Source: Actinoallomurus purpureus
Lineage (GTDB): Bacteria; Actinomycetota; Actinomycetes; Streptosporangiales; Streptosporangiaceae
Reading direction: 5' to 3'
Assembly: GCF_024055795.1 (NCBI RefSeq)
Contig: NZ_JAMXMY010000008.1
Location: 62,001-126,000 of the forward strand
DNA length: 64,000 bases
Position 1 is the stretch's first letter. The number at the start of each line of letters is the position of its first letter. Both the position numbers and the translations under genes were made by a program. The notes beneath the pieces were generated by a model. It was not told where the DNA came from, made no database searches, and saw nothing but the letters and a program-made list of their open reading frames with translations. Below, piece by piece: positions 1 to 64,000 of the stretch.

Positions 1-252
1 ATAGACGGCCGCGAGCACGAACAGGCCGACACCGGCGAGCGGCATCAGGCAGCCGGCCCAGAAGTTCACCCAGTCACCGACGCTCGGATGCGCGCCGGGA
101 CGCCAGCGCGCACTCGCCGGGCGCCGCAGCTCCCCGATGACGAATCCGGCGACGAGAACCGCGCCGACGACGGCGGGGACGAGCGGGCTCCACCAGGCGT
201 AACGCACGACGTACGCGCCCGGGCCGAAGCTCGACCGTGACCGTTGCCCCAT
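1..252 (-). CDS. Membrane protein, N-terminal fragment (cut by window edge)
   Basis: The first 84 codons of a gene that leaves the window. It starts at an ATG preceded by GGGAGTGAGGG, a good ribosome binding site. The visible part has a short basic N-terminus, a hydrophobic helix at about residues 22-40, a basic loop, and a second hydrophobic stretch from about 66 to the edge, so an integral membrane protein is likely. It is transcribed divergently from the succinate dehydrogenase operon. I do not recognise the family; no catalytic motif is visible in the part present. Confidence 0.6.
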   Translation of the reverse strand, partial: MGQRSRSSFGPGAYVVRYAWWSPLVPAVVGAVLVAGFVIGELRRPASARWRPGAHPSVGDWVNFWAGCLMPLAGVGLFVLAAVY

Positions 253-550
253 CCCTCACTCCCGTCAGGCGACTCCCGGGAGCCGCGATCTCATGCCATC
301 CCACGAGCACACAATCGGACATTAGCGGAACAAACGCCTATTAGGCATCATAATTCACAAATACCGATTTTGGTCACATTTGGCGCATAATTAGCCCGGT
401 TACTCGCTAGTAAGTGGGCAGTTTCACATTCGGTGACCGCGCCTCGTATCTTGCTCGTGACAACTCCCTAATAACGTAGAGCGCCCCGCAGAGGAGAGGC
501 TGGAGTATAGGCGGCCCTCCCAGGCGATGTGCCTTCGATGGAGACTCCGG
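253..550. promoter_or_regulatory. Divergent intergenic region upstream of sdhCAB
   Basis: About 300 bases without a gene. The middle (roughly 310-480) is markedly AT-richer than the surrounding sequence and should carry the divergent promoters for the sdh operon and the membrane protein. A small perfect inverted repeat GCCTA-T-TAGGC lies at 336-346, and TCAC-N5-GTGA lies at 426-438. No motif can be tied to a known regulator with confidence. Confidence 0.5.
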
Positions 551-1381
551 ATGACGCAGACGACGGTGGACGCGCCGGCCAAGGATCGAGCCCGGATCCC
601 GGCGCGCACCCTACGCACGGACCGCTATTGGACCAGCCCCCTGACCACGTTCATCGTGTTCACGGCGTGGGTGATCTACGCGACCGTACGCTCGATGATG
701 GGCAGCAGTTTCTGGGTTGAGAAGTACCACTACCTGACGCCGTTCTACTCGCCGTGCGTCAGCAAGGCGTGCCCGGCCGGGGCCGCGGACTTCGGCAGGT
801 TCGTCCCCGACCACCTGCCGTTCTTCATCCCGTACGCCCTGATCTCCCTGCCGTTCCTGCTCGGGTTCCGGCTGACGTGCTACTACTACCGCAAGTCGTA
901 CTACCGGGCGTTCTGGCTCACCCCGTCGGCGTGCGCGGTCCCGGACAAGAGCCCCGCCCGCAAGACGCCCGGCGCCTACTCCGGCGAGACGCGGTTGCCG
1001 CTCATCCTGCAGAACGCCCACCGCTACTTCTGGGTGGTCGCGGCCCTCATCTCCCTCGTCAACACGTGGGACGCGATCAACGCCTTCCACGGCAAGGACG
1101 GCGGCTTCGGCATCGGGCTGGGCACCATCATCCTGTGGGTCAACGTGATCATGCTGTGGGGCTACACCCTGTCCTGCCACTCGTGCCGGCACGTCATGGG
1201 CGGGCGCCTGAAGAGCTTCTCCAAGCACCCCGTCCGCTACTGGCTCTGGACGCAGATCAGCAAGCTGAACGCCCGGCACGGGCAGTTCGCGCTGATCACG
1301 CTCGGCACTCTCGCGCTGGCCGACGCGTACGTCGCACTCGTCGCGCACGGCTCATTCTCCGACCTGCGGATCTTCAACTAA
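551..1381 (+). CDS. sdhC: Succinate dehydrogenase membrane-anchor subunit
   Basis: Anchors the SdhAB catalytic dimer in the cytoplasmic membrane and passes electrons to menaquinone. The 276-residue protein has about five hydrophobic helices (near 28-46, 86-106, 160-178, 190-208, 245-265) and several conserved His/Tyr residues around them. This is the single large anchor of the actinobacterial Sdh1 type rather than two short SdhC/SdhD proteins. I chose the ATG preceded by GGAGACTCCGG; an ATG eight codons earlier has no good binding site. It sits 12 nt upstream of sdhA, so sdhCAB is one operon. Identity comes mainly from context and topology. Confidence 0.85.
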   Translation: MTQTTVDAPAKDRARIPARTLRTDRYWTSPLTTFIVFTAWVIYATVRSMMGSSFWVEKYHYLTPFYSPCVSKACPAGAADFGRFVPDHLPFFIPYALISLPFLLGFRLTCYYYRKSYYRAFWLTPSACAVPDKSPARKTPGAYSGETRLPLILQNAHRYFWVVAALISLVNTWDAINAFHGKDGGFGIGLGTIILWVNVIMLWGYTLSCHSCRHVMGGRLKSFSKHPVRYWLWTQISKLNARHGQFALITLGTLALADAYVALVAHGSFSDLRIFN

Positions 1382-1393
1382 GGACGACCACAA

Positions 1394-3304
1394 GTGACTG
1401 ACATTGAGAGGCTGCAGTACGACGTCGTCGTCATCGGCGCCGGCGGCGCCGGACTGCGCGCCGCGATCGAGGCGCGGCTGCAGGGCAAGAAGACCGCGAT
1501 CATCTCCAAGTCGCTCTTCGGCAAGGCCCACACGGTCATGGCCGAGGGCGGTGCCGCGGCGGCCATGGGCAACGCCAACCCGAATGACAACTGGCAGGTC
1601 CACTACCGCGACACCATGCGCGGCGGGAAGTTCCTCAACAACTGGCGCATGGCCGAGCTGCACGCCAAGGAGGCCCCCGAGCGCATCTGGGAGCTGGAGG
1701 CCTGGGGCGCGCTGTTCGACCGCACCAAGGACGGCAAGATCAGCCAGCGCAACTTCGGCGGGCACGAGTACCCGCGCCTCGCGCACGTCGGCGACCGCAC
1801 CGGCCTGGAGCTGATCCGCACCTGCCAGCAGAAGATCGTCGCTCTCCAGCAGGAGGACCACAAGGAGTTCGGCGACTACGACGCGCGGCTGCGGGTCTTC
1901 GCCGAGACGACGGTCACCCGGCTCCTCAAGGACGAGCAGGGCAGGATCTGCGGAGCGTTCGGCTACATCCGCGAGACCGGAAAGTTCGTGGTCTTCGAGG
2001 CGCCCGCCGTGGTGCTCGCCACCGGCGGCATCGGCAAGTCCTTCAAGGTGACCTCCAACTCCTGGGAGTACACCGGGGACGGCCACGCGCTCGCACTGCT
2101 GGCCGGCGCGTCGCTGATCAACATGGAGTTCGTGCAGTTCCACCCGACCGGCATGGTCTGGCCGCCGTCGGTCAAGGGCATCCTCGTCACCGAGTCCGTA
2201 CGCGGCGACGGCGGCGTGCTGAAGAACTCCGACGACAAGCGCTTCATGTTCGAGTACATCCCCGAGGTGTTCAAGGACAAGTACGCGACGACGGAGGAAG
2301 AGGCCGACGGCTGGTACGAGGACCCGGACAACAACCGGCGCCCACCCGAGCTGCTGCCCCGTGACGAGGTCGCCCGCGCGATCAACTCCGAGGTCAAGGC
2401 CGGCCGCGGATCACCGCACGGCGGCGTCTTCCTCGACATCGCCTCCCGCCTCAAGCCCGAGCAGATCATCAAGCGGCTGCCGTCGATGCACCACCAGTTC
2501 AAGGAGCTGGCCGACGTCGACATCACGGCCGAGCCCATGGAGGTCGGCCCGACCTGCCACTACGTCATGGGCGGCGTCGAGGTCGACCCCGACACCGCCG
2601 CCGCGCTCGTCCCGGGCCTGTTCGCCGCCGGCGAGGTCTCCGGCGGCATGCACGGGTCCAACCGCCTCGGCGGTAACTCCCTGTCCGACCTGCTGGTCTT
2701 CGGACGCCGGGCCGGACTGGGCGCCTCGGAGTACGCCTCCGCCACCACCGTGTCGGTGCCGGAGTCGGAGATCGAGGCGGCGATGGCCGAGGCCCTCGAG
2801 CCGTACGAGCGCGAGGCCGGGGAGAACCCCTACACGGTGCACCAGGAGCTCCAGCAGACGATGAACGACCTCGTCGGCATCATCCGCCGCGAGGACGAGC
2901 TGGAGCAGGCCATCGAGGCCCTCGGCAAGCTCCGCGAGCGCGTCCAGAACGTCGCGGTCGCACCCTCGGCCGGCGCGTCGCCCAAGGAGGGCCAGGGCCC
3001 CGCCTACCATCCCGGCTGGCACCTCGCCCTGGACCTGCGCAACATGATGATCGTCTCGGAGTGCGTCGCGCGCGCCGCCCTCGAACGCCAGGAGAGCCGC
3101 GGCGGCCACACCCGCGACGACTACCCGAAGATGTCCGCCGACTGGCGCAAGGTCAACCTGGTCTGCCGGGTCCGCGACGGCGTCGTCGAGCTCAAGCGCC
3201 AGGACATGGAGCCGATGCGGGAGGACCTGCTCTCGCTCTTCGAACTCGACGAGCTGCAGAAGTACCTGACCGAGGGCGAGCTCCCCGCTGAGGAGAAGAA
3301 CTGA
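1394..3304 (+). CDS. sdhA: Succinate dehydrogenase flavoprotein subunit
   Basis: Oxidises succinate to fumarate at a covalently bound FAD. The 636-residue protein opens with the FAD-binding glycine motif VVVIGAGGAGLRAA, followed by the HTVMAEGG segment that carries the flavin-linking histidine in this family. The C-terminal half has the GSNRLGGNSLSDLLVFG signature and the fumarate reductase/SDH C-terminal domain. The start is GTG with AGGACGACC upstream. The stop is directly followed by sdhB (1 nt gap), consistent with translational coupling. The product fumarate is used by the two fumarases at the other end of the window. Confidence 0.97.
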   Translation: MTDIERLQYDVVVIGAGGAGLRAAIEARLQGKKTAIISKSLFGKAHTVMAEGGAAAAMGNANPNDNWQVHYRDTMRGGKFLNNWRMAELHAKEAPERIWELEAWGALFDRTKDGKISQRNFGGHEYPRLAHVGDRTGLELIRTCQQKIVALQQEDHKEFGDYDARLRVFAETTVTRLLKDEQGRICGAFGYIRETGKFVVFEAPAVVLATGGIGKSFKVTSNSWEYTGDGHALALLAGASLINMEFVQFHPTGMVWPPSVKGILVTESVRGDGGVLKNSDDKRFMFEYIPEVFKDKYATTEEEADGWYEDPDNNRRPPELLPRDEVARAINSEVKAGRGSPHGGVFLDIASRLKPEQIIKRLPSMHHQFKELADVDITAEPMEVGPTCHYVMGGVEVDPDTAAALVPGLFAAGEVSGGMHGSNRLGGNSLSDLLVFGRRAGLGASEYASATTVSVPESEIEAAMAEALEPYEREAGENPYTVHQELQQTMNDLVGIIRREDELEQAIEALGKLRERVQNVAVAPSAGASPKEGQGPAYHPGWHLALDLRNMMIVSECVARAALERQESRGGHTRDDYPKMSADWRKVNLVCRVRDGVVELKRQDMEPMREDLLSLFELDELQKYLTEGELPAEEKN

Positions 3305-3305
3305 G

Positions 3306-4076
3306 ATGGGCTACAAGGCGAAGTTCCGGGTCTGGCGCGGCGACGCGGGTGAAGGCGAGCTCAAGGACTACACGGTCGAGGTCAACGAGGGCGAGGTCGT
3401 CCTCGACGTCATCCACCGGCTGCAGGCCACCGAGGCGCAGGACCTGGCCGTCCGCTGGAACTGCAAGGCCGGCAAGTGCGGCTCCTGTTCCGCCGAGATC
3501 AACGGCAGGCCGCGGCTGATGTGCATGACGCGGATGTCGACGTTCGCCGAGGACGAGACCGTCACGGTCACGCCGATGCGCACGTTCCCGGTCATCCGCG
3601 ACCTGGTCACCGACGTCTCCTACAACTACGAGAAGGCGCGGGAGGTCCCGTCCTTCGACGGCGGCGACGTCAAGCCCGGCGAGTTCCGCATGCAGCAGGT
3701 GGACGTCGAGCGCTCGCAGGAGTTCCGCAAGTGCATCGAATGCTTCCTGTGCAACAACACCTGCCACGTCATCCGCGACCATGAGGAGAACAAGGAGCAC
3801 TTCTCCGGTCCGCGCTTCCTCATGCGGGTCGCCGAGCTGGAGATGCACCCGGCCGACGTGGCCGACCGCCGGCAGATCGCCCAGGACGAGTTCGGGCTCG
3901 GCTACTGCAACATCACCAAGTGCTGCACCGAGGTCTGCCCCGAGCACATCAAGATCACCGACAACGCGCTCATCCCCATGAAGGAGCGCGTCGTGGGCCG
4001 CCGCTACGACCCGCTGGTCTGGCTCGGCTCCAAGATCGGCATCGTGAAGCGCGACAAGGAGACCCCCAAGGCCTGA
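3306..4076 (+). CDS. sdhB: Succinate dehydrogenase iron-sulfur subunit
   Basis: Transfers electrons from SdhA flavin through three Fe-S clusters to the membrane quinone. In 256 residues it shows the [2Fe-2S] ferredoxin cysteines (CKAGKCGSC and a later C), the CIECFLCNNTC cluster, and a second ferredoxin-like group CNITKCCTEVCP. Length is normal for the family. It begins 1 nt after sdhA and ends just before a strong hairpin terminator, so it is the last gene of the operon. Confidence 0.97.
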   Translation: MGYKAKFRVWRGDAGEGELKDYTVEVNEGEVVLDVIHRLQATEAQDLAVRWNCKAGKCGSCSAEINGRPRLMCMTRMSTFAEDETVTVTPMRTFPVIRDLVTDVSYNYEKAREVPSFDGGDVKPGEFRMQQVDVERSQEFRKCIECFLCNNTCHVIRDHEENKEHFSGPRFLMRVAELEMHPADVADRRQIAQDEFGLGYCNITKCCTEVCPEHIKITDNALIPMKERVVGRRYDPLVWLGSKIGIVKRDKETPKA

Positions 4077-4087
4077 CCGGCCGGCCC

Positions 4088-4122
4088 GCGCGGCGTCCCG
4101 GCGAGTCGCCGGGACGCCGCGC
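4088..4122 (+). terminator. Strong hairpin terminator of sdhCAB
   Basis: Arms 4088-4104 and 4106-4122 are perfectly complementary (17 nt each, effective loop 3-5 nt), starting 11 nt after the sdhB stop. There is no U-tract, as is common for actinobacterial hairpin terminators. Confidence 0.85.
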
Positions 4123-4328
4123 GTGCCGCTCGCCGCGGCCGCCGGTCGGTGGCTCGGGCGTTGGCGCGCCGCCACGCCGAGGCCGCGTCGCCGCGTGATC
4201 GACGGTCACAGCCGCCGACCCGTGTCCCGCTCCGGCGAAGCGGACAAACAGGATCAGCACGGCCTGGTCATGTGAACTGAGACCCGCGGCGCTCTAACCT
4301 GTGACGGGTGGAAGCCGAGGAGACAGAG

Positions 4329-4910
4329 ATGTCCAACGCCCCCGACGATCCCGGACACCGTCCCCCACCCCCCCGCCAGGGCGACCCCCAGCCGTATCAG
4401 GGCGATCCTCAGCCGTATCGCGACGATTCACAGCCCTATCAGGGCGACCCAGGCCCGTATCAAGGTGGGCAGCCGCCGTACAGCGGATACCCCCCGCCGC
4501 CGAACCAGCCCCCGCCTCCGGCCAGCCCCTGGCAGGGCCCGCCCCCCGGCTACGGCCCCCCTCCGCACGCCCCCCAGGGATCACCGGGCTACCCACCCCG
4601 CCCCGCTGGCAAGGGCTTCTTCGGCGCGATCTTCGACATGAACTTCGACCACATGATCACGGTCAAGCTCGCCCGAGTGATCTACGTCGTCTTCCTGCTA
4701 CTGATCAGCTTCTTCTCTCTGATCATCCTGTGGTATGGGTACTCGATCTTCCAGTGGAACGCATTGCTGGGACTCATGGTCAGCTTCGCTGCGCCACTGA
4801 CCTGGATCTTCTACGTCCTGGTCCTCCGTGTCTCCATGGAATTCGTGATCAACCAGTTCAAGATCACCGAGCACCTGAAGGCGATACGCGAGCGGGGAGA
4901 TCTGCGCTGA
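4329..4910 (+). CDS. DUF4282 membrane protein with Pro/Tyr/Gln-rich repeat tail
   Basis: A 193-residue protein of unknown function. The N-terminal half is low-complexity, with repeated QPYQGDP-type units followed by proline-rich sequence. The C-terminal part has two hydrophobic helices (about 115-137 and 148-168) and ends in a short charged tail, as in DUF4282 proteins. The ATG is preceded by GAGGAG at a good distance; a GTG seven codons earlier lacks a binding site. It lies 70 nt upstream of a membrane kinase gene on the same strand and may be co-transcribed with it. The disordered repeats may be a protein-interaction surface; that is inference. Confidence 0.75.
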   Translation: MSNAPDDPGHRPPPPRQGDPQPYQGDPQPYRDDSQPYQGDPGPYQGGQPPYSGYPPPPNQPPPPASPWQGPPPGYGPPPHAPQGSPGYPPRPAGKGFFGAIFDMNFDHMITVKLARVIYVVFLLLISFFSLIILWYGYSIFQWNALLGLMVSFAAPLTWIFYVLVLRVSMEFVINQFKITEHLKAIRERGDLR

Positions 4911-4980
4911 TCACTGTGGCCCGCCAAGGCCAGGGCGTTAGGCTCTCGGAAGCACCTACTGACGTGGCGAGGGACAGGTA

Positions 4981-7353
4981 GTGGCGGACATCGAAGGGCC
5001 GTCCGAGACACGGCGCGAGGAGTTCGGGACGCGTCGGGACACAGCACCATCCCAACATGACGCGCCGGGTGCCACCCGTCGGGACGGCGGCTCGCCCGGG
5101 CCCTCCCTCGTCCGGCTCCCCGCCGACCTCGGCGACCGCCTCTCGGTACTAGGTGAGCTCCCCGCGCAGGGCGCGGAATCCGACCTGTTGCACGTCCGGG
5201 ACCACGCGGGCACGGAGCTCGTCGTCAAGATCTTCCGGCGCGGCTTCACCGCCGACCGCTCGGTGTGGCAGAAACTGCCGACGCTCGACTCCCCGCATGT
5301 CGTGCGCATCCTCGAGACGGGACACGCCGAGGGACGCGACTACGAGGTCATCGAGTACGTTCCGGCGGGTAACCTGCGGGTCCTCGGGGCTCAACTGCCT
5401 CCGGCCCTGGTCGCCGAGGTCGTCGCACAGCTCGCGGGCGGGTTGGACCGGCTGCACGCGGCCGGGATCGTGCACCGCGATCTGAAGCCGGAGAACGTCC
5501 TGGTCCGCGGCACGACCCCGCTCCGCCTCGCCATCACCGACTTCGGCCTGAGCCGGGTGATCGAGCAGAGTGTGGTCTTCGCCTCGTCGTCGCGCACTCT
5601 CGCGTACGCCGCGCCGGAGTCGCTGTCCGGACAGGTCTCCCCCGCCCGTGACTGGTGGTCACTCGGCATCATCGCGCGGGAGCTGTTGACCGGCCGTACC
5701 CCGTTCGCGGGCATGAGCGAGACCGCGGTCGTCGACCATCTCGCGACCCGCACGATCGACTGCGACGACATCGCCGACCCTCGGATGCGTCTGCTCTGCC
5801 AGGGCCTGCTGACCCGTGACCCGCGTAAACGATGGAGCGGTGACGAGGTCGGGCAGTGGCTCGGCGGGGAGAATCCCGCGGTGGCCACGCCGGCGCCTCC
5901 CAGCGCGTCACCGCTCTCCGCAGGCGCCTCTTCGGGCGCGCTGGCCTTCGGCGGCCGGACGTACACCGACCGAAGTGAACTCGCGCGCGCGTTGATGGCC
6001 GACTGGGAGCCCGCGGCCCGCTACTTCTTCGGGACGATGTACACCCCTGTCGGTCCGAGCGAGGCGTGGCAGGCACTACGCGGCTGGCTGAACGGCTTCG
6101 GCGACGATTCAGAAAGCCGCATCCGCCTCATCGACGAACACCTGACCGGCGACCGTCCACCCGACGTCAAACTGCTGTACCTGCTGCGCTGGCTGGATCC
6201 GACCCTCGACCCGCACTTCCTCGGGCTGCGCCTGCTCCCCGAAGACCTCCCCGTCCTGGCTGCCATCGTCGACGACGAGCACCATCCCGACCACCACACG
6301 GCGGCGCGCGCGGCGCGGGCCCTCTGGGAGCATCGGCTGCTGCCCGTCCTGGCGGGTTTCTCCGGAACCGACGAACTGACCGCGATCGACCACCGCTGGC
6401 AGGGACTGGTGACGTCCTGGAACCGGCAGGCCGAATGGCTGCGTTCCCAGCTGCCCCGATCGGCGAACCGCCTGTCCGACGCGGGCGCCGCCGGCCTGGA
6501 CGAGCCCCCCGTCATCTTGGTCACGCTGCTCGCGCTCGCGGGACACCCCGACGAGGCCCAGCGATCACTGGCCGTGGCAGCCGATCGTGCCCGCGACTCG
6601 GTACGGGAACCGGTTCCCTGGTTCGCCTGGCTCTCCGATCAGGCCGGGGACGATCTCCTCCGACTGTTCGCAGTGATCCGTACGGCCCCGGACGCGGTGC
6701 TCGAGGTCGAGGCGACGGCTCGCCGACACTACGAGGCCGAACAACGATCCGCCGAGGGTCGTGGGCACTGGGAAGAACGGGAGCGGCACCGGCTGTCAGG
6801 ACGCCGGGCGGCCATGATCCGCGCCGTGCTGTGGACCCTCCCGCTGGCGGTCCTCTGGATCGGCGGCGGTCGGGTGATCCTGAGCATCGTCCGGCTGGCC
6901 TCTTCGGAGCGGGGCGGTCAGGCCGTCGACACCTCCGCCTTCACTCTGCCGTTCCTGCTGATCGGCGCCATCGCCTGGGTGGTCGACACCGGGTCCGAGG
7001 TCTTCCTCGCTTCCAAGCTGGGCGCCGACTACATGAGTTCCACGCCATGGTCACCACTGGCGAAGATCTTCGGTTCGACGAGCCGGGCGTTGTCCGGAGC
7101 TTCTCAGGCGGTATCACGGAGGAGTCGAAGAACCGGCAACCGGGGGTGCGGAGTCGCGGTTCTTCTCTGCGTCCTGCCTCTCCTCATGCTTCTCATTCTG
7201 ATCCCCGCATTGGTCGCCGTCTCGTGGCTGCTCTGGCTGGCGGTGCTGGTCATGGTGCCGCTTGCACACATCGTCGTGACGGCCGTGCGGATGCAGCGGT
7301 GGCGACAAGCGCATGAAACGGCCCGGGAGCAGGCTGTGGGAGGACGACTGTGA
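4981..7353 (+). CDS. Membrane-anchored Ser/Thr protein kinase with helical middle domain
   Basis: A 790-residue PknB-like kinase. The ATP-anchoring lysine is K83 in ELVVKIF, the catalytic loop is HRDLKPEN (D167), and the metal-binding DFG is at 187-189. The usual glycine-rich nucleotide loop GxGxxG is absent; the matching segment reads LGELPAQGAES. After the kinase lobe (to about 300) come a Pro/Ala/Ser linker, a helical region of about 300 residues that I do not recognise, and a cluster of three or four transmembrane helices near the C-terminus. It starts with GTG. The next gene overlaps its stop by 4 nt, so the two products are probably made together. Activity is inferred from the retained K/D/D residues. 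Confidence 0.9.
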   Translation: MADIEGPSETRREEFGTRRDTAPSQHDAPGATRRDGGSPGPSLVRLPADLGDRLSVLGELPAQGAESDLLHVRDHAGTELVVKIFRRGFTADRSVWQKLPTLDSPHVVRILETGHAEGRDYEVIEYVPAGNLRVLGAQLPPALVAEVVAQLAGGLDRLHAAGIVHRDLKPENVLVRGTTPLRLAITDFGLSRVIEQSVVFASSSRTLAYAAPESLSGQVSPARDWWSLGIIARELLTGRTPFAGMSETAVVDHLATRTIDCDDIADPRMRLLCQGLLTRDPRKRWSGDEVGQWLGGENPAVATPAPPSASPLSAGASSGALAFGGRTYTDRSELARALMADWEPAARYFFGTMYTPVGPSEAWQALRGWLNGFGDDSESRIRLIDEHLTGDRPPDVKLLYLLRWLDPTLDPHFLGLRLLPEDLPVLAAIVDDEHHPDHHTAARAARALWEHRLLPVLAGFSGTDELTAIDHRWQGLVTSWNRQAEWLRSQLPRSANRLSDAGAAGLDEPPVILVTLLALAGHPDEAQRSLAVAADRARDSVREPVPWFAWLSDQAGDDLLRLFAVIRTAPDAVLEVEATARRHYEAEQRSAEGRGHWEERERHRLSGRRAAMIRAVLWTLPLAVLWIGGGRVILSIVRLASSERGGQAVDTSAFTLPFLLIGAIAWVVDTGSEVFLASKLGADYMSSTPWSPLAKIFGSTSRALSGASQAVSRRSRRTGNRGCGVAVLLCVLPLLMLLILIPALVAVSWLLWLAVLVMVPLAHIVVTAVRMQRWRQAHETAREQAVGGRL

Positions 7354-8582
7354 GCAGTGGTGTGGAAGCGGACATCGCCCTTGACGCGGCCGTGATCGCC
7401 TCTCTAGGGCTCGTCCGCGTGATGGGTGGTGCCGCCGGATTGGCGGCAGCCGGCGCGGGGGCGCTCGCCGCCCTGGCCGAGGGGCGTGCCGAGGCGCAGG
7501 CACAACGGCTTCAGGAGGCCCAGGAGTTGGAGAAGACGGTCGGTGAGGCGCTGGACCGCACCGCTCGTATCGCCGCGCTCGCGCAATCCGCTCGCCACCA
7601 CGGCCTGGCCGTCGGCCTGCCGACCCCGATCGAGCTCGCCGGCCGGTCCGCCGATGAACTCGCCGCCTGGATCATCCAGGCGGACGCACAGATCGCGCCC
7701 GCCGAGGAGTCACTGGCGACGGCGATCGCCGAAGCGGCCACCGGACGCATCTTCGACGCCGCTTCGACGCCGCTCAAGGCCAGGCCGCAGGAAGGCCGAT
7801 CGTCCGCCGTGCCTCGCCCGCCGACCTCCCCTGATGACCTGACCCGCGTTCTCAAGCGGCTGGCACCGGACGCCGCCGGCGATGATCGGCGGTCCGTCAC
7901 GGAGGCAGCCGAACAGGTCGTGCACGCGCCGACGGCGTCGGAGGCCGAAGGGCGGCTCACCGAGGTTCGGATCCGTATCCAGGACGCCAACGAACGAGCC
8001 CGCGAGCGCCGTGACGGCAGGGCCGCCGCACTGCGATTCCTGCGGGAACTGGAGGCCCACCCCGCCGCGGAGTCCGTACGGCCACGGCTCGGCGAGGTCG
8101 CCGACGGAACACGTCCCTTCGATGAGGCGCTGCGTGCCGAGGCCGCCCGTCTCGTCGAGGACGCGCAACGGCAGGCCGAACATCGCTACGTGACCGAGGT
8201 CCTGCGTGAGACGTTCGGCGCGTTGGGATACGAGGTCGGCGACGGCTTCGAGACGCTGACCGCTCAGGACGGTGAAGCGGTGCTGACGCGAGGCGACTGG
8301 CCACAGCACGCCGTCAAGGTCCGCGTCGACGACGCCCGCCAGGTGCGGATGGCGTTGCTGCGTACCGAACCGGCGGAGAGCGACGAGCAGCGTCGTCTCG
8401 ACGTCGAGCGGGAGGAGCAGTGGTGCGCCTCCTTCGACGCGGCTCGGGAACGCCTCAGCGAGGCGGGCGTCCACGCCGACGTACGGTGGCGGGTCGAGCC
8501 GGGTACGCAGCGTCTCCCGGTCGCACAGCGACAGCGATCACGTCGCCAGCAGGACGAACAGCGCCGGGAACTCGGCAGGTGA
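7350..8582 (+). CDS. Coiled-coil protein coupled to the Ser/Thr kinase, function unknown
   Basis: A 410-residue protein I do not recognise. An Ala-rich hydrophobic segment near 20-45 could be membrane-associated. It is followed by long Ala/Glu/Arg-rich helices (about 45-130 and 190-280) typical of coiled coils. A more globular C-terminal part (about 280-390) contains alternating hydrophobic strands and conserved-looking Trp residues. The start overlaps the kinase stop (GTGA), suggesting translational coupling and that this is the kinase's partner or substrate. It ends just before a shared hairpin facing typA. Confidence 0.75.
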   Translation: MSSGVEADIALDAAVIASLGLVRVMGGAAGLAAAGAGALAALAEGRAEAQAQRLQEAQELEKTVGEALDRTARIAALAQSARHHGLAVGLPTPIELAGRSADELAAWIIQADAQIAPAEESLATAIAEAATGRIFDAASTPLKARPQEGRSSAVPRPPTSPDDLTRVLKRLAPDAAGDDRRSVTEAAEQVVHAPTASEAEGRLTEVRIRIQDANERARERRDGRAAALRFLRELEAHPAAESVRPRLGEVADGTRPFDEALRAEAARLVEDAQRQAEHRYVTEVLRETFGALGYEVGDGFETLTAQDGEAVLTRGDWPQHAVKVRVDDARQVRMALLRTEPAESDEQRRLDVEREEQWCASFDAARERLSEAGVHADVRWRVEPGTQRLPVAQRQRSRRQQDEQRRELGR

Positions 8583-8586
8583 AGCC

Positions 8587-8612
8587 CCGGGGTGGACGTC
8601 GTTCCACCCCGG
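8587..8612. terminator. Bidirectional hairpin between the coiled-coil gene and typA
   Basis: Perfect 10-bp stem (8587-8596 with 8603-8612) around a 6-nt loop, 5 nt after the coiled-coil gene stop and about 70 nt beyond the typA stop on the other strand. Confidence 0.7.
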
Positions 8613-8680
8613 TACCGGCCGTGCTCTGCCGGTCATTCGACGGGCACCGTCGTGGCGCCGCCGGTCCGGGGAGCCCGGGC

Positions 8681-10537
8681 TCAGGCCTGGCCGCGCTTGG
8701 CGCGGGCGCGGGTGCGCTCGCGTTCCTTAGAATCGAGGATGACCTTGCGCAGCCGAATGGCGGCGGGGGTCAGTTCGACGCACTCGTCGTCGGCGACGAA
8801 CTCCAGTGCCGCCTCCAGGCTGAGGACGCGGGGCGGGGTGAGCCGCTCGAACGTCTCCGCCGTCGAGGACCGGATGTTCGTCTTCTGCTTCTCCTTGGTG
8901 ATGTTGACGTCCATGTCGTCGGCGCGGGAGTTCTCTCCGACGATCATGCCCTCGTACACCTCGGCGCCGGGCTCGAGGAAGAGCGAACCACGCTCCTGCA
9001 GGTTGAACATCGCGTAGGCGGTCGCGGCACCGACTCGGTCGGAGACCAGCGAGCCCGTCGGCCGGGTACGCAGCTCACCGAACCAGGGCTCGTAGCCCTC
9101 GAAGACCTGATGCGCGATGCCCGTACCGCGCGTCTCGGTGAGGAACTCGGTGCGGAATCCGATCAGTCCACGGGCCGGGACCACGAACTCCATCCGGATC
9201 CATCCCGTGCCGTGATTGGTCATCTGCTCCATGCGGCCCTTGCGGACGGCGAGCAGCTGGGTGATCGCGCCGAGGTACTCCTCGGGTGCGTCGACGGTGA
9301 GGCGCTCGACGGGCTCGTGCAGCTTCCCATCGATCTCCTTGGTGACCACCCGCGGCTTGCCGATGGTGAGCTCGTAGCCCTCCCGGCGCATGGTCTCGAC
9401 GAGGATGGCCAGTGCCAGCTCGCCACGCCCCTGAACCTCCCAGGAGTCCGGCCGGTCGGTCGGCAGCACCCGGATGGACACGTTACCGATCAGCTCGCGG
9501 TCCAGCCGGTCCTTCACCAGCCGGGCGGTGACCTTGGTGCCCTTCTCACGGCCCGCCAGCGGGCCGGTGTTCGTGCCGAGGGTCATCGAGATGGCCGGCT
9601 CGTCGACCGTGATGAACGGCAGCGGGCGCGGGTCGTCCGGATCGGCGAGGGTGTCACCGATCATGATGTCCGGGATGCCGGCGATGGCGATGATGTCGCC
9701 CGGGCCGGCCTGCTCGGCCGCCTTGCGCTCCAGGGCCTCCGTCATCAGCAGCTCGGTGATCTTGACGCGCTCGATGGTGCCGTCGTGCTTGCACCAGGCG
9801 ACCTGCTGCCCCTTCTTGATCACTCCGGCGTGCACCCGGCAGAGCGCGATACGGCCGAGGTAGGAGCTGGCGTCGAGGTTGGTCACGTGCGCCTGCAGCG
9901 GCGTGTTCGGGTCGTACGCCGGCGCGGGAATGGTCCCCCGGATGACCTCGAACAGTGGTTCGAGATCCTCGGCGTCCGGCAGGCCGCCGTCCTCCGGCTT
10001 GTTGAGGCTGGCCCGCCCAGCCTTCGCCGAGGCGTACACGATCGGGAAGTCGATCTGGTCCTCGGAGGCGTCGAGGTCCATGAACAGCTCGTACGTCTCG
10101 TCGACCACCTCGGCGATACGCGCGTCCGGCCGGTCGACCTTGTTGACGACGAGGATGACGGGAAGCTTGGCCGAGAGCGCCTTGCGCAGGACGAACCGGG
10201 TCTGCGGAAGCGGTCCCTCGGAGGCGTCGACGAGGAGCACGACGCCGTCGACCATGGACAGGCCCCGCTCGACCTCGCCACCGAAGTCGGCGTGTCCGGG
10301 GGTGTCGATGATGTTGATCGTCATGCCGCCGTGCAGCACGGCGGTGTTCTTCGCGAGAATGGTGATGCCCTTCTCGCGTTCGAGATCGTTCGAGTCCATG
10401 ACCCGCTCGTCGACGTCCTGGTTCTCACGGAACGCACCGGACTGCCAGAGCATGGCGTCAACGAGCGTCGTCTTGCCGTGGTCGACGTGAGCGACGATTG
10501 CGACGTTACGGAGATCGTCCCGAGTGGCGATGGGCAT
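8681..10537 (-). CDS. typA: Ribosome-associated GTPase TypA/BipA
   Basis: An EF-G-like translational GTPase that binds the ribosome, linked to 50S assembly and stress adaptation in other bacteria. The 618 residues show G1 [10 protein letters not shown], switch motif [10 protein letters not shown]3 DTPGHADF and G4 NKVD, followed by the EF-Tu domain 2, EF-G domain V-like and TypA-specific C-terminal domains ([20 protein letters not shown]). Length matches the family. It is a single-gene unit with its own promoter and leader hairpin, divergent from a kinase gene. Confidence 0.97.
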
Positions 10538-10565
10538 ACGTGCGGGTCTCGCTTCGTGGTGTTGG

Positions 10566-10600
10566 AGTCGCCGCGGGATCCGCGCGGCGACTTCATTCTA
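10566..10600 (-). promoter_or_regulatory. typA -10 element and 5'-leader hairpin
   Basis: On the minus strand a -10-like TAGAAT (10595-10600) is followed almost at once by a perfect 10-bp stem (10583-10592 with 10566-10575, 7-nt loop). It ends about 28 nt before the typA start, so the hairpin would form at the very 5' end of the transcript. No convincing -35 is visible. Confidence 0.45.
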
Positions 10601-10833
10601 CTTGGCCCGCCGAGGCCACCGATCGTCTTGCGATTCGCCGCCGGGCGGACGCGGAACCGGCCACCAGAAGCATCCACCGTCATGGCAACCGAACGTGGCG
10701 GTGCGGCGTCGAATCTTGGGTGGGACGTCTCGATCCTGGCCGGAGCATTCAACGAGGCGTCCCGCCCTGTCGATCTTGTGCCTCGGGTGACGGCGCCCCA
10801 TGATGTGCCCTCCATGGCACCGAGGAGCGCACG

Positions 10834-12684
10834 TTGAGCCACTGGACACTCCCGGGTTATACGGAACTGCGTGAGCTCGGTTCGGGCGGTTTCGGACGAG
10901 TCGTGATGGCACGCCACGACGTGTCCGGGGGCATCGTGGCCATCAAGTACCTGTTCACCCAGCGGCTCGGCGGGGACGCCTTCCGTGCCTCATTCCGGGA
11001 CGAGGCCCGTCTCCTCGCGACGCTGGACAGTCCGTACATCACCCGGTTGTACGAGTACGCCGAGGAAGGCGACCACGCGGCGATCGTCATGGAGGCCGTC
11101 GACGGCGCATCCCTCCGCGCGGTGCTGGACGCGCACGGCCCGGCCGGGCCGGAGGCGGCTCTGGCCGTGCTCCGGGGCTCCCTGCTCGGGCTCGCCGCCG
11201 CGCACGCCGCCTCGGTCGTTCACCGCGACTACAAGCCCGCGAACGTCCTGGTAGGGCAGGACGGCCAGAGCAAGGTCGCCGACTTCGGCATCGCCGTGCG
11301 ATCGGGGGAGTCAGGCCCGGCCGCCGGCACGCCGTCGTACATGGCACCCGAGCAGTGGGAGGGCGCGCCGGCCGGTCCCGCGACCGATGTCTACGCGGCG
11401 GCGTGCGTCTTCTTCGAATGCGTCACCGGCCACCGACCGTACGACGGCGGAGATCAGGCGACCCTGCGGAGTGCGCACCTCACGGCACCGATTCCACTCG
11501 AAGAACTCCCCGAGCCGGTGCGGCCGCTGGTCGTGCGCGGGATGGCGAAGGATCCGGCCGATCGGCCGTCGGGAGCGCAGGCCTTCGTGGCCGAACTCGA
11601 GGAGGCCGCCAGAGCGGCATACGGGCCTGACTGGGAACGCAACGGCTGGAAGCGCCTTGCCGAGGCCGTCGCGGGACTGGCTGCGTTGGTGCCTTTCGCC
11701 CTTCTTCTCGGCACGACGCCGGGCGGGGCCGGAGCGGGCGGCGCCGGAGCGGGCGCCGCGGCGGGGGCGGGCGGCGGCGCCGGTGCGGGAACCGTCGGCG
11801 GGACGGGTGGAGCCATCGGCCGTACGGCGGGCAGAACACTGCGCGCCAAGGCCGGCGTCGGCGCGGCCGGCGCGATCGTCGTGGGCGTGGTCGGCACGGT
11901 CGCGATGCTGCATCAGGGCAAGGGCCATGAGAAGCCCACCGCGCCGGTGGCCGCGCGGAAGCCGTTCACGATCTCGTATGGCTCGCTGGACCGGACGTTC
12001 ACGCACCCGGCGCTCACCGTCGAAGGCAGGTATGTCCGCATCGGCGGATTGCGGGATCCAGCCGTCGAACAGGTGGTCAACCAGGCCCTGCGGCTGCCCC
12101 TCGATCAGCAGGTGAAGCGGTACGAGCACGCGCGCCAGGCGGGCAGTTCGGCTTCAGGCCACCCCCAGGTCACCACAGCGATCGACGTCAGGCTGCGCGG
12201 GCCTCGACTGCTGTCGGCCCGGTACCGGTTCATCCCTCACCAGGCGCCCCTCACCGCGTTCGACTGGGGAGGCACGCGGGCGGTCACCGTCGACCTGGCC
12301 ACCGGTCTGCGCCTGAGAGCTCGCGACATCCTCCGAGACGTCGCCTTCACCCGATCCGGCCTGAAGGATCTCGAACGTCGGATCGGCCGAGCAGCACCCG
12401 GCGGGGCGCTTTGCGGCGGGGAGCAGAAGATCAACTCGATGGTTCTCAGCCCCTCCACTATCGACACCGATGACAAGGAGAAGCGTGCGCTGGACCTGAT
12501 GCCGACGAAGGAGGGGATGGAGTTCGACGTCGTGCCGCCCTTGCTGGGCTACGTCTGGGCGTGCGCCGAGACCCTGGTCACGGTCCCGTACGACAGGATC
12601 TCCGACCTCGTCCGGCCGGAGATCCTCGCGCTCACCCGGACGTCGGCCGGGTCGGCCGCGTCGCCCTCACCAACGCCGTCATGA
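10834..12684 (+). CDS. Receptor-type Ser/Thr protein kinase with RsiV-like extracellular domain
   Basis: A 616-residue kinase with a complete lobe: glycine loop GSGGFG, ATP lysine K38 in VAIK, catalytic HRDYKPAN (D132), DFG at 150-152 and SYMAPEQ. A Gly/Ala low-complexity stretch and hydrophobic segments (about 285-300 and 345-365) follow. The outer domain of about 230 residues contains the pattern [17 protein letters not shown], resembling the DUF3298/RsiV-type sensor fold; it has no PASTA repeats. Start is TTG. The gene converges on the thiamine-binding-family gene and the two coding regions overlap by 6 nt. The ligand is unknown. Confidence 0.88.
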
Positions 12685-12978
12685 ATCCGCGGTCAGGTGC
12701 CGCTCGATGGTTTCGACTTTGCTCGTGAGTCCGTCGGCGACTCCCTCGCGGATGTCGGCCTTCAGGACGAGGCTGACCCTCGGGCTGCGGGCGGCGACCG
12801 CGTCAACCGCACGCTTCACGACGTCCATCACCTCGTCCCACTCGCCCTCCACACTCGTGAACATCGCGTCCGTGCGGTTGGGCAGCCCGCTCTCCCGGAC
12901 GACGCGCACCGCTTCGGCGACGTGCTGCCCCACTGACTCGCCGACGCCGAGAGGGGTGACCGAGAAAGCAACGATCAT
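12679..12978 (-). CDS. MTH1187/DUF77-family thiamine-binding protein
   Basis: A 99-residue ferredoxin-like protein of the MTH1187/YkoF-related DUF77 family. Members bind thiamine or related pyrimidines in the few cases studied. The typical [10 protein letters not shown] start and the later [14 protein letters not shown] strand are visible. It is the last gene of the secretion operon: its ATG overlaps the NUDIX stop (TGATG). Its 3' end overlaps the convergent kinase by 6 nt. The link to secretion may only be transcriptional. Confidence 0.85.
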
Positions 12979-13382
12979 CAAGACTCCTTCAGATGCTCGT
13001 GTACGGCTTCGACGACGGGTAGGTCGGCCGGCAACCACGGTACGTCGAACAGTTCGGCCCCGGTCAGCCAGCGCAGCGCGGAGTGCTCCCGGGCCTCCGG
13101 CTCGCCGCCCACGATCGTGGCCGTCCATACCCGCATCACCATTCCATTGTGGAGCGGGCAGTCCTGGCCGACACGGCCGCCGACCGACACGTCGATCCCC
13201 AGCTCTTCGCGGCATTCGCGGACGAGCGCGTCCTGTTCCGTCTCTCCGGCCTCGACCTTGCCACCGGGGAACTCCCAGCCGCCGGCCAGTTCGGGCGGCT
13301 CGGCGCGCTGCGCCGCCAGGAGCCGTCCCCTGTCGATGATCGCCGCCCCCACCACCAGAGGCGGTACCGGTCTGGTCTGCAC
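12978..13382 (-). CDS. NUDIX hydrolase, MutT-like
   Basis: Hydrolyses a nucleoside diphosphate linked to another group. The 134-residue size and Nudix box (GGKVEAGET...RECREELGI, with the REEL metal-binding glutamates) fit MutT-type 8-oxo-dGTP diphosphatases, but the substrate cannot be read from sequence. The start is GTG, directly abutting the stop of the peptidoglycan hydrolase gene. It therefore belongs to the same transcript as the type IV secretion genes. Confidence 0.88.
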
Positions 13383-14525
13383 TCAGCGCTTCTCCGTCGG
13401 ACCGTTGTGGCCGTTGTGGGCGGTCGGGCGGGTGAAGCCGACGGGACCGCCGTTGGGGAAGGTCTTGTAGTTCTGGTACTTGACGACGTCACCCGTGTGC
13501 GGGGCGACGATCATGATCCCCTTCTGCGGGTTGTACACGATACCCACATGCCCAGGACCCGAATGGCCGGGGAAGTAGTCGAAGTAGACGAGATCGCCGG
13601 GTTGCTCCTGCCCCTTCTTGATCTCCGCACCCCACCAGTATTGAACATCCGACGTGCGTGGGATGTTGACGCCGACGGTCTTGTAGGCCGCCATCGTCAG
13701 CCCGGAACAGTCGAAACTGCTAGGGCCTTCGGCGCCGAAGATATACGGCTTGCCGATCTGTGCTTTGGCGAAATTGATGACCTTCGCCGCGACCTCGTTC
13801 GGCGCGACGGGGGCCCCGTTCACGTCCGCGCACTTGGGTCCGCTGGCCTGAACAACGTCGAAGTTCCCTGAAGCGTACTTCTTCGCCCAGGAAAGCACGT
13901 TGTTGACGTAGGACACGAGGTGGTTGTAGGCGAAGATGGCGTCACGAATCCGATCCGGCGCGCCGCTGGCCTTCAGGTAGCGAGCGGCGGCGGGAATGGC
14001 GTCGGCCGGATCGTAGCGGTCTTTCTTGTTGTCGCCGTCGCCGTCCACCCCGTACGTGGCCCAGGTGCCGGGTATGAACTGCATCGGCCCGCCGGCGTGT
14101 GCGTAGTTCTCACCGCTGAGAACACCGGGCGCCTTCAGTTGACCATGATGGGTCTCGACGTACCCGACGCCCGCCAGGACGTTCCACGGGATCCCGTACT
14201 GCTGCCCCGCCTTCTTGTAGAGAGCGAGATAGTTGGACGGGATGCTGCTCGCGTCGCCGGACTGCTGCGGCTGGGACGCCGCCCCAGAGGTGTCCGTGCA
14301 GTTTCCGCCGCGACTGGCGTTCTGATAAAGGCTGTTCGCTCCGAAGAACAGAGGAATGGACACCAGACTCATGAAGAAAATCGCCGCGGCGCCTCCGGCG
14401 ATGATGATCGGCAGGCGGACCAGGCCTTGATCCGATCGCGTGAAATGCTGAAGAGAGATAATGCGACGGCGATCGTTCCGTCCCCCCAAGCCGACGCCGA
14501 GCCGCAGGTGCCGGCGAAGCTTCAT
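13383..14525 (-). CDS. Two-domain peptidoglycan hydrolase (SLT-like plus NlpC/P60), TcpG-like
   Basis: Opens the cell wall for the secretion channel. The 380-residue protein has a basic N-terminus, one transmembrane anchor (about 40-60), a lytic-transglycosylase-like domain ([10 protein letters not shown], then [16 protein letters not shown]), and a C-terminal NlpC/P60 endopeptidase domain with catalytic Cys in FDCSGL and His in GHVGI. The ATG was chosen because GGGAAAGAG precedes it; an upstream in-frame start would overlap the previous gene. It is the TcpG/VirB1 counterpart of the operon. Confidence 0.88.
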
Positions 14526-14535
14526 CTCTTTCCCT

Positions 14536-15162
14536 TCACTTGTCCCCCACATTGGCCGGCTGGAAGGCGTAGACGACCCAGCCTCCACCGGACCTCGTCA
14601 CCGTGACGGCGTACTGCTGGCTGGTGTCGCTGGAGCTTCCTCCCTTGCTGATGTGCTGAGTTCCGGTGACCAGGAAGATGAACTGGTCCTTCTCCATGTC
14701 ACGGAGGGAGTCCAGATGCGCGTCGGAGGTCGAGACCTCCTTGTCCTGCTTCCGCTGATCGAGGACACCCGGCGCCGACGAGTCGCGCTGCAACTGGGCC
14801 GCGAGATCAGTGGTCACCATGCCTTGCATCCGCCCGAGATAGGCGCTCGGCTGTTCGTCGTACCGGTAGGTGCCGTAGGCGATGGTGAAACGACGTGCCA
14901 CGTCCGCCGCCGCGCTGAAGTCCTTCTGCGTGAACGGCAGGAGTGAGTAGATGTCGTACGAACCCCCGCTCGGCGGAGGACCTGTCGTTCCGGGCGCGGT
15001 CGCCGACGGCACGGAGGGCGACGGGGAGGCCGCTTCACCGCGCTGAGCCGAACTCTTGTGTTTGCCGCTCCCCGTCCCGATGGTCAGGATGACCCCCGCC
15101 GCGGCGAGGAGCACCACCAGCGCGGCGAACAGGATCTTACGCTGGCGATCGGTCAGGTCCAT
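14536..15162 (-). CDS. Single-pass VirB8/TcpC-like assembly protein
   Basis: A 208-residue bitopic protein: short cytoplasmic N-terminus, one transmembrane helix (about 10-30), a Ser/Pro-rich spacer, then an outer domain of about 130 residues with a compact alpha/beta pattern. The last strand, GGWVVYAF, resembles the NTF2-like ends of VirB8 and mce-associated proteins. The ATG follows GAGGGG; a farther upstream start would overlap the VirB6-like gene. Position between VirB6-like and hydrolase genes supports a structural role. The assignment rests on topology and context. Confidence 0.65.
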   Translation of the reverse strand: MDLTDRQRKILFAALVVLLAAAGVILTIGTGSGKHKSSAQRGEAASPSPSVPSATAPGTTGPPPSGGSYDIYSLLPFTQKDFSAAADVARRFTIAYGTYRYDEQPSAYLGRMQGMVTTDLAAQLQRDSSAPGVLDQRKQDKEVSTSDAHLDSLRDMEKDQFIFLVTGTQHISKGGSSSDTSQQYAVTVTRSGGGWVVYAFQPANVGDK

Positions 15163-15169
15163 CGGCCCC

Positions 15170-17551
15170 TCATTGTTCCTCGCCGTCCTCACGCTTCACC
15201 GGCCGCAGCCAGAACGGCATCGACGGACCGTCTTCCCGCGACCGGCCCGACCACAGTGGCGGCGGCGCCTTGCCCTCGGAACGGACCTCCTCTTGCCGCT
15301 TGGCCGTGGACGCGGGGTCACGTCTCCCTCCCGACGCTCCTCCGCGCGCCGGGGGAGTCTGCGGCCGGCCGCCCGAGCCGCCAGAATCAGGTCGCGGAGT
15401 CGTACGACCGCCGGCCCCGCCGCCGAACCAGCTCCGGCCGCCCCCGGCACCGCCGCCCGTCGCCGCGCCGCCCTTGTCACCGCCGCCGACCGGGCCACGC
15501 CCTCCGTTCTCGCCCCCGCCTGCCGGCCTGCCCGGTGGCGTGCGGGTGCCGGAGCCCTGGCCCGCGCCGGTCTTTCCGGCAGCACCCCAACTCGGAGCGG
15601 TGGGCGCGGAGGGCGGACGCGTGCCGCTTCCGGCGGCACTCGGGCGACGTTCCTCGCGGGAGGAGGAATCGAGAGGCGGACGAGGAGCCGGCGGACGGGC
15701 CGTTACCGATCCGGACGGACGCGAGCCCCACAGGCCGCCGCCGTTCGCCCTCGCCGCAGGCGGCGCCGCCGCGGCCTGCGCGCGAGGGGAAAGATTCAGT
15801 GGCGGGGCACTGCCTCTCGCCGCACCGGCGGCCTTCGCCGCGAGTTGCGCGGCACGGCCGCGCCGGTCGGACGCGCCGACCACCTCGCGGCCGGCCGTGT
15901 CAAGGTCGGGCGACTCGTCACCCCTGAGGGTGGGGGCACCGGCCGGGTTCCCGGAGTCACGCTTGCCCCAGCGACCGAGCCGGTAACCGGCGGCCCCCGG
16001 GACGGCCGCGGTCGCGATCGCGGTGGTCCGCTTCCTCGTCTCCCGGATCGCCTCTTCGACCTGCTGTTCACCCTTGCGGGAGCCGACGGCCGAGTACCCG
16101 ACCGCGGCGAACAGGTGCTGGAACGGTTTCCGGTAGACGAATGCCGCGAGTGTGACCAGGGAGATGAGCAGGATCTGCAGGCCCCACGGCAGGCTCTCGG
16201 CCATGACCAACCCGTAGCACCACAGCAACAGCGCGAGCACGCCGATGAGGGCCGCCTGCTTCAGCAGAGTCGACAGGAGCAGCTCGAACCAGCGCACCGC
16301 GATGACCCGGCCGATGCCGGGATGGATACCGATGCCCAGGAAGATCGGCCCCGCGACGAGAAGGAGCAGAAACGAGATTTTCAAGATCACCAACATGACC
16401 GAGACGACCAGAACCAACAACCCGGCGACCAGCGCCGCGAGGAGGGCTCCGAATCCCACTGCGAGGCGCGACTGCCAGTCCTTCCCCTGGAAGAGGGAGT
16501 AGACCCCGGGGTAGTTATCCTTGATGTTCTTCGTGACACCTTTATAACTATCGGCCTTTTTGCCGAGATCCACCTTTTTTCCGCTGGTGGTCTCAGAAAG
16601 TTCCACGGCCTGAGAAGCCAGGAGTGTGGCCGCGTTCTCTTGGACGATCTTACTCTTCGGATCGTCGCTGCCGAACTCGCCCATCAACCACGGCTTGCAG
16701 ACAAGCGTCACCCAGAGTCCGTTGGCATTGCGGGTCACCGCGTCGTTCGACACCGGCTGTGGCGCTTTTCCGGCCGCCTTCGGCGGGATGCAGGCCGTGG
16801 AATTGGCGTCGCTCTGCGGAAGAGCAGCGTTGAAGGCCGCGGTCGCCCCGTTCGAGACCTTCGTTCCCAGCGTCGTGAAGTCACCGGGTCTGCCGATCAG
16901 CCAGATCAGTGCGACCATCGCCACGACCATCCAGATGGTGCCCTCCGCGACCCGGCTGGCCCGCCTGCGAATCAGCCCCCACCACGCCAGCCACAGAGCG
17001 CCGAGGATGACGACCCAGGACCAGTACTTGGCCCCGAACGTGTTGCCCATTCCCCGGATGACGCCGTCGACGGTCTTCTTCAGCCACCCGAGGAGGGACT
17101 CGGACGCCGCCGCCTGGTAGATCGTGATGGTCGTCCGGTCGATCGCCTGCGCGAACACGAAGACGGTGTTCGCGATGTTGTTCCCGATCATGGCCGGCAT
17201 GTCGGAGCAGCCCATGTCCACCGCGTGCCACGACTGACCGCGCGTTCCGTACCGGTCGTAGTACGTGAGCTGCTCGGGCGCGGCCTTCTTCATCTCCGTG
17301 CTCGGATAGTTCGGCGGTTTGACCATACCGTCGATTCCCGAACCGTACTGCTCCGGAGCCGGGTGGTCGGCGGGCGCGCAGGCGTCGTTCGGGTTCGAAC
17401 CCGGTGCCGTGGGAATGGGGTCGGCGCTGGCGATGCCCAGGGGACTCAGGACCAGCAGAGCCATGAGCATAAGAATGAGAAGCGACCGGCGCTTCCCCCG
17501 TGGTCTGCCGTTCGCCGCTGTTCGTCGTCGGCGGACGCCTGACACCCTCAT
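15170..17551 (-). CDS. VirB6/TrbL-like polytopic channel protein (TcpH-like)
   Basis: A 793-residue protein likely forming the inner-membrane channel of the secretion apparatus. It has a signal peptide (cleavage near SADP), a cysteine-containing external loop, a hydrophobic core with about seven transmembrane helices between roughly 165 and 480, and a basic Gly/Pro/Arg-rich cytoplasmic tail of over 250 residues. The start overlaps the VirB4 stop by 4 nt. Long disordered tails are common in Gram-positive VirB6-like proteins; its role here is not known. Confidence 0.82.
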   Translation of the reverse strand: MRVSGVRRRRTAANGRPRGKRRSLLILMLMALLVLSPLGIASADPIPTAPGSNPNDACAPADHPAPEQYGSGIDGMVKPPNYPSTEMKKAAPEQLTYYDRYGTRGQSWHAVDMGCSDMPAMIGNNIANTVFVFAQAIDRTTITIYQAAASESLLGWLKKTVDGVIRGMGNTFGAKYWSWVVILGALWLAWWGLIRRRASRVAEGTIWMVVAMVALIWLIGRPGDFTTLGTKVSNGATAAFNAALPQSDANSTACIPPKAAGKAPQPVSNDAVTRNANGLWVTLVCKPWLMGEFGSDDPKSKIVQENAATLLASQAVELSETTSGKKVDLGKKADSYKGVTKNIKDNYPGVYSLFQGKDWQSRLAVGFGALLAALVAGLLVLVVSVMLVILKISFLLLLVAGPIFLGIGIHPGIGRVIAVRWFELLLSTLLKQAALIGVLALLLWCYGLVMAESLPWGLQILLISLVTLAAFVYRKPFQHLFAAVGYSAVGSRKGEQQVEEAIRETRKRTTAIATAAVPGAAGYRLGRWGKRDSGNPAGAPTLRGDESPDLDTAGREVVGASDRRGRAAQLAAKAAGAARGSAPPLNLSPRAQAAAAPPAARANGGGLWGSRPSGSVTARPPAPRPPLDSSSREERRPSAAGSGTRPPSAPTAPSWGAAGKTGAGQGSGTRTPPGRPAGGGENGGRGPVGGGDKGGAATGGGAGGGRSWFGGGAGGRTTPRPDSGGSGGRPQTPPARGGASGGRRDPASTAKRQEEVRSEGKAPPPLWSGRSREDGPSMPFWLRPVKREDGEEQ

Positions 17552-20085
17552 CGGGGGACCTCCTGGGTGACCTCTGTAGCGGGGCCGCGGGGGGCGGTGG
17601 AGGGACGGGATGGTCGCTCGTTCCCACTATGCGCGCCCGAGGGCTCGTCCGCACTGATTTCGCCGGGCTTGGAGCGTGTCGGGTTGGTGTCGAGCCAGCG
17701 GAGCAGTTCCTCGGAGACCAGGTCGACGCCGATGCGGCCGGCCCGGCCGTCGAGGTCGCGGAAGATGCACTCGCCGTTGCCGAGGTTGCGCAGCACGGCG
17801 CGGTGCTCGTCGGAGTTCTCGACGCCGAGGAGGGCCATCACGTTGCCGACCTCGTTCCGCTCGGTCGAGCGGAACGAGTAGACGGACGACAGGCAGTTCG
17901 TCACCTGTTCGTTCAGGAGGTCGCCGGCGTTCTGCGAGACGAGGATCAGGGCGGTGTTTCGGGAGCGGCCCATCCGGGAGACCTCGGGGATCAGCTTGGC
18001 GCCCTCGGGTGTCTGGGTGATCGCCCAGGCCTCGTCGAGGAAGATCGCCTTCGGGAGGTGACGGTCGAGGCCGTGCATCAGGCGGCGGGCGAACTGCGAG
18101 ACGAGGTACATCAGGGCGACCGAGAGCCGTTGCTCGTAGGAGTAGTCCTCACGGTTGATGGCGACGTCCGGCAGGGTGAGGCCGCCGAGCGTGAAGACCG
18201 TGGTCCAGCCGGCCGTGTCGATCCGCTCGCCGCCGGAGGGGTCGAAGCACAGCCGCGCGAGACGCATCTCCGACATCGAGCGGAGCACCGCGCCGAGGTT
18301 CTTCGACGCCGGGTCGTCCGACGCGTCCAGGTAATCGACGACCTTGCCGAGCGAAGGCTGCGGCTGGTTGGCGACCGCGCCGACCGCCTGGATCATGGCG
18401 GACTCGCGCTCCTCGGACATGCGGGGCAGCAGCAGGCGGAGCGTCTCCGTGGCCATGGTCTTCTTGGCCGCGAGGTCGTCGCCGAAGCTGAAGGGGTCGA
18501 GGAGACCGGGGGCGGCCGACCCCAGCGGCAGGACGCGGGCGCGGCGCCCGCGTCGGCGCAGGAGGTCGACGAGGGACTCCGCGTCGCCCTTCGGGTCGAT
18601 CGCGGCGACCGTCACCCCGCGCAGCGACATCTGGTACAGCAGGAGCAGCGCCAGCGTGGTCTTCCCGCCGCCCGGCTCGCCGGTGATCGCGACGGCGGTG
18701 GGGCGGTTGCGGGCGGCGGCGACGAGGGGGTCGAAGTGCACGATGGAACGGGCACGGCCGAGGGTCTCCCCGATGTACGGCCCGACCCAGCCGGCGGAGG
18801 TGTCGTCCCGCCGGTCCCCCAGGTCGACCGTTGCGGTGGGCATGCCGCCCGCGATCGTCCGCAGCGGCTGGCGCTGGGCGTAGGCGTTGACGCGGATCCG
18901 GTCGCCGGGCAGCGATTCGCAGAACAGCGAGAACTGGTCACCGGTCGAGCAGACGATATCGATGCCGAGGTCGCGGTAGTGCTCGACGACCGCGTCGACG
19001 CGCTGTTGCAAGAGCTCCTCGGTCGGCGCCGAGACGATGAGCCGGTGCCAGCCGTACACGAAGGGCAGGCGCTCCTTCGTGATGCCGTGCTCGAGCATGC
19101 GGGCGGCGTCGATCTGCTCGGCCAGCGCGATGGGGGCCTCCGCCCCCGCCTCCCGGATGTGCTGGTCCATGTCCCGGGCATGCGCGAGCTTCCGGGAGAC
19201 GTCCTTGGACGCCTTCGCCGGTGGGACGAGCTTCATCCGCGCCGACACCTCCACCGGGAAGGGCAGGGCGTCGGCGAAGTGCATCCACGGCTCGCCGTCC
19301 GGGAACGGCATCAGGTCGGGGAAGCGCGCGAACGACAGGTACGCGACGTGGGACGAGCCGTCCGGCTGCTCCATGCGGAGGTTCGATCGGCCGTTGACGA
19401 TCGTGCCCTCCACGAGGCTCTCGATCTCGCCGGCTCCCCAGGTGCGGCGGGGCGTGGCCGAGGGCGGCGGGTCGGTCAGGGCGCCACTGGCCGCGTGCTG
19501 GAAGAGCCAGGCGATCTCGGTGGACGACGCGTGCCGGGCGTACAGGGCGCTGCCGCCGAGGGAACGGCCGAGCCGCTCGGCCTGTTCGGTCCAGCGCGCG
19601 ATCTCCTTTTCCGGGATCGCGTCGTCGTGCAGCCCGAGGACCTCCTCGCTCCGCTTGTAGAGCCCGAAGAGCTGCCTGAACGCCCCTCCGGACAGCTGGG
19701 CGCCCACGCCGCGCTGGCCGAGGCGCACGCCGAGGTAGACCTCCTTGGTCCAGAAGTCCTTCGACCAGACGTGGGCGTACATCTCCTCGAGGTACTCGCG
19801 CCAGCCGGGGCCTCCGTCGGAGGTCTCGTCGAGGGCGAGTGCCCATTCGGCCGCCGGATAGGTACGGTGCGCGATCCGCAGGTGGATCTCGGCGTCCTGC
19901 ATGCGGATGCCGGCCATCGCGATGGTGATGTTGGTGGCGAGCGCCTCGCGCTCTTCGTTCGTCGTGAACTCGTACGAGACGGTCGGCAGCCGGAAGTACG
20001 CCCAGGCGGCATTGTCGGTGAGGAGGATGCGATCGTCGAAATACCGTACGGCCAGCCGGCTGCGGGCCTTCGATGCCCTGCTCAT
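17548..20085 (-). CDS. VirB4/TraC-type secretion ATPase (TcpF-like)
   Basis: The energising ATPase of a type IV secretion system. The 845-residue protein has the N-terminal VirB4 domain and a C-terminal RecA-like motor with Walker A GEPGGGKTT, the following IDPKGD strand, and Walker B AIFLDEAWA. ILVSQNAGDLL provides the sensor region. No transmembrane helix is present. It starts 3 nt after the 59-residue gene and overlaps the VirB6-like gene. This is the most diagnostic gene of the locus. Confidence 0.93.
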   Translation of the reverse strand: MSRASKARSRLAVRYFDDRILLTDNAAWAYFRLPTVSYEFTTNEEREALATNITIAMAGIRMQDAEIHLRIAHRTYPAAEWALALDETSDGGPGWREYLEEMYAHVWSKDFWTKEVYLGVRLGQRGVGAQLSGGAFRQLFGLYKRSEEVLGLHDDAIPEKEIARWTEQAERLGRSLGGSALYARHASSTEIAWLFQHAASGALTDPPPSATPRRTWGAGEIESLVEGTIVNGRSNLRMEQPDGSSHVAYLSFARFPDLMPFPDGEPWMHFADALPFPVEVSARMKLVPPAKASKDVSRKLAHARDMDQHIREAGAEAPIALAEQIDAARMLEHGITKERLPFVYGWHRLIVSAPTEELLQQRVDAVVEHYRDLGIDIVCSTGDQFSLFCESLPGDRIRVNAYAQRQPLRTIAGGMPTATVDLGDRRDDTSAGWVGPYIGETLGRARSIVHFDPLVAAARNRPTAVAITGEPGGGKTTLALLLLYQMSLRGVTVAAIDPKGDAESLVDLLRRRGRRARVLPLGSAAPGLLDPFSFGDDLAAKKTMATETLRLLLPRMSEERESAMIQAVGAVANQPQPSLGKVVDYLDASDDPASKNLGAVLRSMSEMRLARLCFDPSGGERIDTAGWTTVFTLGGLTLPDVAINREDYSYEQRLSVALMYLVSQFARRLMHGLDRHLPKAIFLDEAWAITQTPEGAKLIPEVSRMGRSRNTALILVSQNAGDLLNEQVTNCLSSVYSFRSTERNEVGNVMALLGVENSDEHRAVLRNLGNGECIFRDLDGRAGRIGVDLVSEELLRWLDTNPTRSKPGEISADEPSGAHSGNERPSRPSTAPRGPATEVTQEVPR

Positions 20086-20088
20086 CGG

Positions 20089-20268
20089 TTACTCCTCGTC
20101 CTCACTGAACACGATCATGCGCTGCCCGGTCAGATTCCGCCGGAGGGGCCTCCGCCACGGGACGGCCGTCCCGTCGTCGCCGCCTTCTCCGGGCGTTCCT
20201 GCGGGAAGACCACTCGGCCGTTCGGTCCGCCGCCACGGGTGGGTGCCCGCCGGACGCTGCCGGCTCAT
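20089..20268 (-). CDS. 59-residue Trp/Arg-rich protein in the secretion operon
   Basis: A small gene filling the gap between the TcpE-ParA fusion and VirB4. Its ATG overlaps the stop of the upstream gene (ATGA) and its TAA lies 3 nt before the VirB4 ATG, so all three are translationally coupled. The product is basic, with HPWRRTER near the start and PWRRPL about 22 residues later. It ends RMIVFSEDEE, an acidic tail. It has no transmembrane helix or known motif. The tight coupling on both sides argues that it is real; function is unknown. Confidence 0.7.
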   Translation of the reverse strand: MSRQRPAGTHPWRRTERPSGLPAGTPGEGGDDGTAVPWRRPLRRNLTGQRMIVFSEDEE

Positions 20269-23200
20269 CGTGAGACCTCCTGCGGTGGATAGCGTCCCGG
20301 TGTCTGGACGAGACCGCCGGCGACGACGCCGCCGAGCGCGATGAACGCCTTCCGGGTGGGGGCGCGCAGCGAACGCAGCTCATTGCGGGGAGCGCGGTCG
20401 AGGCTGAGGTGGTCGTCCCAGGGGATGCGCACGAGGGCGCGGCAGCGGCCTCTGGCGACGGACTCGGCCTGCTCGACATCGTCCATGCTGCGGCGGCTCA
20501 CGCCGTTGATGACGGTGACGGCCCTGGCCCGCAGATCCTCGTACCCATGGCCGTCGAGCCATTCGAAGGTCATGGCCACCGCCCGCGGCGCGTCGGAACT
20601 GGCGGGGGCGACCAGCACGATCTGGTCGGCGTACGGCAGCACCCGAGCGACCACGGCGGCCGCCGCGTCGAGCAGCGTGATCGAGTAGAACCGGTCGAGC
20701 GTCCGCATCGCGAGGGCGTAGTCACGGTCGTCGAGGGCCTGGACGGGGTTCTTGCCGGCCGCAACGACCTCCAGCCCCGACTTGGAGGTGGAGGTGTACC
20801 GGCGCATCATCTGGTAGCCGGTGACCTGCTCGGCATGGGTGATCAGCGAGGTCAGCGTCTCCCTGGTCTCGGTCCGGGTGCGCCGGGCCATGGCACCCGG
20901 ACCCGGGTTCACGTCGACCGCGACGATCCGGTCACCGCGGTGCTGGGCGAAGGTGTGACCGAGCATGAGCGCGGTGACCGTCTGCCCGGCGCCGCCGGTG
21001 CAACCGAGCACGACGACGCGTCGGGCGCCCGCGAAGGCGGTCCGGACGCGCTCTTCGTAGTCGCCGTCACCGTTGCCGCCGCCCGAGAACATCCGCCTGC
21101 GACCACGGCCGTCGTCGCCGCGTGCCTCTTCATCGTGGCCGACCTGGGGGATCGGCCCGGGACGCACCGGTGAGGCGGGGCCGGAACGAACGGCGCGGGC
21201 GGGTGACTCCGGCGGCGCACCGGCGGCGTCCTGCCGGCCCGGCCAGTGCGGCTCCACGCCCGGCCGCGACGGGGCCGAGGGCGGGGTCGGCCGGGCCGCC
21301 GGAACCTGCGCGGGCCTCGCCGGCTGCGTCCGCGGTGGCTGGGCAGGTGCCTGAGGCGAGGCCGCCCTCGGTGGTGTGGCCTGAGGCGACGGGTGCCCGG
21401 CGGCGGGGGCCCGCGGGGGTACGGGCGGCGTCGCCGGCCGGGCCGGGGCGGATGGTGTCCATCCCGGGGCCGGAGACTGCGGCTCGCGGGCGGCCGGCGG
21501 CCGCGCTTCGCGCGAAGGCGCGCCCTCCTCGCCGTGCGACCGGCCTCGGGAGGGCGCCGCGGGCCCGCTCGGCCGACCGGGAGCGGTGCCGCGCGGTGTC
21601 GCGGCGCCGGCGTCCGGTCGCGACGCCGGTGTGCGCCGCGACCGGGCCGGCCACACGATCTGGTCCGTGCGGGCCTCGGCGACGGCCTGGTCGTCGTCGC
21701 TCAGCGCCGCCGCGCCGCCATCCGAGGCCGAACCGCCGTCCGACACCGCGCCGCGATCCGGCGCCGCGCCACGGTCCGCCGTCCTGCCGGGATCCACCGC
21801 CTCGGCCGGCCGGTGCGCCGCAGGGCGTGCCGGATCGTCGCTCCCGGCCGGTGGCTCGGCGGAACGGGGAGCCACCGGGTCGTCACCGGGCTTGGCGTGC
21901 CGCCCGTGCGGCAGTGGGATCACCGATGCGGGGAGCCCGCCCTCATCAGCCTGTTCCGGACCTGCCGGCCGGTCCGTCCCGGCAGGCGGGCCCGGCCGAT
22001 CGGCCTCAGCGGGCCGAGCGGGCCGGCCGAGCGCCGGGGGCTGAACGAGCGTGGGGCCGCCCGGCCGCCGGGTGTCCATGCCGCCAGGAGCGGGTGTGGG
22101 TACGGGTGAGGCGTCGGGGTGTGCCGGGGGGGTCGGCGGAGCCGCGTGCCTGCCGGCGAGGCCTGCCCCTGTCGGCCTGGTCGGGACGTCGGCGCGGGCT
22201 GGGGCATCCGGGCGGGCGGACGCTTCCGGTCGCGCGGGGGCTTCCGGTCGCGCCGGGACGACCGGGCCGCCGGGCTTCGCCGCGGGCGGCACCGGCTGCC
22301 GCCCCGGCGTGGACGGGGTGGGCGCCGCCGCCGTCGGCCGGGCACTGGCGGCGGGAGCCTCGGGCTCGTGAGAGATGTTGCGTTGTCGCGTCACACGGCG
22401 CGGCACGTCGGCCTCCCGCCCCGGGCCCTGAGGGCCGGCGTCGGGCCGGTTCTCCACGGGCTGTCCGCGATCGGCTCCGCGCCTGTCCGCCGTGTCGCTC
22501 TCGGCGGACGCCGGGCCGGTGGCGTGGGCGGCGGGGAGCGCGGGCCTCGCCTGCGGGCCCGGCCTCGTGGGAGTGCCGGGCGAGGCAGGTGTGCCCGAGG
22601 TCCCCGGGGTGCTGGGCGAGGCGGGAAGGCCGGGCGAGGCGGGAAGGCCAGGCACGGCCTGGGGCGCCGTCGGCTGTGGGCGGGCCGGCCGGGCGGAGGT
22701 CGGTCGTGCGGAGGGCTCGGACCGCACCGGCTGGGGACGGGTCGGCTCGACCCGGCCGGGCGTGAGGCGTCGTCCGGCGGAGGCGGCCGGCGGCGCCACC
22801 GTGGTGCCGTCATGGGGGGTCGGCTGAAGGCTCGGCGCCTGCGGGCGCTGTGCGGCGGCGGGGCGGCGGGGAGTGCCGCGGGACGCCTGGCCCGCGCCGC
22901 TGTGTTCCAGGACAGGCGGCACGGTCGCGACCGGTACCGCCGCCCGTTCCAGGGCGGGCGTCTGCTCGGCCGGCTCGGCGACGGGCCGCGCGGCATGCAC
23001 GCGGCGGCCTGCCAGATGGCCTCGACGCCACACCCGGCCGACGACGACGACCTCACCCGGCTCGCGGATCGGCGTCAGCCGTGCCCAGGTGCGCGCCTCG
23101 GTGAGGTAGCGGACCTGGGACATCAGCAGCTCGGTGAGGCGTTTGCCCTCGATGACGGGGCGGGTGGCCAGCCAGGTGAGAACTCCGGGCGGGACGAGGT

Positions 23201-23384
23201 AGACGACGTGCCAGGGCGCGTGGAACGGCAGGCCGACCACCTGGAGCAGGACGATCCAGGGCAGGAAGACACCGACGAACACACCGATCTGCACCAACGG
23301 CAGCGGCATCGGCAGGCGCAGGTCGTAGAGCTTGTACAGCCGCTTCTCAATGCGCCAGATGTTGGTGTACGTAGGCAGATCCAC
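20265..23384 (-). CDS. TcpE-like membrane domain fused to a degenerate ParA/MinD-like domain
   Basis: A 1039-residue three-part protein. Residues 1-115 match TcpE-type conjugation proteins: a YTNIWRIEKRLYKLYDLRLP start and two transmembrane helices. About 620 residues of Pro/Ala-rich disorder follow. The C-terminal 270 residues are a ParA/MinD-like fold (VVVLGCTGGAGQT, then VAVDVNPGPG), but the Walker A lysine is replaced by glutamine and the ParA signature lysine is missing. ATP hydrolysis is therefore doubtful. Start is GTG. The fusion may tether a partner-binding domain to the secretion pore. Confidence 0.8.
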   Translation of the reverse strand: MDLPTYTNIWRIEKRLYKLYDLRLPMPLPLVQIGVFVGVFLPWIVLLQVVGLPFHAPWHVVYLVPPGVLTWLATRPVIEGKRLTELLMSQVRYLTEARTWARLTPIREPGEVVVVGRVWRRGHLAGRRVHAARPVAEPAEQTPALERAAVPVATVPPVLEHSGAGQASRGTPRRPAAAQRPQAPSLQPTPHDGTTVAPPAASAGRRLTPGRVEPTRPQPVRSEPSARPTSARPARPQPTAPQAVPGLPASPGLPASPSTPGTSGTPASPGTPTRPGPQARPALPAAHATGPASAESDTADRRGADRGQPVENRPDAGPQGPGREADVPRRVTRQRNISHEPEAPAASARPTAAAPTPSTPGRQPVPPAAKPGGPVVPARPEAPARPEASARPDAPARADVPTRPTGAGLAGRHAAPPTPPAHPDASPVPTPAPGGMDTRRPGGPTLVQPPALGRPARPAEADRPGPPAGTDRPAGPEQADEGGLPASVIPLPHGRHAKPGDDPVAPRSAEPPAGSDDPARPAAHRPAEAVDPGRTADRGAAPDRGAVSDGGSASDGGAAALSDDDQAVAEARTDQIVWPARSRRTPASRPDAGAATPRGTAPGRPSGPAAPSRGRSHGEEGAPSREARPPAAREPQSPAPGWTPSAPARPATPPVPPRAPAAGHPSPQATPPRAASPQAPAQPPRTQPARPAQVPAARPTPPSAPSRPGVEPHWPGRQDAAGAPPESPARAVRSGPASPVRPGPIPQVGHDEEARGDDGRGRRRMFSGGGNGDGDYEERVRTAFAGARRVVVLGCTGGAGQTVTALMLGHTFAQHRGDRIVAVDVNPGPGAMARRTRTETRETLTSLITHAEQVTGYQMMRRYTSTSKSGLEVVAAGKNPVQALDDRDYALAMRTLDRFYSITLLDAAAAVVARVLPYADQIVLVAPASSDAPRAVAMTFEWLDGHGYEDLRARAVTVINGVSRRSMDDVEQAESVARGRCRALVRIPWDDHLSLDRAPRNELRSLRAPTRKAFIALGGVVAGGLVQTPGRYPPQEVSR

Positions 23385-23445
23385 CCGGGCCCCACTCCCC
23401 TAATTGAGACCAGCCATGACTAGACCAGCATGACACCGGCTTTGT

Positions 23446-23730
23446 TCAGGATGTTTTGATTCCAAGAGCGGTCGCAATCGCCTTGGCCGTCGTCTCGATG
23501 ATGTTGGGGACGTAAAATATGACTCCGATCCCGATCGCGAGGAGAATGAATTGCACGAATCGCGTGATCTCCCTCGTGAAGAGGAAGAAAATCGCGACGA
23601 TGGAGACGACGACCAGGAACAACGGCCCGAATATGTCGCGCAACCACTTAGCGAGATTGCCGGTGTCGAGGCCATTGTTGGGCACCGCGTCCACATGATG
23701 CGGCAGGATCGCCAACACGTGTTGGATCAT
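23446..23730 (-). CDS. TcpD/VirB2-like small membrane protein
   Basis: A 94-residue protein with two hydrophobic helices (about 33-51 and 58-76) separated by a short TREITR loop and ending in a small helical tail. Size, topology and position between TcpC and TcpE match TcpD; a VirB2-like pilin is an alternative, though no signal peptide is obvious. The ATG follows GGAAGGCC. Gaps of 61 nt flank it on both sides, the largest within the operon. Confidence 0.7.
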   Translation of the reverse strand: MIQHVLAILPHHVDAVPNNGLDTGNLAKWLRDIFGPLFLVVVSIVAIFFLFTREITRFVQFILLAIGIGVIFYVPNIIETTAKAIATALGIKTS

Positions 23731-23791
23731 CGGCCTGGCCTTCCTTGGTCGGGGAGTGAATCGTAGCGTTCGGGACGGGCCGGCCGTGACC

Positions 23792-24802
23792 TCATGATCC
23801 GGCCGGAATCATGGAACCTTGAATGTCCCTGACGAACCAATATCCGCCTTTCTTGACCATGGCGAGCTGATAGGTCTGCTCGAGTGTGCCACCCGACGTC
23901 TTGGACTGACCAGCGGGAATCTGCCAGACGACCGTCGCGGTGACGGTCCGGGACGCGGCGTCACCCCGCGGGGCGATCATCTCTTTCAGCTGACCCAACG
24001 TGACGCTGTTGCCCAGCCCGGTGACGGGCGGGTCGGAGTATCGCTGGAGCGAGCCGGCATCGCTGGCGGCATAGGCCTTGAAGAAGTCGGTCAGCGGTTG
24101 CTGGAGTTCGGTCTCCAGCGCGGAATCGCGGTCCTGGGCGACCGGGGGAACTGACGCCGTGGCCGGCGGCGGGAGCATCGCGGGACGCCCGGTTATCGCC
24201 ATCGCCCCGTCCTTGGCGTACACGGGCACGGCCAGTTGGAAGAGCCGCCCGTTGGCCCGCGCGAGAAGGGTGACGATGCCGTGCACGGCGTCGTCGGAAC
24301 GCACGGAGGCGACATGCGCGGACTGCAAAACCGATTTACCGGTGCCGCCCCATCCGAGCTGCGGGTCGATGCCCCCGGCGATGAACTGGGCGAGCTGCCT
24401 CTGCCGATCCACCGCCGTCGCCTGGTCGTAATTCAGATAGACCTCGGCGAATGACAGGGCGTACGCCGAGGCCGCCGCCTCAGGGAACCGCGGTTTGGTC
24501 GAGTCGCTGGCCGCCGGCGTGTTGGACCGGCCCGCGGTGAACCGCTCGAAGGGTGCCCGGACGCCGTTGACCAGCACGACGATGAGGAAGGCCCAGAGGA
24601 TGATCCGGCCGACGTAGATGAGCCAGCGGCCACCGGAACCGCCCCAGCCGCGACGGTCGCCACCACCATCGCCGGAGCCGCCACGGCGCCTGCCGCGGCG
24701 CCCCTTCTCGTCCGGAGTGTCCCAAGGGTCCGCGGGCGAGAATCCGCCCGGCGGGTAACCGGACGCACCGGCGTCTACAACGCCGGACGACCTGCGAGCC
24801 AT
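23792..24802 (-). CDS. TcpC-family conjugation/secretion protein (VirB8-like)
   Basis: First gene of the operon. The 336-residue protein has a basic Gly/Arg-rich cytoplasmic N-terminus, one transmembrane helix (about 60-82), and two tandem NTF2-like domains outside (about 105-215 and 225-330). Each contains the expected helix-rich start and terminal beta sheet (GGYWFVRDIQG). This is the domain plan of TcpC, which assembles the secretion complex in Clostridium perfringens pCW3. The ATG follows GCGGAGGCAAG. Confidence 0.87.
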   Translation of the reverse strand: MARRSSGVVDAGASGYPPGGFSPADPWDTPDEKGRRGRRRGGSGDGGGDRRGWGGSGGRWLIYVGRIILWAFLIVVLVNGVRAPFERFTAGRSNTPAASDSTKPRFPEAAASAYALSFAEVYLNYDQATAVDRQRQLAQFIAGGIDPQLGWGGTGKSVLQSAHVASVRSDDAVHGIVTLLARANGRLFQLAVPVYAKDGAMAITGRPAMLPPPATASVPPVAQDRDSALETELQQPLTDFFKAYAASDAGSLQRYSDPPVTGLGNSVTLGQLKEMIAPRGDAASRTVTATVVWQIPAGQSKTSGGTLEQTYQLAMVKKGGYWFVRDIQGSMIPAGS

Positions 24803-24992
24803 CTTGCCTCCGCTCGCGCCTTCCCCCCGGATCGGCGCGCCGTCTTATCCGTCTGGTCGAGTTCGGTTTACCACCTTAACCACGGCGGTCAATTGTTCCA
24901 GTGTCGAGCGAGGATGCACAGTCCCGCCGCGCGGTTGTGGACAACTCGGTAGCCGGTGGAGCATTACCGGACAGCGAGGTTCGTCTCCCCTG
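24803..24992 (-). promoter_or_regulatory. Upstream region of the secretion operon
   Basis: No gene. On the minus strand a TTGACC hexamer lies at 24884-24889 and the partly symmetric segment GGTTAAGGTGGTAAACC covers about 24865-24881. Either could be part of the operon promoter or operator, but no -10 stands out. The ychF gene ends at the other edge. Confidence 0.3.
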
Positions 24993-26072
24993 CTACACGT
25001 TGAAGCGGAACTCGACCACGTCACCGTCCTGCATGACGTACTCTTTGCCCTCCATCCGGGCCTTTCCGGCCGCACGGGCGGCGGCGACCGAGCCCTCGGC
25101 CACCAGGTCCTCGTAGGACACGATCTCGGCCTTGATGAAGCCCTTCTGGAAGTCGGTGTGGATCACGCCGGCGGCCTCCGGGGCGGTGGCGCCCTTGCGG
25201 ATGGTCCAGGCGCGGGCCTCCTTGGGGCCGGCGGTGAGGAACGTCTGCAGCCCCAGCGTGTCGAAACCGACGCGGACCAGCTGCAGCAGGCCGGGCTCCT
25301 CCTGCCCGGTGGACCGCAGGAGCTCCAGCGCCTCCTCGTCGGGCAGCTCGATGAGCTCCGACTCGATCTTGGCGTCGAGGAAGATGGCCTCGGCCGGGGC
25401 GACCAGCTCCTGCAGGCGGGCGCGCAGCGCCTCGTCGCCGAGCTCGTCCTCGTCGACGTTGAAGGCGTACAGGAACGGCTTGGCGGTCAGCAGGTGCAGC
25501 TCACGCAGCGGCACCGGGTCGATGCCGGAGGCGTAGACCGTGGTGCCGTCGTTGAGCGTCTTCTGCGCCACCTGGGCCGCCTCGACGACCGCGAGCTTGT
25601 CGCGGTCCTTCGTCGTCCGCGCCTCCTTCTCGAGGCGCGGCAGGGCCTTCTCCAGCGTCTGCAGGTCCGCCAGGATCAGCTCGGTATTGATCGTCTCGAT
25701 GTCGCGCAGCGGGGCGACGTCGCCGTCGACATGGGTGACATCCGGATCGTCGAACACCCGGATGACCTGGCAGATCGCGTCGGTCTCCCGGATGTTGGCG
25801 AGGAACTGGTTGCCGAGTCCCTGCCCCTCGGACGCGCCCTTCACGATGCCCGCGATGTCGACGAACTGCATGGTCGCGTGCACGATCTTGGCCGAGTCGT
25901 ACAGCTTGGCCAGCTCGTCGAGACGGGCGTCGGGCACTGCCACGACACCGACGTTCGGCTCGATCGTCGCGAACGGGTAGTTCGCCGCGAGAGCGGTGTT
26001 CTTGGTCAGGGCGTTGAACAGGGTCGACTTGCCCACGTTGGGCAGTCCGACGATTCCGATGGACAGGCTCAC
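24993..26072 (-). CDS. ychF: Redox-regulated ATPase/GTPase YchF (Obg-like)
   Basis: An OBG-family P-loop protein that in characterised members prefers ATP and associates with the ribosome. The 359 residues have G1 GLPNVGKST, G3 DIAG, the relaxed G4 NVDE, and a C-terminal TGS domain (GPKEARAWTIRKG to VVEFRFNV). Length is typical. It neighbours the DUF6542-ispH block, as in other Actinobacteria including M. tuberculosis. Confidence 0.97.
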   Translation of the reverse strand: MSLSIGIVGLPNVGKSTLFNALTKNTALAANYPFATIEPNVGVVAVPDARLDELAKLYDSAKIVHATMQFVDIAGIVKGASEGQGLGNQFLANIRETDAICQVIRVFDDPDVTHVDGDVAPLRDIETINTELILADLQTLEKALPRLEKEARTTKDRDKLAVVEAAQVAQKTLNDGTTVYASGIDPVPLRELHLLTAKPFLYAFNVDEDELGDEALRARLQELVAPAEAIFLDAKIESELIELPDEEALELLRSTGQEEPGLLQLVRVGFDTLGLQTFLTAGPKEARAWTIRKGATAPEAAGVIHTDFQKGFIKAEIVSYEDLVAEGSVAAARAAGKARMEGKEYVMQDGDVVEFRFNV

Positions 26073-26268
26073 GGACGCAGAGTCTACGGGCCCCTGCGGA
26101 CCGGCCGTACGGCCTGGACGCGACGGTGAACGTAGGCGCGGGGAACACGCCGGAGGCGGCTGAGGGCCGCCCGTACGGTCACGGGCTCACGAGGCGTCGC
26201 CGGGGACGGCTGCGGGCTCGTCCGCGCGTCGGGCCGACATTCTCGTGCTGCTTTGTCACGATGCGGAC
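26073..26268. promoter_or_regulatory. Divergent region between ychF and rmuC
   Basis: A 196-base GC-rich spacer that must hold the two divergent promoters. No clear -35/-10 pair or repeat is visible. Confidence 0.25.
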
Positions 26269-27483
26269 ATGGACGTTCTCCTCGGACTCGTGATCGGGCT
26301 GGTCGTGGGCACGGTGCTCGGCATCGCCTGGACCCGGAGCCGGACCGCCGTGATCACCGCGCGGGCGAAGGCCGCGGAGGAGAAGCTCGCCTACGTCGAG
26401 GAAGGGCTGGCCGAGCGGTTCCAGGCGCTGTCGGCCCAGGCGCTCGACGCGAGCAACCAGCGCTTCCTCGAACTGGCCGGCACCCGGCTGGCCACCGCCA
26501 ACGCCGAGGCCGCCGGCGAGCTGGACAAGCGCATCGCCCCGCTCCGGGACACGCTCGGCAAGGTCGAGGAGCAGCTACGCGAGGTCGAGACCGGTCGGCG
26601 CGAGTCGCACGCCATGCTGGCCAAGCAGGTGGAGTTCGTGCGGCAGAGCTCCGACCAGCTCCGCAAGGAGACCCAGACGCTCGTACGGGCGCTGCAGCGG
26701 CCGGAGGCGCGCGGGCGGTGGGGAGAGCTTCAGCTGCGCAGGGTGGTGGAGATCTCCGGCATGACCCGGCACTGCGACTTCGACGAGCAGGCCGTCGCGG
26801 AGAACGGGCTTCGTCCCGACATGGTCGTGCGGCTGGCGGGCGGCAAGAACATCGTCGTCGACTCGAAGGTCTCCCTGTCCGCGTATCTGGACGCCGCGGG
26901 CGCGGACGAGCCCGGGGCGTGGGAGGCGCGGCTGGACGCGCACGCCCGGCACCTGCGCGAGCACGTCGACCGGCTGGCCGCGAAGTCGTACTGGCAGTCC
27001 TTCAGCCCGGCCCCGGAGTTCGTGGTGCTGTTCGTGCCGGGCGAGGCGTTCCTGGCGCCCGCGCTGGACCGGGACCCCGGCCTGCTGGAGTACGCGATGC
27101 GCCGCCGGGTGCACATCGCGACGCCCACGACCCTCGTCAGCATGCTGCGCACGGCGCACTACGCCTGGCAGCAGCAGGCGTTGTCGGAGAACGCGCGCGC
27201 GGTGTTCGAACTGGGCCGGGACCTGTACGACCGGCTCGGGACGCTCGGCCGCCACGTCGATCAGCTCGGCAAGTCCCTGACGAACGCCGTCGTCGCCTAC
27301 AACCGGACGATCGGGTCGCTGGAGAGCCGGGTGCTGGTGACCGCGCGCAAGCTCAACGAGCTGGGTGTCACCGACGCCGAGCTCGACCCCCCCACGCCGG
27401 TCGAGGAACCGGCCCGTTCGCCGTCCGCGGCGGAACTGGCCGACGACGCCGAGCAGAACCGCCAAATCCGCCTGCTGCCCTGA
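26269..27483 (+). CDS. rmuC: DNA recombination protein RmuC homologue
   Basis: Putative nuclease-like protein that limits inversions at short inverted repeats in E. coli. The 404 residues begin with one membrane-spanning helix, continue as a coiled coil to about 130, and then carry the RmuC domain: RGRWGELQLRRVVE, then DSKVSL and VLFVPGEAFLAPAL. I chose the ATG (MDVLLG); a GTG eight codons earlier lacks a binding site. The disordered tail ends at the stop with 73 nt to the next gene. Confidence 0.9.
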   Translation: MDVLLGLVIGLVVGTVLGIAWTRSRTAVITARAKAAEEKLAYVEEGLAERFQALSAQALDASNQRFLELAGTRLATANAEAAGELDKRIAPLRDTLGKVEEQLREVETGRRESHAMLAKQVEFVRQSSDQLRKETQTLVRALQRPEARGRWGELQLRRVVEISGMTRHCDFDEQAVAENGLRPDMVVRLAGGKNIVVDSKVSLSAYLDAAGADEPGAWEARLDAHARHLREHVDRLAAKSYWQSFSPAPEFVVLFVPGEAFLAPALDRDPGLLEYAMRRRVHIATPTTLVSMLRTAHYAWQQQALSENARAVFELGRDLYDRLGTLGRHVDQLGKSLTNAVVAYNRTIGSLESRVLVTARKLNELGVTDAELDPPTPVEEPARSPSAAELADDAEQNRQIRLLP

Positions 27484-27556
27484 CGTCGTGTCGCGAGACG
27501 CGGCGTACTGAACGGGTTACCGTGGACGAAGGCACTGTCGACCCTGGGGCGGGCTG

Positions 27557-28201
27557 GTGGCAACGGACACGCGCGGAGATCCGGATACGGTCTCCGCTCC
27601 GGAGCGTCGGGTGAGGCGGCGTCCGACCGCGACCCCGGTGGAGCCTTCACGGACCCGTTCGGCCGTCGCACTGACCGGCCGGGGCGGCGCCGTCGTGGTG
27701 TTCGTGTGCACGCTGCTCGGCGCGGTGATCGGCGGGCTGTTCGGGCTGCGGGAGGCGCAGGGCCTCCTGTTCGTCGTCGGGTGCCTGCTGGCGGCGCTGG
27801 CGACCCGCCGCACGGACCTGCTCACGCTGGTGGTGACTCCGCCGCTGTTGTTCTTCCTGGTGAGCCTGCTGTCGGCGGTCACCGGATCGATCGGTGAGAA
27901 GTCCTTCCTGCTGAGCACCGTGGTGACCGTGGCGGCGAAGCTCACCTCGAGCGTGCCGTGGCTGTTCCTCGGCGCGGTGCTCGTCGTGCTGATCGCGGTT
28001 CCCCGGGGGCTGCCCGCCAACCTGCGCGAGCTGCGTGCCAGGGTCGCGGCCGACAATCCGTTCCGCGGCCGCACCTCCCTGCGCGGCCGGAAGAGCAACG
28101 AGGACGACGACCCGGTCCGGTGGGACGAGAGCCCCGGAGGAAGGCTCCCCGCCGCGAAGGCCTCGCCCGCAGAGGACCCAGAGGACACCGCGGGCGAGTG
28201 A
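27557..28201 (+). CDS. DUF6542 membrane protein
   Basis: A 214-residue protein with a basic N-terminus, about four hydrophobic helices between 40 and 155, and a charged, likely disordered tail. The order ychF, DUF6542, ispH is conserved in Actinobacteria (Rv1111c occupies this position in M. tuberculosis), which supports the call. Function is unknown; a cell-envelope or isoprenoid-related role is only suggested by location. Start GTG; it converges on ispH with only 7 nt between stops. Confidence 0.75.
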   Translation: MATDTRGDPDTVSAPERRVRRRPTATPVEPSRTRSAVALTGRGGAVVVFVCTLLGAVIGGLFGLREAQGLLFVVGCLLAALATRRTDLLTLVVTPPLLFFLVSLLSAVTGSIGEKSFLLSTVVTVAAKLTSSVPWLFLGAVLVVLIAVPRGLPANLRELRARVAADNPFRGRTSLRGRKSNEDDDPVRWDESPGGRLPAAKASPAEDPEDTAGE

Positions 28202-28208
28202 CTCCCGG

Positions 28209-29156
28209 CTACGCCGACCGCAGGTCGCGGCGGAGCTCGTGCGGGAGAGCGAAGATCATCCGCTCGCGCACCGACTCGACCTCCTCCACGGTGTCGAAGC
28301 CGAACTCGCCGAGGCGGGCCAGCACGCCCTCGATCAGTTCTTCCGGCACCGACGCGCCGCTCGTCAGGCCCACCGTGCCGACCCCGTCGAGCCATGCGGG
28401 ATCGATCTGCTCGGCGTAGTCGACGAGGTACGCGGCGTCGGCACCGTGGTCCTTGGCCACCTCGACGAGACGCTTGGAGTTGGAGGAGTTCTCCGAGCCG
28501 ACCACGATGACCAGCTGGGACTCGGCGGCGATCTCCTTCACCGCGACCTGGCGGTTCTGGGTGGCGTAGCAGATGTCGTCCGACGGCGGGTCGATGAGCT
28601 TGGGGAACCGCGCGCGGAGGGCCTCGACCGTGGCCTTCGTCTCGTCGACCGACAGCGTGGTCTGGGAGAGCCACACGACCTTCTCCGGATCGCGCACCCG
28701 GACGTTCGCGACGTCGTCGGGTCCGTCGACGAGCTTGATGTGCTCCGGGGCCTCGCCGCTCGTGCCGATGACCTCCTCGTGGCCCTCGTGCCCGATCAGG
28801 AGGATGTCGTAGTCGTCGGCGGCGAACCGCCGGGCCTCCTTGTGGACCTTCGTGACCAGCGGACAGGTGGCGTCGATCGTACGGAGCGCGAGTCCGGCCG
28901 CCTCCTCGTGGACGACCGGGGCGACCCCGTGCGCGGAGAAGACGACGATGGCGCCCTCGGGGACCTCGTCGGTCTCCTCGACGAAGACGGCTCCGCGTTC
29001 TTCCAGGGTCTTCACGACGTGGACGTTGTGCACGATCTGCTTGCGGACGTAGATGGGCGCGCCGTATCGCTCGAGCGCCCGCTCCACCGCCTGCACCGCA
29101 CGATCCACGCCCGCGCAGTAGCCGCGCGGCTTGGCCAGAAGAACCCGACGAGTCAT
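28209..29156 (-). CDS. ispH: 4-hydroxy-3-methylbut-2-enyl diphosphate reductase
   Basis: Last step of the MEP isoprenoid pathway, making IPP and DMAPP from HMBPP with a [4Fe-4S] cluster. The three cluster cysteines are visible in [15 protein letters not shown] and ICYATQNRQ, with the catalytic TSGASVPE segment near the end. The product is about 315 residues with the chosen ATG (MTRRVLLA); an ATG three codons earlier is equally possible. A much longer in-frame extension into the divergent gene is not credible. Confidence 0.96.
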
Positions 29157-29317
29157 GTGTTCCATGGTAGGTGTGATCGGAGTGCCCCGGTTTCGGGCGC
29201 AGAAAAACGCGGCCACTGCGCGTGACGGCGCTGCGCCGTAGGGCAGAGTGGTGGATAACAGAGCCGTCATACCGACCAGTCCGCGTCCGCGGGGCTGGAG
29301 GGGGAGCTGAAACAACG

Positions 29318-30316
29318 ATGACACGATCGCCGCGCCGCATGAAGGAGCAAGTCCAGGAGACCGTCAGTGAGCTCCCCATCCACGCCGCCCGGCTGGCCGT
29401 GATGGGCGTCGGCCAGGCGCTGCTGCTCACCGACCGTGTCCGCAAGGATTACAAGGAGGCTCGTGAGTCGGGTCTCGGGCCGGTGCTGGGCCGGCTGCGC
29501 GACGACGCCGAGGACCTGACCGGCCGGCTCGTGGGCAAGGTGACCGGGCGGTCCGCTCCCGACGGAGGGGCGGGTGAAGGCGGCGCGCCGACCCCGGCGA
29601 GCTCCGAGATCGCCGTGGGCAAGCCGGGTGGTGCCGGCCGTACGCGCCCGGCGGCGAGCCGCACGAAGCCGTCCACAGCGGCACAGGCCAAGCCGGCCCC
29701 GGCCACGGGCAAGCCCTCGTCCCGGGCGAAGGGTGCCGCCGCGCCGGCCTCGCGTCCGGGCACCGCCGAGCGCCAGGCCAAGATCACAGAGGCGAAACCG
29801 ACCGGGACGAAGACGACGGAGGCGAAGCCGGCCAAGCCCGCGCCCGCTCCCAAGCCCGCCCCGGCGCGGCCCGAGAAGACCACGACGCCGACCGCCGAGA
29901 AACCCGCCACGGCCGCCCCCGCGAAGGAGACGCCGCCGCCCTCGGCTCCGGCCGAGGAGAAGACCTCTCCCGCCACGGGCACGCGCCCCGCCGGGACCAC
30001 GGCTGCGGCCGCCGCTCCGGCCAAGGAGGAGAAGCCCGCCCCGGCCGAGGGGACTGCGGCAAGCGCTCCGGCGCCGAAGGCGGAGGCCGCCCGGAACGCG
30101 GGCACGACCGCGCCGAGCACCGCGCCGGCGTCCGGCGATGAGCTGCCGATCCCTGACTACGACCACGCGTCGATCGCCTCCGTACGGGCCCGGCTGCGCA
30201 ACCTGAACGTGCGCCAGGTCAACGAGTTGCGGGACTACGAACGGGCGCACTCGGCACGCGCCGAGTTCCTGCGCATGTACGAGAACCGCATCGCCAAGCT
30301 CCGCAGCGGGGACTGA
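29318..30316 (+). CDS. Lipid-droplet-associated-like protein with Ala/Lys/Pro-rich core
   Basis: A 332-residue protein: an amphipathic N-terminal region of about 75 residues, a long low-complexity Lys/Pro/Ala middle (100-270), and a conserved-looking C-terminal helical segment ending [12 protein letters not shown]. Position divergent from ispH matches Rv1109c, annotated as lipid-droplet associated in mycobacteria. The C-terminal [19 protein letters not shown] pattern fits that family. The ATG follows GGAG; an upstream start overlapping the ispH leader was rejected. It may bind membrane or nucleoid; not proven. Confidence 0.72.
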
Positions 30317-30324
30317 GCGGGCCT

Positions 30325-30367
30325 GCCCCGTTCGCTTCCCCGGTGCCGCCGGGGAAGCGAACGGGGC
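30325..30367. terminator. 18-19 bp hairpin terminator
   Basis: Arms 30325-30343 and 30349-30367 are perfectly complementary around a 5-nt loop, 9 nt after the preceding stop. It lies between convergent genes and probably serves both. Confidence 0.85.
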
Positions 30368-30377
30368 GGCGATAACG

Positions 30378-30411
30378 ACGGCCGTGACCGGGTGCACCCG
30401 GTCACGGCCGT
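30378..30411. repeat. 34-bp perfect palindrome
   Basis: A perfectly self-complementary 34-base sequence (half-site ACGGCCGTGACCGGGTG, centre TGCA), 10 nt after the preceding hairpin. As RNA it folds on either strand. It may be the terminator for the minus-strand membrane gene or a protein-binding site. Confidence 0.8.
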
Positions 30412-30477
30412 CCCGCTCCGGCAGGGCGCGCGCCACTCCCTCCGCACCCGCTGAACGCGGGATCAGGAGGGGAGGGC

Positions 30478-31476
30478 TCAGGCCCGTGCCCGGACGCCCC
30501 GGCGGCCCATGACGACCATCACCCCTACCAACAGGGCCTGGACCCCCCAGATCGCTGCCGAGAGCATCGGCGGGCCGATACCGTCGGCCATCGCGCGGTA
30601 GGCCTCGGGGCCGACGTTCGCCAGGAGGAACAGCGCCGCAGCCAGCGACCAGCGCAGATCCCGGGTCACCGCGGTCGCCCAGACCCCGCAGGCCAGCAGG
30701 AGCATCGTCAGCGCGTTACGGACCACACCGAGTAGCGGGAGGTAGTCGGTGATCGAGTGACACCCGGCGGCAGGGTCGCAGAACGTCTCGGGACGGGAAC
30801 CCACCGGGATATGCAGATGCCAGGCCGCCCAGGCGATGATCAGTGCGGCGAGCCACCACCACGAACGACTCCGCGGCCTGGCCGGGCGGCCTACGGCAAG
30901 GATGAGCAAGGCGGCCGCCATGACGACGCACCCGGTGACGGCCGTCACATCGCCGTACATCGGACCGAAGCCCGGCACCACGTTAAGGATCGGCTCCGAT
31001 CCGATCGACGCACGGTTCACCTGAGACGCCTCGATCAGCGCGAGGGGCAGAGCCATCCAAAGTCGGTTGCGCAGCAGGGCCAGGAAGATGACGAGGGGGC
31101 CGACCACCCATCCCGTGGACGGATTCCAGAGTCCCATGTCGAGGAACCTGAGATCCGAGAAGAGATTGGCCAGGGCGATGAGGAATGCGCCCAGGGCCAA
31201 GCCGTCGGCCCACCACGGCGCAGGATGCGCGGTGCGCTCGCGGAGGCGTGTCGCCAGGCCGCCGCCGATCAGGCCGACGGCCTCGCGGACGGGCGGCCGG
31301 CGGCGCCCCGCGGAGATCTCCAGCAGCGTTCCGACGATCTCCTCTCCGTGCGCGGCGCGATAGGCGGGCGGGTACGCCCGCAGCAGCCGGCGGTACCAGG
31401 ACTCCGGACCCCGACCCGCTCTTTCTCCACCCGGGTCCTCGGCTCCCGAGTCGTCGCGCGCTTCCGGCCCCCTCAT
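30478..31476 (-). CDS. Membrane protein with permease-prefix-like N-terminus, PadR partner
   Basis: A 332-residue integral membrane protein. The N-terminal motif WYRRLLRAYPPAYRAAHGEE is of the type found in front of permease-like proteins that lie beside PadR regulators. About seven hydrophobic helices follow, between 95 and 325. Its ATG overlaps the PadR stop by 4 nt, so it is the regulator's co-transcribed target. No transport motif is visible; function unknown. Confidence 0.72.
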   Translation of the reverse strand: MRGPEARDDSGAEDPGGERAGRGPESWYRRLLRAYPPAYRAAHGEEIVGTLLEISAGRRRPPVREAVGLIGGGLATRLRERTAHPAPWWADGLALGAFLIALANLFSDLRFLDMGLWNPSTGWVVGPLVIFLALLRNRLWMALPLALIEASQVNRASIGSEPILNVVPGFGPMYGDVTAVTGCVVMAAALLILAVGRPARPRSRSWWWLAALIIAWAAWHLHIPVGSRPETFCDPAAGCHSITDYLPLLGVVRNALTMLLLACGVWATAVTRDLRWSLAAALFLLANVGPEAYRAMADGIGPPMLSAAIWGVQALLVGVMVVMGRRGVRARA

Positions 31477-31784
31477 GAGAGCGCCGTCCCAGGCCGTCCG
31501 AACACGATCCTGACCGCTCGCGCCATGCGCTTCGCCTCCTCGGTGACGGCCTCGGCGCCGTCCTCGGTGATCCGGAAGTAGCGGCGGGGCCGCCCGCCGA
31601 CGGTCTCCTCACGGTCCACGGCGATCAGGCCGGCGCCGGCCAGCCGGTCGAGCGCGCCGTAGAGGGTGCCGACGGCGAGCCGTACCCGGCCGCCGGACTG
31701 CTCCTCGGTGCGCTTGATGATCGCGTAACCGTGCAGGGGACCGTCGAGGAGCGCCGCCAGAATGAAGTAGGTGGGTTCGCTCAT
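31473..31784 (-). CDS. PadR-family transcriptional regulator
   Basis: A 103-residue winged-helix regulator. It shows the family pattern: short helix (TYFILAALLDGPLHGYAII), then AVGTLYGALDRLAGAGLI for the recognition helix, and the GGRPRRYFRITEDG wing. The ATG giving MSEPTYF is preferred as the usual PadR start; two upstream in-frame starts exist. A candidate operator sits just upstream. It probably represses itself and the coupled membrane gene. Confidence 0.9.
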   Translation of the reverse strand: MSEPTYFILAALLDGPLHGYAIIKRTEEQSGGRVRLAVGTLYGALDRLAGAGLIAVDREETVGGRPRRYFRITEDGAEAVTEEAKRMARAVRIVFGRPGTALS

Positions 31785-31802
31785 CGACCGCATGACGCCG
31801 AA

Positions 31803-31827
31803 CAATACATCGGCTCACGAAGTATTG
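31803..31827. promoter_or_regulatory. Candidate PadR operator (CAATAC-N13-GTATTG)
   Basis: A perfect 6-bp inverted repeat with 13-nt spacing in the 57-bp gap between padR and xseA. It is AT-rich compared with its surroundings and about 20 nt upstream of the PadR start, so it suits autoregulation; it could also influence xseA. Confidence 0.45.
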
Positions 31828-31841
31828 GCTAGGCTTCCGCC

Positions 31842-33047
31842 ATGGCGTTGGAAACCTCACCGGAGTCACCCACCCCGGTCCGCACCGTCCTGCAGCTCGT
31901 CGGCGGCTGGATCGCCAAGCTCGGCAGGATCTGGGTCGAAGGACAGATCACCGAGCTGAACCGCCGGGCCGGCACCGTGTACTTCACACTGCGCGATCCG
32001 GTGGCCAACGTCTCGGTGCGGGTCGTCTGCCCGCGCGCGGTGTGCGACAACGCCGGTCCGGCCGTGGTGGACGGCGCGCGGGTCGTCATCCACGCCAAAC
32101 CGGACTTCTATATCAACCGCGGTTCGTTCGCGCTGTCGGCGTTCGAGATCCGGCCGGTGGGCGTGGGCGAACTACTGGCCCGGCTCGAGCGCCTCAAGCA
32201 ACTCCTCACCGCCGAAGGGGTGTTCAACGCCGAGCGCAAGCGGCCGCTGCCCTTCCTGCCCGGCACGATCGGGCTGATCTGCGGCCGTGACTCCGCCGCC
32301 GAACGCGACGTGCTGGACAACTCCCGGCGCCGCTGGCCCGCCGTCCGGTTCACCGTGGAGAACACCCCCGTCCAGGGGTCGTACGCGGTGAGCGAGATCA
32401 TCGACGCGCTCCACCGGCTGGACGCCGCCCCCGACGTGGACGTGATCATCATCGCGCGTGGGGGCGGGTCCCTGGAGGACCTGCTGCCGTTCAGCGACGA
32501 GGCACTCGTCCGGGCCGTGGCCGCCGCCCGTACGCCGGTCGTCTCCGCGATCGGCCACGAGCAGGACACTCCGCTGCTCGACTACGTCGCCGACGTGCGC
32601 GCCTCCACCCCGACCGACGCGGCCAAGAAGACCGTGCCGGACGTCCGCGAGCAGCTCACGCTGATCGGGCAGCTGCGCGACCGGGGGCGTCGCTGCCTGT
32701 CCGGGCGGGTGGAACGCGAGGTCCAGTGGCTGACGGGGATGCGTTCCCGGCCCGCGCTCGCCGATCCGGCCCGGGAGATCGAGCGGCAGACGGAGGGCGT
32801 CGCGACCCTGCGCGACCGGTCCCGGCGCTGCCTGGCCGCGGCGCTCGACCGGGCGGGTGACGGCCTCTCCCACACGCGGGCGCGGCTCGTCGCCCTCTCC
32901 CCGGCGGCCACGCTCGAACGCGGCTACGCGATCGCGCAGCGCCCGGACGAGTCCGTCGTACGGGCGGCGGCGGACGTGCGGAAGGACGACGAACTGCTCG
33001 TCCGGTTCAAGGACGGCCGGATCACCGTGCGCGTCGACTCGGCCTGA
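31842..33047 (+). CDS. xseA: Exodeoxyribonuclease VII large subunit
   Basis: Catalytic subunit of the single-strand-specific exonuclease that degrades damaged ends to oligonucleotides. The 401 residues have an N-terminal OB fold ([20 protein letters not shown]), the nuclease core ([40 protein letters not shown]), a coiled-coil arm and the C-terminal LERGYAI segment. It is separated from xseB by an unrelated gene, which is unusual. Confidence 0.96.
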
Positions 33048-33181
33048 GGCCCCGGGGCGCTTCCGAATCGGAATGCGCATCCGTCACATCGGTCGCAAAG
33101 ATATGGTCTTGTCACAGTATTTCCCACTTCGGGCCGATCGCGGACAGCTGCAGGAGCCCGAGATCTCGTGAAGGACCTCCG

Positions 33182-33967
33182 TTGACCCAGCCTCCGCCGT
33201 ACCCGCAGCAGCCCTCCCCCGGCCCCTACGGCGGGCAGCCCTACCAAGGCGGCCCCCAGGACCACCCTCAGCCCTACCCCGGCCCGCAGTACCCCCAGCA
33301 GCCGTATCAGGGGCAGCAGGGACAACCCCCCGCGCAGGGGGGCTACCAGCAGGCGTACCCCGCCGGGCAGGGGCACCAGGGGCCGTACCCGGCGGGCCAG
33401 GGCTACCAGCAGGCCTATCAGGGCCAGGCCGCCGCGTACCCGGGCCAGCCGAACGCCTACCAGGCTCAGCCGCAGGCATATCAGGGGCAGCCGCAGGCCT
33501 ACCAGGGGCAGCATGCCGGGTACCAGCAGGCTCCGGCCGGCCACCCGGCACCGATGGGGGGCCCGTACGCCGGTGATGGTCTGGCCTGCCGGGTCTGCGC
33601 CGCCACGCCCGCGGTGAAGGCCACGTTCCGCGGGGTCGTAGGCGCGATCGTCATGCACACCATCTGGACGGCCACCGGACCGTTCTGCCGCGACTGCGGT
33701 CAGGCGACGTTCCGCAAGCAGACCGCGAGGACGCTCGCCGGCGGCTGGTGCAGCATCGGCGCGCTGGTGCTGGCCCCGTTCTTCCTGCTGTTCAACGTCA
33801 TCGCCCGCGGCAAGGTCGTGAACCTGCCCGCGCCGCAGCGCGCCGCCGGCGGCCCGGCGCCCCTGGAGCCCGGCAAGCCGGTGTTCCAGCGGCCGACCGC
33901 CTACGTCTATCCGGTGATCTTCTTCCTGTTCTGCATGCTCCTGCTCATCGGCATCCTGGCCCGCTGA
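33182..33967 (+). CDS. Tyr/Gln/Pro/Gly-repeat protein with zinc-ribbon-like and membrane segments
   Basis: A 261-residue protein of unknown function. The first 130 residues are low-complexity repeats built on AYQGQ and QPYQG units. Then come CRVC and CRDC pairs about 30 residues apart, a likely zinc ribbon, followed by a hydrophobic helix (about 195-213). A second helix ends at the C-terminus. The start is TTG after AAGGACCTCCG. It sits between xseA and xseB on the same strand, so the two nuclease subunits are not adjacent. Its repeats resemble the tail of the DUF4282 protein near 4.4 kb. Confidence 0.72.
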   Translation: MTQPPPYPQQPSPGPYGGQPYQGGPQDHPQPYPGPQYPQQPYQGQQGQPPAQGGYQQAYPAGQGHQGPYPAGQGYQQAYQGQAAAYPGQPNAYQAQPQAYQGQPQAYQGQHAGYQQAPAGHPAPMGGPYAGDGLACRVCAATPAVKATFRGVVGAIVMHTIWTATGPFCRDCGQATFRKQTARTLAGGWCSIGALVLAPFFLLFNVIARGKVVNLPAPQRAAGGPAPLEPGKPVFQRPTAYVYPVIFFLFCMLLLIGILAR

Positions 33968-34056
33968 CCCCGGATCTCCCCGGCTCGCCGGGGCGGACAC
34001 GTGCGCGTCGAACCGTGATGGGTGAGGCGATCGCACGCTGCCCTTAGGGTTGGAGT

Positions 34057-34293
34057 GTGGCGGAGGAGAAACCGGAGCTGTCCTACGAACAGGCGCGCGA
34101 CGAGTTGACGGACGTCGTACGGCGCCTCGAGGCGGGCGGGCTCACGCTCGAGGAGTCCCTGGCGCTCTGGGAGCGCGGCGAACGGCTGGCCGCGATCTGT
34201 GAGGAGTGGCTCGAGGGCGCCCGGGCCAGGCTCGCCGCGGCCATGGCGGAGCGCGCCGAGCCCGCCGACCGCCAGGAGGGTGCGCCCTTCTGA
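34057..34293 (+). CDS. xseB: Exodeoxyribonuclease VII small subunit
   Basis: The 78-residue accessory subunit of exonuclease VII. It has the standard helical hairpin [19 protein letters not shown], then [16 protein letters not shown]. The start is GTG after TTGGAGT. Normal length. It lies 1 kb downstream of xseA, on the same strand but after the zinc-ribbon gene. Confidence 0.95.
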
Positions 34294-34397
34294 GCCGGTC
34301 CGACGCCGGACCACCGGCCGGACCACGGGTCCGTACCCGGACGCCGGGGCCGGTGGCCGCACCGGGACGCGAGGCCGACGGCCGAACCGCACGGGCG

Positions 34398-34434
34398 GCC
34401 CGGCGCGCCGGGCGCACGACCGCGACGGTCGCGG
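34398..34434. terminator. Paired hairpins between xseB and the response regulator
   Basis: A 16-bp perfect palindrome (34398-34413) is followed by a 7-bp stem with a 1-nt spacer (34420-34434), in the gap between two convergent genes. A bidirectional terminator is likely. Confidence 0.5.
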
Positions 34435-34443
34435 GCCGGGTGA

Positions 34444-35082
34444 TCAGGAGTTCGACGTGCCGAGCCAGCGGGCGATCGCCGCGGCACGCGTACGCACGCC
34501 GAGTTTGGCGTAGATACGGCTGACGTGGTTCTTGACGGTCTTCTCGGACAGGACCAGTTCGTCGGCGATCTCGAGGTTCGAGCGTCCCTGCGTGATGAGC
34601 CGCATCACCTCGACCTCGCGCGTGGACAGGCCCAGCCCCCCGTCTCCGGCCGGAGAGGCCCCGGAGGCGCATTGCAGGGACTGCACCACCACCCGGGCGG
34701 CCACCGCGGACAGCGGGTTGGCCCGGCCCGCCACGACGTCGCGGATCGCCACGACGAGGTCGTCCGGGGAGAAGGACCCGTGGACGAGGTAGCCGCACGC
34801 CCCGGCCTGGATGGAGCCCCGGATCGACTCGGAGTCCTCGTTGTAGGACAGCATGAGGACCCGGGTGATCGTGGCGAGCGTACGGGCCGCCCGCACGCCG
34901 TCGACCTCGGGCATGCGCACGTCGAGAAGGACGAGGTCGGGCCGCAGTTGCCGGGCCAGTTCGATGGCCTGGCGGCCGTCACCGGCCGTCGCGAGCACCT
35001 TGACGTCGTCGGCGGTCTCCAGCAGGGCGACGAGCCCCATGAGCACCACCGGGTTGTCATCCACCACCATGACGCTGATCAT
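34444..35082 (-). CDS. NarL/FixJ-type response regulator
   Basis: DNA-binding partner of the adjacent histidine kinase. The 212 residues carry a receiver domain (acidic DD near residue 8, phospho-acceptor Asp in [13 protein letters not shown], then SYNED and the conserved-position switch region) and a C-terminal LuxR-type HTH ([18 protein letters not shown] to [15 protein letters not shown]). The chosen ATG overlaps the kinase stop by 4 nt. Targets are unknown; the upstream VWA-protein operon is the natural candidate. Confidence 0.93.
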
Positions 35083-36260
35083 CGAACCGCCTCCCGTGCT
35101 CCGTGAATCTCCGGCAGGCTCACCGTGAGGGTGCTGCCGTTGCCGGGTGAGGACGTCAGGGTCAGCACGCCGCCGGCCCGTCTGGCCCGTTCTCCCATTC
35201 CGAGGACGCCGTAGTGACCGTCCCGTGCCAGGGCGCCCGTCAGGTCGGCCATGTCGGGCGGGCACTCGAAGCCCTTGCCGTCGTCGCGTACCGACAACTC
35301 CACGCCACGGCCTGTCGCCGTCAAGGTGACCTTCACCCTCGCGGCGGCGGCGTGGCGTTCCACGTTGGTCAGCGCCTCCTTCAGGATCGCCAGTGTCTCC
35401 GCTCGCCGGACGGGCGGGAGCCGCACGTCGTCGTCCACCTCGATCTCCACCGTGATCGCGGTGGTCGCCTCCCAGTCCGCGGTCATCTGCCGGACCGCGT
35501 CGGCGAGCGACCGGCCCTGCCCTTCATCCCGCAGGCCGGCGATGAGCTCCCTGGCCTCGGCCACCGCGATCTTCACACCGGCCGCGATGTTCTCCGCCTC
35601 CTGCTCGGCGCGGGGCGGCGACTTGCGCACCCACGCCGGCAGCGCGGCCGCCGACAGCGCGACGCCGTGCAGCGTCTTGGCCAGGGAGTCGTGCATGTCG
35701 CGGGCGAGCCGCAAGCGCTCCTCCGCCGACGCCGCGATCACCTCAGCCCGCCGCCGGGCCTCTTCCGCCTCCGCGAACTGTTCGAGCAGCCGGTGCACGG
35801 CGATGCCGGTGCATCCGGCCACCGGGTAGAAGACCGGCAGCGCGATCACCGCCTGGAGGTTGACGTTCTGGATCGCCCGTGCGGCGAGGTCGTACAGCGC
35901 GATCTGCAGTGCGCAGACGAACAGCAGTCCCCGCCACTCGTACAGCACTCCGGCGAGCGCCGAGGTGACCACGCTGAACAGGAAGAACGGACCGAAGGCG
36001 CCGGCGGGCTCCAGCACGAGGTAGGCCGCGGCGGCGTCCACCACCAGTGTGAGCGGACTGCGGGCGAGCAGCGGCAGCAGCCGACTCGGCGCCTGCGCCA
36101 CCGCGATCGAGATGACGGCCACGACGCCCATCGGGACGAGCTCCGCGGAGGTGAACTTCGCGCTCGGCACGAGGACCACGGCCATCGCGAGCAACAGCAG
36201 ACGTGCGTACATCAACAGCCGGACGGTGACGTTCAGCCGCGAGGACAGGGTGCCGTTCAT
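35079..36260 (-). CDS. HisKA_3-type sensor histidine kinase
   Basis: A 393-residue membrane kinase. Four or five transmembrane helices occupy residues 10-160, without a large outer loop, suggesting sensing in the membrane or through a partner. The dimerisation and phosphoacceptor segment is [16 protein letters not shown]. The HATPase domain includes [13 protein letters not shown] and VRDDGKGF. It follows the VWA protein gene by 3 nt and overlaps the response regulator, so the three form one operon. Confidence 0.93.
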
Positions 36261-36263
36261 CGG

Positions 36264-37925
36264 TCAACGCGAACAGTGCAGGTCGTCTTTGACGCGCAGG
36301 GCGAGGGCGCATCGGAACAGGGTCATGATCTGCTGGTTGTTCCGGATGGGATAGGCGGCGCCTTCCGTGGCCGCGGCGATCCTCTTCAGCGGTGTCATGT
36401 CGACGCCCTCCCCGAACGCCATCAGGGTGATGTTGACCTGGTGTTCCGGGTCGAAGTCCTTCTGCAGCTCGGTCACCAGCCGGTCGAGCGTGATCCGATC
36501 GTTGGCGCCGGAGGCGCCGCCGGTGAGGACGAGCACCTCGTTGAGCATCCCGGGCCGGTAGCCCTTCGACAGCTCGCGGTAGGCGTCGAGGATGGCGTCG
36601 TACAGGCCGCCGTTCCTCCCCTTCTTCGGCCGCAACCCGCCGATCTGCTGGAGCAGCCGGGCCCTGCGGGTGCCGTAGGGGGGACTGATCTCCCGCAGTG
36701 GGCCGACACTGACCAGTGGCCGGTACGGGCGGGCGTCACGGCCGGGGAAGGACCACAGCCCGAACTCGGTGTCATCCTCCATCATTGAGAACCCGCTGCT
36801 CAGCGCCCCCGCCATCGCCTGCGTGCGCGTGGCGGTTCCCATGCGGGCGAGCGTGGCGTCCGACACGTCGATCAGCGCGAGGGCCCGCAGGCCCTGCCGC
36901 ATCTTCGTCCAGGTGTCGCGCATCCCGCGCGCCGCTCCCGGGCGGATCACGGGGAGCACGCGCGGTGCGGCGGCCGGCAGCCCGGCGGAGATGAGCCTGC
37001 CCGCGTCGCCGCCGGGCGTACGGAGCCAGGCGTCGTGCAGCCGGGCCACTCCGTCGGAGGAGCGCAGCGCGGCGAGGAGGCCGGCCGCGACACGTCCGCG
37101 GTCCCGGTCGGCGGTGAGGACGGCGTACGGGAAGTCGAGGATCGGTGCCGTCGGCGGGTAGACCGCGGTGACCTGGCGCCCCTCCTGTTGCTGCCGCCAG
37201 ATCGTCTGCTCGGAGACGGGCAGCACGGGCGGGGTGCCCTGGTCGGCGAGGGCGGTGATGGCGTCCGTGGCGTCGGACGACGGCTGGACGCCCTGCAGCA
37301 TGCCGCTGAACGTCTGGAGTCCGTCGGCTCCGCTGCCAGCGGCGGATGAGAGGGCGAGCAGCGACGCCATCCCCGTCGCGGACGCCTCCGGGTCGAGCAG
37401 GCGCAGGCTGTAGGTGTCACCGCGGAAGCCTCCCCACCCCTGTTTCGCCAGCTTGGCCACGTGGCGCTGGGCGCCCTCCGGCGTCATGGCGAACACCACC
37501 GGAGACGAGGCCACCGAGGGCGCGGACCGGACCACCCCGTCCTTGATGCCGTCGAACCACAGGGACGAGTCGGCGATCCAGACGTCCGGGCGGGCGTCGG
37601 CCGTCATGTCGCCGGAGGACAACAGTCGTGCCGTCTGCGCCGAGTCGCCGGTCACCACGTTGACGTCGGCGCAGTGGGCCGCGTTGTAGCGGGCCGCCAC
37701 TTCGGTGACCGCCGCGGCGATCGCCGGATCGGCCGTCACGGTCAGGGACCGGTCCTGACAGCCGGTGTGGTTCCGATAGACGAGCCAACCTCCACCGCCG
37801 AGTGCCAGACCGACGACGAGGGCGACGGCCGCCGCCATGCTCGTGCGTTCGCGCCCCCTCAGGGAGGAGAGGGCCGCGCCCGTGGAATCCGAAAGTACTT
37901 CATGTTCTGCGAATGAGGAGTCCAC
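36264..37925 (-). CDS. Membrane-anchored substrate-binding/VWA-domain protein
   Basis: About 553 residues: a cytoplasmic tail, one transmembrane helix (about 30-50), an extracellular solute-binding-protein-like domain (start SLTVTADPAIAAAVTEVAAR, then PDVWIADSS), and a C-terminal von Willebrand A-like domain. The metal site is imperfect: DVSDA where DxSxS is expected and LTGG where LTDG is expected. I prefer the GTG preceded by GGAGACTCACC; upstream TTG and ATG starts (to 37973) cannot be excluded. Co-transcription with the kinase suggests that it is the extracellular sensor of the two-component system. Confidence 0.75.
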   Translation of the reverse strand: MDSSFAEHEVLSDSTGAALSSLRGRERTSMAAAVALVVGLALGGGGWLVYRNHTGCQDRSLTVTADPAIAAAVTEVAARYNAAHCADVNVVTGDSAQTARLLSSGDMTADARPDVWIADSSLWFDGIKDGVVRSAPSVASSPVVFAMTPEGAQRHVAKLAKQGWGGFRGDTYSLRLLDPEASATGMASLLALSSAAGSGADGLQTFSGMLQGVQPSSDATDAITALADQGTPPVLPVSEQTIWRQQQEGRQVTAVYPPTAPILDFPYAVLTADRDRGRVAAGLLAALRSSDGVARLHDAWLRTPGGDAGRLISAGLPAAAPRVLPVIRPGAARGMRDTWTKMRQGLRALALIDVSDATLARMGTATRTQAMAGALSSGFSMMEDDTEFGLWSFPGRDARPYRPLVSVGPLREISPPYGTRRARLLQQIGGLRPKKGRNGGLYDAILDAYRELSKGYRPGMLNEVLVLTGGASGANDRITLDRLVTELQKDFDPEHQVNITLMAFGEGVDMTPLKRIAAATEGAAYPIRNNQQIMTLFRCALALRVKDDLHCSR

Positions 37926-38048
37926 CGTGGTGAGTCTCCATGGGGAGATGTGTGCCTGCATTGCATTGCGCAAGCGCGACGATCAGTAGGGTCCCCATGG
38001 CCCCACAAGCTACATCAATTTCTCTGCTATCGGGGGATTACGGACATC

Positions 38049-38690
38049 CTAGGAGTGCTGCTTCGGCTGCGGCCGGAGCGAGCCCGCCAGCGTGGCCAGT
38101 TCCTCGTACGAGGCCGTACCCGTGACGACCAGCGTGACGCCCGGCAGCCGACGCACCAGCGACCGCTGGTTCTTGTCCTTACGGAAGGTCTTGTCCCACG
38201 CGGCACCGGACACCTGAAGGGAGCCGTCCGGCCTTCCCTGGCTCGTCATGCGGGCGACGAAGCCGTCGCTGCCGTCGGCCCGTTCGCCGCTCTCCTCCAG
38301 CGCGGCGTACTGCTTGCCGGGCGTGTAGAAGCCGAGATGCCAGCCGACCGGGCCGTTCGCCCGGCCGGTCAGCCGCGAACTGGTGGGATACCACTTCGGG
38401 TCCAGCCCCTGGGGCGCCTGCACGGTGAACGGCGCGATCGCCACCAGGCCGTTCAGGTTCGCGCGGTAGTCCACCTGCGGGATGGCGTTCGGATTGCGCC
38501 GGGGAGTGACCAGCAGGACGAACCCGACGACCACCAGGCAGGCGAGCATCGCGGCCGCGAACCCCGAGAACCCGGACATGAGGCGCCGGTACACCGATGG
38601 TGACACGGTGATCGGACCCTCGCCGGCCGACGTCTCCGGCGGGGCCTGGGTGCTCACCGGCGACCCGGCCGTCTCACGGCTTTCGCTCAC
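38049..38690 (-). CDS. DUF4245 membrane-anchored protein
   Basis: A 213-residue protein with a cytoplasmic N-terminus, one transmembrane helix (about 40-62) and an external domain containing VDYRANLNGL, WYPTSSRL and GWHLGFYTP, the usual DUF4245 landmarks. It lies in the actinobacterial glpX/xseB neighbourhood where DUF4245 genes normally occur. Its start overlaps the end of the tetR gene by 17 nt. Function unknown. Confidence 0.85.
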   Translation of the reverse strand: MSESRETAGSPVSTQAPPETSAGEGPITVSPSVYRRLMSGFSGFAAAMLACLVVVGFVLLVTPRRNPNAIPQVDYRANLNGLVAIAPFTVQAPQGLDPKWYPTSSRLTGRANGPVGWHLGFYTPGKQYAALEESGERADGSDGFVARMTSQGRPDGSLQVSGAAWDKTFRKDKNQRSLVRRLPGVTLVVTGTASYEELATLAGSLRPQPKQHS

Positions 38691-39285
38691 GCCGGCTCTC
38701 CAGACTCGAGATGATCGCCAGCACGTCGTCGGCCAGCCGCCGGGAGGCCTCTTCGTCCTCCGACAGGGACACCTCGGAGACTGCGCCGGACACCGCGCCG
38801 GTCAGCACGACCACGAGCGCCTCGTCGACGTCGCCGTCACCGGAGTCGAACAGCGCGGCGTTGCGCCGCGCCCAGGTGCGCAGCCGCTCGCGCAGCACCC
38901 GGTCGAAGCCGGGCGGGCCGTCGCCGGACACGAACAACCGGGACAGGTCCGGCTCGGCGAGGCAGCCGTCGAGGTAGGCGCGCGCCCCCGCGATGAACAC
39001 GCGCATGGGGTCGGTCTCCCCCAGGTCGCGGGCCCGGTGGACGGCCTCGCGCGTGCGCTCCTGCTGGCGGGCCTGGAACTCGCCGAAGAGCGTGAGGTAG
39101 AGATCGGCCTTGCCGCTGAAGTGGTGGTAGAGGCTGCCGACGCTGGCGCCCGCCTTGGCGACGATGTCGGTGACCGCCGCCTGGGCGAACCCTGCCTCGG
39201 AGAACACCTGGCGCGCGGCCGTCAGCAGCGCGCTCCGCGTGGCGGCGCCTCGATCCGACATGCGCGAAACCGGTTCGACGCTCAC
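38674..39285 (-). CDS. TetR/AcrR-family transcriptional regulator
   Basis: A 203-residue one-component repressor. The N-terminal HTH reads ALLTAARQVFSEAGFAQAAV to SVGSLYHHFSGKADLYL; the ligand-binding domain is helical and unassignable. The GTG was chosen because GAGGAG lies 7-8 nt before it; a downstream ATG eight codons later is also possible. It overlaps DUF4245 and is itself overlapped by a small upstream ORF, making a compact operon divergent from glpX. Confidence 0.9.
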   Translation of the reverse strand: MSVEPVSRMSDRGAATRSALLTAARQVFSEAGFAQAAVTDIVAKAGASVGSLYHHFSGKADLYLTLFGEFQARQQERTREAVHRARDLGETDPMRVFIAGARAYLDGCLAEPDLSRLFVSGDGPPGFDRVLRERLRTWARRNAALFDSGDGDVDEALVVVLTGAVSGAVSEVSLSEDEEASRRLADDVLAIISSLESRRERKP

Positions 39286-39419
39286 TGACGCGCTCCTCGT
39301 GGGGTGGGAGGCACGCCGAACACGCGCCGCGCGGCCGGCACGCCGCGGGCGTCCCCCGCGGCCGGCCCGCCGGCCGACGTCGGCCGCTCGTCGGCCTGCC
39401 ACTCGATGTCGCTGCTCAT
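39282..39419 (-). CDS. Possible 45-residue leader ORF coupled to tetR
   Basis: An ATG-started ORF whose TGA overlaps the tetR GTG (GTGA). The product begins MSSDIEWQADERP and continues as an Ala/Gly/Pro/Arg-rich, probably disordered chain. The GAGGAG used by tetR lies inside its last codons, an arrangement typical of translational coupling. No homologue is recognised and high GC can create such ORFs by chance. Confidence 0.4.
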   Translation of the reverse strand: MSSDIEWQADERPTSAGGPAAGDARGVPAARRVFGVPPTPRGARQ

Positions 39420-39519
39420 GACGGCCCTAGATTACGCCCTGTCTGCTCGGAAATACGATCGAAGGAGACCTGCCAGGTAACCCGTCAGGTAAAGCCCGCC
39501 AGGAAAGGCCAGCATCGCC

Positions 39520-40554
39520 ATGACTGAAGAAACGACCGTATCGTCCCCGCTGACCACCGAGGCCGACGCCCCCGACCGCAACCTCGCACTGGAACTCGTG
39601 CGCGTGACGGAGGCGGCGGCGATGGCCGCGGCCCGGTGGGTGGGCCGGGGCGACAAGAACGGCGCCGACGGAGCCGCCGTGAACGCCATGCGCCAGCTCA
39701 TCAACACCGTGTCGATGAACGGCGTGGTGGTCATCGGCGAGGGTGAGAAGGATCATGCGCCGATGCTGTACAACGGCGAGCAGGTCGGGGACGGCAGCGG
39801 TGCCGACTGTGACGTGGCCGTCGATCCGATCGACGGGACGCGGTTGACGGCGCTGGGGCAGAGCAACGCGATCGCCGTGATCGCGGTGAGCCCCCGGGGC
39901 ACGATGTACGACCCGTCCGCGGTGTTCTACATGGAGAAGCTGGCGACCGGGCCGGAGGCGGCCGACATGGTGAACATCGACGCGCCCGTGGCCGACAACA
40001 TCCGCGCCGTCGCCCGGGCCAAGGGATGCTCGGCGGGTGACGTGACGGTCGTCATCCTCGACCGGCCGCGGCACGAGGGGATCGTGAAGGAGATCCGCGA
40101 GGCGGGCGCGCGCATCAAGTTCATCACCGACGGCGACGTGGCCGGTGCGATCATGGCCGCCCGTGAGGGGACGGGCATCGATCTGCTGCTCGGCATCGGC
40201 GGCACGCCGGAGGGCATCATCGCGGCCTGCGCGATCAAGGCCCTCGGCGGCGTCCTCCAGGGCAGGCTGTGGCCGAAGGACGACGCGGAGCGGCAGAAGG
40301 CGATCGACGCCGGGCACGACCTGTCGCGCGTTCTCACGACGGACGACCTGGTGACCTCCGACGACGTCTTCTTCGCCGCGACCGGCATCACCGACGGGGA
40401 GTTGGTCGGAGGGGTCCGTTACGGCAAGGGGATCACGTCCACGCACTCGCTGGTCATGCGTTCGCGCAGCGGGACGATCCGCCGGATCCACAGCGAGCAC
40501 CGGCTGTCGAAGCTCCGCGCCTACTCGGCCATCGACTTCGACGCGGCGACCTGA
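39520..40554 (+). CDS. glpX: Class II fructose-1,6-bisphosphatase
   Basis: Gluconeogenic enzyme removing phosphate from fructose 1,6-bisphosphate. The 344 residues contain the metal-binding [11 protein letters not shown] and DPIDGT motifs and the substrate-binding GIGGTPEG segment, and are a little longer than E. coli GlpX. The ATG follows CCAGGAAAGG. In most Actinobacteria this is the only FBPase. It is divergent from the tetR operon and ends at a hairpin. Confidence 0.96.
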
Positions 40555-40561
40555 CGGTGAG

Positions 40562-40592
40562 GAGCGGGGGCCGGACGCGCCGACCCCCGCTC
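40562..40592 (+). terminator. Hairpin terminator after glpX
   Basis: A 9-bp GC stem (40562-40570 with 40584-40592) begins 7 nt after the stop. Convergent with the ABC permease gene. Confidence 0.55.
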
Positions 40593-40634
40593 TGCTCCCC
40601 GGCTCGCGCGCCGGCCCCGCTCTGCTCGCGGCGC

Positions 40635-41516
40635 TTACTTCACCGAGCCGGCCGTGAGCCCGCCGATGAGGTAGCGCTCGATGAAGATGAACAGGATGAC
40701 CACCGGCACGATCGCGATCAGTGACGTCGCGAACAGGTACTGCCAGTGCTCCTGGTACTGCGTGACGAAGGACGGGATCGCCACCGTCAGCGGCTGGCGG
40801 TTCGGCGACGACGTCACCGTCAGGGCCACGATGTACTCGTTCCACGCCCCGATGAAGGTGTAGACGATCGCCGTGACGACGCCGGGCAGGGAGATCGGCA
40901 GCGTCACCCGCGTCAGCGCCTTGACCCGGCCCGCCCCGTCGAGGAACGCCGCCTCCTCCAGCTCCTTGGGGATGCTGGAGAAGTAGCCGTGCAGGATCCA
41001 GACGCAGAACGGCAGGTTGAACGCGGCGTTCACCAGGATCAGCGACAGGAGGGTGTCGGTCAGGTTGAGCGACACCATCTCCCGGTAGATGCCGATCACC
41101 AGCGCGGTCGGCGCGAACATCTGCGTGACCAGGATGAGCAGCAGGAAGGCGTTGCGGCCGCGGAAGCGGTTGCGCGCGGTGTAGTACGCCGCCGGCAGGG
41201 CGACCAGCAGCGTCACCAGCGTCGCGGCCCCGGCCACGATCAGCGACACCTTCATGTTCTGCCAGATCGGCGCGGCCTTCCACACGTCGACGAAGTTGGA
41301 CCAGTTCCACTTCGACGGCAGGTAGGAGGACCGCATCAGCTCGTGCTCGGGCTTCAGCGCCGTCACGAGCATCTCGAGGTACGGCGCGACGAAGAACAGC
41401 CCGACGAGCCAGCCGACCCCGGTGAGGATCACCTTGCGGACCGATACGGGCCCGCGCCGTGCGCCGGCGGGCCGGTTCGCGACCGGCCGAGCGACCGTCG
41501 CGGACTGCTGCGTCAT
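40635..41516 (-). CDS. Sugar ABC transporter permease, MalG-like
   Basis: Inner-membrane subunit of a carbohydrate importer. The 293 residues have six hydrophobic helices and the cytoplasmic EAA loop EEAAFLDGAGRVKALTRVTL, which docks on an ATPase. It overlaps the MalF-like gene by 4 nt and is the last gene of the operon. No ATPase is encoded here, as usual in Actinobacteria, where one MsmK-type ATPase serves several importers. Confidence 0.94.
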   Translation of the reverse strand: MTQQSATVARPVANRPAGARRGPVSVRKVILTGVGWLVGLFFVAPYLEMLVTALKPEHELMRSSYLPSKWNWSNFVDVWKAAPIWQNMKVSLIVAGAATLVTLLVALPAAYYTARNRFRGRNAFLLLILVTQMFAPTALVIGIYREMVSLNLTDTLLSLILVNAAFNLPFCVWILHGYFSSIPKELEEAAFLDGAGRVKALTRVTLPISLPGVVTAIVYTFIGAWNEYIVALTVTSSPNRQPLTVAIPSFVTQYQEHWQYLFATSLIAIVPVVILFIFIERYLIGGLTAGSVK

Positions 41517-42460
41517 GAGACTTCCTCCCGCCAGCGCGAGGCGCGCAGGTACAGCAGCACCAGCACGAGGATCAACGCGAAGTTGACCACCGCCATGGCC
41601 GCGGACTCGCCGACGTTCTGATCGAAGAAGGCGATCTTGTACATGAACGTCGTCGTCGTGTCGGTCGCGTGTCCGGGCCCGCCCTGGGTCATCGCCCAGA
41701 TGATCGGGAAGGAGTTGAACACGTTGATCACGTTGATGATCGAGGCGATCAGCAGGGCCGGCCGCAGCAGCGGCAGGGTGATCTGGAAGTACGTGCGGAA
41801 GGTGCCCGCGCCGTCGACGCGCGCCGCCTCGTACACCTCACCCGGGACCGTCTGCAGGCCGGCCAGGATCACGAACGAGGCGAACGGCAGCGACACGAAG
41901 ACCGCCACCCACATCATCCACAGCATCGCCTGGGTCGGGTGGGCCAGCCAGTTCACCGGCTTGTCGATGACCCCGAGGTCCACGAGGACCTCGTTGACCA
42001 CGCCGAAGTAGTTGTCGAGCATCCACTTCCAGATCAGCGAGGTCATCAGCACGGACGCGGCCCAGGGCACGATGACCGCCCAGCGCACGACGCGCCGCCC
42101 GGGGAACCGGGCGTTGAGCAGCTGCGCCAGCCCCAGGGAGAGCACCATCGTGGCGACCACGACGCCGACGACCCACACCAGCGTGCGCAGCATGACGTCG
42201 ACGAGGTCGCCCTCGCTGAACAGGTCGGTGTAGTTCTGCGCGCCCCGTGAACCGAGGGTCAGGCCCGAGGAGCTGATCTTCAGCAGTGATGTGCGGACCA
42301 TCTCGACGACCGGCCACAGCACGACCACGGCGATGAGCACGATCGCCGGGCCGATCCACAGGAGCGGCGCGAGTGCCGACCTGATCCGCCGGGCGGCGCC
42401 GGCGCGCGGCACCGGGGTGGCGACCCCGGTGCCACGCGACCTCATCTTGACGTCCTGCAC
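41513..42460 (-). CDS. Sugar ABC transporter permease, MalF-like
   Basis: Partner permease of 315 residues with six transmembrane helices and the EAA loop YEAARVDGAGTFRTYFQITL. The GTG lies 1 nt after the binding-protein stop; an ATG five codons later with AGGA before it may be the true start. The substrate is set by the binding protein and is unknown. Confidence 0.93.
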   Translation of the reverse strand: MQDVKMRSRGTGVATPVPRAGAARRIRSALAPLLWIGPAIVLIAVVVLWPVVEMVRTSLLKISSSGLTLGSRGAQNYTDLFSEGDLVDVMLRTLVWVVGVVVATMVLSLGLAQLLNARFPGRRVVRWAVIVPWAASVLMTSLIWKWMLDNYFGVVNEVLVDLGVIDKPVNWLAHPTQAMLWMMWVAVFVSLPFASFVILAGLQTVPGEVYEAARVDGAGTFRTYFQITLPLLRPALLIASIINVINVFNSFPIIWAMTQGGPGHATDTTTTFMYKIAFFDQNVGESAAMAVVNFALILVLVLLYLRASRWREEVS

Positions 42461-42461
42461 G

Positions 42462-43709
42462 TCAGCCGTTCTTCTCGGCCGTCTGCTGGATGTTGTCCAG
42501 GACCTTCTTCGGGTCGGCGTTCGCCACGGAGGTGCCGAGGCTCTGCTTCACCGCGCCGGCAACGGCCGACCAGGCGGGGTTGTCGGTCGGCGCGAACTTG
42601 GCGTTCGCGAGCGCGTCGACGAACGGCTTGTAGTACGGGTCGCTGCTCAGCGCCTCACCGGCCGACTTGGTCACCGACAGGAAGCCCTCGGTCTGCAGGA
42701 ACTTGGCCGAGTTGTCCTTCTGGTAGAAGAAGTTCAGGAACTTGGAGACGGCGTCCTTGTTCTTGCCGCCGTTCTTGAACCCGACCAGGAAGTCCTGCAC
42801 GCCGAGCGTGTTGTGCGTCGTGCCGTCCTTGCTGGGCAGCGGCGCGACGCCGAAGCTGAGGTCCTTGTTGACCGGCTGGATGGCGTTCTTGCGGGCCATC
42901 GGGCCGTTGATGCCCATACCGATCTTGCCGAGCGCGAACTGGTTGAACACCGTCTTGCGGTCGGTGGTCTCCGGGTTCGGCTGCGTCAGGCCGGACTTGT
43001 TCAGGTCCCGCAGGTAGTTCAGGGTGTCGACGTTGGCCTGCTGGTTGATCGCCCACTTGCCGGACGCGTCGACCCAGCCGCCGTTGTTGTTCATCGCCCA
43101 GGAGTAGAACTCGGCCTGGGCCTCCTCGGGGCCGAGCGGCAGGCCGTAACCGATGAAGCCGGCCTTCTTGATCTTCTGGGCGTCGGCCTTGACGTCGTCC
43201 CAGCTCTTCGGCGGGTCGGTGATGCCGGCCTTCTTGAAGATGTCCTTGTTGTAGAACAGCTGCCGGGCGCTGGAGATGAACGGCAGGCCGTACTGCTCGC
43301 CCTGGTACTTCGCCCCCGCCACGAACTGCGGCAGGAAGTCACTCAGCACCTGCGGCGAGACGATCTCGGACGCCTTGTAGATGAGGCCGTCGCGCGCGAA
43401 GTCGGAGTAGGCGTTGTAGTTGAGGATGTCGGGCGTCTGCTTGGTCTGTACCCAGGTCTTGACCTTCTGGTCGATCTGGGTCCAGTCGACCATCTCCAGG
43501 TTGACCTTGTAGCCCTTGTTCTGGGCCTCGAAGGTCTTGATCAGATCGTCCCAGTACACCTTGGTGTCCGCGTCGTAGATCGCCGCCGCGAACTTGATCG
43601 TCTTTCCGTCACTGCTACCACCGCCGGACGAACTGCCCTTGCTGCATCCGGTCATACCGAGGGCCACCGTGAGACCCGCGGCGATGGCGGCCATGAGATG
43701 CCGTTTCAC
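42462..43709 (-). CDS. Sugar ABC transporter substrate-binding lipoprotein
   Basis: Extracellular solute receptor, 415 residues. Signal peptide with lipobox MTGC (cleavage before Cys 22), a Ser/Gly spacer, then a family 1 solute-binding fold (IKFAAAIYDADTKVYWDDLI to PYYKPFVDALANAKFAP). It starts at GTG and heads a three-gene import operon whose promoter contains a DasR-like palindrome. An amino-sugar or chito-oligosaccharide substrate is possible but only inferred from that site. Confidence 0.93.
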   Translation of the reverse strand: MKRHLMAAIAAGLTVALGMTGCSKGSSSGGGSSDGKTIKFAAAIYDADTKVYWDDLIKTFEAQNKGYKVNLEMVDWTQIDQKVKTWVQTKQTPDILNYNAYSDFARDGLIYKASEIVSPQVLSDFLPQFVAGAKYQGEQYGLPFISSARQLFYNKDIFKKAGITDPPKSWDDVKADAQKIKKAGFIGYGLPLGPEEAQAEFYSWAMNNNGGWVDASGKWAINQQANVDTLNYLRDLNKSGLTQPNPETTDRKTVFNQFALGKIGMGINGPMARKNAIQPVNKDLSFGVAPLPSKDGTTHNTLGVQDFLVGFKNGGKNKDAVSKFLNFFYQKDNSAKFLQTEGFLSVTKSAGEALSSDPYYKPFVDALANAKFAPTDNPAWSAVAGAVKQSLGTSVANADPKKVLDNIQQTAEKNG

Positions 43710-43878
43710 CTGTCCCCGCCTTCTGCTCCTGCTTCGGCTCCGGGGCCACGCGGGTGCGCGCGACGTCCCCGGTCATTGTCTTCCTATGGGTTCGCCAATC
43801 CCCCGGCCCGGCCCCTCGACCCGTCACCTCCGAGCAGCCGTTTGGCGTGGCACAGCTGTGCGGCTCCCGCCGCCGCCT

Positions 43879-43899
43879 CCTTTCACGCAGCATGAAAGG
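43879..43899 (-). promoter_or_regulatory. CCTTTCA-N7-TGAAAGG inverted repeat in the ABC operon leader
   Basis: A perfect 7-bp inverted repeat about 170 nt upstream of the binding-protein start, inside the predicted 5' leader. It could be an RNA stem or a LacI/GntR-type operator acting as a roadblock. Confidence 0.45.
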
Positions 43900-43947
43900 T
43901 TGTGCACGATTGAGGCGCTCATTGAGCAAAATCGCGCATGGCACTGA

Positions 43948-43976
43948 ACGATAGGAGCTGGTCCGTACCAGTTCAA
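43948..43976 (-). promoter_or_regulatory. ABC operon promoter with DasR-like operator in the spacer
   Basis: On the minus strand TTGAAC (43971-43976) and TATCGT (43948-43953) are separated by exactly 17 nt. The spacer holds CTGGT-N4-ACCAG (43958-43971), which matches the outer halves of the DasR (GntR/HutC) consensus TGGTCTAGACCA and differs at the centre. Binding there would block RNA polymerase. Confidence 0.6.
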
Positions 43977-43979
43977 GAG

Positions 43980-44045
43980 GAGAGGAAGGTAGGAGTCTTA
44001 ACTGTTATCGAAGAGGCATGACCTGCTGATCTTGTCGCGCCCCGG
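43980..44045. other. Gap between ABC promoter and DUF1707 gene
   Basis: No gene or strong hairpin seen; together with 43710-43947 it makes up the 336-bp space without coding sequence that holds the importer's long leader. Confidence 0.3.
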
Positions 44046-44651
44046 TCACGACCGGCGGCGGGCCACCCCCCAGCGCCGACGCCGCTTGGGCGTACGGGCG
44101 TTGACCGACCCCAGGACGATCACGCCGCTGACCTCCACCACCGGGGCATCGGCGCCGTACGGCACCCGCACCCGCAGGTCCTGCGCGCCGAGAACGGAAC
44201 GGCCGGTGAACTCCACCCGTACGCCCTCCGGCACCACGAGGCGGAGCCGCCCGGCGAGCATCGCCGCCCGCACGACGACGTGCCGGCGCTGCAGCAGGGC
44301 CTCCCGAAGGTCGATCTCCACGGTGCCGAACAGCGCGGACACCGGCAGTCGGACCGGCACCACCCAGCGCCCGCCGCGCCGTACGGTACCGAACAGCGCC
44401 AGCATCGGACGGTCCTCGACCTGGATGGGCTGCTGCTCGGCGGTGGTCAGGTCCGCGGTCAGCGCCGACAGCTCGCCCAGCGTGCGGGCGGTGTAGGCGC
44501 CCTCGACGCGTTCGGCGTGCTCATCGACGGTCAGCCGGCCGTCGCCGTGCGCGTCGCGCAGCAGCGCGACCACCCGCTCCCGGTCGGCGTCGGAGGCGCG
44601 CAGGTCACGCGCCGGCACGTGCTCGTCGTTCGGTCTCCACGGCAACTCCAC
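44046..44651 (-). CDS. DUF1707 (SHOCT-like) protein with LiaF-like C-terminus
   Basis: A 201-residue protein. The N-terminal DUF1707 motif reads LRASDADRERVVALLRDAHG and DGRLTVDEHAERVEGAYTART. The C-terminal half is beta-rich (ALFGTVRRGGRW, then RVEFTGRSVL), like cell-wall-stress LiaF/DUF2154 repeats. I placed the start at GTG (44651). The longer in-frame ORF runs antisense through the ABC ATPase and is not real. Possibly leaderless, since only 54 bp separate it from the divergent gene. Confidence 0.8.
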   Translation of the reverse strand: MELPWRPNDEHVPARDLRASDADRERVVALLRDAHGDGRLTVDEHAERVEGAYTARTLGELSALTADLTTAEQQPIQVEDRPMLALFGTVRRGGRWVVPVRLPVSALFGTVEIDLREALLQRRHVVVRAAMLAGRLRLVVPEGVRVEFTGRSVLGAQDLRVRVPYGADAPVVEVSGVIVLGSVNARTPKRRRRWGVARRRS

Positions 44652-44705
44652 GGCTCGACGATATTCGCTGGCGTGCCACCATGACCGCTTCGTAGCGTGG
44701 AGTCC

Positions 44706-45641
44706 ATGGCGGACCTCCCGGCGATCACCCTGCGCGACGTCGTCAAGCGGTACCGCGACAAGGACGGGTCGCACATCACCGCGGTCGACGGGCTCACCCT
44801 CGACGTCCCGGCCGGAGTCTGTTTCGGGCTGCTCGGCCCGAACGGAGCGGGCAAGTCGACGACGATGAGGATGCTCACGGCACAGTCCCGCGCCGACGAG
44901 GGCGCCATCACCGTCCTGGGCCATCCCATTCCCGCCGAGTCCAAGGAGGCACGAGCGGTCATGGGCGTCGTGCCGCAGACGGACAACCTCGACGAGGAGC
45001 TGACCGTCCGGCAGAACCTCGAGGTCTTCGCCCACCTGTACCGCGTCCCCCGGGCCGGGCGGCGCGGCGCCGTCGACCGCGCCCTGGAGATCGCCCAGCT
45101 GACCGACCGCCCCGGGACCCGTGTCGTGAACCTGTCCGGCGGCATGCGGCGGCGGCTCCTGGTCGCCCGCGGGCTCGTGCACTCGCCACGTCTCGTCCTG
45201 CTGGACGAGCCCACCGTCGGCCTCGACCCCCAGGTCCGCGCCGACCTGTGGGGCCTCATCGCCGCCCTCCGCGACGAGGGCACGACCGTGCTGATGTCCA
45301 CGCACTACATCGAGGAGGCCGAGCGGCTCGCCGACGGCTGCGCGCTGATGTCGGGCGGCCGGATCGTCGCGCAGGGCACGCCCGGCGACCTCATCGCCCA
45401 CCACGCGGGCGGCAGCGTCGAGGAGCACCACGGCCCGCCCGACCGGCTCGCCGAGATCGAGGCGCTCGTACGCCGGGCCGGCCTGCCCACCCGCCGCACC
45501 GGCCCCACCGTGTCGGTGCTACGCGCCGAGCACATCCCGCCGTCGCTGGCCGACGCGCTCGGCAACGGCGACCGGGTCGTACGGCGCGCGGCCAACCTCG
45601 AAGACGTGTTCGTCGTCCTGACCGGAGAGAACGTTGGCTGA
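44706..45641 (+). CDS. ABC-2 type exporter ATPase
   Basis: A 311-residue ATPase of the DrrA/NodI class: Walker A GPNGAGKS, Q-loop VPQTDN, signature LSGGMRRR, Walker B LVLLDEP and the H-loop MSTHY. The C-terminal extension is typical of DrrA-like ATPases. The ATG has GGAG just before it. It overlaps the permease gene by 8 nt. Drug, polyketide or lipid export is the usual role; the substrate is unknown. Confidence 0.94.
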   Translation: MADLPAITLRDVVKRYRDKDGSHITAVDGLTLDVPAGVCFGLLGPNGAGKSTTMRMLTAQSRADEGAITVLGHPIPAESKEARAVMGVVPQTDNLDEELTVRQNLEVFAHLYRVPRAGRRGAVDRALEIAQLTDRPGTRVVNLSGGMRRRLLVARGLVHSPRLVLLDEPTVGLDPQVRADLWGLIAALRDEGTTVLMSTHYIEEAERLADGCALMSGGRIVAQGTPGDLIAHHAGGSVEEHHGPPDRLAEIEALVRRAGLPTRRTGPTVSVLRAEHIPPSLADALGNGDRVVRRAANLEDVFVVLTGENVG

Positions 45642-46416
45642 CACGAGACTCCGCCGGTTCGAGTGGGCCCCGGTACGCGGCGTCTGGCGGCGCGAGCTGG
45701 CGCTGTTCCGGCGCTACTGGACCTCCACGTCGTTCGCCGCGACCGTCGAGCCGACGATCTACCTGCTGGCGTTCGGCTTCGGGTTCGGGTCGCTGCTGGG
45801 CCACATCGCGGGCTACCGCTACGTCGACTTCGTCGGCACGGGCATCGTGGCGACCGCCGCGCTGTTCACGTCGGCGTTCCCGGGGATGTTCAACACTTAC
45901 ATCCGGCGCATCTACCAGCACTCCTACGACGCGGTGCTGGCGACGCCCGTGGACGTCCACGAACTGGTCGCCGGTGAGGCGTCGTGGATCGCGGTCAAGG
46001 GCGGGCTGTTCTCGTGCGTGCCGCTGCTGGTCGCGCTGGTCTTCGGCCTGCCCCCGGCCGCCGGGATGTTCGCCGTACCGGTCTTCACGGTCCTCACGGC
46101 GATCGGGTTCGCGCTGTTCGGCGTCTGGATGTCCACGGTCGTCCCGTCGATCAACAGCTTCGACTATGTGATCACCGGGGTGCTCACCCCGATCTTCCTC
46201 GTCGCCGGCACGTTCTTCCCGGTCGACGGGCTGCCGGGCTGGGCCCGTACGGCCGCCCACTTCAATCCCCTCTACCACTGCGTCGAGCTGGTCCGGCACG
46301 CGGCGTTCGGCTTCCGGCCGCTCACCGACCTCGGCCACGTCGGCGCGCTCGCGCTCTTCGCAACGCTCATGTGGGTCCTCGCCGTACGCGGCATGCGCCG
46401 CCGCCTCATCGATTGA
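45634..46416 (+). CDS. ABC-2 type exporter permease (NodJ/DrrB-like)
   Basis: A 260-residue permease with six transmembrane helices and the NodJ/DrrB pattern around ILTPIFL-type and FFPVDGLP segments before the last helices. Starts at TTG overlapping the ATPase gene, so the two are coupled. Ends before a strong hairpin facing the anti-sigma-like gene. Confidence 0.92.
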   Translation: MADTRLRRFEWAPVRGVWRRELALFRRYWTSTSFAATVEPTIYLLAFGFGFGSLLGHIAGYRYVDFVGTGIVATAALFTSAFPGMFNTYIRRIYQHSYDAVLATPVDVHELVAGEASWIAVKGGLFSCVPLLVALVFGLPPAAGMFAVPVFTVLTAIGFALFGVWMSTVVPSINSFDYVITGVLTPIFLVAGTFFPVDGLPGWARTAAHFNPLYHCVELVRHAAFGFRPLTDLGHVGALALFATLMWVLAVRGMRRRLID

Positions 46417-46469
46417 AGGACGACGGCACCGTCCGTGGCGGCGGCCGGTGCCGGCTGACGGCGGTGTTC

Positions 46470-46497
46470 CGGGTCCGGCCGCGACCGGCCGGACCCG
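46470..46497. terminator. 11-bp hairpin between convergent genes
   Basis: Arms 46470-46480 and 46487-46497 are perfectly complementary around a 6-nt loop. It separates the exporter operon from the sigma-factor operon and can act in both directions. Confidence 0.75.
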
Positions 46498-46515
46498 AGT
46501 TCCGTGCGGCGTCCG

Positions 46516-47547
46516 CTAGGGGCGCTGTCCGGGCTTGTCGACGACGCCGGCCGCGAGGCGCACGAACAAGACGTCGATCGTTCCCTTCTTGACGGTCCAG
46601 GAACCGGATTTCCCGGTGCCGGCATCGCCCGTGTGGTCCTTGACCGCGACGGACCGCTCGCCCAGGAAGGCGTACGTCTTCCGATCGAACAGGATTTCGC
46701 TCCGCAGCCAGCCCTCGTTGACGCGGGAGACGGCGAGAGCCGGACGCCCGTCGACGTCCAACGCCTCCTTGTTGAGCGTCACTCCGGAGATCTTCGCCAT
46801 CGCCCGATAGACCGTCGCCTCCTGCTGCGGTGGCACGACACCGTTGTTGTCGAGCAGTGAGCCAAGGAGGTCGAAGATATGGCCGTCGCGTTCGTCTGCG
46901 GTGTCGCCTGGGGCACCCTGCCGGCGGAACCACGCCAGCAGCGCGTCCGGGTCACGTGGCAGCGTCGACAGGGAGGTATAGCCGATAGGAGGCACCCCAC
47001 CGCCCGTCGGGCTGATCTCCAGTTTGCCGTGGTCGTAGGAGGCCAACCTCTTGCCGTCGGCCCGGTACCAGGTCCGATCGATCCGTGTCTTCAGCGGCGT
47101 CTTGGACGTCTGGACCTTGCCGATCGGTGGATTCCCGGGAGAGGTGTACCGCGTCTCGGTATAGACCCACTGGTCGGCGCGGGGAGGTTTGTGCGGGCGG
47201 GCCTGTGCGTGCTCGGCCGCCTGGGCCAGCACCGTCTGGGCGTTGGCCACCGCCCCCGCGGGCAGGCCGGGCACGACCGGGCGGGGGTGACCGTTCTTGT
47301 CCGTGCCGCCGAGGTTCTGCGCCACGGTCACCCCGGCCGCGATCGTGACGGCCAGCGCCCCGACGGCGGCGAGCCGAAGGCCCATCCGGGGCAGGCGGAA
47401 TCGGCGGGCGCGGCGGGGGGCCGTTCCGGCCGTACGGGCGGAGGCCCGCTCCAGGAGGGCGGCTCGGGCCGCCGCGTGCGCGGCCGCCGACGGAGGCGCC
47501 GGGCGGTCCCAGGCGTCGCGCAGGGTGGTCAGGTCGTCCATCGTCAT
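46516..47547 (-). CDS. CU044_5270-family membrane protein, sigma-factor partner
   Basis: A 343-residue protein with a cytoplasmic N-terminus (MDDLTTLRDAWDRP), one transmembrane helix (about 57-77) and an external domain of about 260 residues. The family name is used for proteins encoded beside ECF sigma factors. The ATG overlaps the sigma-factor stop by 4 nt. It has no zinc-finger anti-sigma motif (HxxxCxxC), so whether it restrains the sigma factor is uncertain. Confidence 0.78.
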   Translation of the reverse strand: MTMDDLTTLRDAWDRPAPPSAAAHAAARAALLERASARTAGTAPRRARRFRLPRMGLRLAAVGALAVTIAAGVTVAQNLGGTDKNGHPRPVVPGLPAGAVANAQTVLAQAAEHAQARPHKPPRADQWVYTETRYTSPGNPPIGKVQTSKTPLKTRIDRTWYRADGKRLASYDHGKLEISPTGGGVPPIGYTSLSTLPRDPDALLAWFRRQGAPGDTADERDGHIFDLLGSLLDNNGVVPPQQEATVYRAMAKISGVTLNKEALDVDGRPALAVSRVNEGWLRSEILFDRKTYAFLGERSVAVKDHTGDAGTGKSGSWTVKKGTIDVLFVRLAAGVVDKPGQRP

Positions 47548-48143
47548 CGGTCCTCTCGGGTGGTCGTCGGGTCGGTCCGGCCCAGGGCCGCGCGGATCCG
47601 CTTGCGGGCGCGGTGCAGTCGTGACCGTGCCGTGCCGGCGGGGATGCCGAGGGCGTCGCCCGCCTTCTCCGAGGTGAGCTCGGCCCAGGCGACCAGGAGG
47701 AGCACATCCCGGTCGGCGTCGGGGATCTCGGCCAGCGCCGCCGCGAGCCGTCCCCGATGGGCCTGCGCGTCGAGCCGGACCGCGACGCGGTCCGCGTGGC
47801 CCTCGCTGACCTCGTCGACGCCCGTACGGGCCAGCGCGCGGTACTGCCGGACCTCCGCCCGGTGGTGCCGGGAGATCAGGTTGGAGGCGATCCCGTACAG
47901 CCATGGGCGGGCGTCCGCGCGGGACAGGTCGTACTTCGTCCGGTTGTCGAACGCGAGCAGGAACGTCTCGGCGGCCACATCGTCGGCCAGGCTCTCGCCG
48001 AGCCGGCGGGCGGCGTACCCGTGGATCAGCACGTAATAGCGATCGAAGATCGCCGCGAAGGTCTCCGGCTCACGCAAGGACTGCTCGATGATCGCGGCGT
48101 CGGTGGCCTCCTCCGTCGGGAGGGCTCGCATCACCGCGGCCAT
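47544..48143 (-). CDS. ECF-type RNA polymerase sigma factor
   Basis: A 199-residue sigma-70-family regulator. Region 2 spans FAAIFDRYYVLIHGYAARRL and DDVAAETFLLAFDNR. Region 4 contains LLVAWAELTSEKAGDALGI and GTARSRLHRARKRIR. It heads a two-gene operon with the CU044_5270-type membrane protein, suggesting control by an envelope signal. Confidence 0.93.
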   Translation of the reverse strand: MAAVMRALPTEEATDAAIIEQSLREPETFAAIFDRYYVLIHGYAARRLGESLADDVAAETFLLAFDNRTKYDLSRADARPWLYGIASNLISRHHRAEVRQYRALARTGVDEVSEGHADRVAVRLDAQAHRGRLAAALAEIPDADRDVLLLVAWAELTSEKAGDALGIPAGTARSRLHRARKRIRAALGRTDPTTTREDR

Positions 48144-48229
48144 GTCCAGGTCCTTCGTCTCATCGTCTGCCTTCCGCAGGGGGCATGGTCACCCCTCTTT
48201 CACCGATCGCCCGCAGAGTGTTCGCCGCC

Positions 48230-48469
48230 TCATCGGCCGTCCGCGGGTTCGGCGGTCGGCGTGACCACGTAGGCGATGATCCTGCGGGCATGCTCGATGT
48301 CACCGGCCGGGCAGATGCGCTCGCCGCAGCTCCACCACCAGCACAGTTCCTCTTCGGAATCCGGCATGCACCGGATGATCTCGGCGAAGTGCCAGTTGGC
48401 CTGAAGCGGACCCGGCGGGCACCGCCCCGACCCGGCTCGGCTCCCGCCGGAGTCCGTACGCTCGTTCAC
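48230..48469 (-). CDS. Small Cys/Trp-rich protein, unknown
   Basis: A 79-residue ORF with GTG start and five cysteines, three clustered in ELCWWWSCGERICPAGD. This could bind a metal or iron-sulfur centre. It lacks the WhiB arrangement (C-x2-C-x5-C and G-V/I-W-G-G), so I do not call it WhiB. No strong ribosome binding site. Single gene between the sigma factor and an MFS exporter. Confidence 0.5.
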   Translation of the reverse strand: MNERTDSGGSRAGSGRCPPGPLQANWHFAEIIRCMPDSEEELCWWWSCGERICPAGDIEHARRIIAYVVTPTAEPADGR

Positions 48470-48647
48470 TTCGGGATCATTGCCCTTTCCGGGGCTCGGC
48501 GATGGGCGATAATCCCAAGGTCAACGGAGACGAGTCGGCGCTCACTCCCAGGGTCGGCCGTGTTCCGTCGCCTATCCGATCGGCGACGACGGGCTCGCCG
48601 GCCGGCGCCGCTCTCCCAGACCGTCGCCGGGCAGGCACGGACGTCTA

Positions 48648-48698
48648 TTGACCTGCCGAGATCCACTACCTACGCTGACGCGAACGTATTTCACGTTC
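48648..48698 (+). promoter_or_regulatory. MFS exporter promoter with inverted repeat at the start site
   Basis: TTGACC (48648-48653) and TACGCT (48671-48676) are 17 nt apart. The predicted transcription start falls at the edge of GAACGT-N5-ACGTTC (48682-48698), a perfect inverted repeat that ends just before the ribosome binding site. It fits a repressor operator. Confidence 0.55.
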
Positions 48699-48709
48699 CG
48701 GAGGGCAGC

Positions 48710-49921
48710 GTGGCTGTGGAGATCGACCAGAGGACCCGGCACGGTCGGCGTGCGGCGTACGCGGCGTTCGGGGTGCAGGGTCTCTGCTTCGCCGCCCTCG
48801 TGACCCGCATTCCGGAGTTGCAGAAGGCCCACAACCTCAGCGACGGGACCCTCGCGCTCGTCCTGCTGGCCGTCCCGGTGGTCGCCGGGCTGGGCAGCGT
48901 GCTCGCCGGTTCGCTCATGCCCCGGTACGGCAGCGGCGTGGTGCTGCGGATCGCCCAGCCGCTCGTCCTCCTGTCGATCGTCGCGATCGGCGTCGCGCCC
49001 GGTGACCTCGCGCTGTACGGCACGACGGCGCTGTTCGGCCTGTTCGTCGGCGCGGTCGACGCGTCGATGAACGCTCAGGCGGTGACCGCCGAGACGCGGT
49101 ACGGCAAGAGTCTGCTCACCGGGTTCCACGCCGTGTGGAGCGCGGCGGGCATCCTCGCGGGCCTGTGGAGCGCGCTCGCCAACAAGATCGATATGGGGCT
49201 CGGCACCGGGTTCGCCATCCCGGCGGCGCTCGGTATCGCGGCGTCCGTGTGGGCCGGCCGCCGCCTGTACCCGAAGGCGCTGGAGGCCACCGGGCCCAGC
49301 GACGAGCAGCTGAGGGCCGCGGCCAAGAGGGTGCCGTGGAAGCCGATCATCGTCATCGGCCTGGCGGTGACCTGCATGTACATCGCGGACTCCGCGACGT
49401 CGAGCTACAGCGCCAAGTACCTCAAGGACGACCTGCACGCCTCCGGTTTCGTCGCCCCGCTGGGATACGTCGCCTACCAGGTCTTCATGATGCTGAGCCG
49501 GACCGGCGCGGACCTGCTCGTCCGCGCGCGCGGCGCGGCGAAGGTCGTCGCGGCGGGCGGGCTGGTCGGCGGTGTCGGGCTGCTCACCGCGGCCGTCGCG
49601 CCGAACCCCGCCGTCGCCATCGCCGGGTTCGCCGTCGCGGGGCTCGGCCTGTCCGTCGTGGTGCCCACGTCGTTCTCGGCGGCGGGCCGACTCGATCCGA
49701 CGGGGCTGGGCATCGCCGTGTCGCGGGTCAACGTCTTCAACTACGCGGGCTTCGTGCTCGGGGCGGTCGTCGCGGGCGCGGTCGCCTCCGACCTGTGGAT
49801 CGCGTACGCCGTCGGCGCCGCGCTCTGCCTCGTCGTCGTCGGGACGGCGCGAGGGTTCGAACCCACGCCGGTCGCCGGCGCGACGCCCAACCCGGCGGTC
49901 GCCGAACGCCCCCTCGCCTGA
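48710..49921 (+). CDS. MFS transporter
   Basis: A 403-residue major facilitator superfamily protein with 12 predicted helices, motif-A-like LAGSLMPRYGS and the internal repeat typical of the fold. Start is GTG with CCGGAGGG upstream. The annotation-style extension of over 170 codons into the upstream region has no domain content and was dropped. Substrate unknown; sugar or drug export is possible. Confidence 0.88.
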   Translation: MAVEIDQRTRHGRRAAYAAFGVQGLCFAALVTRIPELQKAHNLSDGTLALVLLAVPVVAGLGSVLAGSLMPRYGSGVVLRIAQPLVLLSIVAIGVAPGDLALYGTTALFGLFVGAVDASMNAQAVTAETRYGKSLLTGFHAVWSAAGILAGLWSALANKIDMGLGTGFAIPAALGIAASVWAGRRLYPKALEATGPSDEQLRAAAKRVPWKPIIVIGLAVTCMYIADSATSSYSAKYLKDDLHASGFVAPLGYVAYQVFMMLSRTGADLLVRARGAAKVVAAGGLVGGVGLLTAAVAPNPAVAIAGFAVAGLGLSVVVPTSFSAAGRLDPTGLGIAVSRVNVFNYAGFVLGAVVAGAVASDLWIAYAVGAALCLVVVGTARGFEPTPVAGATPNPAVAERPLA

Positions 49922-49975
49922 GCGGGCGGTACATGCCGGCGCACCTGCCCCTGAGAGCGGGTCGAGTTCCGGTCG

Positions 49976-50074
49976 TCAGGACGGCCGCGCGTCCGTCTCG
50001 ACGACCGCGACCTCGACGCAGTCGCCCTGCTGCACCCCGCTGCGACTGCTCTTCCGCCAGACCGGAACGTTCAT
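49976..50074 (-). CDS. DUF397 protein, shortened distal copy
   Basis: A 32-residue DUF397 protein: MNVPVWRKSSRSGVQQGDC then VEVAVVETDARPS. It is shorter than the usual 60 or so residues, as the final strands are missing, but its end is the original 3' end of the locus. Its ATG overlaps the stop of the proximal copy (ATGA). DUF397 proteins pair with XRE-DUF5753 regulators in actinomycetes. Confidence 0.6.
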   Translation of the reverse strand: MNVPVWRKSSRSGVQQGDCVEVAVVETDARPS

Positions 50075-50230
50075 TTCATCGTCTCCACGACTCGCTTGAT
50101 CAATTCCCGGGACTCGACGACCGCGATCTCGACGCAGTCGCCCTGCTGCGCCCCGCTGCGACTGCTCTTCCGCCAGACCGGAACGTTCATTTCATCGTCT
50201 CCATGACTCGCTTGATCAATTCCCGGGACT
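49997..50230. repeat. 116-bp tandem duplication across the XRE/DUF397 junction
   Basis: Copies 49997-50114 and 50113-50230 are offset by 116 bp and differ at three positions. Each contains the end of the XRE gene and the start of DUF397. The unit is not a multiple of three, so the frame changes between copies. The few differences imply a recent event. Confidence 0.9.
50071..50190 (-). CDS. DUF397 chimera, proximal duplicated copy
   Basis: A 39-residue ORF whose first 26 residues are DUF397 (MNVPVWRKSSRSG to EIAVVE). Its last 13 (SRELIKRVVETMK) are the duplicated C-terminus of the upstream XRE protein. Start and stop overlap both neighbours by ATGA. It is a by-product of the tandem duplication and may be non-functional. 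Confidence 0.6.
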   Translation of the reverse strand: MNVPVWRKSSRSGAQQGDCVEIAVVESRELIKRVVETMK

Positions 50231-50996
50231 GGTCCTCGGGTAGGGCCTGCTGGCCGATGCGGTCGTACCGGAGGAGGTACGAGCGGACCTCGTCCGCCGA
50301 CGGCACCAGCCTCCCGCCGCCCGGGGACTCGGTGTAGGCGACGTCGCCCGACGGACCCGACATGATCTTGAAGCTGCCGTCGAGTCCGTAATGGGCGCCC
50401 GCGGACCGGGGGACGACGCGAATCCCGACATCCGGCAGTTCAGACGCCTCCAGGAGGCGGGCGAGCTGATTCCGCATCACCGCAGGGCCTCCTATCGACC
50501 AGTCGAGCACGCTTTCCGTGAGCAATATCAACAATACGGGCGGGTCGTCCCGCGTCAATATCACTTGCCGGGGCATCCGCTCCTCCACTAGGCGATCGAC
50601 GTTCGGCACGCCTCCCGCCGCGATGAGTGCGTGAGCGTACTCCGAAGTCTGCAGCAGACCGGGCACGACCAGCGCCTCGAAGACCTTGATCACCGAGGAC
50701 CGGGCCTCGATGTCCAGGTGCTGCTGATGCCAGTTCGGGTCGTGACCCCGTTGGGCGTACCACAACTGGATGGAGAAGTGGCCGCCCGTGCGCCAGGCCC
50801 GATCGAGGGCCGCCGCCTGCCCGTCGTCCAGCTTCGCCTCGGCGTTCTCCAGTCTGGAAATGCTGGACCGCGCGCAGTTGAGGATCTTCGCCACGGCGTC
50901 CCCGGTCAGATTGCGCTGGGCACGATGAAAGCGCAGGTCGTGGGCCATCCACGCCCACATGGACGACTTCGGGTCCGGCGACGACTTGGCCTGCAT
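50187..50996 (-). CDS. XRE-type HTH regulator with DUF5753 domain
   Basis: A 269-residue regulator: N-terminal helix-turn-helix (LRFHRAQRNLTGDAVAKILN, then SSISRLENAEAKL) followed by the DUF5753 domain (VPGLLQTSEYAHALI, RQVIL, GSFKIM). The ATG follows GAGGAGGGATCACC. It is coupled to a DUF397 gene by an ATGA overlap; such pairs are abundant in differentiating actinomycetes. The pairing has been disturbed here by a duplication. Confidence 0.93.
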   Translation of the reverse strand: MQAKSSPDPKSSMWAWMAHDLRFHRAQRNLTGDAVAKILNCARSSISRLENAEAKLDDGQAAALDRAWRTGGHFSIQLWYAQRGHDPNWHQQHLDIEARSSVIKVFEALVVPGLLQTSEYAHALIAAGGVPNVDRLVEERMPRQVILTRDDPPVLLILLTESVLDWSIGGPAVMRNQLARLLEASELPDVGIRVVPRSAGAHYGLDGSFKIMSGPSGDVAYTESPGGGRLVPSADEVRSYLLRYDRIGQQALPEDQSRELIKRVMETMK

Positions 50997-51119
50997 GGTG
51001 ATCCCTCCTCATTTCCAGCGCTATCCCGATGTGCCGTGGAACGGCGACATCCATGCCGGGGGAATGCATTCTGGGAATACATATCAAGGCATCGCGGATC
51101 GAGGGAAAGGATCGAGGAA
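50997..51119. promoter_or_regulatory. Divergent region between XRE gene and small ORF
   Basis: AT-richer than its surroundings, with the 10-bp palindrome GAATGCATTC (51062-51071) and an adjoining ATTC-TGG-GAAT repeat. Likely holds both promoters and an XRE binding site. Confidence 0.35.
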
Positions 51120-51473
51120 TTGTCCGATATTTCAGGGGCCGATGGTGCCGAGGAACCAGCAATCGAGGCAGAAATGTCTACATCAGGGAATGGCGTCCTC
51201 CGGCAGGAGCGGTTGATCCGTGCCCGGCTGGACGAACTCGCCACGGCCCTGCGATGCCACGGGCTGGAGGTGCGGATAGGGACCAGCGCCCTGATGGCCT
51301 GGGCCCCCAAGGCATCAAGGATGATCAGGCCGTCGCGTTCCACCTCCACGTGGCTGACCCAGCCATCCGGCAGCGACGCCCGGACCACCTCGCGGACCCC
51401 GATGACGGCCGAGAGCCACCGAGCCGCCGCCGGCGGATCGTCGTACAGGACACAGGGCACGATGGTCGGATAA
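51120..51473 (+). pseudogene. Small actinobacterial ORF truncated at a recombination junction
   Basis: Starting at TTG (or ATG 51174), the first 60 or so residues look like a genuine small protein: acidic start, then RARLDELATALRCHGLEVRI, a pattern typical of short actinomycete proteins near XRE/DUF397 genes. From about 51310 the frame runs antisense through the VOC gene fragment and becomes Ser/Thr/Arg-rich nonsense. The original 3' end appears lost. Confidence 0.5.
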
Positions 51474-51493
51474 CCGCGTCGCGGGTCGTACAT
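51305..51493 (-). pseudogene. Truncated VOC/glyoxalase-family protein
   Basis: The ATG with an AGGAAT binding site begins MYDPRRGYPTIVPCVLYDD, followed by PAAARWLSAVIG and GWVSHVEVERDG: the first VOC beta-alpha-beta-beta unit of a PhnB-type protein. After about residue 62 the similarity stops and the frame runs without a stop into the sequence antisense to the small ORF and XRE gene. Upstream AraC regulator and VOC gene form a common pair. Metal-binding second half is missing. Confidence 0.6.
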
Positions 51494-51570
51494 GATCGAT
51501 TCCTTTCTCCGGACCGACGCGACGACCGTAGGAGAAGTCCGGTGTCCGGGTCTTGAAGGAAATCGACCGC

Positions 51571-52395
51571 TTACCCGGCCCACCGGCGGACGACGGCCGG
51601 GGTCGTGGCCGCGAACCGGGTGAACTCCCGCGTCAGGTGGGCCTGGTCGGCGTACCCGCACACCGCCGCGACCTCGGCCGGAGGAAGGCTCCCGCGGGCC
51701 AGCAGCCGGGCCGCCCGCGCGTAGCGCAGCACGCGTGCCGCGGTCTTGGGCGTCGTGCCGACCTGCTGCCGGAAACGGGCCACCAGGTGCCGGTGGCCGC
51801 ACCCCGCGGCGGCTGCGAGCTCCCCGATCGGAACCGCTCCGTGGGCGGCGCGCATCGTGCGCCACGCGGACACGATCTCCGGCGACGGCACCGGGCCGGC
51901 CTCCGCTCTCTCGGTGAGAAGGGCGTCGAGGAGGCGGAAGCGCACCGGCCAGGACCCGGCGCCCTCCAGGCGCTCCGTCCAGCGACCCGCCGCGGGCCCG
52001 ATCAGGTCCGCCAGGGCCACGACCCGGTTGCCAAGCTCATGGGCCGGCACGCCGAGCAGCGAGAAGGCGCCGAGGGGATCGAGCCGGATCTGGACGCCGC
52101 ACTGGCGGCCGTCGTGTCCCGTCAGGATCGGCCGGTCGTGAAAGCCCGCGACGAACGAGGTGAAGGGGCTCAGGTCACCGGCGTCGGGGGTGGCCTGGGC
52201 CTGGTGCGGGTCCCCGAACCCGATGATGAGGATGAGCTCACCGGCGGGCGTCTCCCGCCGTCGTACCGGCGCCGGGGTGGTCTCCCGGTAGCCGGAGTAG
52301 GCGAGCACCCGGCCGCGCAGAGCCGGGGCGGGCCGGCCGTCGGCCCACGCGCGGACCCCGGCGGCGCCGTCCATCGGCTGCGGTCCGACACGCAC
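51571..52395 (-). CDS. AraC-family transcriptional regulator
   Basis: A 274-residue regulator. The N-terminal 150 residues are of the DUF6597-like sensing type (YSGYRETTPAPVRRRE, SFVAGFHDRP). The C-terminal double HTH includes GELAAAAGCGHRHLVARFRQ and EVAAVCGYADQAHLTREFTR. It lies 77 nt upstream of the truncated VOC gene, its probable former target. Confidence 0.9.
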   Translation of the reverse strand: MRVGPQPMDGAAGVRAWADGRPAPALRGRVLAYSGYRETTPAPVRRRETPAGELILIIGFGDPHQAQATPDAGDLSPFTSFVAGFHDRPILTGHDGRQCGVQIRLDPLGAFSLLGVPAHELGNRVVALADLIGPAAGRWTERLEGAGSWPVRFRLLDALLTERAEAGPVPSPEIVSAWRTMRAAHGAVPIGELAAAAGCGHRHLVARFRQQVGTTPKTAARVLRYARAARLLARGSLPPAEVAAVCGYADQAHLTREFTRFAATTPAVVRRWAG

Positions 52396-52459
52396 GAGCC
52401 GATGCTAACGCCGCCGCGGGCGGTCTCCGTCCGGCGGCGACCGGCGGCGATGACACGAA

Positions 52460-52490
52460 ACCGCGTCCCCGCCGGGGGCGGGAACGCGGT
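52460..52490 (-). terminator. Hairpin after the 85-residue gene
   Basis: 14-bp stem with one mismatch (52460-52473 with 52477-52490), 3-nt loop, 12 nt beyond the stop of the minus-strand gene. Confidence 0.6.
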
Positions 52491-52502
52491 CGACGGCAGA
52501 CC

Positions 52503-52760
52503 CTATGGGTGGGAGGCGTGGGGGCGCATCTCCCGCTGGAGGCGCTGCATCGCCTCCTCACCGGCGCGTTCGGCCTCTTCAGGGGTTTTGATCTCGGTGA
52601 GGGCGATGCGCAGTGCGGCCTCGGCGGCGTCGGCCGCCGCGCGGGCGGTGATCGCATGGGTATGGGCGCGTTCGATGTCACCGAGGCCTATGCAGTCGAA
52701 GGCGACCTGCGTGTCGTGGGCGGCGAGTTCGAGTTGGCGGGCGGCTTCGTCAAGACTCAT
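52503..52760 (-). CDS. 85-residue helical protein, unknown
   Basis: A small, almost all-helical protein (MSLDEAARQLELAAHD; later ITARAAADAAEAALRIAL). The ATG follows an excellent GAGGAGG site; the longer in-frame ORF upstream is antisense to the MocR gene end and was rejected. An Ala-rich antiparallel helix pair is likely. Monocistronic and followed by a hairpin. Family not recognised. Confidence 0.78.
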   Translation of the reverse strand: MSLDEAARQLELAAHDTQVAFDCIGLGDIERAHTHAITARAAADAAEAALRIALTEIKTPEEAERAGEEAMQRLQREMRPHASHP

Positions 52761-52851
52761 TGTCGTCCTCCTCATCGCGGCAGTCGTACCCGCCTCCGCG
52801 ATTTCGACACGGGCGGACCGCGATGCGTGTTCCGTACCGTCCGAAAGTCGG

Positions 52852-54300
52852 CTATGCCGGGGTCTCCGGATCGGTGCGGGCGGCGGGCGACACGGCCCTC
52901 GCCAGGAGCTCCACCGCCTCGGCGAGTCTGCGCTCAGACAGGCGCGCGTAGCCGACGACGATCGCGGGCGGACCAGGGCGTCGCACGCGCATCTGGGCGA
53001 CCCCTTCGACGGCGACGCCCGACGCGGCGGCTCGGGCGACGACCTCCGCCTCGTCGACACCGGCGGGCAGTTCGACGTACGCGTGCAGTCCGGCGGACAC
53101 GCCGTGAACGCGCACCGCCGGGAGGCGCCGTGTCAGGGCGGTGGTGAACGCGTCACGGCGGTCCCGGTAACGCCGCCGCATGACGCGCAGGTGCCGGTCG
53201 TACGCGCCGCTCGCGATCATCTGGGCGAGGACGTGCTGGTCGAGCACTGAGGAGCCGAGGTCGTACAGCGCCCGCGCGGCGCGCAGCCGGACGGCCAGCC
53301 ATGGCGGTGCCACCGCCCAGCCGAGCCGCAGGGCCGGGGACAGTGCCTTGCTCACCGACCCGGCCAGGACCACCCGTTCCGGAGCCAGGCCCTGCAGGCA
53401 GCCGACCGGCTCACGGTCGTAGCGGAACTCTCCGTCGTAGTCGTCCTCGATGATCACAGCGTCGACGGCCCGCGCCCATTCGACGAGGGCCGCGCGCCGG
53501 CGGGGTGAGAGTACGACCCCGGTCGGGAACTGGTGCGCGGGGGTGATGAGCAGCGCCCGTGCCCGCGTCCGGGCCAGCGCGGCGACGTCGATCCCCTCCT
53601 CGTCCACGGGAACCCCCACCATGGTGACGCCGGTCGCCCGGATCAGCGGGATCTGCTGGTGAGCGAGGGGATCCTCGACCGCGAGCAGCCGGTGCCCCTC
53701 CTCGATGAGGATGCGCGGGACGGTCGACAGCGCATGGGCCACACCTGCGGTGATCACGACCGTTCCGGGCTCCGCCACGGCGGCGCGCACACGCGCCAGG
53801 TACGCCGCGAGCTCGGCCCGCAGCCGTCGGGTGCCGGCCGGGTCCGGATAGTTGAGCTCGGCGTGCGGGAGCCCGCGCAGTACGTCGCGCAGCGTCGTCG
53901 CCCACCGCTCCCTGGGGAAGGACGTCAGGTCCGGCTTGCCGGGCCGCAGGTCGTACGTGATGCCCGGCGGATCGACCGGCCCGGCGTCCATGCCGGCGGC
54001 GAGCCGGAGAACGCGCCGGTGCGCCGCGCCGGCGGGGGTCGGCGGCGGCTCGGGCACGGGCGCCCGGGCCACCCGCGTACCGTCGCCCTGACGCGAGACG
54101 AGGAACCCCTCGGCGACGAGCTGCTCGTACGCGGTGACCACGACTCCCCGGGAGACGTTCAGGTCACCGGCGAGGTCGCGGGTGGAGGGCAACCGGTGCC
54201 CGGGGACGAGCGTGCCGCGTCGCACGAGGTCGCGCAGTCTGTCGGCGAGCTGGAAGGCCAGTCGACCGGCGGAGCGGTCGAGCGTCAGATGCAGGTCCAC
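52852..54300 (-). CDS. MocR/PdxR-type PLP-dependent regulator
   Basis: A 482-residue GntR-aminotransferase fusion. The N-terminal winged helix includes LVPGHRLPSTRDLAGDLNVS. The aminotransferase-like part has ITPAHQFPTGVVLSPRRR, EDDYDGEFRYD and the PLP-lysine segment GSVSKALSPALRLGW. It binds DNA and senses PLP or amino-compound ligands. It is divergent from an EamA exporter across a 83-bp gap containing a 26-bp perfect palindrome. Confidence 0.94.
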   Translation of the reverse strand: MDLHLTLDRSAGRLAFQLADRLRDLVRRGTLVPGHRLPSTRDLAGDLNVSRGVVVTAYEQLVAEGFLVSRQGDGTRVARAPVPEPPPTPAGAAHRRVLRLAAGMDAGPVDPPGITYDLRPGKPDLTSFPRERWATTLRDVLRGLPHAELNYPDPAGTRRLRAELAAYLARVRAAVAEPGTVVITAGVAHALSTVPRILIEEGHRLLAVEDPLAHQQIPLIRATGVTMVGVPVDEEGIDVAALARTRARALLITPAHQFPTGVVLSPRRRAALVEWARAVDAVIIEDDYDGEFRYDREPVGCLQGLAPERVVLAGSVSKALSPALRLGWAVAPPWLAVRLRAARALYDLGSSVLDQHVLAQMIASGAYDRHLRVMRRRYRDRRDAFTTALTRRLPAVRVHGVSAGLHAYVELPAGVDEAEVVARAAASGVAVEGVAQMRVRRPGPPAIVVGYARLSERRLAEAVELLARAVSPAARTDPETPA

Positions 54301-54315
54301 GCGCCGCCTTTCGGA

Positions 54316-54375
54316 ATGGTCCTTTTTGCAGGCGATCGATTGGTCCTCGTACGAGGACCAATCACTGCTTAGCGT
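54316..54375 (+). promoter_or_regulatory. MocR operator and promoter of the first EamA gene
   Basis: A 26-bp perfect palindrome (54338-54363, half GATTGGTCCTCGT) preceded by a same-direction half-site ATGGTCCTT (54316-54324). A -10-like TAGCGT (54370-54375) lies 8 nt before the ATG, so the transcript is probably leaderless, and the palindrome covers the -35 region. Confidence 0.7.
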
Positions 54376-54383
54376 CTCAGCCC

Positions 54384-55481
54384 ATGAAGCCCAGCACCAG
54401 CCCGCGCGGTGTCATCCAGGCCGCGTGCGCGATGATCCTCGTCGGAACGCTGACCGCCGTCTCCGCCGCGATCTCCCGTTATCCGGTGTACGGCGGCCAG
54501 GCGGTGCGCTATGCCGTCGCGGCGGTGATCCTCCTGACCGTCGCCCGATCGCGAGAGCGCTCCGGCCGCACGGCCGGGCGGCCACCGGCGCGTTCGCGCC
54601 TGACGCTCCGAGAATGGTCGCTGGTCACCGCGCTCGCCGCGACCGGTCTGGTCGGCTTCAACCTCTGCGTCGTCGAGGGGACGCGGCACACCACGCCCGC
54701 GATGATCGGCACGGTCGTGGGTGCGGTACCGGTCGTCCTGGCGGTGGTCGCGCCGCTGATGGAGCGACGGCGCCCGGCACCGCACCTCGTGGCCGCCGCG
54801 GTGATCGTGACGCTGGGCGCGGCGGCGGCCAACGGCCTGGGGGGTGGCAGTCTCTCCGGTCTGCTGCTGGCGCTCGGTGCCCTCGTCGGCGAGATGGCGT
54901 TCTCGCTGCTGGCCGTGCCGCTCCTGCCCCGGCTCGGGCCTGTCCGCGTGTCGGCGTATTCCGCGGCGGTCGCCACCCCGATGCTGCTCGCCGTCGGCCT
55001 CATCGTGGACGGCACCGCCGTCGTGCGGATCCCCACGGCCGGCGAGGTGGCCGGGTTCGCGTACCTCGCGGTCATCGTCACGGTGGGGGCCTTCGTGCTG
55101 TGGTACGACGCGCTGGGGCGGATCGGCGCGGACCGGGCCGGGCTGTTCGCGGGCCTGATCCCGGTGAGCGCCGCGGCCACCACGATGGTGCTCGGACTGG
55201 GCACGCCGAACGCCGCCGAGCTCACCGGCGCCCTCCTCGTCGGATGCGGGGTCGCGGCCGGGCTCGGCGGTGGAGCGGCGAGCCGCCGAGTGAGCAGGAG
55301 GCTGGGGGTGGGCCCCCGAGAGGGGGCCGGAGAACGATATGTGGCCGGTGAGGGACGAGCCGGCCGCGAAGCGAGCGAGAAGGCGAGCGCGACCGTGAGC
55401 ACACCGGGCCGGCCGGCGACGGCCGTAGCCCCGCCGTCCGATCAGGGAGAAGTGCGTGTCGCCGACGCATCGTGTTCCTGA
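54384..55481 (+). CDS. EamA/DMT-family exporter 1
   Basis: A 365-residue drug/metabolite transporter with ten helices in two EamA repeats (GGQAVRYAVAA; GTRHTTPAMIGTVVG). The last 75 residues after the final helix are Gly/Arg/Ala-rich and unlike the family, suggesting an extended tail. Divergent from the MocR gene. MocR-EamA pairs usually export amino acids or related amines. Confidence 0.88.
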   Translation: MKPSTSPRGVIQAACAMILVGTLTAVSAAISRYPVYGGQAVRYAVAAVILLTVARSRERSGRTAGRPPARSRLTLREWSLVTALAATGLVGFNLCVVEGTRHTTPAMIGTVVGAVPVVLAVVAPLMERRRPAPHLVAAAVIVTLGAAAANGLGGGSLSGLLLALGALVGEMAFSLLAVPLLPRLGPVRVSAYSAAVATPMLLAVGLIVDGTAVVRIPTAGEVAGFAYLAVIVTVGAFVLWYDALGRIGADRAGLFAGLIPVSAAATTMVLGLGTPNAAELTGALLVGCGVAAGLGGGAASRRVSRRLGVGPREGAGERYVAGEGRAGREASEKASATVSTPGRPATAVAPPSDQGEVRVADASCS

Positions 55482-55732
55482 CGTGAGGGTGCGGACGAAG
55501 GGTCGTCCGGGGACGCGACCGTGAGGCCGTGCCGGGACCCGAGCGGTGGGTGGCGGGAACCGAGCGGCAGGGGGCCGCGCCGGGTGGTCAGCCGACGCCG
55601 TCGAACGGCCTGACCTGGCCAAACCCCGAAGTCATGGGGGCCGCGCCGCTCGCCGATTCGAACACATGGTCCTTCGTAAAGATCTTCAGAGGATGCGTGC
55701 GAGAGGGCCATTCGCTACTTAGCGTCACGGGC
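55482..55732 (+). promoter_or_regulatory. Spacer with MocR-type half-site before the second EamA gene
   Basis: No gene. ATGGTCCTT recurs at 55666-55674, 67 nt before the ATG (68 nt in the first gene). A degenerate AGGGCCATTC follows at 55705-55714, and TAGCGT at 55720-55725 is 7 nt before the ATG. The layout repeats that of the first EamA gene. Confidence 0.55.
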
Positions 55733-56674
55733 ATGGAACAGACAGCCTCCCGTGCCCGCGGCGTGGCTCAGGCCGCCCTCGCAATGATCACCCTGGGAAC
55801 GCTCGCCGCCGTTTCGGCGGTGATCGCCCACTACCCCATCTACGGTGGCCAGGCCGTCCGCTATGCCGTGGCCACCGCCTTCCTCCTCGGCGTCGCCCGG
55901 TGGCGCAGACGTCGGCGGCCGGTACAGTCGCCGCCCGTCAAGCCCGACGCCCTCCTCGTCCGGCCGACCGTACGGGAGAGCCTCCTGTTCGCCGTGCTGG
56001 CCGTGACCGGGCTGGCCGGCTTCAACCTCTGCATGGTCGAGGGCACGCACTACACCAGCCCCGCGACGATCGGCACCGTGATCGGATCCGCCCCGATCGT
56101 CTTCGCGCTCATCGGGCCCCTGATGGAGCGCAGGCGGCCGACCGCACGCCTCGTGACCGCCGCCGTCGTCGTCACCATCGGCGCGGGGCTGACCAGCGGG
56201 CTCTGCGGCGGCCGGCCGCTCGGCCTGCTGCTGGCCGTCGGTGCTCTCGTCGGCCAGGTGGCCTTCTCCCTGCTGGCCGTCCCGCTGCTGCCCAAATTCG
56301 GGGCGATCCTCGTGTCGGCCTATTCCTCGGCGGCGGCCGCCATGATCCTGTTCGCGATCGGCCTGACCGTGGACGGCACCGCCGTGTTACGCCGGCCGAC
56401 GGTCGGTGAGGCGGTGAGCATCGCGTACCTTGCGACGTTCGTCACCATCACCGCCTTCATCCTGTGGTACGACGCGATCAGCCTGATCGGCGCGGACCTG
56501 GCCGGGCTGTTCTCCGGATTGATCCCGATCAGCGCGCTCGCCACAACGGCGTTCCTGGGCATTCGCGCCATCCGGCCCGCCGAGCTGGCCGGGTCCGTGC
56601 TCGTGGGCATCGGTGTGGTCGTCGGGATGGGCGACCTCGGGGCGTCCCGTTCGCGAAGCGAGCCGGCGGCGTGA
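55733..56674 (+). CDS. EamA/DMT-family exporter 2
   Basis: A 313-residue paralogue of the preceding gene, sharing YGGQAVRYAVA, GFNLC-VEGT, PLMERRRP and LLAVPLLP blocks, with ten transmembrane helices. The ATG was chosen at 55733; the 68-codon upstream extension lies in the promoter spacer. A tandem duplication of exporter 1, with apparently the same regulation. Confidence 0.9.
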   Translation: MEQTASRARGVAQAALAMITLGTLAAVSAVIAHYPIYGGQAVRYAVATAFLLGVARWRRRRRPVQSPPVKPDALLVRPTVRESLLFAVLAVTGLAGFNLCMVEGTHYTSPATIGTVIGSAPIVFALIGPLMERRRPTARLVTAAVVVTIGAGLTSGLCGGRPLGLLLAVGALVGQVAFSLLAVPLLPKFGAILVSAYSSAAAAMILFAIGLTVDGTAVLRRPTVGEAVSIAYLATFVTITAFILWYDAISLIGADLAGLFSGLIPISALATTAFLGIRAIRPAELAGSVLVGIGVVVGMGDLGASRSRSEPAA

Positions 56675-56853
56675 GCTATTCCGCCTCCGAGCGGGCGCAC
56701 CGGCCCGGCGGCGCCGCCGACGAACGTGGTCGCACGCCGACTCCGCCCTCGCCGGGCGCGGTCGCGACCGCGCCGGACGCGGCGCCGAGGCCATCCGAAC
56801 GGGCGCGGCGCCGCCGCCTCTCGGCGGGCGCGACACCCGGCCGCCTCGGCGGG

Positions 56854-57015
56854 TCAGCGGATCGGCCACTCCTTATTGATGTTCCGCAGCACGAGTATGA
56901 GCAGGCTCACCACGATGCCGGCGACGAGTGCCACGCCGACGACGGCGATCACGATGTAGAAGATGTTCGGGTGGTGGAACGTTCCGGCCGGGTCGGCATA
57001 GGCGATGAACAGCAT
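56854..57015 (-). CDS. 53-residue single-pass membrane protein
   Basis: A small gene with ATG after GAGGGGGAAAAC, an excellent ribosome binding site. The product begins [17 protein letters not shown], has one strong transmembrane helix (about residues 18-43) and ends in a charged tail [10 protein letters not shown]. Divergent from the class I fumarase gene. Function unknown; gene reality is supported by the binding site and hydrophobic pattern. Confidence 0.72.
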
Positions 57016-57155
57016 GTTTTCCCCCTCTTGTCGTCATACCTCTGCCCGTGGCATCTCGGCAAGAGACCTCCGTCCCCGAGGCGCGTTCGGCACCGGGTTC
57101 GCCCCGCTCTAGGCTTGGGGACCACATCATCACCGCGTCGTCAGCGAGGAAGCCG

Positions 57156-58796
57156 ATGCCCGAATTCGCCTTCACCGAGCTTCTCCCCCAGGGCCCGGAC
57201 GAGACCGACTACCGCCTGCTCACGAGCGACGGGATCAGCGAGTTCGAGGCGGGCGGCCGCACCTTCCTTCAGGTCGAGCCCGAGGTGCTCCGGCTCCTCA
57301 CCGAGACGGCGATCCATGACATCTCGCACCTGCTCCGCCCGGCGCACCTGACCCAGCTCCGGAAGATCCTGGACGACCCGGAGTCGTCGCCGAACGACCG
57401 GTTCGTGGCCCTCGACCTGCTCAAGAACGCGAACATCGCGGCGGCGGGCGTGCTGCCCATGTGCCAGGACACCGGCACCGCGATCGTGATGGGCAAGCGC
57501 GGCCAGCACGTCCTGACCGACGGCGACGACGAACGTCACATCGCGCACGGCGTGTACGACGCCTACACGAGGCTGAACCTCCGTTACTCCCAGATGGCGC
57601 CGCTGACCATGTGGGAGGAGAAGAACACCGGCAGCAACCTGCCCGCCCAGATCGAGCTGTACGCCGCGCCCGGCGACGCGTACAAGTTCCTGTTCATGGC
57701 CAAGGGCGGCGGGAGCGCGAACAAGTCCTTCCTGTACCAGGAGACCAAGGCCGTGCTGAACCCCGGCCGGATGCTGTCCTTCCTGGAGGAGAAGATCCGG
57801 TCGCTCGGCACCGCCGCCTGCCCGCCGTACCACCTCGCGATCGTGGTGGGCGGCACCAGCGCCGAGTACGCCCTCAAGACCGCCAAGTACGCCTCGGCGC
57901 ACTACCTCGACACCCTCCCGACCGGGGGCGACCCGACCGGCCACGGCTTCCGTGACCTGGAGCTCGAGCAGCAGGTCTTCGAGCTCACCCAGAAGCTCGG
58001 GATCGGCGCGCAGTTCGGCGGAAAGTACTTCTGCCACGACGTCCGCGTCGTCCGGCTGCCCCGCCACGGGGCGTCGTGCCCGGTGGCGATCGCGGTGTCC
58101 TGCAGCGCCGACCGGCAGGCCCTGGCGAAGATCACCCGCGACGGCGTGTTCCTCGAGCGGCTCGAGGCCGACCCGGCGCGCTACCTGCCCGAGACCACCC
58201 ACGACGACCTCGAGGGCGAGGTCGTCCGCATCGACCTCAACCGCCCGATGGACGAGATCCGCGCCGAGCTCGGCCGCTATCCCGTCAAGACGCGGCTCTC
58301 GCTGACCGGGCCGCTCGTCGTGGCCCGGGACATCGCCCACGCCAAGATCAAGGAGCGTCTGGACGCCGGCGAGCCGATGCCGCAGTACCTCCGCGACCAC
58401 GCCGTCTACTACGCCGGCCCGGCGAAGACGCCGGAGGGCTACGCGAGCGGGTCGTTCGGACCGACGACGGCCGGCCGGATGGACTCCTATGTCGAGCAGT
58501 TCCAGGCGGCCGGCGGCTCGCTGGTCATGCTGGCCAAGGGCAACCGCAGCAAGCAGGTGACCGACGCGTGCGAGGCGCACGGCGGCTTCTACCTCGGATC
58601 GATCGGCGGCCCGGCCGCCCGCCTGGCCCAGGACTGCATCAAGAAGGTCGAGGTGCTGGAGTACCCCGAGCTCGGCATGGAGGCGGTCTGGAAGATCGAG
58701 GTCGAGGACTTCCCCGCGTTCATCGTGGTGAACGACAGGGGAGACGACTTCTTCGCGGACACGACCGGGCCGCTGCTGACCATCGGCCGACGCTGA
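57156..58796 (+). CDS. fumA: Class I fumarate hydratase (iron-sulfur)
   Basis: Interconverts fumarate and malate using an oxygen-sensitive [4Fe-4S] cluster. The 546 residues include the N-terminal domain ([10 protein letters not shown] with the first cluster cysteine; [13 protein letters not shown]) and the C-terminal domain ([20 protein letters not shown]). ATG preceded by GAGGAAGCCG. It complements class II fumC 4 kb downstream; carrying both is common in Actinobacteria. Confidence 0.96.
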
Positions 58797-58829
58797 CGCC
58801 CGACCGGCCGCCGTGGCCTGACTGCGGAA

Positions 58830-59339
58830 TCAGACCGACGGTGAATCGGGCCAGTTCCAGGTCATGGCGCTCTTGCCGTCGCGGTCGATGTCGTACTTGA
58901 CATAGCCGTCGGCGGTCCAGCCTCCGTTGACCTTCGAGGAATCGACCTTGGTCGAGCAGAACACGTCGCCGTCCTTCTGCGTGTTCACCTTGTGGCGGGC
59001 TTCGCACGACTGGGTCTGCCTCGCGACATTGTGGCGTTCGAGGCGGAGGACGAAGCCGACCTTGTCGAACTTGCGCTTGTCATCGACGTCGGAGTCGCCG
59101 CCGTTGTGCCAGTGGATGTCCGCGTAGGCCCAGTGTTTGCCGTTGGAAAGCTTGACCACGCAGAGGTTGATGGCGAACCTGGTGTCTTTACCGGGCGTCG
59201 GGAGGGTCTTCTTCATCTTCGGGTTGTCGCTGTAGAGGCAATGTTCCGTGTCCGCGTGCGCCGGCGGCGCCAGGGCGGTGACGGCGGCCGCGGTGACGGC
59301 GGCCGCGCTCAAGGAGCGGACGATTCGCGTGAAGCGCAT
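58830..59339 (-). CDS. Secreted protein with cysteine pairs
   Basis: A 169-residue exported protein. Signal peptide with Ala-rich core and cleavage near AHADTEH. The mature part has four cysteines (EHCLYS, INLCVV, QSCEAR, VFCST), so two disulfides are likely, and aromatic-rich beta segments (WAYADIHWHNGG). ATG follows GGAAGGAAG. Family not recognised. Confidence 0.72.
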   Translation of the reverse strand: MRFTRIVRSLSAAAVTAAAVTALAPPAHADTEHCLYSDNPKMKKTLPTPGKDTRFAINLCVVKLSNGKHWAYADIHWHNGGDSDVDDKRKFDKVGFVLRLERHNVARQTQSCEARHKVNTQKDGDVFCSTKVDSSKVNGGWTADGYVKYDIDRDGKSAMTWNWPDSPSV

Positions 59340-59547
59340 GGTCTTCCTTCCGAGTTTTCGCTGGTGGAGGGGGACGCGCTGAGCCGCCCCCAGGGGAATC
59401 AGCGAAGCGGCATGAAGATCATCATGCCGGAATGACGACCGCGAAACGCCCTTAATGCCACAAATCAGGGCCAGGGTCGCAGAAGTCCGAACGCAGAACA
59501 CGGGGCTTCGGCGGCCAGATCAGTGGGGCCGGCTGGCCGCGGTATTG

Positions 59548-59567
59548 CCGGGCCGCGCGCGGCCGGA
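59548..59567 (-). terminator. Possible hairpin after the minus-strand kinase
   Basis: GC-rich palindromic core GCCGCGCGCGGC (59552-59563) with CCGG flanks, about 20 nt beyond the kinase stop. Weak evidence. Confidence 0.35.
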
Positions 59568-59582
59568 ATGCAGGGCTGCCTG

Positions 59583-60818
59583 CTATTTGCGCTTGACCTT
59601 GGTCTTGTTCTTGGCCTTGTTCTTCGTGGCCAGGCCGTGGCTGGTCTTGGTGGCCTTGGTCGGTGCGGCCGCGGCCTGGCTCGTCTTCGCCGGTCTGCGG
59701 GCCGGAGCCGTACGGCGCGCGGCCGACGGGGCCGTGCCGGCGGACACGGGCCGCAGCGGCACCCCGCCGCCGGGTCGAAGGGACGGCGGGGCCGGGTTCG
59801 ACGGCGTGACGGTGCCATGGCCGGGAGACGAGCGCTCCGCCTCCTGGCCGCCTCCGGAGGTGACGGTCACCGTGACGACCACGGCCGCGGCGGCGACCGC
59901 CGCGGCGGCCACGCCCGGCACCATCATCCGCCGTGCGCGTCTGACCCCCGTGGGCTTCGTGACGTCCGCCCCGAGCCGTGCGAGCAGTTCCCCGGTCCGC
60001 GGTCGCTCCGCCGGGTCCTTGGCCAGTGCGGCCGCGACCAGCGGACGGAGCGATTCGTGCAGGTCGTCGAGGTCAGGCGGTTCGTGGATCATCCGCAGCG
60101 CCACCTCGTCACCGTCCCCTTGACCGAACGGGTTGCGGCCGGTCCCGGCGTAGGCCACGAGACAGCCCCACCCGAAGACGTCGGCCGCGCCGGCGGCGGG
60201 CCGCCCCGTCAGCCGCTCGGGCGGGATCCAGCCGGGACTGCCCATCACGACGCCGTCCTTGGTCAACCCGCCCGAGGCGGGAAGGCGCTGGGCGATCCCG
60301 AAGTCGATGATGCGGGGGCCGTTGGGCGTCAGCAGCACGTTGGCGGGCTTGAGATCCCGGTGGACCATGCCCGACCCGTGGATCGCGGCCAGTGCCCGCG
60401 CGACCCCCGTGGCGAGGGCGCGCAGCTGCTCCGGCCGCAGGGGCCCGCTCGTGTCGACGAGGTGCGCGAGTGACGGGCCCTCGACGTACTCGGTGATCAG
60501 GTACGGCGGTCTGTCGGTCGTGCCGTCGACGAGTACCCGCGCCGTCCACCCGGCGGGCACCCGCCGGGCGCACTCCGCCTCGCTCTGGAACCGGAGCCGC
60601 ACGCCCTCGTCGTCGGCGTCCTCGGGACGCGCGGTCTTGACCGCGACGAGACCGCCGCTCCGGTCGCGCCCCAGGTAGACGACGCCCATCCCGCCCGAAC
60701 CCAGCCTGGCGACCAGGCGGTGCCCGCCGATGGAGGCCGGATCGTCGATCTCGAGCGGAAGCACACCGGAAGCGAGGACCGTGGGTCCGTCGAGCCCCGA
60801 AGCCGAAAAGGTTTCCAT
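59583..60818 (-). CDS. Ser/Thr protein kinase with Lys/Ala-rich outer tail
   Basis: A 411-residue kinase: glycine loop GSGGMG, ATP lysine in LVAVKTA, catalytic HRDLKPAN, DFG in IIDFGIA and GSPGWIPPE. One transmembrane helix (about 305-325) precedes an external tail that is basic and Lys/Ala/Thr-rich, suggesting wall or polyanion contact. I prefer the ATG (60818) with AGAGG upstream over the GTG two codons earlier. Divergent from another kinase. Confidence 0.9.
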   Translation of the reverse strand: METFSASGLDGPTVLASGVLPLEIDDPASIGGHRLVARLGSGGMGVVYLGRDRSGGLVAVKTARPEDADDEGVRLRFQSEAECARRVPAGWTARVLVDGTTDRPPYLITEYVEGPSLAHLVDTSGPLRPEQLRALATGVARALAAIHGSGMVHRDLKPANVLLTPNGPRIIDFGIAQRLPASGGLTKDGVVMGSPGWIPPERLTGRPAAGAADVFGWGCLVAYAGTGRNPFGQGDGDEVALRMIHEPPDLDDLHESLRPLVAAALAKDPAERPRTGELLARLGADVTKPTGVRRARRMMVPGVAAAAVAAAAVVVTVTVTSGGGQEAERSSPGHGTVTPSNPAPPSLRPGGGVPLRPVSAGTAPSAARRTAPARRPAKTSQAAAAPTKATKTSHGLATKNKAKNKTKVKRK

Positions 60819-60939
60819 CCTCACGCCTCTTCCGATGGCGTTGACAACAGACCTGCCTGTCAGCTCCGATCTTGCAGCGGTGCCGACCTGAGTGCAAGAT
60901 CACCGTAAGGATCCGCGTGCCGCGACGGGCACACGCGGG

Positions 60940-60955
60940 TATCTTGCGCTTCGTG
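60940..60955 (+). promoter_or_regulatory. Promoter of a probably leaderless kinase gene
   Basis: A -10-like TATCTT (60940-60945) ends 7 nt before the GTG start, so transcription should begin at or beside the start codon. No ribosome binding site is present. Confidence 0.45.
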
Positions 60956-62749
60956 GCCGAGTCCCGGGATCGCTTGCTCTCCGGTCGTTACCGGCTGATC
61001 GAGGAGATCGGCCGAGGTGGCATGGGCACCGTCTGGTGGGCGTACGACGAGGCCGATGAGCGTGAAGTCGCTGTCAAGGAGGTCCACCTCCCGCCCAGTC
61101 TGAGGCCCCGTGAGCGGATCAACCTCATCAAGCGCACGAACCGCGAGGCGATGTCCGCCGGCCGGCTGAACCACCCCGGTCTCATCGCGATGTACGACGT
61201 GGTGATCGAGGACGACCGCCCGTGGCTGGTCATGGAGTATGTCGCGGCCCGGTCTCTGGAGGACGTCTTCGTCGACGGCCCGATCTCGCCCGTACGCGTC
61301 GCGGAGATCGGCCGCCAGCTGCTCGACGCGCTGCGGGCGGCCCATGAGGCCGGCATCGTCCACCGTGACGTCAAGCCCAGCAACGTGCTCCTGGAGACCT
61401 CCGGGCGGGTGGTCCTGACCGACTTCGGCATCGCGACGTACGAGGGCGCCACCACCCTCACCCAGTCGGGGACGTTCATGGGCTCACCGGCGTACGTCGC
61501 TCCGGAGGTCGCCCGTGGCGAGCAGGCGTCGCCCGCCTCGGACCTGTGGTCGCTCGGCGCGACCCTCTACGCCGCCGTCGAGGGACGGCCCCCGTACGAC
61601 TTCGAGACGGCGATGGCCACGCTCAGTGCGCTCGTCACGGCCGAGCCCGACCCACCGACGCGTGCCGGGCCGCTCCGCCCGTTGCTCGACGGCCTCCTGC
61701 GTAAGGATCCCGCGCGGCGGCTGACCGCCGAACGCGCCGCCGCGCTGCTGACCACCGCCACGGCCCCGCCGTTGCCGCCGCGCCCGGCGGAGGTCTCGCG
61801 AGCGCGGTCGAGCAGGCGGTCCAGCCACGAGTGGTCCAGCAGCGAGCTGTCCGGTCTCCGGAGACCCGGCCGGGCGCAGCCGGCTCCGCCGGGTGTCGGG
61901 CGCTCCGGCCGCGCGAAGCCCACGCCGACCGGCCCGGAGGGATCGGACCGTGCGCGGTCCGAGCCCCCGGACCTTGACCGGCCGGGCCGGGCGCCTGCCA
62001 CGCCGTCCGGCCTCGAGCGGACCGGGCAGGACCGGACGAGTCGGGACCTGCCGGTGACCGGGGCTCCGGGTCGGGCACCCGCGCAGCCGACAGCGGACTG
62101 GGTGCCCGTCGCGAGGCCGTCGGGCACATCGGCCGCCGGATCCGCGCGCGGCCGGCGGCGGTTGATCGACCGGCCGGGAATGCTGCCCGCCGTGACCGGC
62201 GGTGTGCTGGCGCTCGCGGTCGCGGCCGGCGTGCTCGCCGGGCTGGGCGGCTGGGCCGGTCCGCGGGACGCCCCGTCCGGCGCCCGCTCGCCCGCCGCCG
62301 GTGCTCCCCCGACCGTGGCGCCCCGTACGCCCGGCGCCACCTCGACGCCGACGCTCACCGCGCGGTTTCCGGGCGCCCTCCCCCTCACGCTGCTGGACGC
62401 GTCGGACCGGCCCGTGTCGCGCCGGGTGGCGAGGGAGAGCGGCGCCTGGCCGGACGCGTCCGCGCTGACCCTCAGCGTTCCCGGCCATGTCCGCCGTGTG
62501 GGCGTGCTCGTCGTCTGCCGGTCCGGCGCACGCCGGCTGTCGTTCACGGCCTACGCGCTGGGCGTCCCCGGCCGGACGGTGAACGGCGACTGCGCCAAGA
62601 GCGGGCGCCGGGTCTCGACTCCACCCGAGCTGAGGCTTCCCTCCGGCGCGTCGCACGTCCGGATCCGCGTACGCCTGCGCCGCGGACCGGAGGCCGTCGC
62701 CGGCCCGATCGAGTGGCTCGTCGGCGCGTACGAGTCCCTGACGGGGTGA
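60953..62749 (+). CDS. Receptor-type Ser/Thr protein kinase
   Basis: A 598-residue kinase: GRGGMG loop, ATP lysine in VAVKEV, catalytic HRDVKPSN, DFG, and GSPAYVAPE. A Pro/Arg/Ser-rich juxtamembrane region of about 130 residues follows, then a transmembrane helix (about 410-432) and an external domain of about 150 residues with two cysteines. The GTG was chosen because VAESRDRLLSGRYRL is the usual distance from the glycine loop; an upstream in-frame ATG lies in the promoter. Confidence 0.9.
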   Translation: MAESRDRLLSGRYRLIEEIGRGGMGTVWWAYDEADEREVAVKEVHLPPSLRPRERINLIKRTNREAMSAGRLNHPGLIAMYDVVIEDDRPWLVMEYVAARSLEDVFVDGPISPVRVAEIGRQLLDALRAAHEAGIVHRDVKPSNVLLETSGRVVLTDFGIATYEGATTLTQSGTFMGSPAYVAPEVARGEQASPASDLWSLGATLYAAVEGRPPYDFETAMATLSALVTAEPDPPTRAGPLRPLLDGLLRKDPARRLTAERAAALLTTATAPPLPPRPAEVSRARSSRRSSHEWSSSELSGLRRPGRAQPAPPGVGRSGRAKPTPTGPEGSDRARSEPPDLDRPGRAPATPSGLERTGQDRTSRDLPVTGAPGRAPAQPTADWVPVARPSGTSAAGSARGRRRLIDRPGMLPAVTGGVLALAVAAGVLAGLGGWAGPRDAPSGARSPAAGAPPTVAPRTPGATSTPTLTARFPGALPLTLLDASDRPVSRRVARESGAWPDASALTLSVPGHVRRVGVLVVCRSGARRLSFTAYALGVPGRTVNGDCAKSGRRVSTPPELRLPSGASHVRIRVRLRRGPEAVAGPIEWLVGAYESLTG

Positions 62750-62755
62750 GCCGCG

Positions 62756-62957
62756 CGCCCGGACCCGCCCCACGCGGGGGCCTCCGGTGCCTCGCCCCTC
62801 ATCGCGTCACGAGCGCGCGGCGACCCGCCACGTGGGGGGCCATCCGGCACCTCGCCGCTCATCGCGCCCACGGGCGCGAGGCGACCCGCCACGTGGGGGC
62901 CACATCCGGCGCCTCGCCGCTCATCGCGTCACGGGCGCGAGGCGATCCGCCGCCGGC
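62756..62957. repeat. Tandem repeat of about 61 bp before fumC
   Basis: Units at 62784-62843 and 62844-62905 and a partial unit at 62906-62957, with a further partial at 62756-62783. Each contains CCGGxxCCTCGCC, CTCATCGCG, GGCGACCCGCCACGTGGGGG-like blocks. Units differ by a few bases and 2-nt indels. No spacer pattern of CRISPR type. Confidence 0.8.
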
Positions 62958-63046
62958 CGGCCGGACCGGCCCGTGGCGGGGAATACGGCTGGTGTCTCAT
63001 GGGTCGGGTATGGACGGGGACGATTCGACGGCTCTGGAGACGACCG
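62958..63046 (+). promoter_or_regulatory. Upstream region of fumC
   Basis: Contains GGGTATGGA (TATGGA at 63009-63014 could be a -10) and GGAGACGACCG directly before the fumC ATG as ribosome binding site. The repeat array ends just upstream. Confidence 0.35.
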
Positions 63047-64000
63047 ATGAGCGAGCAGCAGGAGTTCCGTATCGAGCACGACTCCATGGGGGAGGTACGC
63101 GTTCCCGCATGGGCGAAGTGGCGTGCACAGACCCAGCGGGCGGTGGAGAACTTCCCCGTCTCGGGGCAGCGGCTGGACCGCGCGCACATCGCCGCGCTCG
63201 GCCACATCAAGGCGGCCGCCGCGAAGGTCAACGCCGAGCTCGAGGTGATCGGCAAGGGGATGGCCGACGCGATCGCGGAGGCCGCGCTGGAGGTCGCGGG
63301 CGGCGACCACGACGCGCACTTCCCGATCGACGTGTTCCAGACCGGGTCGGGCACCTCGTCGAACATGAACACCAACGAGGTGATCGCGACCCTCGCCCAG
63401 GAGCGGCTGGGGCGGCCGGTCCACCCGAACGACGACGTCAACGCCTCGCAGTCGTCCAATGACGTGTTCCCGTCGTCGATCCACATCGCGGCGACCGGCC
63501 TGGTGGTGCACGAGCTCATCCCCGCCCTGCGGCACCTCGAGAGCGCTCTGGACCGTAAGGCCGAGGAGTTCGCGTCCGTCGTCAAGTCCGGTCGGACGCA
63601 CCTGATGGACGCCACCCCGGTCACGCTGGGCCAGGAGTTCGGCGGCTATGCCGCGCAGGTACGGTACGGCGTCGAGCGGCTGGAGGCCGTGCTCCCCCGG
63701 CTCGCCGAGCTGCCGCTGGGCGGCACCGCCGTGGGCACCGGCATCAACACCACGCCCGGTTTCGCGGACCGGGTCATCGCCGAGCTGGCCCGGGCGACCG
63801 GGCTGCCGCTCACCGAGGCGCGGAACCACTTCGAGGCCCAGGGGGCCCGCGACGCCCTGGTCGAGACCAGCGGCGCGCTGAAGACGATCGCTGCGGGCCT
63901 GACGAAGATCGCCAACGACCTGCGCTGGATGGGCTCGGGGCCGCGCGCCGGGCTGAGCGAGATCCGGCTGCCCGACCTCCAGCCCGGCTCGTCGATCATG
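63047..64000 (+). CDS. fumC: Class II fumarate hydratase, N-terminal 318 residues (runs off the window)
   Basis: Oxygen-stable fumarase of the aspartase/fumarase superfamily. The visible part includes [41 protein letters not shown] and [10 protein letters not shown]. The window ends inside the superfamily signature at GSSIM (expected to continue P-x-K-x-N-P). ATG follows GGAG. Divided from the class I gene by a secreted protein and two kinases. Confidence 0.96.

Follow-up and report, generated by a model that had tools for sequence, protein, structure and literature searches.

A family-wide chromosomal operon of type IV secretion components in Actinoallomurus and related genera

What does a type IV secretion system (T4SS) do in a chromosome when no genes for moving DNA are found beside it? 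The question is raised by a stretch of 64,000 nucleotides (the window) from the 9.25-Mb genome of an Actinoallomurus, in which a preliminary description had recognized a Tcp/VirB-type locus. In the sections of a 2025 review drawn on here, nearly all known functions of Gram-positive T4SSs are DNA translocation, effector export is a long-standing question, and one exporter, 89K, is cited (PMC12857230). An operon that is kept throughout a family without the DNA parts bears on roles of monoderm T4SSs beyond conjugation. With moderate confidence, we interpret it as a domesticated monoderm T4SS of the MPF-FA/Tcp type, inherited vertically in the core chromosome of the family, with a cargo that is most likely protein and a basic role that needs no dedicated VirD4.

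Composition of the operon

The genes from 13383 to 24802, all on the minus strand, form one operon that begins with TcpC and ends with a wall hydrolase; a NUDIX gene and a thiamine-binding gene lie 3′ of it.

24993..26072, minus strand: ychF, the conserved upstream neighbor (PF06071)
24803..24992, minus strand: ychF–tcpC intergenic region, with the conserved block CTGGAACAATTGACCGCCGTGGTTAAGGTGGTAAA
23792..24802, minus strand: TcpC, VirB8-like and bitopic, the first gene of the operon (PF12642, 4.5e-22, 79 bits; one transmembrane [TM] segment)
23446..23730, minus strand: 94-aa protein at the TcpD position with two TM segments (GC3 frame; conserved in relatives)
20265..23384, minus strand: TcpE–linker–degenerate ParA/MinD protein, 1039 aa (PF12648, 5.4e-25, 88 bits; Foldseek; Walker A TGGAGQT)
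17548..20085, minus strand: VirB4/TcpF ATPase (PF12846 [AAA_10/VirB4], 1.7e-64, 219 bits)
15170..17551, minus strand: VirB6/TrbL protein (TcpH-type), polytopic (PF04610, 1.1e-8, 36 bits; about five TM segments by hydropathy)
14536..15192, minus strand: VirB8-fold protein, 218 aa, with one TM helix and an NTF2-like domain (AF2 model and Foldseek)
13383..14588, minus strand: SLT transglycosylase–NlpC/P60 peptidase wall hydrolase, VirB1-like (PF00877 [NlpC/P60], 3.8e-19, 69 bits; PF13406 [SLT_2], 1.4e-12, 48 bits; PF01464, 4.5e-8)
12978..13382, minus strand: NUDIX protein, downstream, often syntenic, outside the apparatus (PF00293)
about 12679-12972: MTH1187 thiamine-binding protein, downstream of the NUDIX gene

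The pCW3-like gene order first proposed is borne out by matches above the cut-off to PF12642, PF12648, PF12846, PF04610, SLT_2 and NlpC/P60, in a Pfam scan that covered the window's genes from 4308 to 29324. The range of 12679..24802 originally assigned to the locus holds the T4SS at 13383-24802, the remainder being the NUDIX and MTH1187 genes. The second gene encodes 94 aa and has the coordinates 23446-23730 rather than 23400-23696; its product may be a TcpD-like or VirB2-like candidate, and its sole Pfam match, to LptF_LptG, falls below the cut-off. VirB4 has intact Walker A (GEPGGGKT) and Walker B (FLDE) motifs, invariant in an alignment of six sequences. It matches NF052333 at 1.3e-72, under that profile's curated cut-off, and the VirB6/TrbL protein likewise matches NF046089 at 9.6e-17, under the cut-off. 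The CTGGAACAATTGACCGCCGTGGTTAAGGTGGTAAA block is identical in all four Actinoallomurus sequences aligned, and the intergenic region that holds it is probably the operon's promoter.

The 218-aa protein matched no Pfam family. Its AlphaFold model (pLDDT 83.6) retrieved VirB8 domains as the top Foldseek matches, first PrgL (7aed, E 3.8e-5) and then a Rickettsia VirB8-like protein, CagV, an IcmL-like protein, DotI, TraM and TraH; profile matches were OmamC (9r33, E 9e-6) and 3ub1 (E 0.07). Because the first structural matches of the model are VirB8 domains, the VirB8-like assignment made earlier stands.

The gene taken for TcpE-like does belong to the TcpE family, but it encodes 1039 aa and a C-terminal MinD/ParA domain that had been overlooked. 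TcpE itself (about aa 1-115, VirB3-like) is followed by a Pro/Ala-rich linker of 655 aa and by the ParA/MinD domain (aa 771-1039), and the fusion runs on without a break in a single frame at most loci (79 of 85). Foldseek on a model of the C-terminal domain returned ParA/MinD-superfamily matches, consistent with that fold; the model is the best of five, the other four having mean pLDDT values of 49-59. Both Walker A lysines are missing from all 115 chromosomal MinD domains (TGGAGQT in the window), so these domains do not carry the deviant Walker A lysines of a VirC1-type positioner. The domain appears, from its motif, to have lost ATPase activity, and is under strong purifying selection (dN/dS 0.038-0.054 against three Actinoallomurus).

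The operon encodes a full inner set of VirB1-, VirB3-, VirB4- and VirB6-type proteins and two of VirB8 type, plus the 94-aa two-TM protein. In the mechanism that we propose, VirB4 would drive a channel formed of VirB6 and TcpE, TcpC and the VirB8-fold protein would hold this channel, and the SLT–NlpC/P60 enzyme would open the cell wall. The MinD domain, tethered to TcpE, may have become a non-cycling anchor that places or holds the complex. Most likely, a protein would then be exported, or assembled, through the thick cell wall of the mycelium without VirD4; some strains may add VirD4 cassettes to this basic apparatus.

Distribution, inheritance and selection

VirB4 was found in 48 of 49 same-family genomes, the host's own included (the one miss is a genome that is 74% complete), and in all 45 same-family genomes of a class-wide draw. 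Copies were counted among the best 12 candidates per genome in the former set and the best two in the latter, so extra weak copies may escape. Identity in family genomes outside the host is 75-98%. The family comprises Actinoallomurus, Actinomadura, Nonomuraea, Streptosporangium and their kin, and the operon is also present in the single genome examined of a neighboring family. The suggestion of a conserved actinobacterial apparatus holds for this one family, of which the operon is a core feature, but not for actinobacteria at large: of 348 genomes in the class draw that lie outside the family, 74 have a VirB4 match, but in no case does identity across most of the protein exceed 32%. Since almost every family member checked retains the operon, an ordinary cellular job is most likely for the core apparatus.

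Eight matches recur in the same order and on one strand in 44 of the 45 named loci of at least 22 kb, a subset of 80 fetched loci, and because the operon is colinear in relatives, a chance grouping of genes is excluded. At these 45 loci, ychF is present in 40 and typA in 25, in agreement with the chromosomal site described earlier, and the locus, being found in relatives, is not restricted to one strain. An integrative conjugative element or strain-specific island is ruled out by this distribution and by gene order and neighbors that stay constant across genera. A Ser/Thr kinase adjoining the operon was set aside as inconstant, with no match at the G006 locus. A PHROGs comparison gave nothing of use.

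Over 50 loci, VirB4 distances follow those of YchF (Mantel rho 0.83, reached in 0 of 1000 shuffles), with median identities of 0.84 and 0.82, respectively; the 94-aa protein follows YchF less closely (rho 0.62). Against three Actinoallomurus, dN/dS is 0.034-0.068 for VirB4 and 0.053-0.082 for TypA.

Coupling genes, cassettes and alternative explanations

The preliminary description had reported no relaxase or coupling gene. On the window's contig this stands, for no VirD4, MobF relaxase or FtsK/TcpA gene was found by the profiles tried, and hence no linked coupling ATPase such as conjugative systems have; elsewhere in the genome there is one TraG-D_C match, on contig C9, where a further VirB4 lies about 13 kb away. 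The T4SS-DNA_transf and TrwC (MobF) profiles had no match genome-wide, and all 22 FtsK_SpoIIIE matches lie off the window's contig (C51). Proteins of the A. spadix cassette described below, used to look for a VirD4 relative, had no match in the window; the genes inspected there are sdhA/sdhB-like by eye, a DUF4282 protein and a kinase by Pfam, and a 410-aa protein with no Pfam match. VirD4 occurs somewhere in 16 of 40 family genomes. Of 15 searched with both VirD4 profiles, five match neither, all five retaining the operon, and TrwC is without a match in 13 of 15. A linked coupling gene, earlier named as grounds for rejecting an apparatus without one, was absent from the window's contig by these searches, but A. 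spadix (G005) has a VirD4 gene about 12 kb away from virB4, and G028 has one about 9 kb away. Because of these nearby genes, a coupling protein may serve the operon in some strains.

An orphan M48-VirD4 pair occurs in five family genomes (A. spadix, G006, G013, G028 and G030), two of the pairs within about 12 kb of virB4, and the cassette VirD4s are 52-85% identical to each other. The cassettes of A. spadix, about 12 kb from virB4, and of G006 encode a homolog of 8VX3, an alarmone synthetase that is exported (the G006 copy matches it at E 1.4e-19), the two copies being 60% identical over 242 aa, each with a long acidic C-terminus. A TrwC relaxase lies beside the G013 cassette. This distribution would suit a channel shared by cassettes, each of which supplies a VirD4 and a cargo (either an alarmone synthetase for export or a MobF relaxase), the more so as the core VirB4 is the only one found in A. 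spadix, G013 and G028 in the searches made. We nevertheless regard such sharing as unlikely: a cassette VirD4 at 50% identity or more is present in only 2 of the 45 family members in the class draw and cannot account for a near-universal core, the window's genome has no M48-VirD4 cassette, and G030 has a further VirB4-like gene and G006 a weak one. The VirD4s of the sister plasmids in Nocardiopsis were ruled out as members of the cassette family, being only 24-28% identical. A bolder form, which we consider rather doubtful, makes the operon a universal dock without a coupling protein of its own, with the dead MinD as landing platform and interchangeable M48-VirD4 cassettes that ship alarmone synthetases or mobilize DNA. 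If true, the operon would be a plug-in T4SS of Gram-positive bacteria that acts between cells and delivers toxic alarmone synthetases to neighbors. The alarmone-synthetase homolog of the cassette is a concrete candidate substrate.

It is also rather unlikely that the operon encodes a wall- or chromosome-associated sporulation machine, a functional counterpart of Streptomyces cmdABCDEF, whose deletion, in the portion of the study consulted, disturbs sporulation, septation and the segregation of chromosomes, while transfer of an SLP2-derived plasmid does not change significantly (PMC2782261). The two operons look mutually exclusive in our sample, none of the 15 family genomes searched having yielded a close CmdB homolog (30% at best), and a group of the class draw taken for Streptomyces (f20) has no near-full-length VirB4 match above 31%; against this stand the different cmd architecture, with its short CmdB and VirD4-like CmdA, and an identity of about 23%, which together with the missing CmdB ortholog rule out orthology. 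Active conjugation through an unlinked FtsK/TcpA-type motor and an unrecognized relaxase or oriT is very unlikely. The operon has the same components, in the same order, as the Tcp and Bacillus plasmid systems, actinomycete conjugation can, in the excerpt cited, work through a single FtsK-like protein (PMC3218068), and the FtsK matches elsewhere leave room for such a motor, but the contig yielded no FtsK, VirD4 or MobF gene, the operon is inherited vertically, and the MinD lysines are gone from every chromosomal copy seen. A decaying integrated element, which the lack of MobF and VirD4 might suggest beside a Nocardiopsis plasmid set that has both, has next to no probability: it is refuted by the occurrence of the operon in nearly every family genome, with its genes intact, its neighbors conserved and dN/dS values down to 0.034. 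The reading we prefer remains a domesticated T4SS that most likely handles protein.

Comparison with known systems

In order, the operon matches pCW3 Tcp and MPF-FA systems: TcpC and TcpE lie beside an intact-Walker VirB4 (TcpF), with the small protein between them, followed by VirB6, a VirB8-type protein and a wall hydrolase. For Firmicutes plasmids such as NZ_CP035190, the Bacillus genes were compared by annotation and position only. It differs from these systems in being chromosomal and family-wide, in its MinD–TcpE fusion, and in that no linked coupling protein or MobF relaxase was found.

Streptomyces cmdABCDEF (SCO4126-4131) is likewise a chromosomal T4SS-like operon; its 475-aa CmdB follows a 519-aa gene, which we read as a split VirB4, and it is an analog rather than an ortholog. 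In the part of the report considered, the chromosomal T4SSs of Patescibacteria usually have no relaxase and mostly an unlinked VirD4; they are also monoderm, but of another phylum and the FATA class, with pilin arrays, and that part mentions no TcpE-MinD fusion (PMC12102498). The available portion of a survey describes relaxase-free (MOBless) T4SSs, thought often to secrete protein, and reports few T4SSs of any kind in actinobacteria (PMC3158045). As excerpted, 89K of Streptococcus suis is a Gram-positive T4SS said to secrete protein (PMC12857230); it lies on a pathogenicity island and has VirD4, whereas no VirD4 is linked here. T4SSs without a coupling protein, Ptl and that of Brucella, are described in the passages cited (PMC3297438, PMC12102498).

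The plasmid relatives, which the preliminary description had overlooked, bear VirD4 and a MobF relaxase. The VirB4s of Nocardiopsis plasmids NZ_CP099838 and NZ_CP080600 are 74% and 70% identical to that of the operon. In quick trees they branch near the root of the family clade, where the order is not resolved, and these trees do not give the direction, plasmid to chromosome or the reverse. Both plasmids share TcpC, TcpE, a VirB6-type protein, an SLT-type hydrolase, a small TM protein and a MinD protein, with the T4SS genes in two divergent blocks. Their MinD, a separate gene in contrast to the chromosomal fusion, retains the Walker A lysines (KGGVGKT) and is presumably a VirC1-like substrate positioner. 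The pair thus offers a comparison across domestication, in either direction, between a separate intact MinD with VirD4 and relaxase on the plasmids and a fused, lysine-less MinD in the chromosomal operon, which has neither of these genes.

A family-fixed secretion operon with a fused TcpE gene

The preliminary description of a chromosomal Tcp/VirB-type locus was right, and the locus proves of greater interest than first thought: a family-fixed monoderm type IV secretion system (T4SS) that has a TcpE-pseudo-MinD fusion and for which no MobF relaxase gene was found on the contig. The host genome comprises 9.25 Mb in 52 contigs (the window is G000:C51:62001-126000), and the closest named relative found is Actinoallomurus spadix, whose VirB4 is 98% identical. 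The proposed pCW3-like gene order, from TcpC to the wall hydrolase, holds on the minus strand, with a 94-aa two-TM protein in the TcpD place.

24802 to 13383, minus strand: T4SS operon encoding TcpC, a 94-aa two-TM protein, a 1039-aa TcpE protein, VirB4, VirB6, a 218-aa protein and an SLT-NlpC/P60 hydrolase
Downstream of the operon: a NUDIX gene and an MTH1187 thiamine-binding gene, then a convergent Ser/Thr kinase gene and typA
Upstream of the operon: ychF, rmuC, a DUF6542 gene and a LytB/IspH-family gene

The operon encodes the full inner set of a monoderm T4SS. The 218-aa protein, VirB8-like by its predicted fold, has profile matches in OmamC (9r33) and, with an E value of 0.07, in TcpC (3ub1). 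Elsewhere in the window, ARAGORN calls a 93-nt tRNA-Ala(CGC) at 33574-33666, within a called ORF (33182-33967); this is probably a false positive.

The gene first described as TcpE-like does encode TcpE (residues ~1-115), but a ParA/MinD-fold domain at its C-terminus had gone unseen. The linker between the two spans 655 residues, 22% of them Pro and 19% Ala, with local GC as high as 81%. A Foldseek search with the best of five predicted models, the sole confident one, returned a ParA-family ATPase, Soj and MinD among the best matches, plus Fe-protein-like members of the same superfamily. The Walker A consensus of ParA/MinD proteins is KGGxGKT; the window's domain reads TGGAGQT, and both lysines are replaced, by Q and T/A/S, in 115/115 chromosomal copies (some loci being the same genome fetched twice). 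TcpE and MinD form a single uninterrupted frame in 79 of the 85 loci with both, and the remaining six have stops or a frame change within the repetitive stretch. Compared with three Actinoallomurus genomes, the MinD domain has dN/dS values of 0.038, 0.052 and 0.054, against 0.034-0.068 for VirB4 and 0.053-0.082 for TypA. The domain is under strong purifying selection; despite the loss of both lysines, this ParA/MinD fold therefore does something useful.

Distribution and vertical inheritance

The suggestion of a conserved actinobacterial apparatus holds at the level of the window's family (genomes were grouped by tool). VirB4 at no less than 75% identity occurs in 48/49 family genomes, the window's own included, the single miss being a genome 74% complete (G042). 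A neighbouring family, represented by one genome (G049), has it too; in three genomes from a third family within the order, nothing reaches this threshold. In a class-wide draw, VirB4 was found in 45/45 family genomes, whereas 74 of the 348 other genomes matched less well, with identities of up to 47% in short stretches but no more than 32% where the match covers most of the protein.

Among named genomes, 240 stretches encode a relative. The best 80 of these include Actinoallomurus, Actinomadura, Thermomonospora, Actinocorallia, Nonomuraea, Streptosporangium, Microbispora, Planobispora and other genera, and yielded 45 loci of at least 22 kb; all eight gene matches are colinear on one strand in 44. 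The placement between typA and ychF is borne out in these relatives, more often for ychF (40/45) than for typA (25/45). Over 50 loci, pairwise identities of VirB4 and YchF are correlated (Mantel rho 0.83; 0/1000 shuffles as high), with medians of 84% and 82%; VirB4 is as conserved as YchF. The remaining components give rho values of 0.78-0.86 against YchF, the 94-aa protein (0.62) excepted. The operon is inherited vertically.

Other genes stand among the T4SS genes in one genome group, g73, guessed to be Nocardiopsis-like; in six of its loci (L115, L116, L117, L121, L122, L131) the extra genes follow virB4 and include a Ser/Thr kinase. NZ_LT559118.1 (L111; Nonomuraea gerenzanensis, 11.85 Mb) is labelled a plasmid in PLSDB, yet the operon is present there together with ychF and rmuC, so the record is probably the chromosome.

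Coupling proteins, relaxases and orphan VirD4 cassettes

As first described, the operon has no coupling or MobF relaxase gene: TraG-D_C, T4SS-DNA_transf, TrwC (the relaxase profile used) and FtsK_SpoIIIE are without a match on its contig. Genome-wide, T4SS-DNA_transf and TrwC have no match, FtsK_SpoIIIE has 22, and TraG-D_C has one, on contig C9, ~13 kb from a different VirB4. That second T4SS-like region (G000:C9:163000-200000; L057, L058) pairs a VirB4 24% identical to the operon's with the VirD4-like gene. Across the family, T4SS-DNA_transf matches 16/40 genomes, TraG-D_C 10/15 and TrwC 2/15; five of 15 genomes match neither VirD4 profile, and all five keep the operon.

Some relatives have a VirD4 gene near the operon, ~12 kb from virB4 and directly beyond typA in A. 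spadix, and ~9 kb away in G028. These belong to a group of VirD4s 52-85% identical (A. spadix, G028, G006, G013, G030), each adjoined by an M48 peptidase-like gene (5/5; the Pfam M48 model matches in all three put to it, from A. spadix, G006 and G028).

L214 5452-11513 (A. spadix) and L218 7885-13781 (G006), cassettes: M48, VirD4, a protein of ~160-185 aa, a 431/387-aa protein, a 138/137-aa protein, a zinc-ribbon-like TM protein

An adaptor or immunity function is possible for the third of these products (~160-185 aa). The 387-aa protein of G006 matches 8VX3 (E 1.4e-19), an exported alarmone synthetase from Streptomyces albidoflavus (PMC12691689), and is 60% identical over 242 aa to the 431-aa protein of A. 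spadix. In both homologues the C-terminus is long and acidic (57 acidic vs 14 basic in 211 residues; 50 vs 10 in 167). PMC12691689 already suggests a T4SS for one such protein, from a group without signal peptides. On a 39-kb contig of G013 (C29; L220 3246-9724), the M48-VirD4 pair adjoins a TrwC-matching MobF relaxase gene; this may be a mobilizable element that borrows the core chromosomal VirB4, the sole VirB4 found in G013.

Our preferred reading, given about even chances, is that the operon exports or assembles protein and needs no VirD4 of its own. One main rival is that the core apparatus serves the cassette VirD4s, whose obvious partner it would be if they work; in A. spadix, G013 and G028 no other VirB4 was found in the searches made. 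However, cassettes are rare (2/45 in the class draw) and absent from the window's genome, and another VirB4-like gene is present in both G030 and G006. The other main rival, a developmental role, recalls Streptomyces coelicolor, where, according to PMC2782261, normal sporulation and chromosome segregation depend on the T4SS-like chromosomal operon cmdABCDEF, and transfer of an SLP2-derived plasmid is not significantly affected.

Comparison with known systems

cmdABCDEF is an analogue of the operon; orthology was rejected, as no close homologue of CmdB was found in 15 family genomes (best 30%). Its CmdA is VirD4-like, and CmdB (475 aa, after a 519-aa gene) reads as part of a putatively split VirB4. 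A primer-derived pattern (at most three mismatches) located cmd in 17/41 genomes of group g61, which we took for Streptomyces because of this. In the methods of PMC2782261, the two cmdB mutagenesis primer pairs appear swapped: the pair named K404 encodes a Walker A near residue 90 (by eye against L089). One Streptomyces-like genome (G151:C1:4357531-4368849) differs from the window type in that a VirD4-like gene lies ~7.5 kb from its chromosomal VirB4 relative (~30%).

Chromosomal monoderm T4SSs without a relaxase are described from Patescibacteria (PMC12102498) and as MOBless T4SSs (PMC3158045). In literature mostly outside subscription journals, no paper dealt with VirB4 in Nonomuraea or type IV secretion in Actinoallomurus, and no title or abstract opening described the operon among the matches listed for T4SSs of Streptosporangium relatives, Actinomadura and Streptomyces or for TcpE and MinD in conjugation. 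Two other families of the class have chromosomal T4SSs beside, by eye, a folP-like gene (f38; three genomes; L093, L094, L095) or an RNase H-like gene (f47; two genomes; L102, L103), with stand-alone TcpE-like genes and no linked VirD4 among the matches listed; these may reflect repeated T4SS domestication in actinomycetes.

Firmicutes plasmid systems such as that of B. licheniformis (NZ_CP035190) have, as annotated, the same gene order; in the B. licheniformis plasmid, genes for a DUF87 ATPase and for a replication-relaxation protein additionally lie upstream. Two Nocardiopsis plasmids encode VirB4s 74% and 70% identical to the operon's (H4, a further record, is similar to the second in match and size); in our trees they branch at the base of the family clade, in an order left unresolved. 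Each has one block of TcpC, TcpE and VirB4 and a divergent block of SLT, a VirB6-type protein, MinD and a small TM protein. T4SSs of this type thus have a real partner in MinD. The plasmids encode VirD4 and a MobF relaxase, whereas none was found on the window's contig with TraG-D_C, T4SS-DNA_transf and TrwC; and plasmid MinD, encoded by a gene of its own, has the motif KGGVGKT. By analogy it may position the substrate, as VirC1 does in Agrobacterium (PMC10241942, PMC3297438); the chromosomal MinD, fused and lysine-less, would have no relaxosome to position.
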